Shown here in pieces: positions 1 to 64,000 of a DNA stretch of 64,000 bases; the first letter of the stretch is position 1, and the number at the start of each line of letters is the position of its first letter. Location of the stretch: contig NZ_JWLL01000003.1 of the NCBI RefSeq assembly GCF_000814025.1, positions 330,334 through 394,333 on the forward strand, written 5' to 3'. The notes under the pieces are model-generated. The model had not been told where the DNA came from and did no database searches. It saw only the letters and a list, made by a program, of their open reading frames with translations. The DNA comes from Tateyamaria sp. ANG-S1 (lineage in GTDB: Bacteria > Pseudomonadota > Alphaproteobacteria > Rhodobacterales > Rhodobacteraceae). The translations under genes and the position numbers were made by a program.

Positions 1-66
1 TTTTCCGGGCTTGGGGAATTCGTGGTAAGCGAGCGCTGCGTCCCGCAAGTTCGGTGTGTCGGACAT
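1..66 (-). CDS. maeB: NADP-dependent malic enzyme, N-terminal fragment (runs off the window)
   Basis: Only the first 22 codons are present; the gene reads leftward out of the window. The ATG at 66 is preceded on its own strand by a purine-rich AAGGGGGG ribosome site. The peptide contains YHEFPKPGK, which resembles the start of the malic enzyme/phosphotransacetylase fusion proteins of alphaproteobacteria that decarboxylate malate to pyruvate. It is divergent from cdd across a 200-base gap that must hold both promoters. The identification rests on this short N-terminus alone. Confidence 0.65.
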   Translation of the reverse strand, partial: MSDTPNLRDAALAYHEFPKPGK

Positions 67-270
67 GGATTCCCCCCTTGAGCCATTCAAATTTGGTTTA
101 GCGTTAAACTATTTTCAATGGCGCGCCAATTGACGTTTGGTCACACACCCGGCTCGCGCACGTGCAGACGGCCAGAGACCGTGCAACATGTCTGACCAGG
201 ATCGCGGTTTTATTGAGTGGTCAAGCTGGCGCCCTTTGGCTAGGGTCGGGGTCCGGAAATGAGGGTATCA

Positions 271-669
271 ATGGACGAGCTGAAAGCGGCGGCGCTGAAG
301 GTGCGGGAAAATGCGCATGCGCCCTATTCGAATTTCAAGGTGGGCGCGGCGTTGCGGGCCGAGGATGGCACCGTGTTTGTCGGCTGCAATGTTGAAAACG
401 TAGCATATCCCGAAGGTACATGTGCAGAAGCCGGAGCCATTGCAGCCATGGTCGCCGCAGGACAGAACCGGATTACCGAGGCCTACGTCGTCGCAGGCAG
501 CCCCATGCCAGTGACACCGTGCGGTGGGTGCCGTCAGAAGCTGGCTGAATTCGGTGCAGGTGATGTTCGGGTCACCATGGCCACAACTGGTGGTGTCGAG
601 CAGGTGATGACCCTGGCCGAGCTCTTGCCCGGCGCGTTTGGAGCCGCACATATGGACGGTGACGCATGA
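271..669 (+). CDS. cdd: cytidine deaminase
   Basis: This 132-residue cytosolic enzyme hydrolyses cytidine and deoxycytidine to uridine and deoxyuridine. The zinc site of the homotetrameric family is visible: Cys51-Ala-Glu53 (ligand and catalytic glutamate) and Cys84-Gly-Gly-Cys87 in PCGGCRQ. Length is normal for the short class. I chose the ATG at 271 because AGGG lies at a good distance and the protein then begins like its relatives; an ATG at 259 in the same frame would add four residues. The gene overlaps deoA by four bases (ATGA), so the two are translationally coupled in a cdd-deoA-deoB salvage operon. Confidence 0.93.
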   Translation: MDELKAAALKVRENAHAPYSNFKVGAALRAEDGTVFVGCNVENVAYPEGTCAEAGAIAAMVAAGQNRITEAYVVAGSPMPVTPCGGCRQKLAEFGAGDVRVTMATTGGVEQVMTLAELLPGAFGAAHMDGDA

Positions 670-1973
670 GCGACGCGCGATCGATTATCGCCAAGCTGCG
701 CCAGCGTCAGACGCCATCGCGGGACGAATTGGCGTGGTTTGCCCAAGGGCTGGCCGATGGGTCCGTCAGCGATGCGCAGGCCGGTGCCTTTGCCATGGCC
801 GTATGTTTGAACGGTCTGGGCGATGTGGGGCGCGTAGCCCTAACCATCGCCATGCGCGACAGTGGTCAGGTGCTGGATTGGCAGTTGGATGGCCCTGTGC
901 TGGACAAGCATTCGACCGGCGGGGTCGGCGACTGCGTGAGCCTTGTGCTTGCCCCTGCCCTTGCCGCCTGCGGTGCCTATGTCCCGATGATTTCGGGCCG
1001 CGGGCTGGGGCATACCGGCGGGACGCTGGACAAGCTCGATGCCATTCCGGGTGTGTCGACACAACTGAGCGACCGCAGGCTGCGGGATGTGATGGCCCGG
1101 GCTGGATGCGCTATCGTTGGTGCAACGGCCACGGTCGCGCCTGCGGACAAGCGGCTTTATGCGATCCGTGATGTTACGGCGACGGTCGAGAGTATGGATC
1201 TGATCACCGCCTCCATCCTGTCAAAGAAGCTGGCCGCCGGGCTGGATGGCTTGGTGCTGGACGTCAAGGTCGGCTCTGGCGCCTTTATGAAAGACGCACA
1301 GGATGCCCGCGATCTGGCCGACGCGCTGGTCAAGACCGCCAATGCTGCTGGATGCAAGACCACGGCTCTGATCACTGACATGTCGCAGCCCTTGGCCCCT
1401 GCCCTTGGCAATGCGCTTGAGGTGGCGGAAGTCATGCGCGTCCTGACCGGTTCGGCGCAAGGGCCGCTGGTCGAGATTTGTGCCGCGCTGGGTGGCATCC
1501 TGTTGTCGAATGGCGGGCTGGCCAAGGACGTGCAAAGCGGTGCCGACGCCATCGTAGGCGCCATCGCGGATGGGCGCGCGGCAGAGCGGTTCGGCACCAT
1601 GATCGCGGCGATGGGTGGACCGATGCAGTTTGTCGAGAATTGGTCGCGCTTTTTGCCCGAAGCGACTGTCATTCTTGAGATTGTCGCGCCGTCCTCCGGA
1701 TATGTCACTGCCATCGACGGTGAGGCTCTTGGCTTGGCCGTTGTCGATATGGGTGGCGGACGCAAAGTGGAAAGCGATGTGATCAACCCCGCTGTCGGCC
1801 TGTCGGATGTGGCACGCTTGGGCACCAAGGTCGCCAAGGGCCAGCCGCTTTGCGTGATCCATGCGGCCCGCTTTGCTGATGCGGACCGTGCGGAGGCCGC
1901 TGTGCGGGCGGCGATCCGAATGGGACCGCAACCCAAGCCTGCGCCAGACCTGATTGCGGAACGGATCGGCTGA
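666..1973 (+). CDS. deoA: thymidine phosphorylase
   Basis: The 435-residue protein phosphorolyses thymidine and deoxyuridine to the base plus deoxyribose-1-phosphate. The family signature KHSTGGVGD is at residues 81-89, followed by the glycine-rich [14 protein letters not shown] segment of the phosphate and nucleoside site. The full alpha, alpha/beta and C-terminal domains appear present and length matches E. coli DeoA. It starts inside the end of cdd and its TGA shares a base with the ATG of deoB, so the three genes form one transcript. Its product feeds deoB directly, and the base released can be reclaimed by upp if it is uracil. Confidence 0.95.
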
Positions 1974-3142
1974 TGGCGCGCGCGTTTCTTGTCGTCATGG
2001 ATTCGGTGGGCATTGGCGGGGCCCCTGATGCGGGCGACTATTTCAATGGCGACGTGCCGGACACGGGCGCGAACACCGTGGGTCACATTGCCGACGCCTG
2101 TGCCGCAGGTCGGGCCGAACAGGGGCGCAGCGGGCCCTTGGCGGTGCCGCATCTGGAACAGCTTGGTCTGTTCGAGGCCATGGCGCTTGCACATGATCGG
2201 GACGGAAAACAGGGTCCATGGGGTGCCGCAACGGAGGTGTCCCGAGGCAAGGATACGCCCTCGGGTCATTGGGAACTGGCAGGCGTGCCCGTGCCATGGG
2301 ATTGGCACTACTTTCCGGACGCCACACCGGCCTTTCCCGACGCTGTGGTCGATGCCGTGTGCAGCGCCGCGGGAACGGATGGCATACTTGGGAATTGTCA
2401 CGCTTCGGGCACCACGATCATTGCAGAGCTTGGCGCGGAGCATGTGCGGACCGGCCGGCCCATCTGCTACACCTCTGCCGACAGCGTATTTCAGATCGCG
2501 GCGCATGAAGCGCATTTCGGGCTGGAGCGTTTGCTGGACATTTGCCGTGCCGTGGCCCCGGTGCTGCATGAGATGCGCGTCGGTCGCGTGATCGCGCGCC
2601 CCTTTGTCGGGTCAGAAGGTGCGTTTGAACGCACCGTCAATCGCCGCGATTTTGCCATCACCCCGCCCGCGCCGATCCTGACGAACTGGGTGCAGGATGC
2701 GGGGCGCCGCGTTTACGGCGTAGGCAAGGTGGGCGACATCTTTTCCATGCAGGGCTTTGACGAGGTGCGCAAAGGGGCCGACGTTGAACTGATGCATCAT
2801 CTGTCCGACCTCGTGGATGATACCGCTGACGGCAGCCTGACATTTGCCAATTTCGTGGAGTTCGACAGCCTATATGGTCACCGTCGGGATGTGTCGGGTT
2901 ATGCCCGTCATCTGGAATGGTTCGATGCGCAGATCGGACGAATCTTGCCGCGTTTGCGTGAGAGCGATTTGCTGGTTCTGACAGCCGATCATGGCAATGA
3001 CCCCACTTGGGTCGGTACCGACCACACTCGCGAGCGGGTGCCGGTGCTGGTGCAAGGCGGTGGTCAAGGTCCGCTGGGTCTGATGGGGTTTCAGGATGTC
3101 GCCCATCTGGTCGCGCGCCATCTCGGGGTATCACCAAAATGA
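1973..3142 (+). CDS. deoB: phosphopentomutase
   Basis: This 389-residue enzyme interconverts (deoxy)ribose-1-phosphate and (deoxy)ribose-5-phosphate, linking nucleoside breakdown to central carbon metabolism. It belongs to the alkaline phosphatase superfamily. The first metal aspartate is in [10 protein letters not shown] at residue 10, the GHWE motif (SGHWELAG) carries the segment near the active site, and ADHGND near residue 338 supplies further metal ligands. Length is close to the usual 390-410. The start codon overlaps the deoA stop by one base. No deoC aldolase follows; the next gene is upp, behind an extragenic repeat. Confidence 0.95.
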
Positions 3143-3230
3143 GCGCCTAAAGGCGCAAACGATTTCTTGGCGCTGACGCGCGTTGGGGCGCTGCCCCAAG
3201 CCCAGAGGTATTTCCGGCCAGAAGAAATGG
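3143..3230. repeat. repetitive extragenic element of the Rhodobacterales type
   Basis: The deoB-upp gap contains two hairpins: GCGCC/GGCGC around TAAA at 3145-3157 and TTGGGGC/GCCCCAA at 3183-3189 and 3193-3199. They are followed by a tail AGAGGTATTTCCGGCCAGAA near 3204. From memory, a dispersed intergenic element ending in a very similar GGAGTATTTnnGGCCAGA tail is common in Roseobacter-group genomes, often just after stop codons. Only one copy is visible in this window, so the repeat status rests on that recollection. Confidence 0.5.
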
Positions 3231-3286
3231 GTATTGTCGATAGGGTCCGGGCCGGGCAGAAGGAGGTATCACCGAGGAGCTGCCCC

Positions 3287-3919
3287 ATGTCCGATCACCT
3301 GACTGTCGTCGACCACCCGCTTGTGCAACACAAGCTGACCATCATGCGAGACAAGGCGACGCCGACAGCGGTGTTCCGACAGCTTTTGCGCGAGATTTCA
3401 CAACTTCTTGCCTATGAGGTGACACGCGGGTTGCCGATGACCACGAAACGGATCGAAACGCCAATGCAGGCGATGGATGCGCCCACGCTTGATGGGAAGA
3501 AGCTGGCGCTGATCTCGATCCTGCGGGCAGGCAACGGGCTGTTGGACGGGGTGCTGGAGTTGATCCCTTCGGCGCGCGTTGGCTTTGTCGGGCTGTATCG
3601 GGATGAGGAGACGCTTCAGCCGGTGGAGTATTATTTCAAGGTGCCCGAAGCGCTGGAGGATCGTTTGGTGATCGCTGTTGATCCGATGCTGGCCACCGGT
3701 AACTCGTCGGCAGCGGCCATCGACAAGCTGAAGGAGGCTGGCGCGACCAACATTCGTTTTTTGTGCCTGCTGGCCGCGCCTGAGGGAATCGCCCGGATGA
3801 AGGAAGCCCATCCAGACGTGCCTATCGTGACCGCAGCCGTTGACGACCAGTTGAACGACATCGGCTACATCGTACCGGGCCTTGGCGATGCGGGTGATCG
3901 GATGTTTGGCACCAAATAG
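3287..3919 (+). CDS. upp: uracil phosphoribosyltransferase
   Basis: The 210-residue enzyme makes UMP from uracil and PRPP. The PRPP-binding loop [15 protein letters not shown] lies near residues 130-145 and the C-terminal uracil-binding GDAGDR segment is intact. Length agrees with the 208-residue E. coli enzyme. The ATG at 3287 is chosen because the protein then starts MSDHLTVV as in relatives and a GGAG lies 8-11 bases upstream; the open frame extends 40 codons further back without support. It follows the cdd-deoA-deoB operon in the same direction and completes a pyrimidine salvage set. Confidence 0.95.
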
Positions 3920-3987
3920 CGGTCATCGCCGCTTTACTCAGCGTCGGGGTTCGGGCATCGTGCCTCCCATATCTTGTGGGGGATATA

Positions 3988-5337
3988 ATGAATTTTACCA
4001 GAATTGCAGCTTTGGCTGCGCTTGCTGCGTCACTGACCGTGGGTATGGGTGAGGCGCAGTCCTTGCGGAATGCGCAGACACCGGCAGAGTTTCCGCCTGC
4101 CTCGTTCACCGGAACGCAATATATCGACAGCAATGGCTGCGTGTTCATCCGGGCCGGGATTGACGGCAATGTCACCTGGGTGCCGCGTGTCAATCGCCAG
4201 CGGCAGTTGATTTGTGGCCAGACACCCAGCCTGTCGGCGAACGCGGCAGCTGCTGCGCGCGCGACACCGACCCAGACGACACGCGGTGTGCCTGAACAGA
4301 TCACGATCGCCCCTTCGGCGCGTCCGGCCGCTACGGCTGACGCCGCGCCAGCGCCGACACGCCCTGTTGCGACTGCAACGCCTGCGCCGCAACCTACGCC
4401 CCGCGTCATCGTGCGGCGTCCCACCCAGGCAACACCGGCACCAGTGGTGCGCCGGGTCGCACCACCCGCAGCGCCAGCGCAGACAACGGTCGTGCAAGTG
4501 ACGCCGAGGACCGCGCCTACGCGCACTGTAACGGCGCAGCAGGCGGCCCCCTCCTGCCAAGGCGGTTCGGCTGTGAGTTCGCGCTACATCAACTCGGGCC
4601 AGTACGGCCCGGTGCGCTGTGGACCGCAAGCCGGTGCCCCGGTTCAAGGGACGTCTGTTCAGTCGTCTTCAGCCGCTGTTGGTCCTGAGACACGGGTCGT
4701 GCCGCGCCATGTTTACGAGGGTCGGACGCTGAAAAGACCGGCCCGCGTGCCCGAGGGGTATGTCCCGGTGTGGAAGGATGACCGGTTGAACCCGCACCGT
4801 GCCGAGCAGTCGCTGAACGGGATCGCGCAGACGCGACTGGTGTGGACGCGAACCGTACCGCGCCGCCTGATCGACCGCATCACAGGACGCGACGTGACCG
4901 CAACCGTACCGCTGGTCTATCCCTACACCGACATCGCCACGCAAGAACGGCGACTGGGCACCGTGACCTTGGTGCGCAGGAATGGGCAGCTGATGAAGCG
5001 CGTACAGCGCAAGCCATCGGCTGAAGCGCGGGTGCCCGTTGTCTCAACACGGTCAGCCCCGGCACCGGTTGTGAAAGCGCCTGCACGCACCACGCCCGAA
5101 GCCACGACGCAAGGCCGTTACGTGCAAGTCGGGACATTCGGTGTGCCCGCAAATGCTCAAGCCGCCGCACAGCGCATCGCGCAGGCAGGCCTGCCTGCGC
5201 GCATCGGGCGGATCACGCGCGGGGGCAAGTCGTATCAGGTGGTGCTGGCGGGACCGTTCGCTTCGTCCTCTGACCTGTCGCGCGGGTTGCAGCGCAGCCG
5301 TGCTGTCGGATTTTCAGATGCGTTTGTGCGCAAGTAA
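3988..5337 (+). CDS. exported SPOR-domain protein with a proline/alanine-rich middle
   Basis: The 449-residue protein starts with a signal peptide (hydrophobic AALAALAASLTVG, cleavage probably after GEAQ). A small globular part with Cys follows, then a low-complexity stretch rich in Pro, Ala, Thr and Arg (roughly residues 80-190), a middle segment, and about 75 C-terminal residues that fit a SPOR domain (RYVQVGTFG ... GKSYQVVLAGPF). SPOR domains bind denuded septal peptidoglycan, so a periplasmic or outer-envelope role in cell division or wall binding is likely. The ATG at 3988 with GGGGGA upstream is preferred over an in-frame GTG at 3976. Confidence 0.75.
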   Translation: MNFTRIAALAALAASLTVGMGEAQSLRNAQTPAEFPPASFTGTQYIDSNGCVFIRAGIDGNVTWVPRVNRQRQLICGQTPSLSANAAAAARATPTQTTRGVPEQITIAPSARPAATADAAPAPTRPVATATPAPQPTPRVIVRRPTQATPAPVVRRVAPPAAPAQTTVVQVTPRTAPTRTVTAQQAAPSCQGGSAVSSRYINSGQYGPVRCGPQAGAPVQGTSVQSSSAAVGPETRVVPRHVYEGRTLKRPARVPEGYVPVWKDDRLNPHRAEQSLNGIAQTRLVWTRTVPRRLIDRITGRDVTATVPLVYPYTDIATQERRLGTVTLVRRNGQLMKRVQRKPSAEARVPVVSTRSAPAPVVKAPARTTPEATTQGRYVQVGTFGVPANAQAAAQRIAQAGLPARIGRITRGGKSYQVVLAGPFASSSDLSRGLQRSRAVGFSDAFVRK

Positions 5338-5340
5338 GCG

Positions 5341-6357
5341 TCAGCTTTCGCAAATGGCCTGAAGTTGCAGCCAATCGCGGTCGGCCATGATTGGCGTCGG
5401 TGAGTTGCCTGCCATTGGGTCGGCTTCGATCAGCGGCAAGGTCGCCTCGCCCGAAATGTCGCGCGCGCGGGCGTAGGGCGTGCTTCGGATGCCCGCGGCT
5501 GCGAAGGCTGGAATGAGTGTATCCACAGGCAGGTCAGCGGCGACGCTCGAAAGCTGATCTTCCGCATAGCGCTCCAGCACCTGAGACGGCAGGAAACCGG
5601 TCGTCAGAAGCGTTCCCGTCGCGCGCGGGCCTGCATGTTCCAGGAGCTTTCTCAGGGGCGGCTTTCCACCGCTGCGTACCTGCTCGACCAGGATGTAGCC
5701 CGCGGCCACATCAGGCTCTTCGTGGTCTTCGACAAGCGCGCGGTTCAGCAACACCGTGCCGCCCGGCAGTGACAGCGCCTCGCGCACACCTCCGGGCAGG
5801 ATGACAACGCGGGCCGCTCCTGTTCGTCCGGCGAGGGCAACAAGGCCTGCGCGCGCCTCCATGCTGCCGCAGGGCTGGCCGGACATCCTTTCGATATGTG
5901 CCAGAAGCGCGGTCCCGATCTCGGCCTCTTTGACCGGAGGCACGACACGCATGGCATGATCTACCAGCGCGCCGGGCAACCAGAAGACCGCCAGCGCAGC
6001 AACCGCAGAGATCGAGATGGCGGCCCCCAGCCACCGAAGACGGCCCGGTTTCGGGCGCGTGCGCGCAACGGCGCGGCGCAATGTATTGATCGCATCGATC
6101 ATTGCAGTTTCATCAGGACCAAGCTCAAGCACTTCATCCGGGTCGCCATCTGGGTGGAACGCCGCGCCGCCCTTGACCGGGGTTTCCCCCTTTTCGACGG
6201 CCGCCAGTGACCAATGGGTGATTGCCCGGTCGTTCAAGTCCGAGATAACCAGCGTTGCATCGCCCACGGATACAATCACCTCACGCCGTTGGGCATCAGA
6301 GGATGCGCGCCAAAGGCCCGTTGCTTCGAGCCTGTCGTATTTGCTGAGTGCGGTCAT
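5341..6357 (-). CDS. single-pass membrane protein with a degenerate M48-like peptidase domain
   Basis: The 338-residue protein has a soluble N-terminal part of about 105 residues, one transmembrane helix (LGAAISISAVAALAVFWLPG) and a C-terminal domain. In that domain LPGGTVLLNRALVEDHEEPDVAAGYILVEQ resembles, in two pieces, the LPGG...NRGL...ELAAVLAHEIGH region of M48 metallopeptidases. The HExxH zinc site is not there: the aligned residues are VEQVR, keeping only Glu. I infer a non-catalytic relative. It is convergent with the SPOR gene three bases away and codirectional with nadK. No pathway can be assigned from the sequence. Confidence 0.6.
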   Translation of the reverse strand: MTALSKYDRLEATGLWRASSDAQRREVIVSVGDATLVISDLNDRAITHWSLAAVEKGETPVKGGAAFHPDGDPDEVLELGPDETAMIDAINTLRRAVARTRPKPGRLRWLGAAISISAVAALAVFWLPGALVDHAMRVVPPVKEAEIGTALLAHIERMSGQPCGSMEARAGLVALAGRTGAARVVILPGGVREALSLPGGTVLLNRALVEDHEEPDVAAGYILVEQVRSGGKPPLRKLLEHAGPRATGTLLTTGFLPSQVLERYAEDQLSSVAADLPVDTLIPAFAAAGIRSTPYARARDISGEATLPLIEADPMAGNSPTPIMADRDWLQLQAICES

Positions 6358-6486
6358 TCCTGTTGGTCTGCGGGCTTTGTTTTCTGCCTCTTGAGTGGGC
6401 TAGACGATAACAGACCAGGCGGTCTACGCCAAGCAAGGACGGCACGGCGTTGGCAAACGGTCTGATCTAGCCTCGTGTCGTTTACG

Positions 6487-7248
6487 TCAGTTGAACTGTT
6501 CGGATATGAGCCGCTCTTCGAGGCCATGGCCGGGATCGAACAGGATGCGATGGACGATGGACGGGTCGGATTCGATCTCGACCGCCGATACATTGGAAAA
6601 GGAGCGCGAGTCCGCTTCGGCCATCACCGGGCGCTTGTCCCCTTCCAGCACGTCGAACCGGACCTTGGCCGTCTTGGGCAAAAGCGCCCCCCGCCAGCGG
6701 CGTGGACGGAATGCGGCAACAGCGGTGAGCGCAAGAACGTCGGAGCCGATGGGCAACACGGGTCCGTGGGCCGAGTAGTTGTAGGCCGTCGAACCTGCCG
6801 GCGTGGAGACCAGGGCCCCGTCACACACCAGTTCATCCATGCGCAGCCGCCCGTCGACCGTGATCCGCAGCTTGGCCGCTTGCGGGCCTGCGCGAAGAAG
6901 GGACACTTCGTTGATGGCAAGCGCCTTGTGGCTTTGACCCTCCGGCGTCCAGGCGGTCATAGAGAGGGGGTTCAGCTCCGCCTCCTCTGCCGCTTCAAGC
7001 CGGGTTACCAGATCGGACTCTCCATATTCATTCATCAGAAAGCCGATGGTTCCACGGTTCATGCCATAGACCGGCTTGTTCAGATGTTGAGAGCCATGCA
7101 GGGTTTGCAACATGAACCCATCGCCACCGAGCGCCACGATCACATCAGCCTGTTCGGGTTCCGCATCGCCATAGCGCCCGATCAGGGCAGCCCGCGCGGT
7201 TTGGGCCACAGGTGCGCGGCTGGCCGCAAAGGCGATCTTCATAGACAT
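6487..7248 (-). CDS. nadK: NAD kinase
   Basis: The 253-residue cytosolic enzyme phosphorylates NAD+ to NADP+. The nucleotide-binding GGDG motif is at residues 41-44, the NE/D motif (INEVSLL) at 113-114, and the conserved [16 protein letters not shown] loop contacts NAD further on. Length is on the short side, as is usual for alphaproteobacterial NadK. AGGAAA lies six bases before the ATG at 7248; a second ATG two codons on is less well placed. It is divergent from glyA across about 184 bases. Confidence 0.93.
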
Positions 7249-7432
7249 TCCAGTTTCCTATGGCGTGCGTTCTGCGCCGAAAGAACCATATCTTTTCACC
7301 CCTTACCAGCACCCAGCGCGCTTTGTCGCTGGCGGTGGATGGATGGTCGGGATACATCCTTTGCTCAAACGGTCGGTTTCCGATACGAAACGGCCAACCA
7401 CATCGACTCAGTCCACACGCAGGAGAGTTCCC

Positions 7433-8728
7433 ATGAATGCGCCCCATCGCACCGACGGCTTTTTCACCCAGTCCCTGGCCGACCGTGATCCCGAGCTTTT
7501 CGGCTCGATCCGGGACGAGTTGGGCCGCCAGCGGGATGAGATCGAGCTGATCGCGTCCGAAAACATCGTGTCTGCCGCCGTGCTGGAAGCGCAAGGCAGC
7601 GTGATGACCAACAAATATGCCGAAGGGTATCCGGGTCGTCGTTACTATGGCGGGTGCCACTTTGTGGATGTCGCCGAGAACCTTGCCATCGAACGGGCCA
7701 AGCAACTGTTCAACTGCGGCTTTGCCAATGTGCAGCCGAACTCAGGCTCGCAAGCAAACCAGGGTGTGTTCCAAGCACTGCTGCAACCCGGTGACACGAT
7801 CCTGGGTATGTCGCTGGATGCTGGTGGTCACCTGACCCACGGCGCGCGCCCCAACCAATCGGGCAAGTGGTTCAACGCCGTGCAATACGGTGTGCGCCGT
7901 GACACGCTCGACATCGACTACGACCAGATCGAAGCGTTGGCGCTTGAGCACAAGCCGCAGATGATCATTGCCGGTGGTTCTGCCATCCCGCGCGTCATCG
8001 ACTTTGCCCGCATACGCGAGATTGCCGACAAGGTCGGCGCATGGGTGCTGGCGGATGTGGCCCACTTTGCGGGCCTGATTGCTGCGGGCGAGTACCCCTC
8101 GCCCTTCCCCCACGTGCATGTGGCAACAACGACGACGCACAAGACCCTGCGCGGCCCGCGTGGCGGCATGATCCTGACCAATGACGAGGCGCTGGCGAAG
8201 AAGTTCAACTCGGCCATCTTCCCAGGCATTCAAGGTGGTCCGCTGATGCACGTGATCGCGGCCAAGGCCGTGGCCTTTGGCGAGGCGCTGGACCCGTCCT
8301 TCAAGCTGTATCAGCAGCAGGTGATCAAGAACGCGCAGGCGCTGGCTGATCAATTGCATAAAGGTGGGCTGGACACCGTGACCCACGGCACCGACACGCA
8401 TGTGATGCTTGTCGACCTGCGCCCCAAAGGCGTGAAAGGCAACGCAACCGAAAAGGCGTTGGGCCGCGCACATATCACCTGCAACAAGAACGGTGTGCCG
8501 TTTGATGATGAGAAGCCGACGATCACCTCGGGCATCCGGTTGGGATCGCCTGCCGGGACGACCCGCGGCTTTGGTGAGCAAGAGTTCCGTCAGATTGGCG
8601 ACTGGATCATTGAGGTGGTCGATGGGCTGGCCGGGAATGGCGAAGACGGCAACAGCGCTGTCGAAGCCAAGGTGAAGGCCGAAGTCAGCGCACTGTGCGC
8701 CCGCTTCCCGCTGTATCCCAACCTGTAA
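7433..8728 (+). CDS. glyA: serine hydroxymethyltransferase
   Basis: The 431-residue PLP enzyme interconverts serine and glycine and loads one-carbon units on tetrahydrofolate. The PLP lysine lies in [13 protein letters not shown] near residue 237, and the N-terminal IASENIVS and [14 protein letters not shown] motifs are intact. Length is standard. The ATG at 7433 is chosen for its AGGAGAG site and the typical start; the frame is open for 56 codons upstream. I looked for a glycine or folate riboswitch fold in the 184-base leader and did not recognise one. Confidence 0.96.
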
Positions 8729-8744
8729 GATTGCGACGGGGGTC

Positions 8745-9752
8745 TCAGAACACGCTGTGATCCCCGCGCTCGACTGTTGCGTCCCCGCGTAGGACAGCGG
8801 CGTAATAGTCGAAGAGTGTATCGCGCCCGGTCGAGGGCGTCGCATCCCGATCATATTCACCGGTGTCCTGGTTGATCGCCAGCATTGACTCGGTTGCGTA
8901 GTAGAGGCCGATCCGTGCAAATTCGGCCTTCGCCGCCAGTGGCGGAACGATGTGGCTGGCCGCACCCAGCCCGCCTGCAATAGCGCGCATCATGCCGACC
9001 GGCACATGTTTGAACTTTGGCGTTTGCCCCAACAGGTCAAAAAGGTGCTGGCCCATCGCCTTCGGCGTGAGTTCGGGGCCTGGTCCGCCGATTGGCAGGA
9101 TCTGGTTCCATCGCTCTTTTGCCGTGAGACACTCGGCCATGTACGTTCCCAAGTCCCGATCACTGATCGGGGTGCAGGCCGTCAATTCTCCGTCCCCGAA
9201 CAGAAGGTACGGTTTGCCCTGCTGCACACGCGCGATCTGTCCGGCCAGTGATTTGAAATAAGCCGTCGGGCGCACGATAGAATAGGTCAGGCCAGAGGCG
9301 ATCAGGGCCTCCTCCGCCTTGAGTTTCGCGTGCTGGAAAGCGAGGCGCGGTTTTTGCACACAGATAGCGGAAAGCAGAGCCATCTGGGGTGTCCCAGAGG
9401 CGTGCGCGGCTTCAATGATGTTGACGGTTGCGCGGTGATCGATGGCCCAGGCATCGGCGGGTGCGCCCGTGCGTGAGGCGAGGCAGGAAATCACGGCATC
9501 GAACGGCGCATCACCAAACGCATTGTCGCGGATCGACGCCTTGTCTGTCACGTCCCCGTATCGCAGCAGCGCACCGGACAGAGACGCAGGCGTTTCGGCG
9601 GGTTTGCGGAGGAAGCAAGTCACTTCATAGCCTTGGGCGACCAGTGCAGCGGTTGTCGCGCGACCGATGGTGCCAGTGGCACCAAAGACCAAAACCCGCT
9701 TAGAGCCGGTTGGGTTCGACCCGTCGCCGTCGGTCACCGTTTCGTCCGCCAC
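8745..9752 (-). CDS. bciA: divinyl chlorophyllide a 8-vinyl-reductase (BciA type)
   Basis: The 335-residue NAD(P)-binding Rossmann protein has GATGTIG at residues 24-30 after a short N-terminal extension. The downstream segments LFGDGELTACTPISDRDLG and ILPIGGPGPELTP match what I know of BciA, which reduces the 8-vinyl group of divinyl (bacterio)chlorophyll precursors; generic SDR or NmrA proteins lack them. The start is GTG, immediately after the TGA of the preceding gene, so the two are coupled. No other bacteriochlorophyll or reaction-centre gene lies in the window; in phototrophic roseobacters this gene can lie outside the photosynthesis cluster. A different vinyl or isoflavone-like reductase remains possible. 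Confidence 0.75.
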   Translation of the reverse strand: MADETVTDGDGSNPTGSKRVLVFGATGTIGRATTAALVAQGYEVTCFLRKPAETPASLSGALLRYGDVTDKASIRDNAFGDAPFDAVISCLASRTGAPADAWAIDHRATVNIIEAAHASGTPQMALLSAICVQKPRLAFQHAKLKAEEALIASGLTYSIVRPTAYFKSLAGQIARVQQGKPYLLFGDGELTACTPISDRDLGTYMAECLTAKERWNQILPIGGPGPELTPKAMGQHLFDLLGQTPKFKHVPVGMMRAIAGGLGAASHIVPPLAAKAEFARIGLYYATESMLAINQDTGEYDRDATPSTGRDTLFDYYAAVLRGDATVERGDHSVF

Positions 9753-10127
9753 TCAGACATGGCCGGCCCACCACATCCAGAAAACGACACCGGCCAACAC
9801 CAAGAGGATGTTGAAGGCGATGGCACCCGCAACACCCAGCCAAAACCCCTTGCGTCGGTCCGCGCGGTCGATCCCGTCAAGATACGTCAGCACACGATCC
9901 TCGGCCGCTTTCAACGCGGAACCATCCACCTGTCGCATGAGTTTGGGGTGCCCGCCGAACCCCTGGGCATCCAGGATCTGGCGCGCGTCAGCCCGAAGGC
10001 GTTTGGGCAAGCGGCGGCCCGTCTTGCGCAGCGACGCAGACAGGGTCTTGCCACGCACACCGAAAGCGGCGTGTAGCGCGGTTTGAATGCGGTTCGCCCG
10101 CGCCTGAATGCTGTGTTCCGTTTCCAT
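9753..10127 (-). CDS. small hypothetical protein with a C-terminal membrane anchor
   Basis: This 124-residue basic protein has an amphipathic, Arg/Lys-rich N-terminal 95 residues and one strongly hydrophobic helix near the end (GVAGAIAFNILLVLAGVVFWMWW), suggesting a cytoplasmic domain anchored by a C-terminal helix. I do not recognise a family. Its TGA is followed directly by the GTG of bciA, with no spacer, so it sits in the same transcript and may influence bciA translation. It is divergent from the esterase gene at 10204. Confidence 0.7.
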   Translation of the reverse strand: METEHSIQARANRIQTALHAAFGVRGKTLSASLRKTGRRLPKRLRADARQILDAQGFGGHPKLMRQVDGSALKAAEDRVLTYLDGIDRADRRKGFWLGVAGAIAFNILLVLAGVVFWMWWAGHV

Positions 10128-10203
10128 ATGGGTTTCTATCCCGGCACCCGGCGGTGCTCAATGCCTCTGGCCTGCGCGGTGCGATGTCGCTAAGCCTTGG
10201 CCC

Positions 10204-10968
10204 ATGCTCAGCTATTCCGAATATGGGGACAGAGACGGCACCCCGCTTTTGATTGCCCATGGCCTCTATGGTTCGGGGCGGAACTGGGGTGTGATCGCCA
10301 AGCGTCTTTCCGACACGCGCCGGGTCATCACGGTGGACATGCGCAATCACGGCCACAGCTTCTGGTCCGACGATCATAGCTATGCCGATTTAGCCGGTGA
10401 TCTGGCAGAAGTGATCGATACGCTGGGCGGCCCTATGGATGTGGTTGGCCACTCTATGGGGGGTAAGGCGGCAATGATGCTTGCCCTGTCGCGCCCGGAT
10501 ACCGTGCACAGGCTTGTCGTCGGCGATATTGCGCCGGTCAGCTATGGACACAGTCAAATACAGTACATTGAGGCGATGCGGGCTGTTGATCTGAGTTCGG
10601 TCACCCGTCGGTCGGACGCAAATGCACAACTTGCTGCACACGGAGTAGAGCCCGCGTTGTGCAGTTTTCTGACCCAGTCGCTGGACGTGGCAGAACGGCG
10701 CTGGCGGCTGAACGTGGACGCGCTGGCGGCCAATATGCCTGCGATCCTTGGCTTTCCCGATGTGTCTGAGACATTTGACGGCCCCACCTTGTTCCTGTCG
10801 GGCGGGCAAAGCGACTATGTCACACCTGACTATCGGCCCACCATACGCGCACTGTTTCCCGCTGCCCGTTTCGTCAAGATTCCTGGCGCAGGGCACTGGC
10901 TGCACGCGGACGATCCGCGCGCGTTCGAGGGCACCGTACGCGCCTATCTGGATGCTCCGGCCGCCTGA
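10204..10968 (+). CDS. alpha/beta hydrolase (YbfF-like esterase)
   Basis: The 254-residue protein has the full alpha/beta hydrolase layout: an oxyanion segment HGLYGSGRNW, the nucleophile elbow GHSMGG with Ser84, a late acidic residue, and the terminal histidine in GAGHWLHAD. It resembles the short YbfF esterases that cleave small acyl esters or thioesters; the substrate cannot be told. No clear ribosome site precedes the ATG at 10204, so the transcript could be leaderless. The open frame reaches back to 10108 but the protein aligns from 10204. The cyclopropane synthase gene follows after 64 bases. Confidence 0.82.
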   Translation: MLSYSEYGDRDGTPLLIAHGLYGSGRNWGVIAKRLSDTRRVITVDMRNHGHSFWSDDHSYADLAGDLAEVIDTLGGPMDVVGHSMGGKAAMMLALSRPDTVHRLVVGDIAPVSYGHSQIQYIEAMRAVDLSSVTRRSDANAQLAAHGVEPALCSFLTQSLDVAERRWRLNVDALAANMPAILGFPDVSETFDGPTLFLSGGQSDYVTPDYRPTIRALFPAARFVKIPGAGHWLHADDPRAFEGTVRAYLDAPAA

Positions 10969-11032
10969 CCCTTGACGTAACCGCTTTGACCGCCCCAAAT
11001 TTTATGCAGGGAGTGACTGCAAGGGTGCGATC

Positions 11033-12280
11033 ATGTGGGAGAAACTGCTTGACCGTTTTCTGACCGGTATGATGGTCGAGGACCGACTGAGCCTGACCTA
11101 TCCGGATGGTACAACGCGCGACTATGGCCCCGACACAGGCGGCTTCGCGCATCTTGCAATCGCAGATACCGCGACGCTGCGAGCGCTGATTGTGAACCCT
11201 GACCTGGGCCTTGGCGAAGGATACATGAACGGCACCATCACGCCCCGGAACTGTACCCTTGATGATGCGCTGAAGATTGTCGTGCGCAACCGGTTCAAGG
11301 GGCATATTCCCTCATGGATCGTGATGGCGAACCGCGCCCGCTTTCACATGCGCCGCTTCATTCAGAACAACGCCCCGAGCGCGTCGCGCAAGAATGTGGC
11401 GCACCACTATGACATCTCCGACGACCTCTACCGGCTCTTTCTGGACGAGGACATGCAATATTCCTGCGCCTATTTCCGCGACGATGCCATGACGCTGGAA
11501 GAGGCGCAGATCGCCAAGAAACAGCATATCGCGGGCAAGCTGCTACTTGAGCCGGGCATGCGGGTACTGGACATCGGGTGCGGATGGGGCGGCATGGCCC
11601 TGACGCTGGCGCGGGACTATGGCTGTCATGTGACGGGCATCACGCTGAGTGAGAACCAACTTGCTACGGCGCGCCGGCGTGCGGAAGAGGCCGGGTTATC
11701 AGGGCAGATCGAATTTCGGCTTCAAGACTATCGGCACACCGAGGGCACGTTCGACCGGATTGTGTCGGTTGGGATGCTGGAACATGTCGGCGTGCCGAAT
11801 TTCGATACCTATTTCGGCCGCGTGGCCGAACTGTTGGACCCCAATGGCGTCGCACTCATCCATACCATCGGCCGGTCCGCACCGCCGATGGCACATTCGT
11901 CCTGGATCAACAAATACATCTTCCCCGGCGGCTATGTTCCCTCGCTGTCCGAATTGTCGCCCGCGGTGGAGCGGTCAGGCCTTTGGCAAACCGATATCGA
12001 GGTATGGCGGTTGCACTATGCCAAGACCATCCGCCACTGGCGCGACCGGTTCGAAGCACATCTGGATGAGATCACGCGCAGCTATGACGACCGATTTGTC
12101 CGTATGTTCCGTTATTACCTGACCGTCTGTATCATGGCGTTCGAACACCAGATGCAGGGCGTTTACCACCTGCAACTGGCGCATCGGCGCGATGCGGTCC
12201 CGCTGACACGGGACTACCTGCACAGCACCGCTGCGACCGACCACACTGTTGCAGAGCAGCGGATCAACGAAGACGCTTAA
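11033..12280 (+). CDS. cfa: cyclopropane-fatty-acyl-phospholipid synthase
   Basis: The 415-residue SAM-dependent enzyme methylenates cis double bonds of membrane phospholipid acyl chains. An N-terminal lipid-binding part is followed by the SAM motif VLDIGCGWGG near residue 180 and the family segments VGMLEHVG and INKYIFPGGYVPS. The C-terminal part keeps the LRHY-like HYAKTIRHWRDRF stretch. AGGG is seven bases before the ATG. The related 10- or 11-methyltransferases cannot be fully excluded. It may be cotranscribed with the esterase just upstream; the HAD-like gene on the other strand overlaps its end by four bases. Confidence 0.88.
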   Translation: MWEKLLDRFLTGMMVEDRLSLTYPDGTTRDYGPDTGGFAHLAIADTATLRALIVNPDLGLGEGYMNGTITPRNCTLDDALKIVVRNRFKGHIPSWIVMANRARFHMRRFIQNNAPSASRKNVAHHYDISDDLYRLFLDEDMQYSCAYFRDDAMTLEEAQIAKKQHIAGKLLLEPGMRVLDIGCGWGGMALTLARDYGCHVTGITLSENQLATARRRAEEAGLSGQIEFRLQDYRHTEGTFDRIVSVGMLEHVGVPNFDTYFGRVAELLDPNGVALIHTIGRSAPPMAHSSWINKYIFPGGYVPSLSELSPAVERSGLWQTDIEVWRLHYAKTIRHWRDRFEAHLDEITRSYDDRFVRMFRYYLTVCIMAFEHQMQGVYHLQLAHRRDAVPLTRDYLHSTAATDHTVAEQRINEDA

Positions 12281-12948
12281 GCGGCCACAGCAGCACCACG
12301 CAAGAGCGAGACATGAGGGATGTCCATGACTTCCACTGCGTCGCCGAATGATCGGCTGCGCGCCTGCGCGCCCGGATAGGCCAAGGTGCGAATGCCCGCT
12401 GCGACTGCGGCTTGTGCGCTTTCAGGTGTGTCTTCGATTGCCAATGCCGCATTGGCTGTGACCCCCAGTTGGCGCAATGCCTCATTGTAGATATCGGGCG
12501 CCGGTTTGGTGCGGGCAGCAATCGTGCGGTCACCGATAAAGTCAAACACGGACGGGTCCACGTTTGCTTCCAGCCCCTTGAGCAATGCAGCGACCTGACG
12601 CGGGTCCGTTGCCGTGACAAACCCGATCTTCATGTTTTGCGCCCGTGCCTCTGCGATCAGGTCCGCGATGCCCGGGCGAAGATCAACGCCGTCGGCCAGA
12701 ACGGTTTCAAGCACATCCAGTTTCGCCTCGTAAATCGCATCAATATCGATCTCGACCGACTGCGCCGTAGCATAATAGTTCAAACGGGCTTTCCCGCCGG
12801 GAACCTCAAGCAAGGCGTGGTACGTCTCGTCATCCCAGTGCCAGTCCAGCTCATTCATCTCGAACGCGGTGTTAAAGGCGCGTCGTTGCATATCGGATGT
12901 TTCCGCCAGAACGCCGATAGAACCCAAAAGCAGTGCAGAATAGGACAT
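12277..12948 (-). CDS. HAD-superfamily protein lacking the motif I aspartates
   Basis: The 223-residue protein follows the CbbY/beta-phosphoglucomutase-like HAD plan: motif II FVTATDP, motif III lysine in ARTKPAPDIY, and motif IV AIEDTPESAQAA. Motif I, normally DxDGxLxET, reads LGSIGVLAET, so both the nucleophilic and the acid/base aspartates are replaced (Gly and Ile). I infer a catalytically dead or repurposed HAD fold. The start at 12948 (MSYSALLLG) is chosen because it begins at the first beta strand; the frame is open much further upstream into the carB leader. It is convergent with cfa and divergent from carB. Confidence 0.78.
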   Translation of the reverse strand: MSYSALLLGSIGVLAETSDMQRRAFNTAFEMNELDWHWDDETYHALLEVPGGKARLNYYATAQSVEIDIDAIYEAKLDVLETVLADGVDLRPGIADLIAEARAQNMKIGFVTATDPRQVAALLKGLEANVDPSVFDFIGDRTIAARTKPAPDIYNEALRQLGVTANAALAIEDTPESAQAAVAAGIRTLAYPGAQARSRSFGDAVEVMDIPHVSLLRGAAVAA

Positions 12949-13060
12949 TTCCGTTTCCCATGTGAGTGATTGTGGCCGCGCACATGCGGGAAACTGTTTC
13001 AAGGAACAAAGAGTTCCACCCCCCTTGCCGCCTTTTTCACCGACACGCGCCTGCGCCCTC

Positions 13061-13088
13061 TTGCACCTTCCTTCGCCATCCCTATAAG
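13061..13088 (+). promoter_or_regulatory. sigma-70-type promoter for carB
   Basis: TTGCAC at 13061-13066 and TATAAG at 13083-13088 are separated by 16 bases and lie 31 bases before the carB start, an arrangement close to consensus. The predicted transcript start would be about 13095, giving a short leader of some 25 bases. Confidence 0.55.
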
Positions 13089-13119
13089 GCAGGACAATTT
13101 GCACATTTGGGGGGCCAAG

Positions 13120-16100
13120 ATGCCAAAGCGTACCGACATCAAGTCGATCATGATCATCGGCGCGGGTCCCATTGTCATCGGACAAGCCTGCGAGTTTGAC
13201 TACTCCGGCGCCCAGGCCTGCAAGGCGCTGCGCGAAGAAGGGTACCGGGTGATCCTGGTCAACTCGAACCCGGCCACGATCATGACGGATCCCGGGCTTG
13301 CCGACGCCACCTATATCGAACCCATCACACCCGAGGTCGTCGCCAAGATCATCGAAAAGGAGCGCCCCGATGCGCTGCTGCCAACGATGGGTGGACAGAC
13401 TGGGCTGAACACGTCACTTGCACTGGAAGAGATGGGCGTGCTGGACAAGTTCGGTGTCGAAATGATCGGCGCCAAACGCGACGCTATCGAGATGGCTGAG
13501 GATCGAAAGCTGTTCCGCGAAGCCATGGACCGGCTCGGCATTGAAAACCCGCGCGCCGCCATCGTTACAGCGCCGAAGGACGACAAGGGCAACAAAGACC
13601 TGAATGCGGGCGTCGCCATCGCCCTAGAGACGTTGGAAGAGATCGGCCTGCCTGCCATTATTCGCCCGGCCTTTACCCTGGGCGGCACGGGCGGCGGCGT
13701 GGCTTATAACCGCGACGACTACGAGGCGATCTGCCGGTCTGGCATGGACGCTTCGCCTGTTGGCCAGATCCTCGTCGATGAATCGCTGCTGGGCTGGAAG
13801 GAATATGAGATGGAGGTGGTGCGCGACACTGCCGACAACGCCATCATCGTCTGCTCCATCGAAAACGTGGACCCGATGGGCGTGCACACGGGCGACAGCA
13901 TCACTGTGGCCCCTGCCCTGACGCTGACGGACAAAGAATACCAGATCATGCGCAACCACTCGATCGCGGTCCTGCGCGAGATCGGGGTGGAGACCGGCGG
14001 GTCCAACGTGCAATGGGCCATCAACCCGGAAGACGGGCGCATGGTGGTGATCGAGATGAACCCGCGCGTGTCCCGGTCCTCGGCCCTTGCGTCGAAGGCG
14101 ACTGGGTTCCCTATCGCCAAGATCGCGGCCAAGCTGGCGGTCGGGTATACACTGGATGAGCTCGACAACGACATCACCAAGGTTACGCCGGCCTCGTTCG
14201 AGCCGACAATTGACTACGTCGTCACCAAAATCCCTAAATTCGCGTTTGAAAAGTTCCCAGGCTCCGAGGCGTCGCTCACCACTGCTATGAAATCCGTGGG
14301 CGAGGTGATGGCCATTGGCCGCACCTTCCACGAGTCGCTGCAAAAGGCGATGACGTCGATGGAATCGGGCCTTGTCGGTCTGGACGACATCGACATTCCC
14401 GGCGCGCCGGACAAGGCCGCCGTGGTCAAGGCCATTTCGGCCCAGACCCCGGACCGCCTGCGCCTGATCGCGCAAGCAATGCGCCATGGCCTGAGCGACG
14501 ACGACATCTTTGCCGCAACCAAGTTCGACCCGTGGTTCCTTGCCCGCATTCGCGAAATCGTGGACGCAGAAGCGCAGGTGCGTGACGCTGGCCTGCCGGT
14601 GACCGAAGAAGGTTTGCGCGCGCTCAAGATGATGGGCTTTTCCGATGCGCGACTGGGTCAACTGACCGGTCGGGACGAAGCGCAGGTGCGCCGCGCGCGC
14701 GAAAATCTAGGCGTGCGCGCAGTGTTCAAACGGATCGACACCTGCGCCGCAGAGTTCGAGGCGCAAACACCCTATATGTACTCCACCTACGAAACGCCAG
14801 TCTTCGGTGCTGTCGAGTGCGAGGCACGGCCGTCCGAGCGTAAGAAAGTGGTCATCCTTGGGGGTGGTCCCAACCGCATCGGCCAGGGGATCGAGTTTGA
14901 CTATTGCTGCTGTCACGCCTGCTTTGCGCTGACGGATGCGGGCTATGAAACCATCATGGTCAACTGCAATCCCGAGACGGTTTCGACCGACTACGACACA
15001 TCGGACCGCTTGTATTTCGAGCCCCTGACTTTTGAACACGTCATGGAAATCCTGCGGGTCGAGCAGGACAACGGGACGCTGCATGGGGTGATCGTGCAGT
15101 TCGGCGGGCAGACGCCACTTAAATTGGCCAACGCCTTAGAGGATGCGGGCATTCCGATCCTCGGAACCACGCCCGACGCCATTGATCTGGCAGAAGACCG
15201 CGAACGGTTCCAGGCGCTGGTCAACGAACTGGGTCTCAAGCAACCGAAGAATGGGATTGCGCACTCCGACGCCGAAGCGCTTGAGATTGCTGGTGATATC
15301 GGTTTCCCGCTGGTGATCCGCCCCTCTTACGTGCTGGGCGGACGGGCGATGGAAATCGTACGCGATCAGGCCAGCCTTGAGCGCTATATTTCCGAGGCAG
15401 TGGTGGTCTCGGGCGACAGCCCCGTTCTGCTCGACAGTTATCTGGCGGGTGCCGTTGAATTGGATGTGGACGCATTATGTGACGGCACGGACGTGCATGT
15501 CGCAGGCATCATGCAACACATCGAAGAAGCTGGCGTGCACTCGGGCGACAGCGCGTGTTCGCTGCCTCCCTACTCTCTCACCTCCGAAGTAATTGCGGAG
15601 ATCGAGGCACAGACCCATGCGCTGGCCAAGGCATTGAATGTCGTGGGGCTGATGAATGTTCAGTTTGCGATCAAGGGCAAAGACATCTTCCTGATTGAAG
15701 TGAACCCGCGTGCCTCGCGCACGGTGCCTTTTGTGGCGAAGTCGACCGACAGTGCCATCGCGTCTATCGCCGCGCGCGTCATGGCAGGTGAACCTCTGTC
15801 GAACTTCCCGCAACGTCCGGCCTATGATGCCGATGCAAGCTATGACAGCGTCCTGCCCCTAGCCGATCCTATGACGCTCGCAGACCCGAACATGCCCTGG
15901 TTCTCGGTCAAAGAGGCTGTGCTGCCCTTCGCGCGCTTCCCGGGTGTTGATACGATCCTTGGCCCCGAAATGCGCTCAACTGGCGAAGTCATGGGGTGGG
16001 ACCGCACCTTTGCGCGCGCCTTTTTGAAGGCGCAGATGGGGGCCGGTATGGTGCTGCCCAATGCGGGCTGTACCTTCATTTCCATCAAGGACATGGACAA

Positions 16101-16452
16101 GACACCACAGATGCTTGAGGCCGCGCATATCCTGCACGATCTTGGTTTCACGGCAGTGGCGACGCGCGGAACTGCGGACTGGCTTCAGGAAAACGGCGTT
16201 CCCTGCGGTGTGGTCAACAAGGTCTATGAGGGCCGCCCGGACGTGACCGACATGATGAAGGACAACGGTATTCAGCTGGTCTTCAACACCACCGAGGGGG
16301 CACAAGCGGTCGAGGACAGTAAGTCCATCCGTTCCATCGCGCTCTACGACAAGATACCGTACTTCACCACCGCTGCCGGTGCCTATGCCGCAGCCTTGGC
16401 TATACGCGAGCAGGCACAGGGTGATGTGGGCGTCAAAGCGCTTCAGGGATAA
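13120..16452 (+). CDS. carB: carbamoyl-phosphate synthase large subunit
   Basis: The 1110-residue subunit makes carbamoyl phosphate for arginine and pyrimidine synthesis together with the glutaminase subunit CarA, which is not in the window. Both synthetase halves are present: the first begins [25 protein letters not shown] and has an ATP-grasp domain with [18 protein letters not shown], the second begins [21 protein letters not shown] and has [15 protein letters not shown]. An oligomerisation region joins them and an MGS-like allosteric domain closes the protein. The ATG at 13120 is preferred for its typical start and GGGGGG upstream; the open frame continues 50 codons back. Confidence 0.97.
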
Positions 16453-16455
16453 GCG

Positions 16456-17247
16456 TCACAAAGCCTCAAACCTGTCCGACACGTCGTCTAGATTGACAAG
16501 TATCGCGTCACCGAGCACCGAAGCAAGCTGGGCGTTCCGCGGATCAGGCACCTCGCCCGCCGCGGCAGCGGTCAGGATGGGTTTGAGCGTTTGCCACTTG
16601 GCCATGACCTTTCCAAGAGTGACCTTGATGTGAATGTTCGGGGCTGCGACGAGCCCAGCTGCCGCATCCCCATTCACAAGCTGATCCAGCGCTTTTTCAA
16701 ACATCGCGATGTCGCTGGATACCGCACCCGCGGCGTCGGCCGGTGCCAGGTCCGTCAGAAAGAGACACAGATCGCGCTGAAACTTTTGCGAGAGTACCCT
16801 CATTTCCTGAAGAAGTGCATATGACCCATCAAGTTGATCAGCGACACCAGACAAAGCGTCCGTCCTTTTGTCCGCGTAACGTGATGACAGCACGGGGTTT
16901 TTTCTCAGAAGTAACCTGACTGCTACTGAGTGCCGGTCACCTGCAGCGATCTGTCTGGCAGAGCTCGTCAGTGTTGCAATGTCGGCCGACAACGACAAGT
17001 CCGCAGCGGCGACAATGCCAAGGGTCCCGGATCGCGCCATCAGCCGCGCAGAGGAATCCGCCACATCTTTCAAATGCACCTCCATCGTTGCACCAACGAA
17101 CAGAAGGCATACTGACTTTGTGACCCGGTGCACCAATACCGCCTGATCTGCCCAGTCTCTCACGGTCAGCGTATCGGCGCGTGCCGCCGGACCGCAAAGC
17201 CCAAGCACCAGCGTCAAAACACCAAAGAGACGGGTCAAAAATCTCAT
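16456..17247 (-). CDS. exported protein, possibly a PilJ-type sensory domain
   Basis: The 263-residue protein has a signal peptide (LFGVLTLVLGLCGPAARA) and an otherwise helical body with no further membrane segment. Helical repeats such as QEMRVLSQKFQRDLCLF recall the N-terminal domain of PilJ/type IV pili chemotaxis sensors, but here it stands alone without a signalling domain; I regard this match as tentative. GAGGG is six bases before the ATG. The gene is convergent with carB, three bases away, and its promoter region borders the tRNA gene. A periplasmic sensor or binding protein is the most that can be said. Confidence 0.6.
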   Translation of the reverse strand: MRFLTRLFGVLTLVLGLCGPAARADTLTVRDWADQAVLVHRVTKSVCLLFVGATMEVHLKDVADSSARLMARSGTLGIVAAADLSLSADIATLTSSARQIAAGDRHSVAVRLLLRKNPVLSSRYADKRTDALSGVADQLDGSYALLQEMRVLSQKFQRDLCLFLTDLAPADAAGAVSSDIAMFEKALDQLVNGDAAAGLVAAPNIHIKVTLGKVMAKWQTLKPILTAAAAGEVPDPRNAQLASVLGDAILVNLDDVSDRFEAL

Positions 17248-17337
17248 GAAGCACCCTCAAAGCTGCCTTCTCTGCGATACGACATCAGGCCTTAAGGACG
17301 GATTAAAGGTGCCGGCATGTTTTCATTCTCACCGGTC

Positions 17338-17365
17338 TTGCCCTGATCCGAGCATCGGGTATAAC
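17338..17365 (+). promoter_or_regulatory. promoter of tRNA-Thr
   Basis: TTGCCC at 17338-17343 and TATAAC at 17360-17365 are 16 bases apart, with transcription expected to begin about 17372, four bases before the mature tRNA. Confidence 0.5.
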
Positions 17366-17375
17366 GCCCGCTCAG

Positions 17376-17451
17376 GCCGCTGTAGCTCAGCTGGTAGAGC
17401 ACGTCATTCGTAATGATGGGGTCGGGGGTTCAAGTCCCTTCAGCGGCACCA
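17376..17451 (+). tRNA. tRNA-Thr (anticodon CGU)
   Basis: The 76 bases fold as a complete cloverleaf. The acceptor stem is GCCGCTG/CAGCGGC, the D stem GCTC/GAGC, and the anticodon stem CGTCA/TGATG with loop TTCGTAA, giving anticodon CGT (reads ACG). The T loop is TTCAAGT on a GGGGG/CCCTT stem, and ACCA at 17448-17451 means the CCA end is encoded. A mobile island begins directly after it, so its 3' end is a likely integration target. Confidence 0.95.
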
Positions 17452-17479
17452 AAACAGACATCCTTACCCTCAAACACCT

Positions 17480-18346
17480 TTAAAGCCTTGAATGGTAAGC
17501 CGATTTGGGCGGTTCTAGGTCCCTTATTTCGGTCATAGTGGATGCGGTCTGCTCCATGAAACGTGCAGGTAGGACGGAACAGATGATCCAGTTGTCACGC
17601 ATAATTTCTTCGTGCGTGAGGTCAGGATCAAATCCAGCATGATGCAACGGCCCTTCATCGAAGAGATGCAAAGCCGAGATGGCCGAGCCCATATGCTGGA
17701 AGTGATGTTCTGGGTTGCGATCTCGCATTTCGCGAATTTGCGAAGCAAGTACCCGCAGCGTGCGAGCCTCTGCCTCCTCAGCAGCGATGTCGACGAAACT
17801 ATCGAACCGGGGTATGTCCGAAATGAAATGCGATAGCCCCCCAAGGGTGCAAAGCGAAGGGCTTCGTTCCAACAAGAAACGCAGCCCAAAACGGATGCGA
17901 ATGCGCTGTTCTTCATACCAATAATGGTTCTTGGGATCGTCTCGATCCGGAACAAGCGTCTTCGCCACATTGTCGACAATAAACAGAAGTCCGGGATCAC
18001 CCTGCTGATAAGCTGTTACCAAGCCGGAAAGCTCGTTCACACGCTTCTTCCAAGGAAAATCAGCGCCTAGTCGGTTGCACGGATCAATGACCCCAAATTT
18101 GCGGCCCAGCTTTTCGGCCATCTCAGCTATTTGAGATCCGATCTCGCCGTTCTTTACGTCATTTATGATGATTCCGCGATTGCGGTCGGCGATCATCGCT
18201 TGAATGGCAGGTAGAATAGCGGTCGTTGTTTTGCCCGATCCAATGCCCCCAATGATGAGTGCAGATGACGTGTTGTCCGGCTCCATGATGGCCTTATCGT
18301 CATCATCAAGGGCAATCGCTCTACGGATTATCGGCGGTTTGGTCAT
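17480..18346 (-). CDS. VirD4/TraG-like coupling ATPase, apparently truncated
   Basis: The 288-residue protein starts MTKPPIIRR and has a Walker A loop GGIGSGKTTT near residue 40, then IIINDVKNGEIGSQIA and VIDPCNRLGADFPWK, the order seen in the first half of type IV secretion coupling proteins that pump DNA to the channel. Family members usually reach 500-700 residues. The second half with Walker B (DE motif) is missing, and the frame closes 29 bases from the tRNA, as if cut by the integration boundary. The ATG at 18346 overlaps the TGA of the upstream gene by one base. No N-terminal membrane helices are encoded; the upstream gene supplies two. Confidence 0.6.
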   Translation of the reverse strand: MTKPPIIRRAIALDDDDKAIMEPDNTSSALIIGGIGSGKTTTAILPAIQAMIADRNRGIIINDVKNGEIGSQIAEMAEKLGRKFGVIDPCNRLGADFPWKKRVNELSGLVTAYQQGDPGLLFIVDNVAKTLVPDRDDPKNHYWYEEQRIRIRFGLRFLLERSPSLCTLGGLSHFISDIPRFDSFVDIAAEEAEARTLRVLASQIREMRDRNPEHHFQHMGSAISALHLFDEGPLHHAGFDPDLTHEEIMRDNWIICSVLPARFMEQTASTMTEIRDLEPPKSAYHSRL

Positions 18347-18678
18347 CACTTCATCCCCGCATCTTCGAGGACGTCTCGGGTGACTTCGCGGGCGTGTTTC
18401 GCGGTCATGGCGTCTTTGACCTGCTTTCCGATTACGCTTTCGCGCTTCAACAAAGCGATCAGGTCTCGCAGACCATGGACGACTTGCCCAATTGCCACTG
18501 CGCCGAAGCAGAAAGAAACGAACACAAAGCCCCAGTGTTCGGCTTCGGATGGCCAAGCTCTCCACGCGAAATGTGCTAATGTGGCTGCCAAGAGAAACCG
18601 GCCATTGACTTTCAGCACGGTACCAAATTCGGAAAAAGTGCCGGACGTTTCAGTGTTCTTGGACTTGATCTTGAACAT
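18346..18678 (-). CDS. small membrane protein with two helices, in the ATPase operon
   Basis: This 110-residue protein has two hydrophobic segments (FLLAATLAHFAWRAW and WGFVFVSFCFGAVAIGQVV) and a charged C-terminal tail rich in Lys, Asp and Glu. Coupling proteins normally carry two N-terminal transmembrane helices on the same chain; here the next gene's ATPase lacks them, so this could be a split-off membrane part. That is inference from order and topology. The ATG at 18678 with AGGTG upstream is chosen over earlier in-frame starts that would run into the neighbouring gene. Its stop overlaps the ATPase start. Confidence 0.6.
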   Translation of the reverse strand: MFKIKSKNTETSGTFSEFGTVLKVNGRFLLAATLAHFAWRAWPSEAEHWGFVFVSFCFGAVAIGQVVHGLRDLIALLKRESVIGKQVKDAMTAKHAREVTRDVLEDAGMK

Positions 18679-18745
18679 GGAAACACCTTTTCGAAATCTG
18701 CTGGAAGGTGGGGTAGTGCGCGACCGTTCTGGTCGCACACTTGGA

Positions 18746-19114
18746 TCAGTCACGAGCATCGAGGGCTTCGCTCACAGCTTCTTTGACAGCGCGTAAGGTA
18801 CCGATCCTGCCATAAAGTGTGCCTTCGTCGGAACGCATCGCCAAAGAATGGACCTTCAGAGTCCCGAACATCGCCGATACAGCAATCGAGACTGCCGCAA
18901 AGCCAACCAGCGCAATCACTTCCGGAACGTATAGGTACCTGAAGAAGGAGACCGTAAAGCCGACCAATCCTAGGCCAACCCCACCAAAAAGCAGAAGCAG
19001 TGGCTGTTTAACGGTCACAATTTCAACGTTCTTGAGCTCATAGGTTCTGCGCGGTGTTCTGAGTATTCCATGCGTCACGAGGAAACCATCGCCTTTAAAC
19101 AGTGCTTCGCTCAT
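18746..19114 (-). CDS. small membrane protein, DUF6232-like
   Basis: The 122-residue protein begins with a compact hydrophilic part (FLVTHGILRTPRRTYELKNVEIVTV), then two membrane segments (LLLLFGGVGLGLVGFTVSFF and VIALVGFAAVSIAVSAMF), and ends with a segment having repeated charged residues. The layout, a short beta-rich start with R/K-T-Y-x-L followed by two helices, resembles DUF6232 membrane proteins of unknown role; I hold this loosely. Its ATG overlaps the TGA of the upstream gene by four bases, so it is coupled to it. The small membrane protein follows 67 bases on. Confidence 0.55.
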   Translation of the reverse strand: MSEALFKGDGFLVTHGILRTPRRTYELKNVEIVTVKQPLLLLFGGVGLGLVGFTVSFFRYLYVPEVIALVGFAAVSIAVSAMFGTLKVHSLAMRSDEGTLYGRIGTLRAVKEAVSEALDARD

Positions 19115-19695
19115 GACAGCACCCGCTCAGCACACATCCGTGAGTTGGCACGCATGCGGGAAGAAAAGTTGGTTACACCTTCCTTTTCGATGATCCCAAA
19201 AGTGCCCGCAAAGACAGCCCAATCGACGCGGGACTCACCGAGCGCCGCGGCAACCTGGCACGAACATTGATCTTTCGCTGTATCGATCACAGCGTCACGA
19301 CGGTTTTGGATCATGCGACGCGCCTGATTGCGAGCGTCACGGGCCTGCCTTTCGAGCGCTTCGGCTTGGTTGACTGCTTGAGAAATCGCACCGCCCATGA
19401 ACATATCGAAGCCTCGGATGTTCTCAGCGCCGTAGGCATTTTCCAGTGCTCGGACGTAGTTGCGAGCAGCCTGTGCCCGCCTTTCCATATCCGAAACTTG
19501 GTTGGTTTGGTTGATCGATCCTTCGACAGCACGAGATGCACCTTGCGCAACGCGTTGTTCGCAGGTTGCGATATAGTCGGCATACGAAATGCGGTCTGCC
19601 AGTTCTGGGCCGGAAAACTCGTAGGAAATTACTGCCCATACCAGTGACGCGGCGACTGCTCCTGCTGGGGCTATTTCAGATAGTTGGTTCATCAT
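19111..19695 (-). CDS. unknown protein with an N-terminal membrane helix and a coiled coil
   Basis: The 194-residue product starts with MMNQLS, then one hydrophobic helix (GAVAASLVWAVISYEF). The rest is largely helical and rich in Ala, Arg, Gln and Glu (AEALERQARDARNQARRM), consistent with a coiled coil outside the cytoplasm. Five cysteines (one near residue 40, a CSC pair near 145 and one close to the end among them) could form disulfides. No family is recognised; a surface or channel-lumen component of a secretion or conjugation apparatus would fit the position as first gene of the ATPase operon. Two adjacent ATG codons (19695 and 19692) follow AAGGA. Confidence 0.55.
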   Translation of the reverse strand: MMNQLSEIAPAGAVAASLVWAVISYEFSGPELADRISYADYIATCEQRVAQGASRAVEGSINQTNQVSDMERRAQAARNYVRALENAYGAENIRGFDMFMGGAISQAVNQAEALERQARDARNQARRMIQNRRDAVIDTAKDQCSCQVAAALGESRVDWAVFAGTFGIIEKEGVTNFSSRMRANSRMCAERVLS

Positions 19696-19785
19696 TGGCC
19701 TGATCCTTTCCGTGTTTTGGCCAAGCTTCTCCGTTCGCCTCAATTGAGAACGTTGAGGAAGATCGAATGTGGACTGGGATTTGGG

Positions 19786-19813
19786 AGCCACCTGCAAAAA
19801 CAGGCGGGTGGCT
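19786..19813. repeat. inverted repeat upstream of the ATPase operon
   Basis: AGCCACC at 19786-19792 pairs with GGTGGCT at 19807-19813 around a 14-base loop that can pair further (CCTG with CAGG). On the plus strand a TTTTT run follows about eight bases later, so it might end a plus-strand transcript; on the minus strand it lies in the leader of the operon starting at 19695. Confidence 0.4.
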
Positions 19814-20099
19814 TGAAGTGTTTTTATCGACCGTGCCAGTGAGATCGTTGTTCGCAACGGCACTTCATGGTTTTTGCATGCGTCATCTGTTGCCCCCAGT
19901 GGGTTTCCATTCTGGATGGCATGTGATGGCTCCGAACATGATCTGATCGATGGAGGTGTCCATGATGGTCGAAACTGTGAGCAATCAGTCCGCCACATAC
20001 AGGGCAATTTCGCTGGTGCGATGAGTCATAGCTATGATACATAAGCGCCGAGCTCCTATGTTGATCTTTCGCGAGGTGGACGTTGGTGTTCAGTGGCGA

Positions 20100-20126
20100 G
20101 CAGGCAAAAGTACCAGTTTTGCCTGC
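20100..20126. repeat. perfect 10-base inverted repeat downstream of the small ORF
   Basis: GCAGGCAAAA at 20100-20109 and TTTTGCCTGC at 20117-20126 are exact inverse copies around a seven-base loop. It lies about 80 bases past the stop of the minus-strand small ORF. No uridine run follows on either strand, so it may be a transcript-end stabiliser or a protein-binding site and not a simple terminator. Confidence 0.6.
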
Positions 20127-20207
20127 CGCCGGTTCTTAGGTTCGGTTGCGCTCTTTAGGTTGGATGAGCGTTACACATTTCCTTCACCTGTGTTGGTTGG
20201 ATGCGGG

Positions 20208-20318
20208 CTACTTGCGAGTAGACGCTCCAAGCAAACCATAGGGCGACCCAATCCAGGCACCCTGGGAGCCAAGCACCCAATCAAGGGTTGGTGAACCTGT
20301 AGTTGTATTGTTGCTCAT
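20208..20318 (-). CDS. small ORF of 36 codons with a strong ribosome site
   Basis: Reading leftward from an ATG at 20318, 36 codons encode a peptide beginning MSNNTTTGSPTLDW and ending GLLGASTRK. It is rich in Gly and Ser with two tryptophans and a moderately hydrophobic middle, has no cysteines, and ends in two basic residues. AGGAG lies seven bases before the ATG, the best ribosome site in this part of the island. It lies 101 bases after the stop of the 20420 gene on the same strand and before a perfect hairpin, so it could be the last gene of the ROK-20420 transcript. No family is recognised. Confidence 0.45.
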   Translation of the reverse strand: MSNNTTTGSPTLDWVLGSQGAWIGSPYGLLGASTRK

Positions 20319-20419
20319 TGAGCTTCTCCTAATTGTTCCACGTACTCGCACGGCAGTGCTTGCTTGATGGTAAGGAGCAATCTATCGTCAAAATCTTTAT
20401 TTACAATAAACGTTTCCGG

Positions 20420-21166
20420 TTATTTTTTGCGAAACCTGGAAAGCCTTGTTTTTGCTTGATCTTTGATTCTTTGAAGTGCCTCGGCGGGGTCTTCTACCTT
20501 TACTCTGGGTTCAGATGGAAGTTCGTCAATTGTGTCTTCGGGGTGGTTCTTGATTCTTTGGGAGTACGCTTCGCCCAGAGATGGATCTAGAACGCCAATA
20601 TGTTTTCTCAGAAGGCCGTTTCCAAGCCACGGTGCGTAATGGATACGAATGAACTGGGCAGCGTTGACTTCACGCCCGGAGGTTCGTTCCTTCCACAAAA
20701 TCGGGGCTTTGTCTGGTAGGTTTGCGTCACCTAATGGGTGCGTCATGAGCCCAAACTCGATTCCTAGTCTTGATGCAGCCAACAGTTTCGCCGCCGCTAC
20801 GATTCCGGTGTCCGACGAACTTGCTAAACCTTCTGAGAAACGTTCTCGAATTTGCTCAGGCGTTAGGTTTTCGACGTAAGCCTTTCTTTTGTCATCGTTA
20901 GGCACATTCGCTGATGGCGGTAGGGTTGATTTAGACTCCGCAGCATCTCCCTTCTTTGCCCTTTCTGGGCTACCTATACTGCCATTTTCATGTTTATTGT
21001 CAAGTAGATAGGTATCTACACGCAGCTCTCGATCTTGCCTTCTCTGCAGCGCCAAGTCACGCAACCGGATTGGATCTTCAACATCTGGATCCTTCACCGA
21101 AGTTGGGCGGGATCGAGTTCCATTGCGAACCTGACTGCTAGGTTGTGTTGCTTTTTGCGTGCCCAC
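20420..21166 (-). CDS. hypothetical hydrophilic protein of the island
   Basis: The 248-residue product is strongly charged, with no signal peptide or membrane helix. The first 95 residues look disordered (many Ser, Pro, Asp and Arg). A more ordered part follows: LTPEQIRERFSEGLASS, then AAKLLAASRLGIEFGLMTHPLGD and WLGNGLLRKHIGVLDPSLGEAYSQRI. The end is Lys/Arg-rich (KTRLSRFRKK), suggesting nucleic-acid or membrane-surface contact. No family is recognised. The frame opens with a GTG at 21166 inside the ROK-like gene, a 29-base overlap; a later GTG is possible. The composition is AT-rich compared with core genes. Confidence 0.5.
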   Translation of the reverse strand: MGTQKATQPSSQVRNGTRSRPTSVKDPDVEDPIRLRDLALQRRQDRELRVDTYLLDNKHENGSIGSPERAKKGDAAESKSTLPPSANVPNDDKRKAYVENLTPEQIRERFSEGLASSSDTGIVAAAKLLAASRLGIEFGLMTHPLGDANLPDKAPILWKERTSGREVNAAQFIRIHYAPWLGNGLLRKHIGVLDPSLGEAYSQRIKNHPEDTIDELPSEPRVKVEDPAEALQRIKDQAKTRLSRFRKK

Positions 21167-22259
21167 CTCGGCTCACCCTCGCTGCCAACAAGCATGCACC
21201 CAGGGCTCCTGTGATAGGAATGCTGGGTTTACGCGACTTCAGTTTATCATGCCTGTACATGGACAAGCCCGAAACAAATCTTGGGTTCTTTCTATACTGT
21301 TCATAGTCAAGCATAGGCTGACCATCAAGTTCGCGCGTTTCGGCGATACGGTCAAAGTGCCCTACAACCTCATCCAGTAGTGTGCCATTTGGGTCGAGGT
21401 CACTGGCAACCACAATCCCATGTGGAGCGAGCAAAGAGGTGCAAATGAAACATAGCTGCGCAAGGTAGTACGACCTAAATTCCCAATGCCGTTCGTGTAG
21501 CTTCAATAAGTCATCATTTGAAACATTCTCATAGCAGACGTTAGCGTCTTCAGCGAAACGCTGGCGCATCGCTTCTGTACTTGCGACTTCGCCGAAGCTT
21601 CTAGAGAACGCCCAGTAGGGGTCATCTGCCGCTCCTGCTTTTTTCAGGATGTCGTCACCATGGTGAATACGTGGCGTAATTAGTCCAAACTCTGGATGAA
21701 GAGCCGATTGAAACGTTGAGTTTCCTCGGACAATCCCTCCGCCTATTCCTTCAGTGCACAAAATTCCCACGAGTAGGTGGTTCTTTTCATTAGAACGATT
21801 GATTGCCTCGCCTAGCGTATAAGCATGAGCGTCAGTGTGAACACTGACCTTGGCTGAGCATGATGCGTTCGAAGTCAGCAATCTTTCTCGAACCAAATTA
21901 TGTAGGTTGATTCCTTTGAATGGGTCATGACCAAACTTCTCATGCACCTTTCCGTAGAATTCCTTGTTCGAGCGCATGAGCGAGACAAAGGTTCCGAAGC
22001 CCGCAACTGCTATGCTCTGTATATCAGGATAAGCGTCTACTATGTCCTCTACCGTTTCCTGTACGGCAGCGATTGCCGAGTCAGAATCCTTCGGATGCCA
22101 TTTCCGCTCATCTAGGGCTTCAACGCGAAGCTCTGGTCCCATCCTCGGAATTACATGGTCGGTGTTTATCTTAGGCAACAAAAAGTCGTCATGTGAAGCG
22201 CACATAACAGTTACACCATCGCGCTCGATGTAAACTCCAGCAACAACCTTCCGGTTCAT
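21138..22259 (-). CDS. ROK-family-like protein without the GGTK phosphate loop
   Basis: The 373-residue protein has the later ROK features: SIAVAGFGTF, the catalytic-type Asp in VHTDAHAYTLGEA, TEGIGGGIVRGN, HPEFGLI in the place of the HPExGH zinc histidine, and a C-terminal TGALGACLLAA helix. The N-terminal phosphate loop, normally GxDxGGTK, reads AGVYIERDG, and the CxCGxxGC zinc cluster is absent. A fructokinase-like ancestor is plausible, but sugar kinase activity is doubtful and a regulatory or sensing role is possible. The ATG at 22259 has GGAGG five bases before it. It heads a unit with the 20420 gene. Confidence 0.6.
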   Translation of the reverse strand: MNRKVVAGVYIERDGVTVMCASHDDFLLPKINTDHVIPRMGPELRVEALDERKWHPKDSDSAIAAVQETVEDIVDAYPDIQSIAVAGFGTFVSLMRSNKEFYGKVHEKFGHDPFKGINLHNLVRERLLTSNASCSAKVSVHTDAHAYTLGEAINRSNEKNHLLVGILCTEGIGGGIVRGNSTFQSALHPEFGLITPRIHHGDDILKKAGAADDPYWAFSRSFGEVASTEAMRQRFAEDANVCYENVSNDDLLKLHERHWEFRSYYLAQLCFICTSLLAPHGIVVASDLDPNGTLLDEVVGHFDRIAETRELDGQPMLDYEQYRKNPRFVSGLSMYRHDKLKSRKPSIPITGALGACLLAARVSRGGHAKSNTT

Positions 22260-22724
22260 CCCGACCTCCACGCGTATAGCTCCGAATTCAAAGTTTAAGG
22301 GAACATGAGTGTCGTCAAATAACCAGCATGGAAGTGACTTCGAGGTAAGGCTTTCTGCAGTTTCCTAACAGCCAGTCACCGAGTTGAGAGTTGTAACTCA
22401 TATCCGTCAGACACTGTAGCTAGCTGTAACTTAGACGCCGTTAAGGTAGGCCACAGTGACCACAATCCTGTCCCCGAAAGCAGTGCGCAAGTTAGATGCA
22501 AGAAAAAGTCAGATTACAATAAGTGCTCCAATTGGTGCTGCCGCAGCGTATACACTCAGATCTCCCAAGGCGGGTCACAACGGCCTTTTCGCAGCCTGTT
22601 CACGCAAGGGATCAAGCTGAGCGGATAGCCGCAGCGGGTCTCACGGTACGCTTTCCTGCGCCGCGCTCCCCGTGGTCGCGCGGCTGGCCAGGCTTGCTTG
22701 TTGCACAGCCCGAAAGATCCTTGC
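22260..22724. other. intergenic region with no recognisable gene
   Basis: About 465 bases lie between the resolvase and the ROK-like gene. The part near 22570-22730 is richer in GC than its surroundings and has short open frames on both strands, none with a convincing start or family match. It may be debris of an older gene. The ROK promoter should lie at the low-coordinate end. Confidence 0.4.
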
Positions 22725-23282
22725 TTATTCAGGGAATAAGCGACGGAGAGACCGGGTAAGGGTCCATGGATGGACGCTATATATCTTGGCAATGTCGGCG
22801 AGAGACATGTTTGACTGAGCAAGCCTACGCTTAGCATCTCGGACTTGCTGATCCGTCATTTTGGGGCGACGACCCAATCGTTTACCTCGTTTCCGCGCGG
22901 CGGCCAGACCTTGCTTGGTTCGCTGACTGAGCAGCTGGCGTTCGAACTCTGCCAAGCCGCTGATGAAGGTATAGAGCAGCTTGCCATGGGGTGTTGCTGT
23001 GTCGATCTGCATCGACACAATCTTTATCACGACGCCTCGCTCAGTGAGCATATCGAGTTCGGTCAACGCGTCCTTCGCCGAACGGAATGCACGATCAAGG
23101 TCGAGAATGACCAAGGTGTCACCGTGGTTGAGACGGCTGATCACGTCCGCATAGATGGGTCGGTGCTTGGCGGCTGCGGATAACCGCTCAATGCACAGTT
23201 CATCGCAAATAGGGGACAAAGCATCGACTTGGCGGTCAATGCACTGTTCCTCTGTGCTCACACGTAGATATCCAATTCTCAT
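22725..23282 (-). CDS. serine recombinase (resolvase/invertase family)
   Basis: The 185-residue protein starts MRIGYLRVSTEEQ with the nucleophilic serine in the RVST motif, continues with LDRAFRSAKD and the E-helix segment GKLLYTFISGLAEFERQLLSQRTKQGL, and ends with a helix-turn-helix (MSLADIAKIYSVHPWTLTRSLRRL). Length and order match Tn3-type resolvases and DNA invertases, which cut and rejoin DNA at paired short sites. The ATG at 23282 is preferred because the family starts there; the frame is open 13 codons further. It could act on the inverted repeats seen in the island, but no res site could be identified. Confidence 0.88.
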   Translation of the reverse strand: MRIGYLRVSTEEQCIDRQVDALSPICDELCIERLSAAAKHRPIYADVISRLNHGDTLVILDLDRAFRSAKDALTELDMLTERGVVIKIVSMQIDTATPHGKLLYTFISGLAEFERQLLSQRTKQGLAAARKRGKRLGRRPKMTDQQVRDAKRRLAQSNMSLADIAKIYSVHPWTLTRSLRRLFPE

Positions 23283-23469
23283 AGGCGTTCTTAGCAACAA
23301 CCCGCTCCGAAGAGGCCGCATTCAACAAAAACGACCCTTTCTGCGTTGCTGCCCGCGAGGAGCTGAATTCGACCATCGAAACCGCTCTAACTCGCGCATT
23401 CCCTTCATCTGATACCAGTTTACCAAAGTCCACGGCTCTGGCACAAATTTAACGCACAAACGGTCCTTT

Positions 23470-23718
23470 ATGTTGGATCGTAACAGACTGAAATTAAGTA
23501 AATATTTACCATATTCGGTTATGCTTTCATCTGTGATTGCAATGTGTTGCGCCGCGCAATTTGCAGCCGCTCAAACGGCAGACGACGTTCTCAATCAGAT
23601 GGGAGATGATGAGCGCTTTGCGTATCTCTCAGGGACGGTTGAAGGCTTGGCCACAGCGCGATGGATTGCCGATAAGCCCGACGCCTCGGGGATGCAGTGC
23701 ATCTACGCATGGCACTAG
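23470..23718 (+). pseudogene. 5' fragment of a small exported protein gene
   Basis: The 82 codons give a signal peptide (VMLSSVIAMCCAAQFAAAQ) and the first part of a mature domain, ADDVLNQMGDDERFAYLSGTVEG. The frame ends abruptly at CIYAWH, in the middle of what looks like a conserved Cys-containing segment. The stop lies exactly where the oppositely oriented mobC also loses its C-terminus, so a recombination joint has cut both genes. Proteins of this type are small periplasmic proteins of unknown role found near mobile genes, by my recollection. Confidence 0.55.
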
Positions 23719-24044
23719 GCCTCAGCAATCTGCGCTTTCTCAGCTTCATCAATCGCCAGTGCGCCGATGTTTGCGTGATACGCGAGTTGGTTGAGATTGT
23801 TGGCGATCCGCGATTGCCCGAGCAGTGCCAAAGCCTCTGCCACAGCCTTCCTGTCCGCCACCACATCCTTGGGCCGCGATTTTCGACGCTTCTCTTCGGT
23901 GGCGAACACACAGGCCCGGATGTAGGCTGACAGCGTCATACCTGTTGCCAATTCTTCCAGTCGCTTGCGTTCAGCAAGCGTCAGGCGCAACGTTACCGGC
24001 GAGATAGTGGTGCGCTTCGAGGCGTTTTTCTGGGTGCCGCTCAT
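23715..24044 (-). pseudogene. mobC: MobC-like relaxosome protein, C-terminus cut
   Basis: The 109-residue product has a ribbon-helix-helix-type start (TLRLTLAERKRLEELA), GMTLSAYIRACVF, and the hallmark SRIANNLNQLAYHANIG of MobC proteins, which help relaxases open DNA at oriT of mobilisable plasmids. It ends at KAQIAEA, where homologues would carry on for perhaps 20 residues through another helix. The end coincides with the truncated exported-protein gene. No relaxase gene (mobA) is present next to it. It may still be translated, since the DNA-binding part is intact. Confidence 0.65.
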
Positions 24045-24265
24045 AGCGACGGTCCTCGTGTCCGCTTGCGCGGCGTGTACGCCGTTCGTACTTTGCTCTT
24101 TGGACTTCCCGTTGGCGGGGCTGCAGCTGCTTCGAACTCATTCAACCAACGAACAATCTCCGGTTCCGCCTCGAGAACAGCGCCCCAATCTTCCAATTCA
24201 TCAAGCAAAGAAACAAGTGATGGGGGTTCTAGATCCGTCTGGTCAACTGCACCAAATCTCTTCTT
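24041..24265 (-). pseudogene. 3' remnant of the gene preceding mobC
   Basis: An open frame of 74 codons without an ATG start ends in a TGA that overlaps the mobC ATG (ATGA), the usual sign of two coupled genes. The peptide has sensible composition: an acidic middle (LLDELEDWGAVLEAEPEIVRWL is one such block, quoted here only by its ends 24205 to 24140) and a basic tail ending RKRTRGPSL. An in-frame TGA at 24266-24268 removes the beginning. I infer the tail of a plasmid-type gene whose 5' part was lost. Confidence 0.4.
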
Positions 24266-24845
24266 TCAAAGTCGGTGGACCTCTTCGTTTGTGGACCGGC
24301 ACCCTACATTCCATACATCCCATAGTTGCAGGGCTGCCGACACAAGGATCGCCCAATCTCAGGTTGTGATCAGGATACCAATCCTCGCGATATAGGGCGA
24401 AGTGGGGACACTACGGAATCCCTTACTTTTTAACATTTGGTAAATAATGCATAGTCACTGTGTTCCGTGAGTGGTGGCTTAGCCATGGAACAGCAGGATG
24501 GCGTCTCGCGATTTCGATGACTTCCCGCCCTGCATCAATACCCGGCTCACTTGTTATTTTTCTGCAGGTGAGCCGGACCTTGACCGCGAAAGCGCCACTG
24601 AAACACATCGGCAGAGGTTAAGACCGGTGTCCACGTAAGAGACGTAATCTGTCATCCAGACAACCGATGCGATCATTTTGCTGCCACCCGTTGCTGTGCG
24701 ATTGGTATCGGAAAAAGCGTGGCGCACGGTCCTTGATAGGACACAATGGGATTGCCATCCTGCCGCAACGCGATCGCTACAGGATCGGGGATGCGCGAGA
24801 CCCCAGGCTGTGCCCTGATGTCGATTGATCAAAGGAAGCCGCGAC
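24266..24845. other. right end of the island, no gene recognised
   Basis: No open frame here has both a start and coding character. An inverted repeat CCGGCTCAC (24542-24550) / GTGAGCCGG (24568-24576) encloses a T-rich 17-base loop. Base composition returns to core values toward 24750. The BKACE promoter should lie in the last 100 bases, which contain no strong consensus. Confidence 0.4.
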
Positions 24846-25775
24846 ATGGCCAAGCAAAAGACAATCATCACCTGTGCCGTAACAGGGGCCATCCATACGC
24901 CGACGATGTCCGACAACTTGCCGATCACGCACAATGAAATTGCCGAACAGGCCATCGCCGCTGCCGAAGCCGGCGCATCAATCCTACATCTGCACACACG
25001 CGATCAGGTAGATGGCCGTCCGTCTGTCGCACCCAACGACTATTCCGGCATCCTGTCGCGGGTCAAACAGTCAACGAACGCGGTGCTGAACATCACGACA
25101 GGCGGCGCCCCCACGATGCGGATCGAAGAACGGATTCAGGCCGCCCTGCACTTCAGCCCCGAGATGTGCTCGCTGAACATGGGGTCGATGAACTTTGCCT
25201 TTCATGCGCTGGCCGATCGCTACGACACATGGAAATACGATTGGGAAAGGGAGTACATCGCCGGATCCGAAGCGAACATATTTCGGAACACGTTCGCCGA
25301 CATCAAACAAGCGGCCACTGCGCTCGCTGGGCACGACATCAAGTTCGAACATGAGTGTTACGATGTTGGCCACCTCTACAACCTCAAGCACTGCATGGAG
25401 ATCGGCCTGTTCAAAGCCCCGGTCTTTCTACAATTCGTGTTCGGCGTGTTGGGCGGGATCGGGGCCGAGGTGGAGAACCTGATCTTCATGAAACGTACCG
25501 CAGACCGTTTGTTCGGCACCGACTACCGCTGGTCGGTGCTTGGGGCCGGAGCAGCGCAGATGCCACTTGCGACAACGGCAAGCCAGATGGGTGGCAATGT
25601 GCGCGTGGGGCTTGAGGACAGCCTGTTCATCAGCCGCGGTCAGCTTGCGACAAGCAATGCACAACAGGTGACGAAGATCCGCAGGATCATCGAAGACTTG
25701 GGCTGCGAAGTCGCCACCCCGGACGAGGCCCGCGACATGCTGGACCTCAAGGGCGGCGACAAGGTCGCGTTCTAG
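24846..25775 (+). CDS. beta-keto acid cleavage enzyme (BKACE, DUF849)
   Basis: The 309-residue TIM-barrel protein belongs to the zinc-dependent family that condenses beta-keto acids with acetyl-CoA and splits them, as Kce does in lysine fermentation or in carnitine and dehydrocarnitine breakdown. Key features: ITCAVTGAIHTP at the start, the zinc pair in LHLHTRD, a conserved FEHECYD, and GVLGGIG. Length is typical. The substrate cannot be told from the sequence. The ATG at 24846 follows AAGGAAG at good spacing; an ATG seven codons earlier is less likely. Its stop overlaps that of ccoS on the other strand. Confidence 0.85.
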   Translation: MAKQKTIITCAVTGAIHTPTMSDNLPITHNEIAEQAIAAAEAGASILHLHTRDQVDGRPSVAPNDYSGILSRVKQSTNAVLNITTGGAPTMRIEERIQAALHFSPEMCSLNMGSMNFAFHALADRYDTWKYDWEREYIAGSEANIFRNTFADIKQAATALAGHDIKFEHECYDVGHLYNLKHCMEIGLFKAPVFLQFVFGVLGGIGAEVENLIFMKRTADRLFGTDYRWSVLGAGAAQMPLATTASQMGGNVRVGLEDSLFISRGQLATSNAQQVTKIRRIIEDLGCEVATPDEARDMLDLKGGDKVAF

Positions 25776-25912
25776 TCGTCATCCAAGAGGATGCGATGCG
25801 CGTCTCCATCGGGGTCGGAGTACTGGTCGCTCTTCAACGTCCAGACAAAGGCGACGAGCGCCCCCAGCCCAAGGATCAGCGAGCACGGAACAAGTATGAC
25901 AAGCACATTCAT
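25772..25912 (-). CDS. ccoS: cbb3 oxidase maturation protein CcoS/FixS
   Basis: A 46-codon frame starting MNVLVILVPCSLILG has one membrane helix and an acidic tail with QYSDPDGDA, the pattern of CcoS, which is needed to place haem and copper into the cbb3 oxidase. The ATG overlaps the ccoI stop (ATGA), as is usual. It is the last gene of ccoGHIS, and its stop codon overlaps that of the BKACE gene coming from the other side. Confidence 0.9.
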   Translation of the reverse strand: MNVLVILVPCSLILGLGALVAFVWTLKSDQYSDPDGDAHRILLDDD

Positions 25913-28041
25913 GATTTCGCCCTCGTACGCAAAGCGTTGACAGTCACAGTGATCGAGCTGGTGGACATGGCCAGCGCCGCCATCAGGGGCGAGGCAAAGC
26001 CGGAAAGTGCCAGCGGAATCGCAACAGCGTTATAGCACGCCGCGAGTCCAAAGTTCTCCAAAATCCGACGCCGGGCACTGCGCGCAATGCCGATGGCATC
26101 CGGAATGCCGGACAGGTGTTGGCCCAGCAGCACCACGTCAGCCGCGTTCTGGCTCGCCTCCAGCGCGTTGCCGGGCGCCATAGAGGCCCAAGCCCGCGTC
26201 AAGGCCAGCGTATCGTTCAGCCCGTCGCCCACCATCACAACCTTGCGCCCGTCGACTTGCAGCGCCTCAATCAGGTCCTGTTTGGCCTCCGGGTCCACCT
26301 CGGCATGGACATGGTCCACACCCAGTTCTGCGGCCACGCGCGATGCGTTTTGCGCGCTGTCACCGGTCAGCATGTGGACTTCCAAGCCCATCGCCCGCAG
26401 ACGCACCAGGGTCTCATCGGCATCATCAAACACCTGCTCACGGCGTTGAAGCGCATAGTGCGTGCCGCCAATGCGCAGAACAGTCCCCTGCCCCACACCG
26501 GCCCACGCGGCGTTGCCAAAGCGGACCTCGGTTCCTTGCCAGAGGCCAGAAACGCCGTTGCCACGATGCTCGGCCACCTGCTCCAGTTTTGCTGCGGTGA
26601 CATCCTTGAGCAATGGCAGGACCGACCGGCTGAGCGGGTGTGCCGACGCTTGCGCCAAGGCCTTGAGCACGGCGCACGCTTCCGCGGGCATGTTGGCGGG
26701 CGGCACCAGCGCCGCAGCAGACAGCGTACCGGTCTTGTCAAGGACGATGGTATCGACCTCCGCCAACCGCTCCAGCGCGGTTTCGGACTTCACCAGCAGC
26801 CCCATGCGGAACAAGCGCCCCGTCGCCACAGTCGCCACCGCAGGCACGGCAAGGCCCAGCGCACAGGGACAGGTGATGATCAGCGTAGCGATAGCGATCT
26901 TCAGGGCGTTGTACCAATCACCGGTCGCCACCGACCAGACCACGAAAGCCGCAAAGGACAGCCCATGGACCAAAGGCGCGTAAATTGCGCCCGCGCGGTC
27001 GGCAAGGCTGGTGTAGCGGCTGCGCGCGCCCTCGGCCTGCGCCGCGATCTGGATCAGGCGGCGCAAGGTCGATCCCTTGGCCGCGACGGTGGTCTGCATG
27101 GTCACGGGACCGGTCAGCACAACCTCACCCGCCGTCAAAGCCTGACCTTGCGCCACGACAATCTCATCGCTTTCACCGGTCAAGGCACTGCGATCAACCT
27201 GAACCGTCGCACTGTTCAACACGCCATCAACCGGCACCCGAGACCCGGCAGCCAGCCAAAGCGTGTCCCCTTCCGCCACTTCGTCAACGGGCACGGTCAC
27301 GCGCGTCTCACCGTCCAGCCGGGTCACACGCAACGGCTCCAGGGCCGCCAGATCGGCAGCGGCCGACCGAGCCGCCTGACGCATCCGCTTCTCAAGAACG
27401 CGCCCACCCAGAAGGAAGAAGGTCAAGGACAAGGCCGCATCGAAATAGGCATGCTTGCCGCTTTGGGTCGTCTCATAAAGCGACAGTCCACATGCCAGAA
27501 TAATCGCTAGCGAAATCGGCACATCCATGTTCAGACGCCGCACGCGCAATACGGACCACGCCGACCAGAAAAACGGCTGCGCACAGTAGACAGCCGCAGG
27601 CAGCGAAATCGCGGCGGCGATCCAGTGGAAAAAGTCGCGCGTCGCATCCGTCGCGCCAGACCAGACGGCGACAGACAGCAGCATGACATTCATCATGGCA
27701 AAACCCGCAACGCCAAGGCGCATGGTCAGCCCGTCGTCCTGTGCGTGGCGGCCCGCATCGCGCGCCTCGTGCGCCTCGAACCCGATCTCGGCCAGGGCCG
27801 CGATCCAGGGGGACGGGTCCATGCCCGGCTCTGCCGAGATGGAGACACGCTTGCGGCTCAGGTTCACACGAGCGGCGGCAATGTCGGTGCGGGTGTTAAG
27901 CAGTCTTTCGACCGAACGAATGCAGGCAGCGCAGTGAATGCCGGGCAGGATCAGCTCGTGCGTGGGCAGGCCTGGGTCGCGCCCGACGTTTTCAGCCGCG
28001 TCACCGGCAGCGACACAGCCCGGGCAGGATGCAACGGTCAT
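25909..28041 (-). CDS. ccoI: copper-exporting P-type ATPase CcoI/FixI
   Basis: The 710-residue membrane pump supplies copper to the cbb3 oxidase. In order: an N-terminal CPGC near residue 6, a heavy-metal-binding domain with HCAAC at 36-40, a set of membrane helices, the metal-path motif CPC near residue 390, the phosphorylated aspartate in DKTGT near 435, and GDGLND near 604. This is the CtpA/FixI subclass of P1B ATPases. It overlaps ccoH upstream by four bases and ccoS downstream by four, so translation is coupled along the operon. Confidence 0.95.
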   Translation of the reverse strand: MTVASCPGCVAAGDAAENVGRDPGLPTHELILPGIHCAACIRSVERLLNTRTDIAAARVNLSRKRVSISAEPGMDPSPWIAALAEIGFEAHEARDAGRHAQDDGLTMRLGVAGFAMMNVMLLSVAVWSGATDATRDFFHWIAAAISLPAAVYCAQPFFWSAWSVLRVRRLNMDVPISLAIILACGLSLYETTQSGKHAYFDAALSLTFFLLGGRVLEKRMRQAARSAAADLAALEPLRVTRLDGETRVTVPVDEVAEGDTLWLAAGSRVPVDGVLNSATVQVDRSALTGESDEIVVAQGQALTAGEVVLTGPVTMQTTVAAKGSTLRRLIQIAAQAEGARSRYTSLADRAGAIYAPLVHGLSFAAFVVWSVATGDWYNALKIAIATLIITCPCALGLAVPAVATVATGRLFRMGLLVKSETALERLAEVDTIVLDKTGTLSAAALVPPANMPAEACAVLKALAQASAHPLSRSVLPLLKDVTAAKLEQVAEHRGNGVSGLWQGTEVRFGNAAWAGVGQGTVLRIGGTHYALQRREQVFDDADETLVRLRAMGLEVHMLTGDSAQNASRVAAELGVDHVHAEVDPEAKQDLIEALQVDGRKVVMVGDGLNDTLALTRAWASMAPGNALEASQNAADVVLLGQHLSGIPDAIGIARSARRRILENFGLAACYNAVAIPLALSGFASPLMAALAMSTSSITVTVNALRTRAKS

Positions 28042-28493
28042 GGGCGCACCCTCAACACCACGCGCTGGCGGAAGTCCGTGCCATCAGGGGCCACGGCCGC
28101 CAAACGCAGGTTCCAGTTGCCTGGCGCCAGTTCGGGGATGGTCGCGACGAACTTTGTGCCATCATGACGGAAGACGGGAATCATATCCTCGTTCACATGG
28201 GTCGCGCGGCCCAAGGTCGCCGCCTGGATATGCGGCACAACCGGGCCGATGTCGTCGTCGATGTACAGCGCCAGGATATCGCCAGTCGTCTCAAGCCGGA
28301 CGTCCCAGCCCAATGCTTCCTGCGCTGCACGTTCCTCGTCAAATACCTGGCTGACCATGTAGGAATTCCTGGTCTCCAGCCCGGGAAAGGTGCTGACCGC
28401 CTGGAACGCCATCGTCAGGTTCACACTGATGATGATGCCAAAGCCTGTGCAGAAGATCGCAAGCACGTGCCAGCCCTTGAGTTCCTTTATCAT
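28038..28493 (-). CDS. ccoH: cbb3 oxidase assembly protein CcoH/FixH
   Basis: The 151-residue protein has one N-terminal membrane helix (HVLAIFCTGFGIIISVNLTM) followed by a periplasmic immunoglobulin-like domain, the FixH plan. The segment NSYMVSQVFDEERAAQEALGW is typical in two parts (NSYMVSQ and AQEALGW). CcoH associates with the oxidase during assembly. It follows ccoG by three bases and its end overlaps the ccoI start. Confidence 0.9.
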   Translation of the reverse strand: MIKELKGWHVLAIFCTGFGIIISVNLTMAFQAVSTFPGLETRNSYMVSQVFDEERAAQEALGWDVRLETTGDILALYIDDDIGPVVPHIQAATLGRATHVNEDMIPVFRHDGTKFVATIPELAPGNWNLRLAAVAPDGTDFRQRVVLRVRP

Positions 28494-28496
28494 GTC

Positions 28497-29930
28497 TCAG
28501 CCCTTTCCGTTAAAGATTGTGGCGACGCCAGCCCGGTCGTCGGTCTCGACGTCTTCGACCCATAGGCGCAGGTCAGTGGTTTCTGCATCAGCCGCCGGAT
28601 CCTGAGGACGCGCGATCACGTAGACACGCGCCTGCATGGTCTCGTTCGCAGGAACAGTCACGTGATTGGCAACTTCCCCGTCGCTTTCCACGTCGATGCG
28701 CAGAATTTCTTCCGAGGTCAGCATGACCCGGAACGCCCGTGGCTCTGCGGTCAGGTTGCGGATGCGCAAGGTGTAGGCGTTGCGGACGGACCCGTCCGAT
28801 AGGGTCACGAATTGCGGATTGCGCACCGGCTCGACGGTGAGGTCGATGTCCGAGCGAATGAACAGCGCATAGACAAGTGCAACACCGATCAACGACCACA
28901 TCGCGGTATAGAGGATCGTGCGGGGGCGCAGCACGTGCTGCCAGATGGGACGCGGCTTGGCCCCGTTCGTCTCCGCCTCTTCATCCGAGAGCGCCAAATA
29001 GTCGATCAGGCCCCGCGGCTTGCCGATCCGCTCCATCACCTCGTCACAGGCGTCGATGCAGAGCGCGCAGGTGATGCACTCCATCTGTTGTCCATCGCGG
29101 ATGTCGATGCCCGCCGGGCATACGTTCACGCAGGCCATGCAGTCGATGCAATCGCCGCGCTGATCCGCGTCCTCGGCCTTCATATGCTTGCCGCGCGGCT
29201 CGCCCCGCCAGTGGCGATAGGCGACGGTCAGCGTGCTTTCATCCATCATGGCGGCCTGAATGCGCGGCCACGGACACATGTAGTTGCACACCTGCTCGCG
29301 CATGAACCCGCCAAAAACAAAGGTCGTCGCAGTCAGGATCAGAATGGTGGAATAGGCCACCAAAGGCGCGTCGAAGGTCACCAGATCGCGCGCCAGCGTC
29401 GGCGCATCAGCAAAGTAGAACACCCAGGCCCCGCCCGTGGCGAGTGCGATAAAGAACCACACCACCCACTTGGTCATCCAAAGGCGAAACTTCTTAAAAG
29501 ACCACTCCGCGTTCCACAGACGAACCCGCGCATTGCGATCCCCCTCAATCCAGCGTTCAACGAGGATAAAGAGGTCCGTCCACACGGTCTGCGGGCACGT
29601 ATAGCCGCACCAAACGCGGCCCAGCGCCGAGGTGAAAAGGAAAAGCCCAAGGCCCGCCATGATCAGCAAGCCAGCAACGAAGTAGAACTCGTGCGGCCAG
29701 ATCTCGATCCACAGGAAGTAGAAGCGGCGCCCGGCCAGATCGACCAGAACCGCCTGATCGGGCAGATTCGGTCCGCGATCCCAGCGGATCCACGGGGTCA
29801 GGTAGTAGATGGCCAGGGTCACGCCCATGATCCACCATTTCAGGGTGCGGTACGTGCCCTTCACCCGCCTTGGGAAAATCGGTTCGCGCGGCGCATAAAG
29901 CGGCGGCGGAGAAGCCGGAGACTGTGTCAT
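28497..29930 (-). CDS. ccoG: membrane iron-sulfur protein CcoG/RdxB/FixG
   Basis: The 477-residue protein has about five membrane helices. It carries a CGYTCPQ motif between the early helices, two ferredoxin-type 4Fe-4S motifs (CIDCMACVNVCP and CITCALCIDACDE, roughly residues 240-310) and a C-terminal FixG immunoglobulin-like domain. CcoG is thought to reduce Cu(II) for delivery to the cbb3 oxidase. The ATG at 29930 (MTQSPAS) is chosen because its relatives start there. An FNR-type box lies 54 bases upstream, so ccoGHIS has its own low-oxygen promoter apart from ccoNOQP. Confidence 0.94.
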   Translation of the reverse strand: MTQSPASPPPLYAPREPIFPRRVKGTYRTLKWWIMGVTLAIYYLTPWIRWDRGPNLPDQAVLVDLAGRRFYFLWIEIWPHEFYFVAGLLIMAGLGLFLFTSALGRVWCGYTCPQTVWTDLFILVERWIEGDRNARVRLWNAEWSFKKFRLWMTKWVVWFFIALATGGAWVFYFADAPTLARDLVTFDAPLVAYSTILILTATTFVFGGFMREQVCNYMCPWPRIQAAMMDESTLTVAYRHWRGEPRGKHMKAEDADQRGDCIDCMACVNVCPAGIDIRDGQQMECITCALCIDACDEVMERIGKPRGLIDYLALSDEEAETNGAKPRPIWQHVLRPRTILYTAMWSLIGVALVYALFIRSDIDLTVEPVRNPQFVTLSDGSVRNAYTLRIRNLTAEPRAFRVMLTSEEILRIDVESDGEVANHVTVPANETMQARVYVIARPQDPAADAETTDLRLWVEDVETDDRAGVATIFNGKG

Positions 29931-29983
29931 ATTCGGTTGTCCTGTTCGTAGGCGTACACTGCACATCAGCGGGCCAATCAACC

Positions 29984-29997
29984 TTGATCTGGATCAA
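29984..29997. promoter_or_regulatory. FNR-type box upstream of ccoGHIS
   Basis: TTGATCTGGATCAA is a perfect TTGAT-N4-ATCAA palindrome. If FnrL activates from the usual -41.5 position, transcription would begin near 29949, about 20 bases before ccoG. Confidence 0.88.
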
Positions 29998-30012
29998 GCT
30001 TGGAGGGGGAAA

Positions 30013-30052
30013 TCCCGGTCCCTGCATGGTACGAACAGGACAGAGACCGGGA
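30013..30052 (-). terminator. hairpin after ccoP
   Basis: TCCCGGTC (30013-30020) and GACCGGGA (30045-30052) are exact inverse copies, with CCTG/CAGG able to extend the structure inward. It lies about 70 bases past the ccoP stop and just before the ccoG FNR box. Only TTT follows on the minus strand, so termination is probably partial. Confidence 0.45.
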
Positions 30053-30123
30053 CCGCCGCGCATCGCCTCCAAAGGGGCGCAGATACGCCCGACGCGCGGC
30101 GTGGTGAGAAAGCCGCGAGTGTG

Positions 30124-30996
30124 CTACTCGCCGCCTCCCAATTGGTGCAGGTAGAGCGTGACGGCCTTGATCTCGAACTCTTCCAGACGCTCACCCCAGG
30201 CGGGCATGACCCCGAAACGGGAATAGGTGACTGTCTCGATCAGGGTCTCGCGGTCGCCGCCATAAAGCCAGATGGCGTCATTGAGCGTCGGCGCCCCCAA
30301 GCTGCGGTCGCCCTCGCCGTTCAGGCCATGGCAGGCGCTGCATTGCTCCTCGAACCAGACCATGCCCTGCTGCGCCATGGCCGCGTCATGTTCCTGACCC
30401 GATATGGCCAGCACATGTTCGACGGTCTGCGCGATCTCTTCATCCGACAAGATGTCGCCAAAGGCGGGCATCTCGGACCAGCGAGCATCAGGGTCGGTAT
30501 CGTTCCGGATCCCGTGGCGCACGGTGAACTCAATGTCCTCAAGCGTCCCGCCCCACAGCCACGCATCGTCAAGCAGGTTGGGGTAACCCGCCGCCTGCAC
30601 ACCTGCAGCGCCCTGACCATGGCATTGTGAACAATTTGCCAGGAACACGGACGCCCCCCCGGCCACGCCAAAGCGGTGGGCCGGATCGTCGGGCGACAGC
30701 GTGGACAAATCAGCCGCCGCCAGACGCTCGGACACCTCGGCATTGCGCGCGTTGACTTCGGCAATCTCCTGCGCCACTTCGGCGCGGGTCGAATGCCCCA
30801 GCACCCCTTGCGTGGCCGAGTTGATCAGCGGCCAGGCCGGATAGGCGATGGTATAGGCCAGACCCCAAGCGACGGTTCCGTAAAAGGTCCACAGCCACCA
30901 GCGCGGCAACGGGTTGTTCAGCTCCTTGATCCCGTCCCACTCGTGACCGGTGGTATCGGTCCCGGTGACCTCATCAATGTCTTTCTTGTCAGCCAT
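30124..30996 (-). CDS. ccoP: cbb3 cytochrome c oxidase dihaem subunit CcoP
   Basis: The 290-residue subunit passes electrons from soluble cytochrome c into the oxidase. One membrane helix near residue 40 (WWLWTFYGTVAWGLAYTIAYP) anchors two cytochrome c domains with haem motifs CSQCH (about residue 118) and CSACH (about 218), each with a downstream methionine (SEMPAFGD and GVMPAWG) as sixth ligand. The ATG at 30996 (MADKKD) overlaps the end of ccoQ by eight bases. It is last in ccoNOQP. Confidence 0.95.
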   Translation of the reverse strand: MADKKDIDEVTGTDTTGHEWDGIKELNNPLPRWWLWTFYGTVAWGLAYTIAYPAWPLINSATQGVLGHSTRAEVAQEIAEVNARNAEVSERLAAADLSTLSPDDPAHRFGVAGGASVFLANCSQCHGQGAAGVQAAGYPNLLDDAWLWGGTLEDIEFTVRHGIRNDTDPDARWSEMPAFGDILSDEEIAQTVEHVLAISGQEHDAAMAQQGMVWFEEQCSACHGLNGEGDRSLGAPTLNDAIWLYGGDRETLIETVTYSRFGVMPAWGERLEEFEIKAVTLYLHQLGGGE

Positions 30997-31192
30997 CTTG
31001 CTTGGCCTCCGGTTCTTGCGCGTCAAGATGCGCGTCAGTGTCGTTTCGCAGGGGGATGCCAGCGGCGTCCTCATTGGCCGCCTTGGCCGAAGGCCGCACT
31101 GCGTAAAGGCAGGCCGAGATGTAGAAGAGCATCATGGCGATCAGCGCCCAACTGCCTGCAAATTCACGCAGGATCGAGTATGTCGTTTCCAT
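30989..31192 (-). CDS. ccoQ: cbb3 oxidase small subunit CcoQ
   Basis: The 67-residue protein has one membrane helix (SWALIAMMLFYISACLYAV) followed by a hydrophilic, acidic tail. This matches CcoQ, which stabilises the oxidase complex and in Rhodobacter helps relay an oxygen signal. It lies nine bases after ccoO and overlaps ccoP. Identification rests on topology and position more than on sequence. Confidence 0.88.
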   Translation of the reverse strand: METTYSILREFAGSWALIAMMLFYISACLYAVRPSAKAANEDAAGIPLRNDTDAHLDAQEPEAKQDG

Positions 31193-31201
31193 GTTAGCCT
31201 C

Positions 31202-31933
31202 CTATCGGGTCGGATCCGGGGTGAAGGTCGAGAAGTCGACCAACGTGCCCAGCATCTGCAGATACGCGATCAGCGCATCCATCTCGGTCAGCTCGGGCTG
31301 ACCATCGAAGTTCGACACCACTGCACCGGGATAGCGTTCGACCAACCCATCCCAATCGCCGTCAGGATCGGCCTGCACCCGGAAGTCGGCAGATGCCTGC
31401 GCGATCATCTCATCGGTGTATGGCACGCCGACAAAGCGGTGAGTGCGCAGCAAATCCTCAATCCGCTCTCCGTCGATGACAGCGTCCGCGAGGAAGGCGT
31501 ATCTTGGCATCACACTTTCAGGCACCACAGATTGCGGGTCCATGAAGTGATCGACATGCCAGGCATCGGAGTACCGTCCACCGACGCGCGCAAGGTCAGG
31601 CCCCGTGCGCTTCGACCCCCACTGGTGCGGGTGGTCGTATTTCGACTCCGCTGCCAGTGAGTAGTGGCCGTAGCGCTCGACCTCGTCCCGCAAGGGGCGG
31701 ATCATCTGGCTGTGGCAGACATAGCACCCCTCGCGGATGTAGACATCGCGCCCCGTCAATTCGAGCGGACTGTAGGGACGCACGCCTTCCACCTCTTCAA
31801 TCGTGTTTTCGATGTAGAAGAGCGGTGCAATCTCCACGATCCCGCCGACGGACACGGTCAGCAGCGAGAAGACGAACAAAAGCGTCGGGCTGCGTTCAAG
31901 CACTTGGTGGCGCTGAAGAAATCCTTGTTTCAT
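31202..31933 (-). CDS. ccoO: cbb3 cytochrome c oxidase monohaem subunit CcoO
   Basis: The 243-residue subunit has a single N-terminal membrane helix ([19 protein letters not shown]) and a periplasmic domain with the haem c motif CYVCH near residue 70 in [15 protein letters not shown], followed by the conserved EVERYGHYS and a methionine ligand in SVMPRYAFL. It passes electrons from CcoP to CcoN. It lies twelve bases after ccoN in the ccoNOQP operon. Confidence 0.96.
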
Positions 31934-31945
31934 GGTTCTCTCTCC

Positions 31946-33571
31946 TTACGCAGCTTGTGCAGGTTGAGCCGCAGCAACAGGCGCTGCCGGCGGGGCCACC
32001 TTGACGGGCGCGCCGCCCCGGATGGTCATCCACATGTTCCAGACCATGATGCAGGCCCCGGTGAGGTACAGAACCCCGCCCAGTCCGCGCACCACATACA
32101 TCGGGAACTTCGCGCTCACGGTGTCGGCGAACGAGTTCACCAGGAACCCTTGGGCATCGACTTCACGCCACATCAGGCCTTCCATGATGCCGGTCACCCA
32201 CATGGATGCCGCGTAGAGCACGATGCCGATGGTCGCGAGCCAGAAGTGCCAGTCGATGGCTGCCATCGAATACATCTGCTTGCGGCCCCACAGGCGCGGC
32301 GTCAGGAAGTAGAGCGCACCAAAGGTGATCATGCCGTTCCAACCCAGCGCCCCGGAGTGCACGTGACCAATGGTCCAGTCAGTATAGTGGCTCAGGCTGT
32401 TGACCGCCTTGATGGACATCATCGGCCCTTCAAAGGTGGACATGCCGTAGAACGCGAGGCTGATCACCATCATCCGGATGATCGGATCGGTGCGCAGCTT
32501 GTCCCAGGCCCCCTGAAGCGTCATCAGACCGTTGATCATGCCACCCCAGGACGGCATCCACAGGATGATCGAGAACACCATGCCAAGGGTCGAGGCCCAG
32601 TCCGGCAACGCGGTGTAGTGCAGGTGGTGCGGACCGGCCCAGATATACAAGAAGATCAGCGCCCAGAAGTGGATGATCGACAGCTTGTAGCTGTAGACGG
32701 GACGGCCCGCCTGCTTGGGTACGAAATAGTACATCATGCCCAGGAAGCCCGCGGTCAGGAAGAAGCCCACCGCGTTGTGGCCATACCACCACTGCGTCAT
32801 CGCATCCTGCACGCCCGAGAAGATCTGAACGGACTTCGAGCCGAAGATCGACACCGGAATGCTCAGGTTGTTGACGATGTGCAGCATCGCCACGGTGATG
32901 ATGAAGGCGAGCAGGAACCAGTTCGCGACATAGATATGCTTCTCTTGCCGTTTGAAGATCGTGCCCATGTAGACGGCAAGGAAGGCAACCCAGACGATGG
33001 TCAGCCAGATGTCCACGTACCATTCAGGCTCGGCATATTCCTTGGACTGCGTCGCCCCCAGCAAGTAGCCGGTCGCCGCCATCACGATGAACAGCTGGTA
33101 GCCCCAGAACACGAACCACGCCGTGTTGCCGCCCCAAAGACGCGCGCCACAGGTGCGCTGGACGATGTAGAATGAGGACATGATCAGCGCGTTGCCCCCG
33201 AACGCGAAAATCACCGCACTTGTGTGCAGCGGGCGCAGACGTCCGAAGTTCGTAAAGGGCTGGCCCCAATCGAAGTTCAGCGCGGGAAAGGCCAACTGGA
33301 AGGCAATGAATACCCCCACCAGAAAGCCGACGATGCCCCAGAACCCCGTGGCGATCACACCTGCGCGGATCACACCGTCCATGTATCCGGAGGTGTCGAC
33401 CTGCGGCTTTTCGGTGTCGATCTGGCGGACCTGCCAGATGAACATGCCCAGCGCGATCACAAAGATCAGCGCGGCGTGTAGCTTGTAGGCCGCATCGTGA
33501 CCCCAATCCGCTGCAATGGCAGCGAACAGGGCGACAAGGCCAAGCAAAATGAGTTTAAAGTAGTCCCACAT
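31946..33571 (-). CDS. ccoN: cbb3 cytochrome c oxidase catalytic subunit CcoN
   Basis: The 541-residue, roughly 12-helix subunit reduces oxygen with high affinity at a haem b3-copper centre. The histidines expected for haem b and the binuclear centre are visible in [39 protein letters not shown] and [14 protein letters not shown]. An Ala/Pro-rich tail ends the protein. The ATG at 33571 (MWDYFKLI) has AAGGAAAGA upstream and fits the family better than an upstream in-frame start. Expression is probably induced at low oxygen by FnrL from the box at 33702. Confidence 0.96.
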
Positions 33572-33701
33572 TCTCTTTCCTTTGCAAATTCGCACTGATC
33601 GCCGTCGCATTGGGGATCCGCGCGCGTCTGCGCACTGTCCCCGCGGGGACAACAGACCTGTTCGTATGTTGGTGGATTAGGGAAGCGCTGTTTTGCGCGC
33701 G

Positions 33702-33715
33702 TTGATCTGGATCAA
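33702..33715. promoter_or_regulatory. FNR-type box and promoter of ccoNOQP
   Basis: TTGATCTGGATCAA is identical to the ccoG box. Spacing of 41.5 bases would put the transcript start near 33667. TAATCC at 33679-33674 on the minus strand is then correctly placed as a -10 element, leaving a leader of about 95 bases. Confidence 0.9.
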
Positions 33716-33726
33716 GATACGAAAAT

Positions 33727-34134
33727 TTACCGGATCACATGCACCGCACAGGGCGCATGGCGCGTCACCCAGGCCGCCGTCGACCCCAGCAAAATGTCCG
33801 ACAGCGCAGGTTGGTGTGACGGCATCACGATCAGGTCCACACCATGATCTTTTGCATAATCGGTAATGCTGCGCCCTGTCGCGCCCTCGATCAACGCGCT
33901 TTGCGCGTTGGGCAACTCTGCCGCCATCACCTGAAGGCGCGATGCCAGACGCTCGCGGTTACCGATGACCAGATCGGACGGAACAAATTCAGCCGCGTAG
34001 ACCGGGATCTGCTCCAACACATGCAACAGCGTGATCAACGCACCCTCTGACGACAGGTGTTTGGCCACCTTTTCGGCGCGCGGGTGATCGCGATCTTCCC
34101 CGAATGCGACCGGAATCAAAATGTTCTTGTACAT
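33727..34134 (-). CDS. uspA: universal stress protein, UspA family
   Basis: The 135-residue protein has the Usp fold: an initial NILIPVAFGED strand and loop, a central HVLEQIP, and a C-terminal DLIVMPSHQPALSDILLGSTAAWVTRH-type segment (given by its ends DLIVMPS and LLGSTA). The ATP-binding G-2x-G-9x-G(S/T) motif is only partly matched, so nucleotide binding is uncertain. AAGGAGGG precedes the ATG at 34134. Its position between cco and fnrL, with its own FNR box, makes it part of the low-oxygen response, as in Rhodobacter. Confidence 0.85.
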   Translation of the reverse strand: MYKNILIPVAFGEDRDHPRAEKVAKHLSSEGALITLLHVLEQIPVYAAEFVPSDLVIGNRERLASRLQVMAAELPNAQSALIEGATGRSITDYAKDHGVDLIVMPSHQPALSDILLGSTAAWVTRHAPCAVHVIR

Positions 34135-34194
34135 AACGCAGCCCTCCTTCGACTCTTCGGTCAAAAGGGATAGGCCGCAACGCGCAGAGCCGCG

Positions 34195-34208
34195 TTGATG
34201 TGGATCAA
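34195..34208. promoter_or_regulatory. FNR-type box and promoter of uspA
   Basis: TTGATGTGGATCAA is a full palindrome. A start at 41.5 bases from its centre falls near 34160, and TATCCC at 34172-34167 on the minus strand sits where the -10 element should be, 33-38 bases before the uspA ATG. Confidence 0.85.
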
Positions 34209-34220
34209 GAGAGGGTCAGG

Positions 34221-34961
34221 TCAGATCAGCGGGCCGCCATCGGAATCGTCGCCACTCTCCAGCAGCAACGTTTCAAGATCGGGCACGATGACACTGCGAT
34301 TGCCATCCAGCTCGATCACGCCGTCTTTGCGCAGACCGGTAAACTGACGACTGACGGTTTCGATGGTCAGACCAAGGAAGTTCGCCATCGCCTCGCGGCT
34401 TATGGGCAATTCGATTCGCGAGGTGTCACCCAGGACATGTCCGTCCGGATGCACGGTCCGCTTGGCGATCAGCATCAGGAAACTCGCGATCTTCTCGCGC
34501 GCCGTCTTGCGCCCCAGAAGCAGCATCCAGTCGCGGGCGGCGTCCAACTCGTCCAGCGCCATCTCAAGCATCCGCTCCTGCACATGGGGGATGCGCACAA
34601 GCAGGTCCTCGAACGGTTTGCGGTAGAAACAGCAAAGCGTCACGTCAGTCACAGCAGTGACATCATATTGCAGGGTGGACCGGCCCGGACGGCCGATGAA
34701 ATCGGACGGCAGCAAGAGGCCAACCAATTGCGTGCGCCCATCTTCGATGGCGCGTTCCAGCGTGGCCGTGCCGCTCACCAGTGAGGCAACCACATCCAAA
34801 GCATCGCCGCGCATGGCGATGGTCTGACCAGCAGAATAGGATTTATAGAACTTGATCGCGTTCAGCTCGACCAGCTCGTCATCATCGCAGCGCGAGCACA
34901 CCGCCCGGTGGCGGATCGGGCAGCTTGAGCAATTGTCGATGGCCGTCAGCGGCTTGTTCAT
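34221..34961 (-). CDS. fnrL: FnrL, oxygen-sensing transcription regulator
   Basis: The 246-residue CRP/FNR-family protein has the N-terminal cysteines of an oxygen-labile 4Fe-4S cluster (Cys11, 14, 22 and 25 in CSSCPIRHRAVCSRC), plus Cys110/111 that can supply the internal ligand. A cyclic-nucleotide-like beta barrel follows, then a C-terminal helix-turn-helix with ETVSRQF, whose Glu and Ser-Arg are the FNR contacts for TTGAT. Its expected target is found four times here. A box twelve bases before its own start codon suggests autoregulation. Confidence 0.94.
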   Translation of the reverse strand: MNKPLTAIDNCSSCPIRHRAVCSRCDDDELVELNAIKFYKSYSAGQTIAMRGDALDVVASLVSGTATLERAIEDGRTQLVGLLLPSDFIGRPGRSTLQYDVTAVTDVTLCCFYRKPFEDLLVRIPHVQERMLEMALDELDAARDWMLLLGRKTAREKIASFLMLIAKRTVHPDGHVLGDTSRIELPISREAMANFLGLTIETVSRQFTGLRKDGVIELDGNRSVIVPDLETLLLESGDDSDGGPLI

Positions 34962-34972
34962 CCCGCCCTCCG

Positions 34973-34986
34973 TTGATCTGGGTCAA
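34973..34986. promoter_or_regulatory. FNR-type box between fnrL and hemN
   Basis: TTGATCTGGGTCAA has one mismatch to the palindrome. Its centre is 41.5 bases from the A of the hemN ATG, the classical activating distance if hemN is transcribed from its start codon. It lies only twelve bases before fnrL, where binding would block and not activate. Confidence 0.8.
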
Positions 34987-35020
34987 TGCGCATAACAAGC
35001 GCTTCACTCACTTTTGCCCC

Positions 35021-36373
35021 ATGAAACACATTTCCGAACTCCGCAAACATGGTCTTTTCGACGCACGGGTACCGCGTTTCACGAGCTACCCGCCAGCAAA
35101 TTGGTTTAGCGAAAAGGTCGACGCGGAATGCGTCCATACCTGGCAGGCCACAGCGCCCAAGGATGCAAAGATTTCGCTCTATGTCCACATTCCCTTTTGC
35201 CGCAGATTATGCTGGTTCTGCGCCTGCCGCACCCAAGGCACGCGCAGCGACGCCCCGCTTGCCCCATATGTCGAGCGTGTGCTGACCGAAGCCCAGCAAA
35301 TGCGCGACGGCTTTTCAAACGGGGTGAACACCAAGCGCCTTCATTTAGGCGGAGGAACGCCGACGATCCTGCCCGCACCCGTTCTCGATCACCTTTTGAC
35401 CGGGCTGAATGACATCTGGGACTTCGGCGCGCTCGATGAATTCTCGGTCGAGGTTGATCCGACGGATGTTGGCCCCAACCGGCTGGCGACACTCAAGGCG
35501 CACGGCCTGTCGCGTGCCAGCCTCGGCATTCAGGACTTCGATCCACAAGTGCAGCAGGCCATCGGGCGCGAACAATCACGCGACCTGACTGCAAACGTCG
35601 TAGATCAGTTGCGCGCATTGGATGTGAACGCACTGAATTTCGACCTGCTCTACGGCCTGCCCTATCAGACCGAGCAGACGCTCAGCGCAACGCTTGACGC
35701 CGCACTGGGGATGGAGCCGGGGCGCATCGCGCTTTTCGGCTACGCCCATGTGCCTTGGATGTCGAAACGCCAATCGCTGATCCCCAGCGACGCCCTGCCC
35801 GCGCCCGAGAAACGCCTTGCACTGTTTGAACTTGCGCGCAGGACGCTACTGGGCCGCGGTTACGTCCAGATCGGCATCGACCACTTCGCGCGACCCGACG
35901 ACGCGCTGGCGCAAGCGTTCTTCAACAAGCGCCTCACGCGGTCGTTCCAAGGGTATACCGACGACAGCGCGCCTTACCTTGTGGGGCTCGGCGCTTCGGC
36001 GATCTCGACCTATCCGCAGGGCTTTGCGCAGAATATCCCCGTGACAGGCAAATACGCGGCCCAGGTCGAAGCCGACCAGCCCGCCATGTGGCGCGGCTAC
36101 GTGCTGACAGAGGCCGATCACATGCGCGCTGACATCGTCGAACAGCTCATGTGTTATCACGCGGCAACTCTGTCCCTGTCGCAACGGGCTGATCAGATGA
36201 TCCTGTCCAGCATTCTGCACATCGTCGAAAGGTTCGGCGATGCAGTGTCGTGGGACGGCAAAACACTGACAATCGCCCGCTGGGCACACCCACTGGTGCG
36301 GATGATCGCGGGCACGCTGGCCACAGAACAGACCGAGCAGGCCGACAAGAGGACCTACAGCGCGGCGATCTAG
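35021..36373 (+). CDS. hemN: oxygen-independent coproporphyrinogen III oxidase
   Basis: The 450-residue radical-SAM enzyme oxidises coproporphyrinogen III to protoporphyrinogen IX without oxygen. The cluster cysteines are Cys60, 64 and 67 in FCRRLCWFCACRT, preceded by YVHIPF. The GGGTP motif (LHLGGGTPT) and the HemN-specific RTSYP-like RFTSYPPANWF start are present. It is divergent from fnrL across an FNR-type box, and no ribosome site precedes the ATG, which fits a leaderless message. Its stop overlaps that of iolG on the other strand. Confidence 0.95.
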   Translation: MKHISELRKHGLFDARVPRFTSYPPANWFSEKVDAECVHTWQATAPKDAKISLYVHIPFCRRLCWFCACRTQGTRSDAPLAPYVERVLTEAQQMRDGFSNGVNTKRLHLGGGTPTILPAPVLDHLLTGLNDIWDFGALDEFSVEVDPTDVGPNRLATLKAHGLSRASLGIQDFDPQVQQAIGREQSRDLTANVVDQLRALDVNALNFDLLYGLPYQTEQTLSATLDAALGMEPGRIALFGYAHVPWMSKRQSLIPSDALPAPEKRLALFELARRTLLGRGYVQIGIDHFARPDDALAQAFFNKRLTRSFQGYTDDSAPYLVGLGASAISTYPQGFAQNIPVTGKYAAQVEADQPAMWRGYVLTEADHMRADIVEQLMCYHAATLSLSQRADQMILSSILHIVERFGDAVSWDGKTLTIARWAHPLVRMIAGTLATEQTEQADKRTYSAAI

Positions 36374-37365
36374 TCGAATGTCAGCGCTTGCGGTGTGCCA
36401 ACCTCGAACGAGGCTTGGGCCGCATCCGCCATCACCTGCGCTTTGTAGCCATCGATCCCGCTGGGGTTCGGCGGCGTGCCTGCAGTCAGCACCTCGACAA
36501 AATGCGTCATCTCGGCGGTGTAAGCGGCGGCGTAGCGTTCCAGGAAAAATGGCTCGGTCGGGGCGCGGGTGAAGCCGCTGGCATCCGACACCTCAACCGT
36601 GGATGTCAGCACGTTATCGGCGCGCAGCATCCCGCTTTCCCCATGAACTTCAATGCGTTGGTCATAGCCGTAGGTCGCGCGACGCGAGTTGGAAATCTGG
36701 CAGAGCTTGCCGGATGCCGTGCGCAAGCTGACCATCGCCGTGTCCACATCACCCGCCTCGCCAATCGCTGAGTCCACGAGACAGGAGCCGTGCGCAAAGA
36801 TCTCGACCGGGTCTTCGCCCAGCAGAAACCGCGCCATATCCAGATCGTGGATCATCATGTCCCGGAACAGCCCACCCGAGGTTTTGATATAGCCGATGGG
36901 CGGTGGCGACGGATCGCGCGACAGGATCGTCACCATCTCGACCTGCCCGATGCGGCCCGCGTCGATCTGGGTTTTTAGCGTGCGAAAGTTTGGATCAAAG
37001 CGTCGGTTGAAGGCGATGAAGAACGGCACGTCATGCTGCTGCACCACCGCGAGGCAGTCGCGAATACGACCTGCATTCAGGTCGATGGGCTTTTCGCAGA
37101 AGATAGCCTTGCCCGCCCGCGCCGCACCATGGATTAAGTCGTAGTGGGTGGTCGTTGGTGTGCCGATCACTACCGCGTCGATGTCCGAGGCGGCGAGGAT
37201 ATCCTCGACCTCCATGACCTTCGCGCCTGTCCGTTTCGCCAGCGCCTCTGCTGCCTCCGGCATGGCGTCGGCCACCGCGGCAACCTGCGCGCCCTCCAGC
37301 CCCATCAGGCTGCGGGCATGGACCTGTCCGATCCGGCCACAACCCAGAAGTGCGATGTTGATCAT
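36370..37365 (-). CDS. iolG: myo-inositol 2-dehydrogenase
   Basis: The 331-residue Gfo/Idh/MocA-family enzyme oxidises myo-inositol to 2-keto-myo-inositol with NAD+. The Rossmann motif GCGRIGQVHA is at residues 8-17, the catalytic lysine in CEKPID near 95, and the C-terminal domain has the inositol-type GGLFRDMMIHDLDMARFLLG segment, quoted by its parts GGLFRDMM and HDLDMARF, containing the Asp/His pair of the active site. It is last in the iolD-to-iolG unit on the minus strand, five bases after the aldolase gene. Confidence 0.88.
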   Translation of the reverse strand: MINIALLGCGRIGQVHARSLMGLEGAQVAAVADAMPEAAEALAKRTGAKVMEVEDILAASDIDAVVIGTPTTTHYDLIHGAARAGKAIFCEKPIDLNAGRIRDCLAVVQQHDVPFFIAFNRRFDPNFRTLKTQIDAGRIGQVEMVTILSRDPSPPPIGYIKTSGGLFRDMMIHDLDMARFLLGEDPVEIFAHGSCLVDSAIGEAGDVDTAMVSLRTASGKLCQISNSRRATYGYDQRIEVHGESGMLRADNVLTSTVEVSDASGFTRAPTEPFFLERYAAAYTAEMTHFVEVLTAGTPPNPSGIDGYKAQVMADAAQASFEVGTPQALTFD

Positions 37366-37369
37366 GGGC

Positions 37370-38197
37370 TTAGCCTTTCATTGTGCGCAGAACGGTGCGC
37401 GTCGCCGCGACGAGCGGATCATGCGTGTCTTTCAAAATCTGCACCCGGTCAAATCGGTACGGGTCGCTGCTCACCGCGTCCCGCAAAGCCTGACCAAAGG
37501 CCTGCCGTAGCTCGGTCCCGATGTTGAACTTGCATATACTGGTTTGGGTGGCGAGGGCGCGGCGCTGCGCAGCAGGTACGCCAGACCCGCCGTGGATCAC
37601 CAGCGGGACGTCCGTAACGGCCTGGATCGCCGCGATACGCTCTTCGTCCAGACCTCCGGACTGATCGGTCTGCAGGTGCACGTTGCCGACCGAGATCGCC
37701 ATCGCGTCCACGCCCGTCTCCGCCGCGAATTGCGCAGCCTCCGCAGGGTCGGTCCCGGCAGAGGCTTCGCCGTTGTCGTAGCCCACGAACCCAATCTCGC
37801 CCTCGCATGAGATGCCTGCCGCATGCGCCACATCGACGATGGCCTTGGTCTCGGCAATGTTCTCGGCCAGTGGTTTGCGCGAGCCGTCGAACATGAGCGA
37901 GGTAAAGCCGCTGTCGAGCGCTTCTTTGCATTCATCAAACGTGTAGCCATGGTCCAGATGAGCCACGACGGGGACTGAAGCCCCTTCAGCCAAATGCCGA
38001 AACATCTTGCCCAGGATGGGCAGCGGCGTGTGCGCCCGACAGGACGGACCGGCTTGTAAGATAACCGGGCACCCTTCAGCCTCTGCCGCGGCCACGTAGG
38101 CACGCATATCTTCCCAGCCCAGCGTGACCAGACCCGCCACGGCATAGCCTTGGGCCTTGGCCGGACCCAGCACTTCTGCGAGTGTTGCCAGGGTCAT
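37370..38197 (-). CDS. class II fructose-bisphosphate-aldolase family protein (IolJ-like)
   Basis: The 275-residue enzyme has the class II aldolase centre: catalytic Asp82 and zinc-ligand His83 in AHLDHG, GEIGFVG, the ligand in VGNVHL, and IHGGSG, with KFNIGTE after it. In an iol operon the natural role is to split 2-deoxy-5-keto-gluconate-6-phosphate, the product of IolC, into dihydroxyacetone phosphate and malonic semialdehyde. Tagatose- or fructose-bisphosphate activity cannot be ruled out from sequence alone. The ATG overlaps the iolB stop (ATGA). Confidence 0.82.
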   Translation of the reverse strand: MTLATLAEVLGPAKAQGYAVAGLVTLGWEDMRAYVAAAEAEGCPVILQAGPSCRAHTPLPILGKMFRHLAEGASVPVVAHLDHGYTFDECKEALDSGFTSLMFDGSRKPLAENIAETKAIVDVAHAAGISCEGEIGFVGYDNGEASAGTDPAEAAQFAAETGVDAMAISVGNVHLQTDQSGGLDEERIAAIQAVTDVPLVIHGGSGVPAAQRRALATQTSICKFNIGTELRQAFGQALRDAVSSDPYRFDRVQILKDTHDPLVAATRTVLRTMKG

Positions 38198-39048
38198 TTA
38201 AACTTCGCGATCATGTCCTTGATGCCAGGGATCGTTTCGATCTGGTAGGCATGGGTGGGCTGGAAGTACTGCACCAGACTGCGCTGGCTGAGCCCCCCGA
38301 GGATGGTGAAGTAGTACATCTCATACCCCGGCAGCACCGCGCAGGGATGGTAGCCGTTGTCGAGGCAGATCGTGGAGCCATCGACGATGTGATACGCATC
38401 CCCCGCTTTCCCGTCTTCGCGCTGCAGCATCTGGACGCCAGAGCCGTGGTTGGGGCGAAAGCGGAAGTTGTAGGTCTCATCATGGCGGGTTTCGATGATC
38501 TCGCCGCCTTCGGACCGGTCCGTGTCATGCTTGTGGCTGGGGAAACCGGACCACCCGCCCTGCCCGACCGTGAAGAGTTCGGACACAAGCAGACGGCCCA
38601 CCTTGTCGTGGTACTTGGTACCAAGGATGTGCTTGATCTTGCGGTGGGTTTTCGTGTCGTCCGAGCCGTATTGGATGAGGTCCAATTCGTTACTGCGGAC
38701 GGCGAAGGCGTCGAGCACCTTGTCGTATTTGGCGCCGGCCACGAAAATCTCGGCCTCGTCCGAGGTGCAGACCATCTCGGCCTTCGCGGCGGTAGGGACA
38801 TAGACGCCCTCTGGCTCACCATCCCAGACGTCTACACCACGCCCGCCGATGGCGTCGGCCTTGAACCCCTCAGCATTGACGTCAACGGTGCCCGTCGCGG
38901 GGACGATGCACGTCTCATAGCCGGGCACGGCGTATTCGAACGCCTCGCCCTTTTTCAGCTTCACGATATTGAAGTAGTTGAGCGGGACAGTCGGATCGTC
39001 CGCGTCCACGATGGGTTTGTTCTGGTTGTCATAAGGCGCGATGTGCAT
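38194..39048 (-). CDS. iolB: 5-deoxy-glucuronate isomerase
   Basis: The 284-residue bicupin protein converts 5-deoxy-glucuronate to 2-deoxy-5-keto-gluconate. The metal-site region reads WSGFPSHKHDTD, with the His-x-His pattern followed by Glu, and the later YYFTILGG and HPCAVLPGYEMYY segments complete the family pattern. Length fits the usual 260-290. It lies fourteen bases after iolC and overlaps the aldolase gene. Confidence 0.9.
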   Translation of the reverse strand: MHIAPYDNQNKPIVDADDPTVPLNYFNIVKLKKGEAFEYAVPGYETCIVPATGTVDVNAEGFKADAIGGRGVDVWDGEPEGVYVPTAAKAEMVCTSDEAEIFVAGAKYDKVLDAFAVRSNELDLIQYGSDDTKTHRKIKHILGTKYHDKVGRLLVSELFTVGQGGWSGFPSHKHDTDRSEGGEIIETRHDETYNFRFRPNHGSGVQMLQREDGKAGDAYHIVDGSTICLDNGYHPCAVLPGYEMYYFTILGGLSQRSLVQYFQPTHAYQIETIPGIKDMIAKFK

Positions 39049-39062
39049 CGGTGAGCCTCCTT

Positions 39063-40043
39063 TTACGGTGTTGTCGGGCCGGGATGATTGGTCAGGAAAT
39101 CATCCAGCAGATCGGGTGTGGGCATGGCAGGCGCGCAGCCTGGTTGCGAGACGGTGATGGACGCGCAAGCCGACCCGCGCAGGATGGCCGTTTTCAGCTC
39201 GTGTCCGTCGGCAATAGAGGTCATCAGCCCCGCCATGAATGCATCGCCAGCCCCGTTGGGTTTGACAGCGGTGACAGGGTAGATCCCGGTGGCAATCTCT
39301 TCGCCCCCCGCATAGGTCACTGCGCCCTTTTCACCCATTTTGTAGACGACGATCTCGGCGGTCGTCTCGGACAGGGCGCGGGCCTTGGTCTGCCCTTTTT
39401 CCATGCCACCGGCCATGAAGCCGAATTCTTCGTCGTTGCCGACGATCATGTCAGATGCCTCTGCCGCGCGGCTCAAAACATCGGCGGCAACCGCGGCCGA
39501 CGGCCAGGAATAAGGGCGATAATCCACGTCGAAGATAATGGGCAGACCCGCAGCCTTGGCCAGTTCGAACGCTCGGAAGGTGGCGGAGCGCGAGGGTTCT
39601 GCGGCAAAGACGGTGCCAGCCGTGATCAGCGCACCGTATTTGGCGTAGTCCACAGCCTCCACGTCTTCGACCGCCATCTGAAAGTCGGCAGCGCCGTTGC
39701 GGTAGATGACGTTCCTGTGCCCTTCGAGCACGCTTTCGTAGAAGGCAAGCGAGTTACGGTATTCGCCCCCCACACGGCTCACATGGTCGGTGTTCACGCC
39801 GTAGTGCTGCAATCGGTTCACACAGTAGCTGCCGACCGAGTCGTCGCTGACGGATGTCACCAATGCGGCCTTGCCACCGAGCTTACAAATGCCCGCTCCG
39901 ATGTTCGCCGCCGACCCACCAAGGTCCACGGTCAAGCGTTCCACATCCTCGGCCCGCACGCCGACATCGGTGAAAAAGTCGATACCTGCGCGCCCCACAA
40001 TGACAAAGTCGTTGGCCTTGATCCCGTCCAGAAGCGCGCTCAT
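39063..40043 (-). CDS. iolC: 5-dehydro-2-deoxygluconokinase
   Basis: The 326-residue PfkB/ribokinase-family enzyme phosphorylates 2-deoxy-5-keto-gluconate. It shows GRAGIDFF and LGGSAANIGAGICKLG at the N-terminus, FDVDYRPYSW in the middle, and the catalytic PNGAGDAFMAGL with its aspartate near residue 270. This is a stand-alone kinase and not the fused IolC-DUF2090 form of some proteobacteria. The ATG overlaps the stop of the dioxygenase gene (ATGA). Confidence 0.9.
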   Translation of the reverse strand: MSALLDGIKANDFVIVGRAGIDFFTDVGVRAEDVERLTVDLGGSAANIGAGICKLGGKAALVTSVSDDSVGSYCVNRLQHYGVNTDHVSRVGGEYRNSLAFYESVLEGHRNVIYRNGAADFQMAVEDVEAVDYAKYGALITAGTVFAAEPSRSATFRAFELAKAAGLPIIFDVDYRPYSWPSAAVAADVLSRAAEASDMIVGNDEEFGFMAGGMEKGQTKARALSETTAEIVVYKMGEKGAVTYAGGEEIATGIYPVTAVKPNGAGDAFMAGLMTSIADGHELKTAILRGSACASITVSQPGCAPAMPTPDLLDDFLTNHPGPTTP

Positions 40044-40885
40044 GTGATGCCCTCAGCGTTCACGGCATCCGCCTCGTCCAGGATTTCAGGGTATTTGTAG
40101 TTGAAGCCCAAGAGCTGACGCATCTTGGGGCTGGCCGCATCAAGAAAAGATTGAGGCAGCGCGCCCGGCATATCCTCCAGCGGTTTGACGAATTTCGGGA
40201 TGTAGTTGATCAGCACTGCGTTGCGGTCGTGGTCGGCGGTGTTGGGCATCGCACAATGCCAAGCAGCTCCGAAGAAAATGATCGTGTCGCCGGGCGCGCC
40301 CGTCATTCGCGCGCAGTTGGCGTAGAAGTGGTCGTGATCCTGTGCCGTCGGATAGCGCATGTCCTTCTGCGTGCCCGGCAGATAGGCCGTCGCCCCGCTT
40401 TCTTCAGTGAACGGGTCAAGCGCAATGGTCACTTGCGCGTTCATCGGGAAGCTGGCGTTCAGGCCCATGGGATGCGTGTCGGGCTGGTGAAAGTCCCAAT
40501 AGGGAAAGTCGATATGCGGCTCCTGTCCTGGCCCGCCGGGCAGGATACGGTTGGCGGCGATGGAGCCCATGATGAACTCTGATCCCAGCCAGCGGCGCAG
40601 CACGGCCATGATGACCGGGTGCGTCGCCATGTCCGAGAATACCGCCCCCTTGGCCAGCAGGTTCCACACCCGGCGCTGCAGGTTGGCACGGCCATCTTCC
40701 ATAGCTGCGCCTTGGAAATGCGTGACCTTGTCAGCTTCGCCATCCGAATGCGCCATGATGCGGGTGCGGGCATCAGCGATCTGGTCGGCCGAAAACAGGC
40801 CGGTGATCCGCACCGCTCCGGGGCCGTTCAAAAGCTCATCGCAGATCGCGACAGGATCGGCGGTGTCAGCTGTAAAGGTCTTCAT
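40040..40885 (-). CDS. phytanoyl-CoA dioxygenase (PhyH) family protein in the iol operon
   Basis: The 281-residue protein has the Fe(II)/2-oxoglutarate facial triad of the PhyH family: His124-x-Asp126 in EPHIDFPYW, the distal histidine at 210 in AAWHCAMPN, and the 2-oxoglutarate arginine at 221. A hydroxylation reaction is therefore likely, on an unknown substrate. It sits between iolD and iolC and overlaps both (TGATG and ATGA), so it is an integral part of the operon although no step of the known inositol pathway needs it. A methylated or otherwise substituted inositol could be the target. Confidence 0.8.
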   Translation of the reverse strand: MKTFTADTADPVAICDELLNGPGAVRITGLFSADQIADARTRIMAHSDGEADKVTHFQGAAMEDGRANLQRRVWNLLAKGAVFSDMATHPVIMAVLRRWLGSEFIMGSIAANRILPGGPGQEPHIDFPYWDFHQPDTHPMGLNASFPMNAQVTIALDPFTEESGATAYLPGTQKDMRYPTAQDHDHFYANCARMTGAPGDTIIFFGAAWHCAMPNTADHDRNAVLINYIPKFVKPLEDMPGALPQSFLDAASPKMRQLLGFNYKYPEILDEADAVNAEGIT

Positions 40886-42753
40886 CACACGCCCTTACGC
40901 TGCTTGGGCCGGGTCGCTTCCCAGTCTGTATGGGCGGCCGCAACCTTTTCGTTGTCGGTTACATGGGGCGTGCCCACTTCCCACCATGTGTGACCTTCGG
41001 TGGTCCAGCCCTCGTATGCGTCGACCTTCATGCAGATGACATAGGTCTTGTCACTGGCCTTGGCCCGCTTGAACGCCTCGCCCAGTTCAGCAGGATTTTC
41101 CACAGTTTCGGCTGTAGCTCCCATGCTGGCGGCATGAGCTTCGAAATCCACGGCAAATGCCTCGGGTATGGTCGGCGCATCGCTCAGCAGGTTGTTGAAG
41201 CTTTCGTTGCCGGTGTTGTTCTGCAACTTGTTGATGACGGCGAAACCGCCGTTGTCGAGAACCAGAACGATCATCTTCTTCTGCGACAGAACAGAGGAGT
41301 AGATGTCCGAATTCATCAGCAGGTACGACCCGTCACCGACAAAGGTGATCACATCCTGATCCGGCTCGCGTTCGGCCTGCGCGATGCGCGCGCCCCAGGC
41401 GCCCGCGATCTCGTAGCCCATGCAGGAAAATCCGAACTCGACATCGACCGTACCGATATCCAGCGTGCGCCAATTGGCCGTGACTTCGGCGGGCAGGCCT
41501 CCTGCGGCGGCCACCACGCGGTCGCGCGGATCGCAAGCTGCATTCACGACGCCAATGGCTTGCGCATAAGAGTTGGGACGGTTGCCGTGAGCCACGTTGT
41601 CGGCGACATAGGCCACCCATTTGGCGCGTTCTTCCTTGGCAAAGTCGCACCAACTTGACGGCGCCGTATATCCCGTCAGCGCAGCGTCCAGCGCGTCCAG
41701 CCCCAACTTGGCATCACCCACCACGGGCAGCGACCGATGCTTGCCTGCATCATGGCGGCCCACGTTCAAGCCGATGATCTGTGCGTCTTTGGCAAAAGCC
41801 GTCCACGACCCGGTGGTGAAGTCCTGCAGGCGGCACCCGACCGACAGGATGACGTCCGCCTTTTCGGCAACCGCATTGGCGCTGTCCGATCCGGTCACGC
41901 CAATGGGGCCGCAATTCAGCGGATGCGTGTCCACCATGTTGGCCCGGCCAGCGATGGTTTCGACCACTGGAATGCCCGTCGCCTCGGCAAAGGTGGTCAA
42001 CTCCTCGACCGCGCGGGAATACTGCACACCGCCGCCTGCGATGATCATGGGCCGTTTTGCAGCTTTCAACGCGGCGGCGGCATCAGCCACCTCTGCCGCG
42101 TCCGGGAACTGACGGCGGATGCGATGAAGCTTCTTCTCGAACATCTCCACCGGATAGTCATAGGCCCAGCCCTGCACGTCCTGCGGCAGACCAAGGAAAG
42201 CTGGGCCGGAATCGGCAGGGTCCAGCATGGTCGCAATTGCATTGGGCAGAGACTGGATGATCTGCGCGGGATGCGTGATGCGGTCCCAATAGCGCGTCAC
42301 CGCCTTGAAGGCGTCATTCACACCAAAAGTCGGATCGCCAAAATGCTCAAGCTGTTGCAGCACCGGGTCCGGCAGGCGGGTGATGAACGTATCACCGCAC
42401 AGCATCAGCATGGGCAACCGGTTGGCATGGGCCAAGGCCGAGGCCGTCAACAGGTTCGCGGTGCCTGGCCCCGCACTTGCCGTGCAGAACATGAACCGCT
42501 GGCGCAGCCAAGTCTTGGCGTAGGCCGCTGCGGCGAATCCCATACTTTGTTCGTTCTGACCGCGATACAGCGGTAGCTCGGTTTTGTGGTCGTAAAGCGC
42601 TTCGCCGAGGCAGGTCACATTGCCATGGCCAAAGATGCCAAATCCGCCGCCACACAGGCGCCACTCCTGCCCGTCAATCTCAATGTACTGTGCCGCAAGA
42701 TAGCGGATGATCGCCTGCGCTGTCGTCAGACGCACCGTGTCGCTGCCCGCCAT
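40885..42753 (-). CDS. iolD: 3D-(3,5/4)-trihydroxycyclohexane-1,2-dione hydrolase
   Basis: The 622-residue thiamine-diphosphate enzyme hydrolytically opens the ring of the diketone made by IolE, giving 5-deoxy-glucuronate. The family plan is clear: an N-terminal domain with the glutamate-containing YRGQNEQSMGFAAAAYAK (conserved RGxNEQ), a central domain, and a C-terminal ThDP site with GDGSYLLMNSD. The ATG at 42753 is chosen for the GGGAGG upstream. It is first in the minus-strand iol unit, divergent from a dehydrogenase across a region carrying a LacI-type palindrome. Confidence 0.93.
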   Translation of the reverse strand: MAGSDTVRLTTAQAIIRYLAAQYIEIDGQEWRLCGGGFGIFGHGNVTCLGEALYDHKTELPLYRGQNEQSMGFAAAAYAKTWLRQRFMFCTASAGPGTANLLTASALAHANRLPMLMLCGDTFITRLPDPVLQQLEHFGDPTFGVNDAFKAVTRYWDRITHPAQIIQSLPNAIATMLDPADSGPAFLGLPQDVQGWAYDYPVEMFEKKLHRIRRQFPDAAEVADAAAALKAAKRPMIIAGGGVQYSRAVEELTTFAEATGIPVVETIAGRANMVDTHPLNCGPIGVTGSDSANAVAEKADVILSVGCRLQDFTTGSWTAFAKDAQIIGLNVGRHDAGKHRSLPVVGDAKLGLDALDAALTGYTAPSSWCDFAKEERAKWVAYVADNVAHGNRPNSYAQAIGVVNAACDPRDRVVAAAGGLPAEVTANWRTLDIGTVDVEFGFSCMGYEIAGAWGARIAQAEREPDQDVITFVGDGSYLLMNSDIYSSVLSQKKMIVLVLDNGGFAVINKLQNNTGNESFNNLLSDAPTIPEAFAVDFEAHAASMGATAETVENPAELGEAFKRAKASDKTYVICMKVDAYEGWTTEGHTWWEVGTPHVTDNEKVAAAHTDWEATRPKQRKGV

Positions 42754-42832
42754 TTCAATCCTCCCATGGCTGCGCGATTTCAATTATCGACGATTCTGTA
42801 TTGACCCGTCCGTTGCAATGACGATACCGGTA

Positions 42833-42848
42833 TTGCAACCGGTTGCAA
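42833..42848. promoter_or_regulatory. LacI-type operator in the divergent iol promoter
   Basis: TTGCAACCGGTTGCAA is a perfect 16-base palindrome with the central CG of LacI-family operators. It ends 23 bases before the dehydrogenase ATG at 42872 and 80 bases from iolD. Nearly the same site lies at 50899 before the importer genes. Confidence 0.8.
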
Positions 42849-42871
42849 ACACTTTTTGGGGAGGAGCCCGG

Positions 42872-43975
42872 ATGGCCGAGATCGGGATAGGTATCGTTGG
42901 CGGTGGCTATATGGGCAAGGCCCATTCGGTTGCGTTTGGCGCAGTGGCCGCAGTGTTCGACACGGCGTTGCGCCCACGGCTGGAAATGATCTGTGCGACG
43001 TCTAAGGCGTCTGCAGAACGGTACCGCGCCGCCTATGGTTTCGCACGCGCAACCGACGATTGGCGCAAGCTGGTAGATGACCCGAAGGTGGAGGCCATCG
43101 TCATCGCCTCTCCTCAGGACACCCACCGCGACATTGCACTTGCGGCCTTTGCCGCAGGCAAGCCGGTGCTCTGCGAAAAGCCGCTGGCTGAAACACCCGA
43201 TCATGCCCGCGAGATGGTGGCAGCGGCCAAGGCCGCGGGTGTCGCCAACATGGTCGGCTTCAACTATGCCAAGACCCCTGCCACCCAATACGCCCGCAAG
43301 CTGTTGGCCGAGGGGCGCATTGGGCAGGTCACGTCATTCCGCGGCGAGATGACCGAGGATTTCTTTGCAGATCCCGACGATCCGGGCACCTGGCGCGCCC
43401 AAGGCGATGCCAATGGCTGCATGGGCGATCTGGCCCCCCACCCCATCAACTGCGCTCAGGCCCTCATGGGCCCGATCGAGGCGCTTTTTGCCCGTGTTGA
43501 AACAGTACATCCCGTGCGCGGCGGGGTCGAGGTCACGAACGATGACCAAGCCTATCTGACCCTGCGCTTTGCGTCCGGTATCAACGGCAGTCTGTTCATC
43601 AGCCGCGTCGCGACGGGGCGCAAGATGGGCTATGCCTACGACATCTACGGCACCGGCGGTGCGATCCGCTTTGATGGCGAAGACCAGAACACCCTCTGGC
43701 TCTACACCGCCGAGGGGCCGGAGGCCGAGCGCGGGTTCCGCAAGATCCTGACCGGACCCGCCCATCCCGACTACCTGCCCTTCTGTCAGGGCCCCGGTCA
43801 TGGCACCGGCTATCAGGACCAGATCATCATAGAGGCCAAGGACTTCCTCACCGCGATCCATACGGGGCAGCCCGTCTGGCCAACGTTCGAGGAAGGCTTG
43901 CGCGTCAATCAAGTTGTGGCTGCGGCCCTTGCATCGTCTCGGGCGGAGACGTGGGTCAACGTGGCGGATTTCTGA
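42872..43975 (+). CDS. Gfo/Idh/MocA-family oxidoreductase (inositol-type)
   Basis: The 367-residue NAD(P)-dependent dehydrogenase has VGGGYMGKAH at residues 9-18 and CEKPLAE near residue 100. Its C-terminal domain contains NGCMGDLAPHPINCAQALMG, quoted by its parts GCMGDLAPH and NCAQALMG, with the active-site Asp/His pair. GGGGAGGA precedes the ATG at 42872. It is first in a divergent unit with iolE and another dehydrogenase; oxidation of scyllo- or chiro-inositol, or of an inositol ether, would suit the setting. The frame is open upstream, but the start is well supported. Confidence 0.82.
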   Translation: MAEIGIGIVGGGYMGKAHSVAFGAVAAVFDTALRPRLEMICATSKASAERYRAAYGFARATDDWRKLVDDPKVEAIVIASPQDTHRDIALAAFAAGKPVLCEKPLAETPDHAREMVAAAKAAGVANMVGFNYAKTPATQYARKLLAEGRIGQVTSFRGEMTEDFFADPDDPGTWRAQGDANGCMGDLAPHPINCAQALMGPIEALFARVETVHPVRGGVEVTNDDQAYLTLRFASGINGSLFISRVATGRKMGYAYDIYGTGGAIRFDGEDQNTLWLYTAEGPEAERGFRKILTGPAHPDYLPFCQGPGHGTGYQDQIIIEAKDFLTAIHTGQPVWPTFEEGLRVNQVVAAALASSRAETWVNVADF

Positions 43976-43987
43976 AAGGTTCAAGAC

Positions 43988-44884
43988 ATGATCAAAATCG
44001 GCAATGCCCCCTGTTCGTGGGGCGTGGAGTTCGCGGACGACCCGCGCAATCCATCGTGGCGCAAGGTGCTGCAGGAGAACGCGGATGCAGGCTACACCGG
44101 GATCGAGTTGGGACCGGTTGGCTTCATGCCCGAAGACCCCGGCAAACTGGGCGCCGCGCTTGAAGAGTTCGGGCAGGACCTCGTAGGCGGCGTCGTGTTC
44201 CGCCCCTTCCACGACCCGGATCAGTGGGACGACGTGATGGACGGCGCAGTGCGCACCTGCAAGGCGCTGAAAGCACACGGGGCGGAGCATCTGGTGCTGA
44301 TCGACTCCATCTCTGAACGGCGCGCACCTACCGCCGGTCGGGCCGATGAGGCCGAGCAGATGGACAAGTCCGAATGGACCGCCTTTCGCGACCGCATCGC
44401 AACCGTCGCCAAGATCGGAGCCGAGGAATACGGGCTGACAGTCGGCATGCACGCCCACGCAGCAGGGTTCATCGACTTCGAGCCGGAATTGGAGCGCTTG
44501 CTGGACGAGGTGGACGCGAGCATCCTGAAAATCTGCTTTGACACCGGGCATCACTCCTACGCGGGTTTCGATCCGGTGGCCTTTATGAAGAAGCATATTG
44601 GCCGCATCAGCTACATGCATTTCAAGGACATCGATCCCAAAGTGAAAGCCGACGTGATCGCGAACCGAACCGGGTTCTACGACGCCTGCGGACAGGGGAT
44701 CTTTTGCAATCTGGGCGACGGTGATGTGGACTTTCCTGCCGTTCGTCAGGTGCTGCTGGACAACGGGTTCGACGGCTGGTGTACGGTCGAACAGGATTGC
44801 GACCCGGCGGGCGACACCTCGCCCATCGACGACGCGAAACTGAACCGCGCTTATCTGCAATCCATCGGATTTGAAGGAGCCTGA
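43988..44884 (+). CDS. iolE: inosose dehydratase
   Basis: The 298-residue TIM-barrel protein dehydrates 2-keto-myo-inositol to the diketone used by IolD. It starts with the characteristic IGNAPCSWGVEF, followed by ADAGYTGIELGPVG. Metal-binding positions are visible in HAHAAGFIDFEPE, CFDTGHHSYAGFDP and MHFKDID, with the last acidic ligand in CTVEQD. It follows the dehydrogenase by twelve bases and precedes another by two. Confidence 0.92.
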   Translation: MIKIGNAPCSWGVEFADDPRNPSWRKVLQENADAGYTGIELGPVGFMPEDPGKLGAALEEFGQDLVGGVVFRPFHDPDQWDDVMDGAVRTCKALKAHGAEHLVLIDSISERRAPTAGRADEAEQMDKSEWTAFRDRIATVAKIGAEEYGLTVGMHAHAAGFIDFEPELERLLDEVDASILKICFDTGHHSYAGFDPVAFMKKHIGRISYMHFKDIDPKVKADVIANRTGFYDACGQGIFCNLGDGDVDFPAVRQVLLDNGFDGWCTVEQDCDPAGDTSPIDDAKLNRAYLQSIGFEGA

Positions 44885-44886
44885 GC

Positions 44887-46041
44887 ATGGCAAAGCTACA
44901 ATGGGGCATGATTGGCGGCGGTGAAGGCAGTCAGATCGGACCGGCTCACCGTTTGGGCGCAGGCTTGGATGGGCTGTTTGAGTTTTCCGCAGGCGCACTC
45001 GACCACCGACCCGAGGAAGGACGTGACTATGGTCAGCGGCTGGGCCTTGGTGACCGGGCCTATGGGTCGTGGCAGGAGATGCTGGAGGGCGAGCAAAAGC
45101 GCGACGACAAAATCGACCTGGTCACAGTCGCCACACCAAACGCCACACACTATGAAATCACCAAAGCCTACCTCGAAGGCGGCTTTCACGTGCTCTGCGA
45201 AAAGCCGATGACCATGACGGTCGAGGAAGGCGAAGAAATCGTCGAGATCGCACGCAAAACCGGCAACATCTGCGCCGTGAACTATGGCTACACCGGCTAC
45301 TCGCTGGTCCGGCATATGCGCGCGATGGTGGCGCGCGGTGACATCGGGAAGGTGCGGCTCGTGGTGGCAGAGTTTGCGCACGGCCACCATGCCGACGCCA
45401 CAGATGCCGACAATCCGCGTGTCCGCTGGCGCTACGATCCGGCTCAGGCGGGGGTGTCAGCCCAGTTTGCGGATTGCGGGATTCACGCGCTGCACATGGC
45501 GTCTTTTGTGACGGGCCAAGAGGTTGAGAAGCTGAGCGCTGATACCGTGTCCTGCATCGATGTGCGGACCTTGGAAGACGACGCGATGGTCAACTTCCGC
45601 ACGGATGGCGGCGCCGTTGGGCGGCTCTGGACCTCGTCCGTGGCCATCGGGCGGCAGCACGGGTTGGGGATTCAGGTCTTTGGCGAAACCGGCGGGTTGC
45701 GATGGTCGCAGGAGCAGCCGAACCAGCTGTATTACATGCCGCTGAACGACCGCCTGCAAGTCATCGAACGGGGCGAGGCGAATTTGTCGCCCGAAGCCGA
45801 CCGGACGACGCGCGTCACTATCGGACATGCCGAAGGGATGCCGCTGGCCTTTGCAAACATCTACACAGATCTGGCCGAGGCGATCCGGGCGCGCAAGGAG
45901 GGGCGGTTGATGGATCCGGCGGCAAACCTGTATCCGCGAGCCGAGGATGGGTTGCGGTCCATGGCAGCGGTCTTTGCGGTGGCTGAAAGCGGCAAGCAGG
46001 ACGGCGCTTGGCTGGATGCGCGGCCACCGATGTTTCGGTAG
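44887..46041 (+). CDS. Gfo/Idh/MocA-family oxidoreductase (second of the unit)
   Basis: The 384-residue protein starts LQWGMIGGGEGSQIGPAHR, with the Rossmann glycines and an insert typical of the longer family members, and has LCEKPMTM near residue 110 with the catalytic lysine. The C-terminal part has AQFADCGIHALHMASFVTG with Asp and His at the expected distance. It differs clearly from both other inositol dehydrogenases of the locus, so a distinct isomer or keto-sugar is likely. It ends the plus-strand unit; the acetyltransferase beyond is on the other strand. Confidence 0.8.
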   Translation: MAKLQWGMIGGGEGSQIGPAHRLGAGLDGLFEFSAGALDHRPEEGRDYGQRLGLGDRAYGSWQEMLEGEQKRDDKIDLVTVATPNATHYEITKAYLEGGFHVLCEKPMTMTVEEGEEIVEIARKTGNICAVNYGYTGYSLVRHMRAMVARGDIGKVRLVVAEFAHGHHADATDADNPRVRWRYDPAQAGVSAQFADCGIHALHMASFVTGQEVEKLSADTVSCIDVRTLEDDAMVNFRTDGGAVGRLWTSSVAIGRQHGLGIQVFGETGGLRWSQEQPNQLYYMPLNDRLQVIERGEANLSPEADRTTRVTIGHAEGMPLAFANIYTDLAEAIRARKEGRLMDPAANLYPRAEDGLRSMAAVFAVAESGKQDGAWLDARPPMFR

Positions 46042-46058
46042 GTAGAACGTCGCCAAAG

Positions 46059-46574
46059 CTATTTTGAAAGGACAACTCCCTGCTGCGAGACTGAGGTAGA
46101 GAAAATCACTTGCTCGGCCCCAAATCGCATAAGGCGCATGTGTTCTGTAAATCCGAGACGCCTTAACAGAGTGCAGGATCGTGCATTTGCGGCCTGCGTC
46201 TCTGCAACAAGACGTGGAACTTGCATGTCGTTGAAAGCGTGTGAGACCACACGGGCTGTTGCTTCTCGGGCCAGTCCTTGACCCCAGGCGCGCGGGTGGA
46301 ATTGGTAAGACAGTTCGATGTCTTGCCCGTCCTTGTGGGGGCCGAGTTCCACCAAACCAACCGGCTGACCGATGTCGCGCAAGCACGCAACCCATCTGCC
46401 CTGCGCACCGACACTGTGCCGAAAGCGGGAAACGGCCGCGCTGCATTGCACTGGTCCGCCCAGGTAACGGCGTACGTCCGGGTGCGCGACCAGTTCGCAA
46501 TAGAACCGAAGATCATCCCGAGCCAGGTGGCGCAGGACAAGGCGTTGCGTGGTCAATCGGGGCGCGTATCCCAT
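46059..46574 (-). CDS. GNAT-family N-acetyltransferase
   Basis: The 171-residue protein has the RimJ/RimL-type GNAT order: TQRLVLRHLARDDL near the start, a central LSYQFHPRAWGQGLAREA with the RxxGxGxA acetyl-CoA loop, and NARSCTLLRRLGF near the end. It transfers an acetyl group to an amine that cannot be predicted. It lies between the iol dehydrogenase and the LacI regulator, on the regulator's strand. Nothing ties it to inositol. Confidence 0.82.
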   Translation of the reverse strand: MGYAPRLTTQRLVLRHLARDDLRFYCELVAHPDVRRYLGGPVQCSAAVSRFRHSVGAQGRWVACLRDIGQPVGLVELGPHKDGQDIELSYQFHPRAWGQGLAREATARVVSHAFNDMQVPRLVAETQAANARSCTLLRRLGFTEHMRLMRFGAEQVIFSTSVSQQGVVLSK

Positions 46575-46654
46575 AAGCCACTTAGGACAGCTGCAGGACT
46601 GTCAGGCAACACCCGAACCAAGACTGGACGAAGGATTGGCGACGCTTTGCCAGA

Positions 46655-47656
46655 TCAGCCGGGCACGGGGCGCAGCGTGCCACGCTCGACCACGTGGCAG
46701 TCAAAACTGAGCGACTGGGCAATCGTCTCTTCCCCGTCGAGCATCGCCTCGACCAGATCGACGGACGTGCGCACGATATCGTCGATGGGATTGTGAATAG
46801 TGGTCAGGTCAATCAGCTCCCACGCGGCCATTTCCATGTTGTTGAGACCAAGGATGCCGACGTCATCCGGCACCGACAGGCCCGCATCCTTGATAGCGGA
46901 CAAGGCGCCGATGGACAGGACGTCATCGCCACAAAAATATGCCTCGGCCGGGCCCATGGCGAGCAAGCGCGCCATCTCCTCCCGCCCGGCGTTGAAGGAA
47001 TATGCCTTGGCATAGCTGACAGACAGGGCAACGTCGGGATGCCGGCTGAGTTCCTCGACAAAGCCAGTGTGGCGGTCGCGGGTCGAGGTGGCGCTGAGCG
47101 GACCGGCGAGAAAGCCGACACGCCGGTAGCCGCGTTTGATGAGCTCGCGCGCGGCGATACGGCCCGCTTCGATGTTGTTAATGCCCAGCACGTTGATCTT
47201 GGGGGCGTCGGTAAGGCGACCAAAGGAATGGACGACGCGCATGCCCGCCTCGTGAAAGCTCTCGGCAAAGCTGACTGGGAGGGTAGATGACGCTACGATG
47301 ACCGCATCGACCGAGTATTGCCGGAGAAGGCGCACGGAGTTTGAGGGGTCGGTTTCGTCGGAAAGGTTCACCAGCAAGGGGCGCAAACCGCGTTTTTGCA
47401 ACTCGCGCGTGACGAGGTCGAACACCTCAAGAAAGATCGGGTTGTGGAAGTTGTTGGAAATGACTCCCACCAGCTTGGTCCGCCCAGTGGTGAGTGAGGA
47501 CGCGAGCGCATTGGGGCTGTAGCCTAACTCAGCGGCTGCTTTTTCGACCTTCTCCCGTGTCTTGCCGCTGATCGACGCGCCGGGCGTGAAACAGCGCGAC
47601 ACGGCGGAGCGCGATACCCCTGCCCGTTCGGCCACATCTTTGAGGGTTACGGCCAC
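46655..47656 (-). CDS. LacI-family regulator, probable repressor of the inositol regulon
   Basis: The 333-residue protein starts with a LacI helix-turn-helix (TLKDVAERAGVSRSAVSRCF) and hinge, followed by a periplasmic-binding-protein-like effector domain (LVGVISNNFHNPIF to VGILGLNNMEMAAWEL). The start is GTG at 47656. It is downstream of the importer genes on the same strand, three bases after a small ORF. Location makes it the best candidate to bind the palindromes at 42833 and 50899, with an inositol derivative as effector; this is inference. Other bacteria often use RpiR- or DeoR-type IolR proteins for this job. Confidence 0.85.
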   Translation of the reverse strand: MAVTLKDVAERAGVSRSAVSRCFTPGASISGKTREKVEKAAAELGYSPNALASSLTTGRTKLVGVISNNFHNPIFLEVFDLVTRELQKRGLRPLLVNLSDETDPSNSVRLLRQYSVDAVIVASSTLPVSFAESFHEAGMRVVHSFGRLTDAPKINVLGINNIEAGRIAARELIKRGYRRVGFLAGPLSATSTRDRHTGFVEELSRHPDVALSVSYAKAYSFNAGREEMARLLAMGPAEAYFCGDDVLSIGALSAIKDAGLSVPDDVGILGLNNMEMAAWELIDLTTIHNPIDDIVRTSVDLVEAMLDGEETIAQSLSFDCHVVERGTLRPVPG

Positions 47657-47659
47657 TGC

Positions 47660-47854
47660 TCAGGCCCCGTCGTCGTCATATTTGGACCAATCCACCTTTG
47701 AAAACTGCCATTGCGCATAGCCGCCAATGCCGAAGATGAACAGAGCCCATCCGACAGCGCCGGTGGACAATTCGAACAGTCCCCAAAAGATGCACACGGC
47801 GACGGTAAGATACCGTCGCCAGGCTTGAGCAAAAAAATCGTGATCGAGGTCCAT
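47660..47854 (-). CDS. small membrane protein in the importer operon
   Basis: The 64-residue product has a short charged start, two closely spaced hydrophobic segments (YLTVAVCIFWGLFELSTG and WALFIFGIGGYAQW) and an acidic end (DWSKYDDDGA). It lies twelve bases after the ATPase gene and three before the regulator, so it is transcribed with them. No family is recognised; the topology suggests a two-helix hairpin in the inner membrane. A perfect GCGGCC/GGCCGC hairpin covers the ATPase stop just upstream (47861-47875). Confidence 0.65.
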   Translation of the reverse strand: MDLDHDFFAQAWRRYLTVAVCIFWGLFELSTGAVGWALFIFGIGGYAQWQFSKVDWSKYDDDGA

Positions 47855-47866
47855 GAGTGCGCGGCC

Positions 47867-48643
47867 TCAGGCCGCGTCCTCGTACCCTTCCTGCGTCTTG
47901 GCACCAGTGATGTAGGCCACCACGTCCTGCCCATCGGTATCTTCCTTGCGAAGGTTCGCACAGATGCGCCCCCGTCGGAAAACCACGATCCGGTCCACAA
48001 GGTCAAACACCTGCCGCATGTTGTGGCTAACGAGGATCAGAGGTTCGCCCTGTTCCTTGAGCGTGCGGATGATGTTTTCGACCTGTGCGGTTTCTTGAAC
48101 GCCCAGCGCCGCAGTCGGTTCATCCATGATAGTCAGGCGCGAGTGGAAGGTCGCCGTGCGCGCAATGGCCACGCATTGCCGCTGACCGCCCGACATGTTG
48201 CGGATGGTGTTGCGGATGTTGGGGATTTTCACGGCCGTTTTTTCCAGCCCGTCCATAGTCGCCTGCCGCATTGCCTTGTAGTCCAGCAGGCGAAAGGGGC
48301 CGAGCCAATCGAACTTGGTCTTTTCGCGGCCAAGAAACAGGTTGTCCGGGACGTCCAGGTCATCAGCCAAAGCCAGCGTCTGGAATACGGTTTCGATTCC
48401 AGCCTCACGTGCGTCCAGAGGACCCGTGAAATTCACCGGCTCGCCGTAGAACATGATGTCACCGCGCGTGCGCTGTTCGACCCCGGTGATCTGGCGGACA
48501 AAGGTGGATTTGCCCGCGCCGTTGTCGCCCATGATTGCCACGTGCTCACCCTTTTTCAGAGTGAAGTTGGCGTCGTTGAGGGCATGCACACCGCCATAGT
48601 GTTTGGTCAGCCCGCGCGTCTCGAGTACGATGTCGTCGCTCAT
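47867..48643 (-). CDS. sugar/inositol ABC transporter ATPase, single-domain form
   Basis: The 258-residue protein has one complete nucleotide-binding domain: Walker A GDNGAGKST, Q-loop, signature MSGGQRQ and Walker B LTIMDEPTAAL. Ribose-type importers generally use a fused double ATPase of about 500 residues; this half-size form is like FrcA of the fructose importer FrcBCA. GGGGGAGA precedes the ATG at 48643. It follows the permease by fourteen bases and energises it. Confidence 0.88.
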   Translation of the reverse strand: MSDDIVLETRGLTKHYGGVHALNDANFTLKKGEHVAIMGDNGAGKSTFVRQITGVEQRTRGDIMFYGEPVNFTGPLDAREAGIETVFQTLALADDLDVPDNLFLGREKTKFDWLGPFRLLDYKAMRQATMDGLEKTAVKIPNIRNTIRNMSGGQRQCVAIARTATFHSRLTIMDEPTAALGVQETAQVENIIRTLKEQGEPLILVSHNMRQVFDLVDRIVVFRRGRICANLRKEDTDGQDVVAYITGAKTQEGYEDAA

Positions 48644-48657
48644 TGGTATCTCCCCCG

Positions 48658-49740
48658 TCAACTTCGCAAGGCCGCGCGTTCTTGCCGGACCTTGTCCAGC
48701 ACCACAGCGCCGATGATGATCGCGCCCATCGCCATCAATTGGTAGAAGGCGTCGAGTTTGATGTATGTGAACCCGGATTGGATGACGCCGAAGACCATGG
48801 CACCCAGCACCGTCCCGATGATCGAGCCGCGTCCGCCGGTCAGGCTGACGCCGCCGATGACGGCCATGGCGATGGCGTAGAGCTCGTAGAAGATGCCCAT
48901 GCCGGATTGCGCCGTGAGGTTCTTGGAACTCAACACGATGGCGGCAAAGGCAGCGAGCATCGACGCGATCATGTAGACCAGCACCTTGTGCCGTTTGACG
49001 TTGATGCCGGACATGCGCGCTGCATCCTCGTTCGAGCCAATGGCATAGGTGTGTTTGCCGTAGACCGTGTATTTGAGGATGAAGTGAAAGAGGATCGCAA
49101 GAGCGAGGAAGAGGTAGACGGGCATCATACCCTTGCCGATCAACGCATAGGTTTCGGTGGGGAACGACACCGGCTGCCCCCGCGTCCATGCTTGCGCGAT
49201 GCCCCGGCAGATCAGGAACATGCCCAGCGTCGCAATGAAGGGCGGGATCTTGGTATAGGCGATAAGACTGCCGTTGATGGCTCCGATCAGGGCGCCGAAA
49301 CTGAGACCGACGAGCAGCGGTATGATCACGGGCAAGTCGAACGCCCAAGGGCCGAACACCGCCTTCGGGTTGGGGCCACCGTTAACGAGTTCGGTTTGCG
49401 CAAAGGACATGACGATCATGGCCGTCGCCCCGACAAGGGGGCCGGAACTGAGATCGATGCCGCCCGAGATGATGACTTGCGTCACGCCCAGCGCGATGAT
49501 GCCAATGATCGCAACCTGCAGGATGATGATGCGCAGACGTGCTTCGTTGAAGATGCTGTCGAACCGGTCGCGCGTGTCGAAGAGAAAGCTCTGCCCGTTC
49601 ATGTAAGGCAGAAGCTGCCCTGCCGCCTCGAAGGCGAAGATGATCAGGATCAGCGCGAAGAAGATGTTGAGCTCGTTTGGCCAGGCCCGTCGCTTGCTGT
49701 CAAATGTCAGCCCGCCCGTGCCATGCGATGCGTCGGCCAT
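48658..49740 (-). CDS. sugar/inositol ABC transporter permease
   Basis: The 360-residue protein belongs to the branched-chain/ribose-type permease family with about ten membrane helices. The family loop GSNEDAARMSGINVKRHK, which contacts the ATPase, and the segments VIISGGIDLSSGPLVG and SLTGGRGSIIGTVLGA are clear. Length equals that of FrcC-type permeases. It lies about 95 bases after the binding-protein gene, behind a hairpin, and just before the ATPase gene. Confidence 0.9.
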   Translation of the reverse strand: MADASHGTGGLTFDSKRRAWPNELNIFFALILIIFAFEAAGQLLPYMNGQSFLFDTRDRFDSIFNEARLRIIILQVAIIGIIALGVTQVIISGGIDLSSGPLVGATAMIVMSFAQTELVNGGPNPKAVFGPWAFDLPVIIPLLVGLSFGALIGAINGSLIAYTKIPPFIATLGMFLICRGIAQAWTRGQPVSFPTETYALIGKGMMPVYLFLALAILFHFILKYTVYGKHTYAIGSNEDAARMSGINVKRHKVLVYMIASMLAAFAAIVLSSKNLTAQSGMGIFYELYAIAMAVIGGVSLTGGRGSIIGTVLGAMVFGVIQSGFTYIKLDAFYQLMAMGAIIIGAVVLDKVRQERAALRS

Positions 49741-49796
49741 GGATGCCTCCCGTTTGAGCGGCCGAAAGTGCCGCTTCTGTCATCAGGGTGTCGGGT

Positions 49797-49824
49797 GGTC
49801 GGGCTGCATCACCGCAGCCCGACC
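49797..49824 (-). terminator. strong hairpin between binding-protein and permease genes
   Basis: GGTCGGGCTGC (49797-49807) and GCAGCCCGACC (49814-49824) form a perfect 11-base stem with a six-base loop, eleven bases after the binding-protein stop. No uridine run follows, so it probably protects the upstream mRNA end and gives more binding protein than permease. Confidence 0.7.
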
Positions 49825-49834
49825 GATCATAGAG

Positions 49835-50773
49835 TTACTGGAGGAACTCGGACACATTTTCCGGCGTGACCAGCTTGAATGGGATGAAGACGGTCTTGTC
49901 GACATCCTCTCCATTCGCGAGCTTGATCGCCGTGTCGATGGAGCCTGCGCCCTGACCTGCGAGGTCTTGGAAAACTGTCACATCCATGTCACCGGCCTGC
50001 ATCGATACCAGCGCGTCGGGCGTAGCATCCACGCCGCCCACCTGAACGTCATCCATCGAAATGCCTGCAGACTTCATGGCCTGGATCGCGCCGATGGCCA
50101 TTTCGTCATTGTTGGCAAAGACGGCATCGAAGGGCTCACCAGAGGAAATCCAGTTGGTCATGAGGTCTTGCGCCTGGTCACGGGACCAGTTGGCCGTCTG
50201 GCTGTCGATCAGGGTGATGAAGTTGCACATATCCATGCCAAGCACATCCTCGACATCCTTGGAACGCTGCACCGCCGCCTGGTTCGACAACTGGCCCATC
50301 AGCATGTAGGCGGTTGCCCCACCCGACTTGCCCGCAGCGCGCAGGTTCTTGCAGATCTCAAATGCTTTCAGCGTGCCGCTTTCGATCTCGTTCGATGCCA
50401 CGAACGCCTGCCCTTCGGGCAGCGTGTCCATGTTGATCGGCTGGCGGTTCACATAGACCATTGGCACACCGGCAGAGGCGGCGGCCTGGCTCATCGCTTC
50501 GGTCGCGTTGGTGTCGACCGCATTCACGATGATCGCGTCCACACCCGATGCGATGAAGTTGTTGATCTGGTCAAGCTGGCGCGCCACGTCGTCTTGCGCG
50601 TCTTCCATGATCAGTTGAACACCATCCAGCGTTTCAACGTGCTCGGTCATGCCGTTGCGCATGATGGTCAGGCCGTTGTCGTCAAACCGGGCCACGGACA
50701 CACCGATGGTTTCAGCCATGGCCGTACCACCCATCAGCATGGCAAGCGCGCCCACTGTCACAAAATTCTTCAT
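49835..50773 (-). CDS. MocB-like inositol/rhizopine-type ABC binding protein
   Basis: The 312-residue periplasmic protein starts with a signal peptide (FVTVGALAMLMGGTAMA) and has a two-lobed ribose-binding-protein fold. Segments such as VSVARFDDNGLTIMRNGM, IASGVDAIIVNAVDTNAT and FDAVFANNDEMAIGAIQAMK resemble, from memory, the rhizopine/inositol-binding MocB and IbpA proteins more than ribose binders. With the iol genes next door and a shared operator, myo-inositol or a derivative is the likely ligand. It is first in the importer operon. Confidence 0.83.
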   Translation of the reverse strand: MKNFVTVGALAMLMGGTAMAETIGVSVARFDDNGLTIMRNGMTEHVETLDGVQLIMEDAQDDVARQLDQINNFIASGVDAIIVNAVDTNATEAMSQAAASAGVPMVYVNRQPINMDTLPEGQAFVASNEIESGTLKAFEICKNLRAAGKSGGATAYMLMGQLSNQAAVQRSKDVEDVLGMDMCNFITLIDSQTANWSRDQAQDLMTNWISSGEPFDAVFANNDEMAIGAIQAMKSAGISMDDVQVGGVDATPDALVSMQAGDMDVTVFQDLAGQGAGSIDTAIKLANGEDVDKTVFIPFKLVTPENVSEFLQ

Positions 50774-50898
50774 GGTTTCCTCCCAAGTTGCGTGTCCGGA
50801 TCACGCCGTTTTTCGCCGGACTGCCGACCGAAAACCGCCTCTGTCTGGGCTGAGTCTTCGGCTGGCAACGAGGAGGATGATATGCGAGTCGCCGCATT

Positions 50899-50914
50899 TT
50901 GCAACCGGTTGCAT
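50899..50914. promoter_or_regulatory. LacI-type operator upstream of the importer operon
   Basis: TTGCAACCGGTTGCAT matches the iol operator at 42833 in 15 of 16 bases and lies 126 bases before the binding-protein start. It also lies 31 bases past the end of the glycosylase gene. Confidence 0.75.
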
Positions 50915-50944
50915 TCAAATTTTCGGATCCGGCGATCCGGGCGC

Positions 50945-51613
50945 CTAGCCGCAGCTTGTCGCGAGAATGCGGCTGATCTCTTTCAGCGAACGGCCAGACT
51001 GGACCTGCCATTCGTTCATCGCCGCTTGCACCGCGCGCATTGCGGACTTGGATGTCGGGGGCTTGTCGATCACCCCTTCGGCAATGAGACGAGCGACGAC
51101 ATCGCGGGACAGGATGTAACCGTCGACGCCCATGAAGCGCAGGAAATATTGCCCCGTGCTGCCGCCCAGCCGGTTGCCCTCCTTCTTCAGCAATTCCAGC
51201 AGCGCGGCATAGTCGCTGGCCGGCCATTCCGCGATCATGCGACCGAAACCGCCATGTCTGGCGCTGTGCTCCTGAATGAAAACTGCGTTTTGTTGCACGG
51301 ATCTGATCTTTTGCGGGTAGCGGACAATTGCGGTGTCACGACAAAGCGCATCGAACCAATCGTCGCTCATCATCGCACAGCGCCCGATGTCGAAGCCGTG
51401 GAATGCGGTTTCGAATCCTAGCCACATGTTGTCGACAACGCGCCAATTGAACCCGGCCTGAAAGATCGAACGGGTCATTTGCGACAGCCACCTGTCATCC
51501 GGGATCGCGGCCAAAGTTGCAGCATCCGCTGACAGCTCGACACTTTCCAAAACTGCCGCTTCGCCGCCCTTGCGCTCAGCGCTGATGGCCAAAATATCGT
51601 TGATCGTCCGCAT
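50945..51613 (-). CDS. tag: DNA-3-methyladenine glycosylase I-like protein
   Basis: The 222-residue protein follows the Tag fold in the order MTRSIFQAGFNWRVVDNMW, FETAFHGFD, a run of helices with AIVRYPQKIRSVQQNA, and a C-terminal FLRFMGVDGYILSRDV segment, where E. coli Tag has equivalent FQAGLSW, FHQFD, IIRHRGKIQAI and a later core. The zinc-binding Cys and His residues of classical Tag are not apparent. It would excise 3-methyladenine from alkylated DNA. The ATG at 51613 with GAGGG upstream is preferred over one three codons earlier. It is divergent from the second LacI gene and unrelated to its sugar neighbours. Confidence 0.72.
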   Translation of the reverse strand: MRTINDILAISAERKGGEAAVLESVELSADAATLAAIPDDRWLSQMTRSIFQAGFNWRVVDNMWLGFETAFHGFDIGRCAMMSDDWFDALCRDTAIVRYPQKIRSVQQNAVFIQEHSARHGGFGRMIAEWPASDYAALLELLKKEGNRLGGSTGQYFLRFMGVDGYILSRDVVARLIAEGVIDKPPTSKSAMRAVQAAMNEWQVQSGRSLKEISRILATSCG

Positions 51614-51797
51614 GAGTAGCATCCCTCTGTTCGTACACAGAAACGATACGCACGCGCGGCACGGCTGGAAAAGGCGCAATTCTGCAAGGGGGATGGTGCG
51701 GTGATGCGTGCAAGACCAGTCACGGCAAAGTTTGCGCGCGAAAACTTTCTTGCTTATCGTGACCCTGTTCCTGCAGTGGCACGGGTCGGAGGAGAGC

Positions 51798-52829
51798 ATG
51801 GGCGAACGCAAGATCAAAAACATGGAGGAGTTCGCCTCTGTCAGTGGGATTTCACGGCCGACCGTTTCGAAATACTTTAACGACCCGACAAGCGTACGTG
51901 CCTCGACCCGCGCGCGGATCGAGGCAGCTATCGAGCAGTATGGGTACCGGCCCAACATCTATGCGATGAACCAGAACCGGCAGTTGACGAAAAACATCGG
52001 CGTGGTTGTGCCCTATCTGGCGGATCCGTTCTTTGGCGAGATTGTGCGTGTCATTGAACGACGGTGTATCGAGGCGGGCTTTTCTCCATCCCTCTTCAGC
52101 TCGCATGGCGAAGCCGAGCAAGAACGTGACATCCTTGACACGTTACGGTCGCTGAAACCCGCTGGTGTCCTGCTGGCGCCATTGGGACGCCTGTCAGACA
52201 AGTCGGCGATTGAGGCGTTTTGCCGGGATGTGCCCACAGTGCTGTTCGACAGCAACATCGACGGCATGGGCGAAGCCTTTGTCGGATCGGACAATTACAG
52301 CTTTGTATCCCAGACTGTAGAGTATCTGAGCCGCACCGGTGAGCCGCCCTCATTCTTTGAGATGAAGACCCCCGCGAACCCCAATGCCAACAAACGCAGG
52401 CGCGCCTATCTGGACATGATGGAACGGCTGGGGCTGGAGCCGCATGTGTTGCAGATTGACGGCAGCGGCTGGGCGTTTGAAGAGATCGGGCGCAAGGGCG
52501 GGCATGACGTTCTAAGCCGGGATGCGTTGCCCACCAATACAGTGTTGTGCAGCAACGACCGGCTCGCCATCGGGTTTATGTCAGCTTGCTTCGAGGCTGG
52601 GCGCAAGGTTGGCCGCGGGGCCGGGCATGATCTGCGCGTGGCCTCGCATGACGATCATCCGTTTTCGCGCTACACCTGCCCGTCACTCACCACGGCGGCA
52701 CATGATTATGCCAATGTCTCGGGCCATGCGGTCGAGACGCTGTTCCGCCTGATCGAATCGGGCGGACGCTTTCAGACCCGGGAAGAGACCTTGTTTTCCG
52801 CACGCCTTATCATGCGCGATTCCGCCTAA
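51798..52829 (+). CDS. LacI-family regulator of the polyol operon
   Basis: The 343-residue protein has a helix-turn-helix start (MEEFASVSGISRPTVSKYF), hinge residues, and a sugar-binding-type effector domain (IGVVVPYLADPFFGEIVRV to AVETLFRLIESGG). GGAGGAGA precedes the ATG at 51798; the frame extends thirty codons further without a ribosome site. It lies 116 bases before smoE in the same direction, with a palindrome in between, and probably represses the operon until sorbitol, mannitol or a similar polyol appears. Confidence 0.86.
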   Translation: MGERKIKNMEEFASVSGISRPTVSKYFNDPTSVRASTRARIEAAIEQYGYRPNIYAMNQNRQLTKNIGVVVPYLADPFFGEIVRVIERRCIEAGFSPSLFSSHGEAEQERDILDTLRSLKPAGVLLAPLGRLSDKSAIEAFCRDVPTVLFDSNIDGMGEAFVGSDNYSFVSQTVEYLSRTGEPPSFFEMKTPANPNANKRRRAYLDMMERLGLEPHVLQIDGSGWAFEEIGRKGGHDVLSRDALPTNTVLCSNDRLAIGFMSACFEAGRKVGRGAGHDLRVASHDDHPFSRYTCPSLTTAAHDYANVSGHAVETLFRLIESGGRFQTREETLFSARLIMRDSA

Positions 52830-52861
52830 GATACTGGCTGCGAATACTTTCTCCTAATTTC

Positions 52862-52875
52862 TTTACGCGCGTAAA
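52862..52875. promoter_or_regulatory. palindromic operator before smoE
   Basis: TTTACGCGCGTAAA is a perfect 14-base palindrome with a central CG. It is followed at 52883 by TTGACG, a good -35 candidate, with a weak GTAGCG or TAGCGT at the -10 distance. It differs from the inositol operator, so the two LacI proteins should not cross-bind. Confidence 0.7.
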
Positions 52876-52945
52876 AAATTATTTGACGCGGCGACAGATC
52901 TGACAGTAGCGTTTGTGAACAACATCCAATCAAGGGAGGAGTCGG

Positions 52946-54241
52946 ATGTACCTTAAGAACGCACTTCGTGCGGCGACAGCGCTGTCGCTGGTCACGGCAA
53001 CGGGCGCACTGGCAGACGGCCACGCAAAATCACTCACCATCGCGATCGTGAACAACGGTCACATGATCAACATGCAGAAGGTCGCCGAGGCCTACACCGA
53101 AGAAACCGGCGTGCAGCTGAACTGGGTGTCGCTGGAAGAGGGCGTGCTGCGCGAGCAAGTGACCTCCGATACAGCCACAGGTGGCGGTCAGTACGACATC
53201 ATCAACATCGGCATGCAGGAAGCGCCCATCTGGGGGGCCGCAGGCTGGATCGAACCGCTTGAGTTCGGTGCCGAGTACGACGTCGACGACATCCTACCCG
53301 CCATGCGCGCAGGTCTGTCTCATGAGGGCACGATGTATGCGGCACCTTTCTATGGCGAATCGTCGATGGTCATGTACCGCAAGGACCTGACCGACGCGGT
53401 TGGCGTCACCATCGCCGACAATGACAGCTGGGACAACGTCAAGGCCGCAGCCGCAGCCATCCACGACCCCGACAACGGTGTCTACGGTGCCTGCCTGCGC
53501 GGCAAGCCGGGCTGGGGCGATAACATGGCGTTCATCACGACCATGGTGAACTCGTTTGGCGGCGCATGGTTCGATGCGGATTACAAGCCGACCATCGACA
53601 GCGACGAATGGCGTGCGGCCATCAACTTCTACGTTGATCTGCTGGGCACTTATGGCCCGCCCGGATCCGAAGGCAATTCGTTCAACGAGATCCTTGCCCT
53701 CTATAACGAAGGCAAGTGCGGCATGTGGATCGACGCCACAATCGCGGCGTCTTTCCTGGAAGTGGACGGTGTGGCCTATGCGCAGTCGCCGAATGCCGGG
53801 AACCCGGTTGGCGCGAACTGGCTGTGGGCGTGGGCCATGGCCGTGCCCGCGGGGACCGAGAATGCGGACGAGGCGAAAGCCTTTATCGAGTGGGCTACGT
53901 CGAAAGAGTACGTGCAGGCCGTGGCGGATCACCCTGACTTTGGCTGGGGCAGCGTTCCAACCGGTCAGCGTGCGTCCACCTACGCGAACCCTGACTTCCA
54001 GGCAGCAGCAGGCTTTGCTGCGGCGGAGTTGGCAGCCATTGAATCCGCTGCTCCGGAAGCGACTGATCTGAAGCCCTATGTCGGTGTTCAGTTCGCAGCG
54101 ATCCCGGAATTCCCCGAGGTCGGCTCCGCCGTCGCTCAGGAAATGGCGGCGGCCCTGTCCGGTGCCAAGTCGGTGGATGAGGCGCTGGAGGCATCGCAGG
54201 ATGCGGCCAACGCCATCATGCGCGAAGCCGGTTACTACTAA
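52946..54241 (+). CDS. smoE: sorbitol/mannitol ABC transporter binding protein
   Basis: The 431-residue periplasmic protein has a signal peptide (AATALSLVTATGALADG) and the family-1 binding protein fold, with LTIAIVNNGHMINMQ near the start, APFYGESSMVMYRKDL, and a late WAWAMAVPAGTENADEAKAF region. It closely recalls SmoE of Rhodobacter, which binds sorbitol and mannitol. GGGAGGAG precedes the ATG. It is first in an operon with two permeases, an ATPase and two polyol dehydrogenases. Confidence 0.88.
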   Translation: MYLKNALRAATALSLVTATGALADGHAKSLTIAIVNNGHMINMQKVAEAYTEETGVQLNWVSLEEGVLREQVTSDTATGGGQYDIINIGMQEAPIWGAAGWIEPLEFGAEYDVDDILPAMRAGLSHEGTMYAAPFYGESSMVMYRKDLTDAVGVTIADNDSWDNVKAAAAAIHDPDNGVYGACLRGKPGWGDNMAFITTMVNSFGGAWFDADYKPTIDSDEWRAAINFYVDLLGTYGPPGSEGNSFNEILALYNEGKCGMWIDATIAASFLEVDGVAYAQSPNAGNPVGANWLWAWAMAVPAGTENADEAKAFIEWATSKEYVQAVADHPDFGWGSVPTGQRASTYANPDFQAAAGFAAAELAAIESAAPEATDLKPYVGVQFAAIPEFPEVGSAVAQEMAAALSGAKSVDEALEASQDAANAIMREAGYY

Positions 54242-54257
54242 GTCTTCCCAGACTTAC

Positions 54258-54283
54258 GGGGGGTCCGCCTGTTCGGGCCTCCC
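54258..54283 (+). terminator. hairpin after smoE
   Basis: A ten-base stem (54258-54267 with 54274-54283, two G-T pairs) closes a six-base loop, starting 17 bases after the smoE stop. No uridine run follows, so it is likely an mRNA-end stabiliser that raises binding-protein yield over the permeases. Confidence 0.6.
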
Positions 54284-54407
54284 ACCCTCCCAGCGACGTG
54301 CTCAAGCGGGTTTCGCAAAACCTGAATTGGCCTAAGCTGGCACTCTGATACCGCATCTTCATTTCAATTGGCACCGCATGAGACGCGCGGCGCCGGGGTC
54401 TAGGGTC

Positions 54408-55346
54408 ATGTCCGATAGAAAGCTTCCTCGCCTGCTCCAAACACCGGCCGTTCTGCTGCTGCTGATCTGGATGCTGATCCCGCTGGGGATGACGCTCTAC
54501 TTCTCGTTCATCCGCTATGTGCTGAACAGCCTGCGCCGCCCGGAATGGACGACGCCGTCGCTTAGCAACTGGCGCGGGTTTGGCAACTACGAATTTGTCT
54601 TGAACAACAAGGATTTCTTGTTTGCCATCCAGAACAGCCTGCTGATCGTGTGCAGCATCCTGTTCCTGACCGTAATCCTGGGCGTGTTGATCGCCGTTCT
54701 GATCAACAAAGCATTCCCGGGACGCGGCATCGTGCGGGTTCTGTTGATTTCGCCCTTTTTCGTGATGCCTGCGGTGAACGCGGTGTTGTGGATCAACATG
54801 ATCCTGGACCCGGTGCTGGGCCTGCAGGGCCTTGCCGTCAACGGCATCAACGGGATGATCGCCTCGCTTCAGAACGCGCCGCTTGTCGGGTGGTTCTTCT
54901 CCCTGTGGCCGCAGCTTGAGCCGATTTCATTTCGCGCCACGCAAACCTCGGCCTATGCGGTCATCATCATGGTGACGTGGCAGTGGACGCCCTTCGCCGT
55001 CCTGATCTTCATGACATCGCTGCAATCAGAGGATCAGCAGCAGAAGGAAGCCGCCGTGCTGGACGGCGCCGGGCTATGGTCGCAATTCCGGTTCCTTACC
55101 CTGCCCCACCTGTCGCGGCCCATCGCTATCGTGGTGATGATCCAGGCCATTTTCCACCTGTCGCTTTATGCCGAGATCGAGATCGTCAGTCGCGGCAACG
55201 GGAACAAGAACCTGCCCTATCTGATCGGTGAATTTGCCAACAACAACATTGGCGCGGCCAGCGCCACGGGCATCTTCGCCGTCATCCTCGCCAACATCGT
55301 TGCCATCTTCCTCCTGCGGATGATCGGCAAGACATTGATGGAGTAA
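54408..55346 (+). CDS. smoF: sorbitol/mannitol ABC transporter permease 1
   Basis: The 312-residue MalF-type permease has about six membrane helices, beginning with VLLLLIWMLIPLGMTLYFSF. The EAA loop that contacts the ATPase reads EAAVLDGAGLWSQFRFLTLP. The start is uncertain: the ATG at 54408 follows a GGGGTCTAGGG purine stretch and gives a usual N-terminus, while an in-frame ATG at 54378 would add ten residues. It lies five bases before the second permease gene. Confidence 0.88.
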   Translation: MSDRKLPRLLQTPAVLLLLIWMLIPLGMTLYFSFIRYVLNSLRRPEWTTPSLSNWRGFGNYEFVLNNKDFLFAIQNSLLIVCSILFLTVILGVLIAVLINKAFPGRGIVRVLLISPFFVMPAVNAVLWINMILDPVLGLQGLAVNGINGMIASLQNAPLVGWFFSLWPQLEPISFRATQTSAYAVIIMVTWQWTPFAVLIFMTSLQSEDQQQKEAAVLDGAGLWSQFRFLTLPHLSRPIAIVVMIQAIFHLSLYAEIEIVSRGNGNKNLPYLIGEFANNNIGAASATGIFAVILANIVAIFLLRMIGKTLME

Positions 55347-55351
55347 GCACT

Positions 55352-56185
55352 ATGGCCATCGTTGCTGAAACCTCCCGCTTCTCAAAGCTCAGCCGGCCTG
55401 TTTTGGCCTGGATCGTAGGTCTGCTGTTCTTCTTCCCGATCTTCTGGATGATCCTGACCAGCTTCAAGACGGACGCGGATGCGGTGAAGCCCGAGTTCCT
55501 GTTGTTCTTCACGCCGACGCTGGAGAACTACCTGAACATGACCGAGAACTACGACTATTGGCGCTTTGCCACGAACTCGGTCATCACCTCTGTCTTTGCA
55601 ACGATCTTTGCCCTCGCCGTCGGTATCCCGTGCGCCTATGCCATGGCCTTCAACCCGTCGCGCTCCACCAAGGACGTGCTGATGTGGATGCTGTCGACCA
55701 AGATGCTGCCAGCAGCTGCGGTGCTGTACCCGATGACGTTCTTGACCAAGAGCCTAGGGATCTTCGACACCCATTTCCTGATTGTGTTGGTGCTGATGCT
55801 GATCAACCTGCCCATCGTGATCTGGATGCTGTTCACCTACTTCAAAGAAATCCCCAAGGACATCATTGAAGCGGGCCAAATGGACGGGGTGAGCACCTGG
55901 GGTGAAGTGAAGGAAATCCTGATCCCGCTGGCCTGGGGCGGCATCGCCTCGACGGCTCTGCTCTGCTTCATCTTCTGCTGGAACGAGGCCTATTGGACGG
56001 TTCGCCTGACCACGACCGAGGCTGCCACTCTGTCCAAGCTGATAGAAGGCAACCGCGCGCCCGAGGGGCTGTTCTTTGGCCGCCTGTCCGCCGTCTCTGC
56101 CGCCGCCGTTGGCCCGATCATCGTGCTTGGCTGGTTCTGTCAAAAACAACTGGTCCAAGGGCTGACTTTCGGCGCCGTGAAATAG
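55352..56185 (+). CDS. smoG: sorbitol/mannitol ABC transporter permease 2
   Basis: The 277-residue MalG-type permease has about six helices starting [16 protein letters not shown]. The EAA loop reads [21 protein letters not shown]. Together with SmoF it forms the membrane channel. The ATPase gene follows after 49 bases. Confidence 0.9.
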
Positions 56186-56234
56186 GAATGCCCGCGCGCA
56201 TCACGCAACGCGGAACCGCATAAAAGGAAAACCA

Positions 56235-57239
56235 ATGGGACGTATCGTACTTGAAAACGTGACCAAGAGTTTCGGGGATGCGCAAGTGATCCCGCCTCTG
56301 AACCTGACCATCGAGGATGGCGAGTTCGCAGTCTTTGTCGGCCCATCGGGCTGCGGCAAGTCCACGCTGCTGCGTCTGATTGCTGGGCTTGAGGAAACCA
56401 CATCGGGCCAGATCCTGATTGACGGCGAGGATGCCACGCAAGTGCCGCCATCAAAGCGTGGGCTTGCCATGGTGTTCCAGTCCTACGCGCTTTACCCGCA
56501 CATGACCGTGCGCAAGAACATCGCCTTCCCCCTGCGGATGGCAAAGATGGATCAGGCCGAGATCGACAAGAAGGTCGAAGGGGCCGCCAAGATACTGAAC
56601 CTCGCCGATTACCTCGAGCAGAAGCCAGGGCAACTCTCTGGCGGTCAGCGCCAGCGGGTTGCCATCGGTCGGGCCATTGTGCGCGAGCCTGCGGCATTCC
56701 TGTTTGACGAACCGCTATCGAACCTCGATGCAGCGCTGCGCGTCGGCATGCGGTTGGAGATTTCCGAGCTGCACAACCGGCTGGCGACCACGATGATATA
56801 CGTGACGCACGATCAGGTTGAGGCCATGACCATGGCCAACAAGATCGTCGTGCTGCGGGCCGGGCATATCGAACAGGTGGGCTCGCCTCTCGACCTCTAC
56901 CGCACGCCGCGGAACTTGTTTGTGGCGGGCTTTATCGGATCGCCCAAGATGAACTTTATCGAAGGGGCGGAGGCCGAGAAGCATGGCGCCAAGACCATCG
57001 GCATCCGGCCTGAACACATCACGGTATCTGCAGATACAGGCCCGTGGGAAGGCACCGTGGGCGTGTCGGAACATCTGGGGTCGGACACGTTCTTTCACAT
57101 CCACAACTCGGGCCTGGCAGAGACCATCACCGTGCGAGCGGACGGCGAGGTCGGGTTCAAGCACGGCGACCGCGTGCGCCTCGCCCCGCGCGAGGATGTG
57201 ATCCATCGCTTTGACGCTGAAGGGTTGCGGATCGCATGA
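56235..57239 (+). CDS. smoK: sorbitol/mannitol ABC transporter ATPase
   Basis: The 334-residue MalK-type protein has Walker [10 protein letters not shown] at residues 37-45, signature [14 protein letters not shown], Walker [12 protein letters not shown], the H-loop VTHDQVEA and a C-terminal OB/TOBE regulatory domain starting near IGIRPEHI. It drives uptake through SmoF and SmoG. Its end overlaps the start of smoS by four bases. Confidence 0.92.
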
Positions 57240-58015
57240 ACCGGCTTGCGGGTAAGACAGCTTTGATCACAGGGGCCGCACGCGGGATCGGTCAAGCCTT
57301 TGCCGAGGCGTACGTGCGCGAAGGCGCTCGCGTCGTCATCGCGGATATTGATGTAGACCGAGCCGCTGAAACTGCTGCGTCTATCGATAAGGACAATGTG
57401 CTGGCCGTTCGTATGAATGTAACTGACACCGGCAGTATTCGTGACGCAATCGGCGCGGTTGAAGCGGCGGGCTTCGGCCCGATCGACATCCTGATCAACA
57501 ATGCCGCGATCTTTACCGCAGCGCCCATCACAGAGATCACGGAAGACGACTTTGCCCGCTGCTTTGACATCAACGTCAAGGGCACCCTGTTTACCCTGCA
57601 AGCCGTCGCGCAGCACATGATCGACACGGGCACCAAGGGGCGCATCATCAACATGGCCAGCCAGGCAGGCCGCCGGGGCGAGCCACTGGTGGCTGTCTAC
57701 TGCGCGACAAAAGCGGCCGTGATCAGCCTGACCCAATCGGCCGGTCTGAACCTGATCCAGCACGGCATCAACGTGAACGCCATCGCCCCGGGTGTGGTCG
57801 ATGGCGAGCATTGGGACGGGGTAGATGCGTTTTTTGCCAAATACGAAGGCAAGGCATCGGGCCAGAAGAAACGTGAAGTAGGCGAGGCGGTGCCGTATGG
57901 TCGTATGGGCACGGCCGAGGATCTGACCGGCATGGCCGTGTTTCTGGCGAGTGACGAGGCCGAGTATATCGTCGCGCAGTGCTACAACGTCGATGGCGGA
58001 CAATGGATGAGCTGA
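57236..58015 (+). CDS. smoS: sorbitol (L-iditol) dehydrogenase, SDR family
   Basis: The 259-residue short-chain dehydrogenase oxidises sorbitol to fructose, and in Rhodobacter also galactitol to tagatose. The cofactor motif [11 protein letters not shown] is near residue 12, NNAAIF near 85, and the catalytic Tyr and Lys in [11 protein letters not shown]. The segments [14 protein letters not shown] and [14 protein letters not shown] agree with SmoS as I recall it. It overlaps smoK and shares TGATG with the next gene. Confidence 0.9.
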
Positions 58016-59517
58016 TGGCAGATGGTTCCGAAAAGCGCCCCGCCCTTCCGCTGTCGGAGGCGACCCTGGCGACGCTGCCCGAAAGCGTGCTGCGTCCCAC
58101 CTATGACCGGAGCGCCTTACGCCCCGGTATCGTCCATATTGGCGTCGGCAATTTTCATCGTGGGCATCAGGCGTGGTATCTGCATCGGTTGATGCAGGAG
58201 GGGCTGGCGCAGGACTGGGCGATCATCGGCGCGGGCGTGCGCCCCGGTGATGCGGTGATGCGGGACAAGCTGCTGGCGCAGGATTGCCTGACCACGTTGA
58301 TCGAACTGGACCCCAGCGGCACCTCGGCAGAGGTCGTCGGCTCCATGATCGACTTCCTGCCTGTTGAGCATGACAACGCCGCGCTGATCGACGCCATGGC
58401 ACGGCCCGATATCCGCATTGTCGCCCTCACGGTGACTGAAGGCGGCTATTGCATCGACGCAGCCTCGGGCAGGCTGGACCTGACACACCCGGACATCGCC
58501 CACGACATCGCACATCCCGGTGCGCCGATCACGGCCTTCGGCGCCATGGTCGCAGCCCTGTCGCGGCGTATGGCGGCGGGTCACGCGCCGTTCACCAGCC
58601 AAAGCTGTGACAACCTGCAGGGCAACGGCGACATCCTGCGGGAGGTAATCGTTTCGCTGGCACGGGCAACGGAACCTGACCTTGCCGATTGGCTCACCAA
58701 GCACGCAGCTTTTCCCAATTCGATGGTGGATTGCATCGTGCCCGCCACAGGGCCCAGCGAGATTGCATTGGCAGCGCAGTTCGGAATTGCCGATGCGGCC
58801 CCGGTCACCCACGAGAACTTCCGCCAATGGGTGATCGAAGACGCGTTCTGCGCGGGCCGCCCGGATTGGGACAAGGCCGGTGCGATTTTCACCGACCGCG
58901 TCCACGATTATGAGGCGATGAAGATCCGTATCCTGAACGCGGGCCACCAGGTCCTTGCCAATGCGGGTGAGTTGCTGGGCCTACCGACGATTGCCGACTG
59001 CATGTCGCACCGCCTGATGCGCGCGTTCTTTCGCAAGGTGCAAATGGAAGAGATCGCGCCCTATGTCTCGGATGTGCCGGGCTTTACGCCCAGTGCCTAT
59101 GTGGATCTGATTGAAGCCCGTTTTTCTAACCCGGAGATTCGTGACACCACGCGGCGCGTGGCGTTCGATGGCTCATCCCGCCACACGGGCTTTGTGCTCC
59201 CGATTTTACGCGACGCGCGGGCAGCAGGTGGCAGCGTCGAAGGGTTAAGCCTGGTCGAAGCGCTCTGGGCGCGCATGTGTGCAGGCACCCGTCAGGACGG
59301 AAGCCGGATCGAACCGAACGACCCGCATTGGGACACGCTGGTCACGGCAGCCGAACAGGCCAAAGCCGACCCGCAGGCATGGCTCGCGCAAAACCAGTAT
59401 TATCAAGAGCTTGAGAATGAAGAGGCGTTCAGTACATCTTTCGCGGCTTGGCTCACCCTGATATGGGCAGAGGGCGTGGACGCCGCCCTTGGCCAGTACC
59501 TGGGCAAGGGCGCCTGA
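58015..59517 (+). CDS. mtlK: mannitol 2-dehydrogenase
   Basis: The 500-residue long-chain dehydrogenase oxidises D-mannitol to fructose with NAD+. It shows the N-terminal nucleotide motif IGVGNFHRGHQAWY, LTVTEGGYCID, DNLQGNG, the conserved FPNSMVDCIVPAT, and the C-terminal catalytic lysine region YEAMKIRILNAGHQ. Length is normal for the polyol-specific family. The ATG overlaps the smoS stop. Both dehydrogenases yield fructose, but no fructokinase gene follows. Confidence 0.9.
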   Translation: MADGSEKRPALPLSEATLATLPESVLRPTYDRSALRPGIVHIGVGNFHRGHQAWYLHRLMQEGLAQDWAIIGAGVRPGDAVMRDKLLAQDCLTTLIELDPSGTSAEVVGSMIDFLPVEHDNAALIDAMARPDIRIVALTVTEGGYCIDAASGRLDLTHPDIAHDIAHPGAPITAFGAMVAALSRRMAAGHAPFTSQSCDNLQGNGDILREVIVSLARATEPDLADWLTKHAAFPNSMVDCIVPATGPSEIALAAQFGIADAAPVTHENFRQWVIEDAFCAGRPDWDKAGAIFTDRVHDYEAMKIRILNAGHQVLANAGELLGLPTIADCMSHRLMRAFFRKVQMEEIAPYVSDVPGFTPSAYVDLIEARFSNPEIRDTTRRVAFDGSSRHTGFVLPILRDARAAGGSVEGLSLVEALWARMCAGTRQDGSRIEPNDPHWDTLVTAAEQAKADPQAWLAQNQYYQELENEEAFSTSFAAWLTLIWAEGVDAALGQYLGKGA

Positions 59518-59530
59518 CGCGCCCCTGCTC

Positions 59531-60655
59531 TTACTTGAGCAACGCTTTCGCGTCGTCTTCGGTCAACGGCTCCGGCCGTGTGCAGGTGGTGCTCAGCGTG
59601 ACCATCTCGCCCGTCTCACCAGCCTTGAGGACCGAGGTCATCACATCAACCGCATGCAGCGCCAGTTCCAGCGAACAGCGGTGCGGACGCCCTTCGTTCA
59701 TGGCAGCAGCCATGTCGGCCAAACCCGCCGCGCGATAGTTCGCCTTGGCCACGCCGTTGTTGTCCTGGTTGGGCACGCCGAGCGGATGCTTCTCCGTCTC
59801 AAGCGCACGTGTCTCACCGTCCTTGCCCGTCACCTCAACAGTGCCAGAGAACCAGTTCGGATCCGGCAGGAACATCGTGCCCTCTGATCCGTAAAGTTCC
59901 ATGTTCCCGTGACGATGCGCCCAGACATCCCATGAGGTCGACAGCGTGATGGTCGCACCGTTCACGAACTCAAGCAGGGCGTGGATGTTGGTCGGCGTCT
60001 TGACGGGGATCACCTCGCCCCGCCGTGGTTCCGACAGGATGGTGCGCGTCTTCGACGGTGTCGAAGTCAGCGCGCCGACACGCTTCACGGGGCCGAGGAG
60101 CTGAACAAGGTTCGTCACGTAGTAGGGCCCGATGTCCAGCATCGGCCCGGCCCCCGAAAGGAAAAAGAAATCAGGGTTCGGGTGCCAGTGTTCCATGCCG
60201 TGGCTCATCACATGGGCGGTGCCTGCCACCACTTCGCCGATCTCGCCCGCATCGATGGCCGCGCGTGCCGCCTGGTGTGCACCGCCAAGGAAGGTATCCG
60301 GGGCAGAACCGACACGCAGGTTCTTCTCGGCCGCAAGGCTGCGCAGGACCTCACCCTGTTCCTGCGTCAGCACGATGGGCTTTTCCGAATAGGCATGCTT
60401 GCCCGCGCGCAATATGGCGCGCGTCACCTCGAAATGAGCGTCCGGGATGGTCAGGTTGACCACGATGTCGATGTCATCGGCGGCAAGCAAACCGTCGACC
60501 GTATTTGCCCGCACACCAAATGCAGACGCCTGCGCCTGTGCCGCAGCAGGGTTCATGTCCGCGACAGCGCGAACCTCCAGCCCTTTGAAGAGGGGCGCTA
60601 GGGTGAGATATGCGGTCGAAATGTTGCCGCATCCGATGATGCCAATGCCTTGCAT
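59531..60655 (-). CDS. Gfo/Idh/MocA-family oxidoreductase of the mannoside operon
   Basis: The 374-residue NAD(P)-dependent enzyme has IGCGNISTAYL at its start, the catalytic lysine in YSEKPIVLT near residue 95, and a C-terminal domain with GAGPMLDIGPYYVTNLVQLLG, quoted by its parts GPMLDIGPYY and LVQLLG. AAGGAG precedes the ATG at 60655. It is the last gene of a minus-strand operon with a TIM-barrel isomerase and a beta-mannosidase. Oxidation of a mannose derivative or glycoside is the likely chemistry. Its end faces that of mtlK, 13 bases away. Confidence 0.8.
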   Translation of the reverse strand: MQGIGIIGCGNISTAYLTLAPLFKGLEVRAVADMNPAAAQAQASAFGVRANTVDGLLAADDIDIVVNLTIPDAHFEVTRAILRAGKHAYSEKPIVLTQEQGEVLRSLAAEKNLRVGSAPDTFLGGAHQAARAAIDAGEIGEVVAGTAHVMSHGMEHWHPNPDFFFLSGAGPMLDIGPYYVTNLVQLLGPVKRVGALTSTPSKTRTILSEPRRGEVIPVKTPTNIHALLEFVNGATITLSTSWDVWAHRHGNMELYGSEGTMFLPDPNWFSGTVEVTGKDGETRALETEKHPLGVPNQDNNGVAKANYRAAGLADMAAAMNEGRPHRCSLELALHAVDVMTSVLKAGETGEMVTLSTTCTRPEPLTEDDAKALLK

Positions 60656-60666
60656 GGCGGTCTCCT

Positions 60667-61422
60667 TCAAAACGTCTGGGTCGCGTCAAACGACCGTTGG
60701 GCAAAACGCCGGTGATCGTTTGGGTTGTCGTGTTCGGCGGCGAAGTACCGGGTGCCCGCAGCCTTGAGCGCATTGAACAGCGTGGGCCAGTCCATGGTGC
60801 CGTGGCCGACGTCGGCCCAACCGTCCTCGTCCGCGGCCTCGCCATCGGGCGCGATGTCCTTGAGATGGGCGATGGCGATGCGCGCGCCGTAGCGGTCAAT
60901 GGGTGCGATTGGATCAGCATCGGCGCGCACAGCCCAGGCAACGTCATACTCGAACAATACCTCGGGTGCGGTTTCCAGGATCAGATCCATAGGCAGGCTG
61001 CCATCGGCCAGTGGCACAAACTCGAAGTCATGGTTGTGATAGGCGAGCCCGCGACCGGCTGCGGCCAACTTGTCGGCCACGGCAGAGAGCCTTGCCCCAT
61101 AGGCCAGCCACCCGGAAACATCTGTTGGGCGATCGTCCGGCATGATGAATGGGATCACAACCGTTTCGATGCCGAAGCGTTCTGCAATGCGTAGAACGCC
61201 GTCCGGATCGCTTTCGCACATGGCCAGACCCACATGACAGCTGGGCATCGTCAGCCCAGTGGCCTGAAGCCCACGCTCCAGCGCATCCATGGCATCGGCA
61301 TCGGCGACAAGGGCGCCGTAGCCTTCGACATGCGCGTAGCCGATCCCCGCCAGCATGCTGAGCGTGTCTTCGAGCGGCGGAAACATACGGGAGCTGTAGA
61401 GCTGATAGGACAAAGCGGTCAT
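60667..61422 (-). CDS. sugar phosphate isomerase/epimerase-type TIM-barrel protein
   Basis: The 251-residue protein belongs to the xylose-isomerase-like/AP-endonuclease-2 superfamily. Metal-ligand positions are suggested by MPSCHVGL, YHNHDFEF, LFEYDVAWAV, IAHLKDI and the late AAEHDNP. The LAYHNHDFEF motif is common in proteins paired with Gfo/Idh dehydrogenases, where they act on keto-sugars. It lies eleven bases after the mannosidase gene and eleven before the dehydrogenase. Confidence 0.8.
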   Translation of the reverse strand: MTALSYQLYSSRMFPPLEDTLSMLAGIGYAHVEGYGALVADADAMDALERGLQATGLTMPSCHVGLAMCESDPDGVLRIAERFGIETVVIPFIMPDDRPTDVSGWLAYGARLSAVADKLAAAGRGLAYHNHDFEFVPLADGSLPMDLILETAPEVLFEYDVAWAVRADADPIAPIDRYGARIAIAHLKDIAPDGEAADEDGWADVGHGTMDWPTLFNALKAAGTRYFAAEHDNPNDHRRFAQRSFDATQTF

Positions 61423-61433
61423 GTCGGGGCCTT

Positions 61434-63824
61434 TCAGGTGTGGTAAGTGGCAGAATGCAGATCGCGCAGCGTGAAGTTTGGGGGAGCTTCTGCATTGCTG
61501 GGTTGAAAATGAATGGTGACGGGCCTGCCTGGGATCACATCAAAGCAGTTGTCGCTGAAGCGACCCGGCTGATCGGCCTCGACAGCGACGAACAGCGCCA
61601 GATGCTGCGCTGTCAGCGTGATCTGCCATCCATCTTGGTCCTGTGTGATATCAGCGGTCATTTGCGGCGCGACCAAAGGATAGGACTTGTAGCGATGCGG
61701 CGCGAAGTGGTCCGAACAGGTAGGACCACCATTTACGGACCAGTCGAACCAGAGGATTTCGTCTTTGCCCAGTTTTTCGCTCGCGATGGACATGGCGCGG
61801 AACGATTCAACGGTCTTTGCGTTCGCCGATACCTGCCCAAGCGGGCGCAACTCTCCCGATGGGGCGACGGCGAAAGCTGCAACAACCACGTCACAAGCCG
61901 ATGCCATGTCGTTAACGATGCGCAGCTCAATCTCGTCCCCCATTGGAACAGCAACCACTGTCACGTCCGCATAGAACCGTCGGGCCGCGTGGTGCAGCAG
62001 CTTCCACCCACCCCCGTGATCCAGGCTGGACCAAGAGCACACGGGCCACGTGTCGTTGAGCTGCCAGTAAAGCGTGCCCATGCAATGCGGTTTCAGCCCA
62101 CGCCAATGGGTCACGGCTGTCTTGATGGCCAGCGCCTGCTGCACTTGGCTGAGATAGACGAAATCCTCGAACCCGTTGGGAAAGCGGAAGTACCGAAACA
62201 TCGTCTCGGCTATCCGTGCATTGCCGCCAGCGTTCTTCTGGTGGCTCTCCATCACCGGAGATGCGATGTTGCAATCGTCTGGGTCGGCAAATCGTCGGAT
62301 CACGTCCATCGATGGATAGGACTGAAACCCGAACTCGGAACAAAAGCGCGGGCGCACGTCGCGGTAGTGCTCGAAATCGCGCCCCTCGTGCCAGACCGAC
62401 CAGAAATGCATGTCGCCCGAGCTGTCGTCATGCCAGTTGCTGCCGAAGTCCATCAGCCCAGGCGACGGGCTGGACGGCCACCAGATTGCTGTCGGTGCGG
62501 TGTCGCGCAGGGCCGCCTCAATGGTGCGGTTCAACCGGTCATAGGACACAAGGTAACGGTCCCGGTTGTTCCGGCTTTCCTCATACCACGTCAGCGCGCC
62601 CAGCAATTCATTGTCGCCGCACCACAGTGCGATGCATGCATGATGGTTAAGACGCGCGACCTGTTCGCGCACTTCCGCGTCGATGTCGGTCAGAAACGCT
62701 TCGGTCGCCGGATAGAGGTGGCAAGCGAACATGAAGTCATGCCAGACCAGCAACCCCATCTCATCACACAGATCATAGAACCAATCCGGCTCATACCGCC
62801 CCCCGCCCCAGATGCGGATCATGTTCATGTTCGCATCGACGGCCGATTGCAGCAGATCACGGCACGCCTCGGGCGTGATCGCACCGGCCAGCGCGTCAGC
62901 CGGTATCCAGTTTGCCCCCTTCATGAAAATGGGACGCCCATTGATGTGAAGGGCAAAACTTGTACCGGCATCATCCGGCGTGGTCACAAGCCGGATGTCA
63001 CGCAGGCCAATGCGATATGTCGATTGTGCTGGCCCGACCGAGACGACCAAGTCGTAAAGAACCTGAGCACCCTGACCGACTGGCCACCACAACTCCGGCG
63101 CTTCGATCTCCAGCGACACTTTCGCCTCGCCCGCGTCCATAAGAGCGGGAGCACTTACCCCACACAACGAAACCGACACCTCGGTTCCATCCGCGATCCC
63201 ATCGCCCAGGACGGTGCAATCGACTGCGACATGGCCGTCGCCATGGCGCTGCGCCACGATCACATCCGCGATACGCGGCCCCTTCGGCTCAAGCCGGATG
63301 TCGCCATAAAGACCAAAGGGCGCCAGCGCGATGTTCCAGTCCCAACCGAAATCACACTCCGGTTTGCGCAGCATGTTGCCGTGCGGGATTGGGCAGTTCT
63401 CCGCTTGAAAAGGCACCGGAAACGGCTGCGCCTCGGCCCGGTCTTTGGCGATCCTCGGGGCGGATCTGAAGTGCAGGGTGATGACGTTTTCGCCCAGCAC
63501 CAAAGCGTCCGACACATCGACGCGGTGGGCGCGGAACATGCTGTCCGCGCGCAGAACGGTCTGACCATTCAGCGACACATCCACCACTGTATCCAGCATC
63601 GACAGAACCAGCGTCATATGCCGATCCGTCGCGCGGAAGGTGCGGGTCAACAGCCAATCCCGTTCGCCGATCCAGCGCAGATTATGTTCGTTACGGCCCC
63701 AATATGGATCCGGAATGACCCTTGCATCGCGCAAGGCGCTGATCCCGTCACCGGGCAGCACCATAGGCGCGGTGTATTGGCCTGTCTCATCCGACAGGTG
63801 CCATGGGCCGCTCAGATCCAGCAT
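61434..63824 (-). CDS. beta-mannosidase, glycoside hydrolase family 2
   Basis: The 796-residue protein has the GH2 order: an N-terminal jelly-roll (WIGERDWLLTRTF, FDxGWDWN-like CDFGWDWNIA), an immunoglobulin-like domain, and a TIM barrel with GANWIPADAL, RIWGGGRYE, the acid/base glutamate in WCGDNELLG near residue 406 and the nucleophile in RFCSEFGFQSYPS near 495. These are mannosidase and not galactosidase features. No signal peptide is seen, so it acts in the cytoplasm on imported mannosides. The ATG at 63824 (MLDLSGPWHL) is the family-like start; it follows the ABC ATPase gene by four bases. Confidence 0.9.
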   Translation of the reverse strand: MLDLSGPWHLSDETGQYTAPMVLPGDGISALRDARVIPDPYWGRNEHNLRWIGERDWLLTRTFRATDRHMTLVLSMLDTVVDVSLNGQTVLRADSMFRAHRVDVSDALVLGENVITLHFRSAPRIAKDRAEAQPFPVPFQAENCPIPHGNMLRKPECDFGWDWNIALAPFGLYGDIRLEPKGPRIADVIVAQRHGDGHVAVDCTVLGDGIADGTEVSVSLCGVSAPALMDAGEAKVSLEIEAPELWWPVGQGAQVLYDLVVSVGPAQSTYRIGLRDIRLVTTPDDAGTSFALHINGRPIFMKGANWIPADALAGAITPEACRDLLQSAVDANMNMIRIWGGGRYEPDWFYDLCDEMGLLVWHDFMFACHLYPATEAFLTDIDAEVREQVARLNHHACIALWCGDNELLGALTWYEESRNNRDRYLVSYDRLNRTIEAALRDTAPTAIWWPSSPSPGLMDFGSNWHDDSSGDMHFWSVWHEGRDFEHYRDVRPRFCSEFGFQSYPSMDVIRRFADPDDCNIASPVMESHQKNAGGNARIAETMFRYFRFPNGFEDFVYLSQVQQALAIKTAVTHWRGLKPHCMGTLYWQLNDTWPVCSWSSLDHGGGWKLLHHAARRFYADVTVVAVPMGDEIELRIVNDMASACDVVVAAFAVAPSGELRPLGQVSANAKTVESFRAMSIASEKLGKDEILWFDWSVNGGPTCSDHFAPHRYKSYPLVAPQMTADITQDQDGWQITLTAQHLALFVAVEADQPGRFSDNCFDVIPGRPVTIHFQPSNAEAPPNFTLRDLHSATYHT

Positions 63825-63828
63825 CGGC

Positions 63829-64000
63829 TCAGAGCCTTTCCTCAGTCTGCTTGTCGAACAGCGAGGCACGGGCAGGATCAAAACCGATCGTGATCCGATC
63901 TCCGGGTAATACAGCCGCCTGCCCGTCCATGCGGATGCGCACCGGCATACCCGCCAAGGATGCCCACGCCAGCGTATCTGAGCCCATCGGCTCAACCAGA
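63829..64000 (-). CDS. sugar ABC transporter ATPase, C-terminal fragment (runs off the window)
   Basis: Reading leftward from the window edge, 56 codons end in TGA at 63829. The peptide includes VEPMGSDTLAW, MPVRIRMDG, LPGDRITIGFDP and ARASLFDKQTEERL, the TOBE/OB regulatory end of a MalK/UgpC-type ATPase. The importer it serves presumably brings in the beta-mannoside cleaved by the next gene. Confidence 0.85.
   Translation of the reverse strand, partial: LVEPMGSDTLAWASLAGMPVRIRMDGQAAVLPGDRITIGFDPARASLFDKQTEERL

Follow-up and report, generated by a model that had tools for sequence, protein, structure and literature searches.

A PhyH-type dioxygenase gene set in inositol operons of Tateyamaria and relatives is a candidate for an optional cyclitol-modifying enzyme

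We analyzed a 64,000-nucleotide stretch of contig NZ_JWLL01000003.1 from Tateyamaria sp. ANG-S1 (the window), in which a gene for a dioxygenase of the PhyH type, here called A1, lies inside an operon for inositol catabolism. Our reading, advanced tentatively, is that A1 may be an optional enzyme which turns a modified cyclitol into a substrate of the iol pathway, likeliest by O-demethylation. Its two parts differ in strength: the substrate of A1 is very probably a cyclitol, while O-demethylation as the reaction is put forward with much less certainty and as a possibility only. The genes of the operon and its surroundings are listed in Table 1.

Table 1. Genes of the inositol operon and its neighborhood in the window
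Feature	Coordinates	Strand	Basis
iolG, inositol 2-dehydrogenase	36370..37365	-	TIGR04380 431.9 bits, cut-off 355
Class II aldolase, iolJ-like	37370..38197	-	PF01116 254.8 bits
iolB-like isomerase, divergent type	38194..39048	-	KduI/IolB Pfam 234.9 bits
iolC, 5-dehydro-2-deoxygluconokinase	39063..40043	-	TIGR04382 312.7 bits, cut-off 300
A1, PhyH-type Fe(II)/2-oxoglutarate dioxygenase, 281 aa	40040..40885	-	Pfam, alignment, structure model
iolD, TPP-dependent ring-opening hydrolase	40885..42753	-	TIGR04377 794.5 bits, cut-off 715
GfoA, Gfo/Idh/MocA dehydrogenase, divergent arm	42872..43975	+	PF01408/PF22725
iolE-like dehydratase, divergent type	43988..44884	+	TIGR04379 176.3 bits, below cut-off 290
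GfoB, Gfo/Idh/MocA dehydrogenase	44887..46041	+	Pfam scan
LacI-type regulator	46655..47656	-	PF00356/PF13377
Sugar-type ABC transporter: ATPase, permease, binding protein	47867..50773	-	ORFs read by eye

The reading frame of A1 is intact on the minus strand, from an ATG at 40885 to a TGA at 40042-40040, and a plus-strand reading of 40040-40885 is interrupted by a stop; the original prediction had given the coordinates without a strand. It had also placed the gene between iolD and iolC with codons overlapping on both sides, and this is indeed the arrangement found. The TGA that ends iolD (40887-40885) has one base in common with the A1 ATG (40885-40883), and the A1 stop (40042-40040) and the iolC ATG (40043-40041) overlap by the four bases ATGA. 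The window's operon has iolG, iolE, iolD, iolB, iolC, and an aldolase gene in common with the described bacterial iol operon, but its IolE and IolB are of a divergent type and fall below the NCBIfam cut-offs (for IolB, 144.6 bits against TIGR04378, with a cut-off of 205). To our knowledge, the described myo-inositol (iol) pathway has no oxygenase. The start codon of GfoA was picked by eye inside an ORF at 42707-43975. A GfoA-type gene adjoins iolD in most loci examined, and genes for sugar-type ABC transporters lie beside iol genes in some relatives.

By its sequence and its predicted fold, A1 is an Fe/2OG-type enzyme. The protein matched the Pfam PhyH profile (PF05721) with 80.8 bits (cut-off, 22; E = 2e-22). 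We aligned it with 29 relatives of 45 to 94% identity; the closest relatives of A1 are from Tateyamaria. The full Fe/2OG site that had been proposed (His124, Asp126, His210, and Arg221) was correctly numbered and is invariant in all 30 aligned sequences, with His124-x-Asp126 and His210 as predicted iron ligands and Arg221 as the predicted 2-oxoglutarate-binding residue. The motifs QEPHxDxPYWD and WHCAMPN are likewise invariant at most positions in this alignment. An AlphaFold2 model of A1 had a pLDDT of 76.6 and a pTM of 0.81, with low confidence in loop 127-146, which forms part of the active site. When this model was searched with Foldseek, the best 50 rows were all oxygenases of the double-stranded beta-helix kind, SptF being the best match (E = 6e-17), and comparison with FtmOx1 gave a Z score of 25.9 over 245 residues. 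Fungal dioxygenases of the SptF, TlxJ, and FtmOx1 type are among the closest solved folds to A1, at about 17 to 23% identity, and the titles of their entries name andiconin, berkeleyone, fumitremorgin, and similar compounds; that several of the nearest solved structures, by title, bind large fungal products counts against our reading. The nearest solved sequence is DhiD, for which no printed description was traced in the open-licence literature. Two more PhyH genes are present in the window's genome, both far more distant from A1 by profile comparison.

Relatives of A1 were sought in a public collection of genomes, described as covering 84,980 species, with six short peptide patterns, a scan that detects close relatives only and gave 42 loci. 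The order iolD-A1-iolC was found in 34 of them (L044-L050, L052-L076, L079, and L080). The loci had been found by similarity to the protein, and an order kept in 34 of 42 is not due to chance. The A1 gene of L079 is split over two frames; it was counted as A1 positive. In L081, L083, L084, and L085, A1 comes next after a divergent gene of the IolD family with 38 to 39% identity. The one protein of this kind that was scored, from L081, reached 760.8 bits, above the IolD cut-off of 715, and closer iolD genes are present elsewhere in the genomes of L081 and L084. A1 is located elsewhere in the other four loci (L051, L077, L078, and L082).

When 385 genomes of the class were searched with a profile (E up to 1e-40), A1 was found in four, the window's own included, and two loci were added, L205 and L204. 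L205 belongs to another alphaproteobacterial family, and its A1 (48% identity) lies in a differently built iol operon: an iolC-aldolase fusion, iolD, iolB, A1, iolE, and a third PhyH-type gene are followed by window-type iolC, iolB, and iolJ. IolC, IolB, and IolE of L205 are all above the NCBIfam cut-offs. In L204, A1 lies beside an SDR gene and an HpcH-type aldolase gene (both named by eye), with no iol genes in 12 kb. A plasmid search returned five records, three of them at 31 to 33% identity, and there was no intact close relative of A1 among the five; on plasmids of Caballeronia sp. SBC1 and SBC2, two separate pieces of the match together spanned 41% of the query. A1 was seen without iol core genes beside it in the stretches read of L051, L077, L078, L082, and L204, and the Caballeronia remnant also lies away from iol core genes, all of which counts against the main reading.

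We then estimated how regularly A1 accompanies the pathway. In a family set of 394 genomes, 95 carry an orthologous iolD (E up to 1e-250 to the window's gene). A1 of at least 69% identity was found in nine of the 394, all within these 95, and A1 is absent from 86 of the 95, a figure that also counts against the main reading. Among 95 other iolD places surveyed, A1 lies between iolD and iolC in 8, iolC follows iolD within 250 bases in 86, and one stretch ends at iolD. An essential step of the core pathway is ruled out for A1 by the 86 genomes without it, 38 of which also lack the second subfamily (A2) described below, a further point against the main reading. The core pathway can do without A1, which agrees with a role in substrate range.

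An iolD tree was built from 125 rows, 40 of them A1 positive, and on it the A1 label required 19 changes, at least 14 of them on branches with SH-aLRT values of 95 or more; this was a quick tree, with SH-aLRT values and no bootstrap. Of 132 loci, 126 entered this tree together with the window, two duplicates were removed, and the loci without a full iolD (L051, L058, L077, L078, L178, and L180) were left out. In L051, itself from Tateyamaria, A1 is solitary and adjoins a hemN-like gene; the window's operon ends at a gene of this kind. The same genome has a complete A1-less iol operon at another place. The dN/dS values of this A1 against eight relatives (0.07 to 0.20) indicate purifying selection. 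Because A1 is retained without the operon in L051 and is missing from most operons, we regard it as accessory. Pairwise distances over 40 loci (L074 and L079 were left out) correlated less well between A1 and iolD (r = 0.66) than between iolC and iolD (r = 0.79), which hints at some separate transfer of A1.

A second PhyH subfamily, A2, a distant relation of A1, is also linked to inositol genes. In L170, a PhyH-type gene of this subfamily lies 3' of iolG (379 aa, 99.9 bits), and A2 was found in 89 of the 394 family genomes. At least 30 of its 93 places (in 29 genomes) are within 20 kb of a listed iolD, and at least 12 of the 93 are 980 to 1,250 bases from one. Among 20 A2 regions, the canonical order iolD-iolE-A2-iolB was observed in L207, L209, L211, and L213, with IolD, IolE, and IolB of L207 all well above the cut-offs. 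The stretch of L212 ends after iolD-iolE-A2, L210 has iolD-iolE-A2 without iolB, and in L208 one further gene lies between iolD and A2. In L223, also among the 20, A2 had been missed by the ORF caller. In L088, L095, L103, and L149, A2 adjoins an operon of the window's type, and in L216 it adjoins a relative of GfoB (82% identical). No iolD was in view in 11 of the 20 regions, which counts against the main reading; several of these have A2 beside a LacI-type gene. In L214, A2 lies beside a sulfatase-family gene, and this counts against demethylation. Similar SDR genes occur near A1 (L082 and L204) and near A2 (L095, L103, L207, and L216), and also in L097, which has no A2.

The two subfamilies were compared by hhalign (probability, 98; E = 6e-14; 246 columns; 31% identity). 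At one aligned site, the motif P-x-[ST]-Q is present in 30 of 30 A1 and 16 of 17 A2 sequences and in none of four other PhyH proteins, which have GSH in its place. Similarly, R-[VI]-W-N was found in 26 of 30 A1, 17 of 17 A2, and none of the four other sequences. However, L013, a PhyH protein with GSH and no iol genes in 3.6 kb around it, is nearer to A1 than A2 is, both by hhalign (E = 7e-24 versus 6e-14) and by tree path (8.5 versus 11.3). On a 53-row tree, A1 and A2 are each set apart by a branch, and the outgroup branches are very long. A2 as the sister of A1 is therefore not supported, and common descent of the inositol link lacks support because L013 is closer to A1. A1 and A2 may have been recruited to inositol operons separately.

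A1 and A2 tend to exclude each other. Among the 95 iolD genomes, A2 was present in none of the 9 with A1 and in 48 of the 86 without it (p = 0.0012, uncorrected), while tree-controlled pairs from the same genomes gave a median p of 0.25, which is not significant. Because tree control of only nine A1-positive genomes gave this value, we added 30 further A1-positive genomes. In this enlarged set, which is a second look at one question and samples the two groups differently, since the added genomes were found because they carry A1, A2 was present in 2 of 39 A1-positive genomes (L065 and L080) versus 48 of 86 A1-negative genomes (p = 1e-8). L049, L052, and L067 were left out because their genomes lay outside the A2 search. 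Under tree control of the enlarged set, 14 independent pairs had A2 against A1 in 7.2 and with A1 in 0.2 (median p, 0.016; range, 0.002 to 0.375). By this exclusion, A1 and A2 look interchangeable, and the simplest reading is that they do the same job.

These results support in part the earlier proposal that the enzyme widens the substrate range of the operon. Its assumptions of an Fe/2OG-type, inositol-linked, and dispensable enzyme held up, and the absence of A1 from 86 of the 95 iolD genomes went the other way. A survey of iol operons had been suggested with that proposal, and its outcome is likewise divided: A1 is missing from those 86, and 48 of them carry A2 somewhere in the genome. A widened substrate range predicts just this pattern, an accessory enzyme of scattered occurrence for which another can substitute. 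The main reading draws on the iolD-A1-iolC order in 34 of 42 loci, the four loci with a divergent IolD, the L205 operon, the iol-linked A2 and its motifs in common with A1, the exclusion between A1 and A2, and the A1 of L051 retained under purifying selection.

As an optional upstream enzyme of inositol catabolism, A1 would oxidize a modified cyclitol that the cell has imported; the product would be a substrate for the IolG, GfoA, and GfoB dehydrogenases and then for IolE/D/B/C/J. In the likeliest reaction, A1 would hydroxylate a methyl-inositol, or the corresponding keto compound, at the O-methyl carbon, and the resulting hemiacetal would collapse into free inositol and formaldehyde, with 2-oxoglutarate converted to succinate and CO2 alongside. 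O-Demethylation of inositol ethers fits best with the neighborhood and family described next. The host encodes a glutathione-type formaldehyde dehydrogenase (606 bits; cut-off, 544), a common gene and thus weak support.

In L077 (Burkholderia sp. S171), A1 lies divergent to a cluster of genes resembling MocD, MocE, and ferredoxin reductase genes, an arrangement in favor of demethylation. The MocD-like protein has a desaturase fold, and the Rieske ferredoxin scored 130.1 bits against the MocE family, just below the cut-off of 136.15. We take these Rieske, desaturase-fold, and reductase gene types to correspond to the MocDEF complex, which reportedly demethylates 3-O-methyl-scyllo-inosamine. A1 as a member of MocDEF is ruled out, as it belongs to a different family, PF05721: a MocDEF-like system consists of a desaturase-fold protein, a Rieske ferredoxin, and a reductase, whereas A1 is a single 2OG-type protein. 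Besides L077, MocD/E/F-like genes adjoin an A1-less iol operon in L152, where they follow iolG in a genome (G120) without A1 or A2, and the Caballeronia sp. SBC1 remnant adjoins the same MocD/E/F-like genes as in L077. No match to them was found within 8 kb of A1 in L116, L118, L119, L123, L130, L135, L153, and L175. By its title, one study describes a rhizopine "ferredoxin oxygenase complex" that works with the inositol degradative pathway (Bahar 1998), and the mocD promoter, ahead of mocDEF, is rhizopine inducible according to excerpts of PMC10107442.

A precedent within the family is offered by FJS and PHYHD1, PF05721 enzymes that, in excerpts of PMC12709175, demethylate nucleosides at the 2'-O position with release of formaldehyde. 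They resemble A1 in Pfam family, size, and Fe/2OG ligand pattern and act on the methyl ether of a sugar hydroxyl; however, their substrates are free nucleosides, whereas A1 is encoded in inositol operons. The same excerpts describe a base-stacking Phe a short way past the first ligand His, with Tyr in its place in bacterial demethylases. In A1, Tyr129 is invariant in the 30 aligned sequences and lies five residues after His124, a comparison made on mixed numbering (human F161 and zebrafish H156, PMC12709175). No chain named PHYHD1 was found among 48 solved-structure matches to A1 with E up to 10. Taken together, the sugar methyl ether demethylases of PF05721 (PMC12709175) and the MocDEF-like neighbors in L077 make O-demethylation the likeliest reaction. 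Against demethylation by A1, a corrinoid methyltransferase pair is encoded in the divergent arm of L081; this pair could itself demethylate, with A1 having another task there.

Hydroxylation of a deoxy-cyclitol and deamination of an inosamine fit most of the same context equally well. In the first case, A1 would hydroxylate a ring carbon of a deoxy-cyclitol of the quercitol or cyclohexanetetrol type and so supply a true inositol to the iol pathway, which we consider unlikely. The operon link and the A1/A2 exclusion suit this reaction as well as they suit O-demethylation, and plain C-H hydroxylation is the commonest PhyH-type reaction (PhyH and EctD). Many A1 host genera are presumably marine, and cyclohexanetetrols are made by haptophyte algae, a point for which no paper was found in the open-licence literature. 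The MocDEF-like neighbors, however, would be left unexplained.

It also seems improbable to us that A1 acts on a non-cyclitol, such as 2'-O-methyl nucleosides, or removes a by-product of iol catabolism, with its place in the operon serving coregulation. FJS, a bacterial PF05721 enzyme encoded by an 858-base ORF, demethylates free 2'-O-methyl nucleosides (excerpts of PMC12709175), and the setting of A1 in L204, beside an SDR and an HpcH-type aldolase gene, points the same way. On the other hand, A1 is repeatedly tied to iol operons of two layouts and is exclusive with an iol-linked A2, and no nucleoside gene was found among the ten window genes scanned with Pfam and NCBIfam.

Oxidative deamination of an inosamine such as scyllo-inosamine, which would give ammonia and an inosose for IolE, appears less likely still. 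Kanamycin B dioxygenase (KanJ), an enzyme of antibiotic biosynthesis, deaminates an aminoglycoside oxidatively. It is an Fe/2OG enzyme of related fold and a structural neighbor of the A1 model (6s0v; Z = 21.1 over 234 residues), and the MocDEF-like genes adjoining A1 in L077 would suit such a role. Its sequence match to A1 is nevertheless weak (E = 2.5e-4), it is the last of the best 50 structural rows, and rhizopines are rare, made by few rhizobia in legume nodules (excerpts of PMC6668481). Finally, a passenger gene with no link to inositol use, as the scattered occurrence of A1 (14 or more changes on the iolD tree) and the solitary gene of L051 might suggest, is highly implausible and was ruled out by the exact, recurrent iolD-A1-iolC position with overlapping frames and by purifying selection (dN/dS near 0.1), and the exclusion with A2 also speaks against it.

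The proposal of a cyclitol-modifying A1 can be extended, more guardedly again, to both subfamilies: in Rhodobacteraceae-type bacteria, A1 and A2 might be an interchangeable, dedicated cyclitol-modifying entry step on iol operons that differ in layout, most simply a methyl-inositol O-demethylase. Neither a PhyH dioxygenase tied to iol operons nor bacterial demethylation of methyl-inositols was found in the open-licence literature, among the matches listed. In excerpts of PMC6637203, a phytanoyl-CoA dioxygenase gene and inositol genes stand in separate rows, and the oxygenase mentioned in excerpts of an iol survey (PMC9430895) is the fungal inositol oxygenase only. A PhyH enzyme is of a known kind, and a cyclitol-catabolic role with two exclusive subfamilies was not found in that literature.

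Many bacterial genes annotated as "phytanoyl-CoA dioxygenase family" have no known substrate, and the ties of A1 and A2 to inositol catabolism, by position and mutual exclusion, narrow the substrate class in a testable way. If this extended reading is true, a catabolic role would be defined for a large group labeled only with that family name, and A1 and A2 would be the soluble, single-protein equivalent of MocDEF, a system of three proteins. If demethylation in particular is true, bacteria would have access to methylated inositols with no need for a MocDEF-type complex, and cyclitol turnover would be joined to one-carbon metabolism via formaldehyde.

In a profile scan, the IolB and IolE encoded by the window's iol operon scored below the curated NCBIfam cut-offs, and the canonical IolB and IolE of an iolD-iolE-A2-iolB operon (L207) were easily above them. 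Moreover, the window-type set and a canonical iolD were found to coexist in some genomes, for example G086 and G347. The iol set of the window may be a parallel pathway for a different inositol isomer or derivative.

Relatives of A1, the window's PhyH-type dioxygenase, were also observed at loci with corrinoid methyltransferase or MocD/E/F-like genes. At L081, where A1 accompanies an IolD paralog, a divergent arm carries a corrinoid protein and an MtaA/UroD-type methyltransferase, which suggests that a methylated substrate is processed there through cobalamin chemistry. On a plasmid of Caballeronia sp. SBC1 (L192), a two-piece A1 remnant adjoins MocD/E/F-like genes that are 93-96% identical to those next to A1 in Burkholderia sp. 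S171.

A1 was also found detached from iol genes. The solitary copy at L051 lies next to what look like hemN, FNR and cco genes, which also flank the iol operon in the window, and this genome carries an iol operon lacking A1 at a separate place (L193).

Coordinates of the features discussed
Locus	Coordinates	Feature	Remark
Window	29557-36373	cbb3 oxidase subunits, universal stress protein, FNR-type regulator, HemN-like protein	Adjoin iol operon; ORFs read by eye
Window	38194-44884	iolB-to-iolE stretch of the iol operon	
L051	10001-10840	Solitary A1	
L081	416-4702 and 8047-10822	A1 locus with divergent arm	
L192	15001-15338	A1 remnant	
L214	8482-11109	Sulfatase-family gene immediately adjoining A2	
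L216	3587-10811	A2 group	
L205	11588-12478	Third PhyH-type dioxygenase	133 bits
L013	1501-2109	PhyH gene	

The distantly related subfamily A2 adjoins a sulfatase-family gene at L214 and was also observed at L216. At the latter, its companions are a sugar-type ABC transporter, an SDR and a TIM-barrel gene, together with a dehydrogenase that shares 82% identity with GfoB of the window. This group, which looks like a detached upstream module, and the window-type iolD of the same genome are on different contigs.

Further PhyH-type genes were observed. One dioxygenase, belonging to neither A1 nor A2, shares an iol operon with A1 (L205). Another gene, at L013, is 36% identical to A1 and lies nearer to it than A2 does; the iol reference proteins had no match across the 3.6-kb stretch of this locus. 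The function of the L013 protein could reveal the source from which A1 was recruited.
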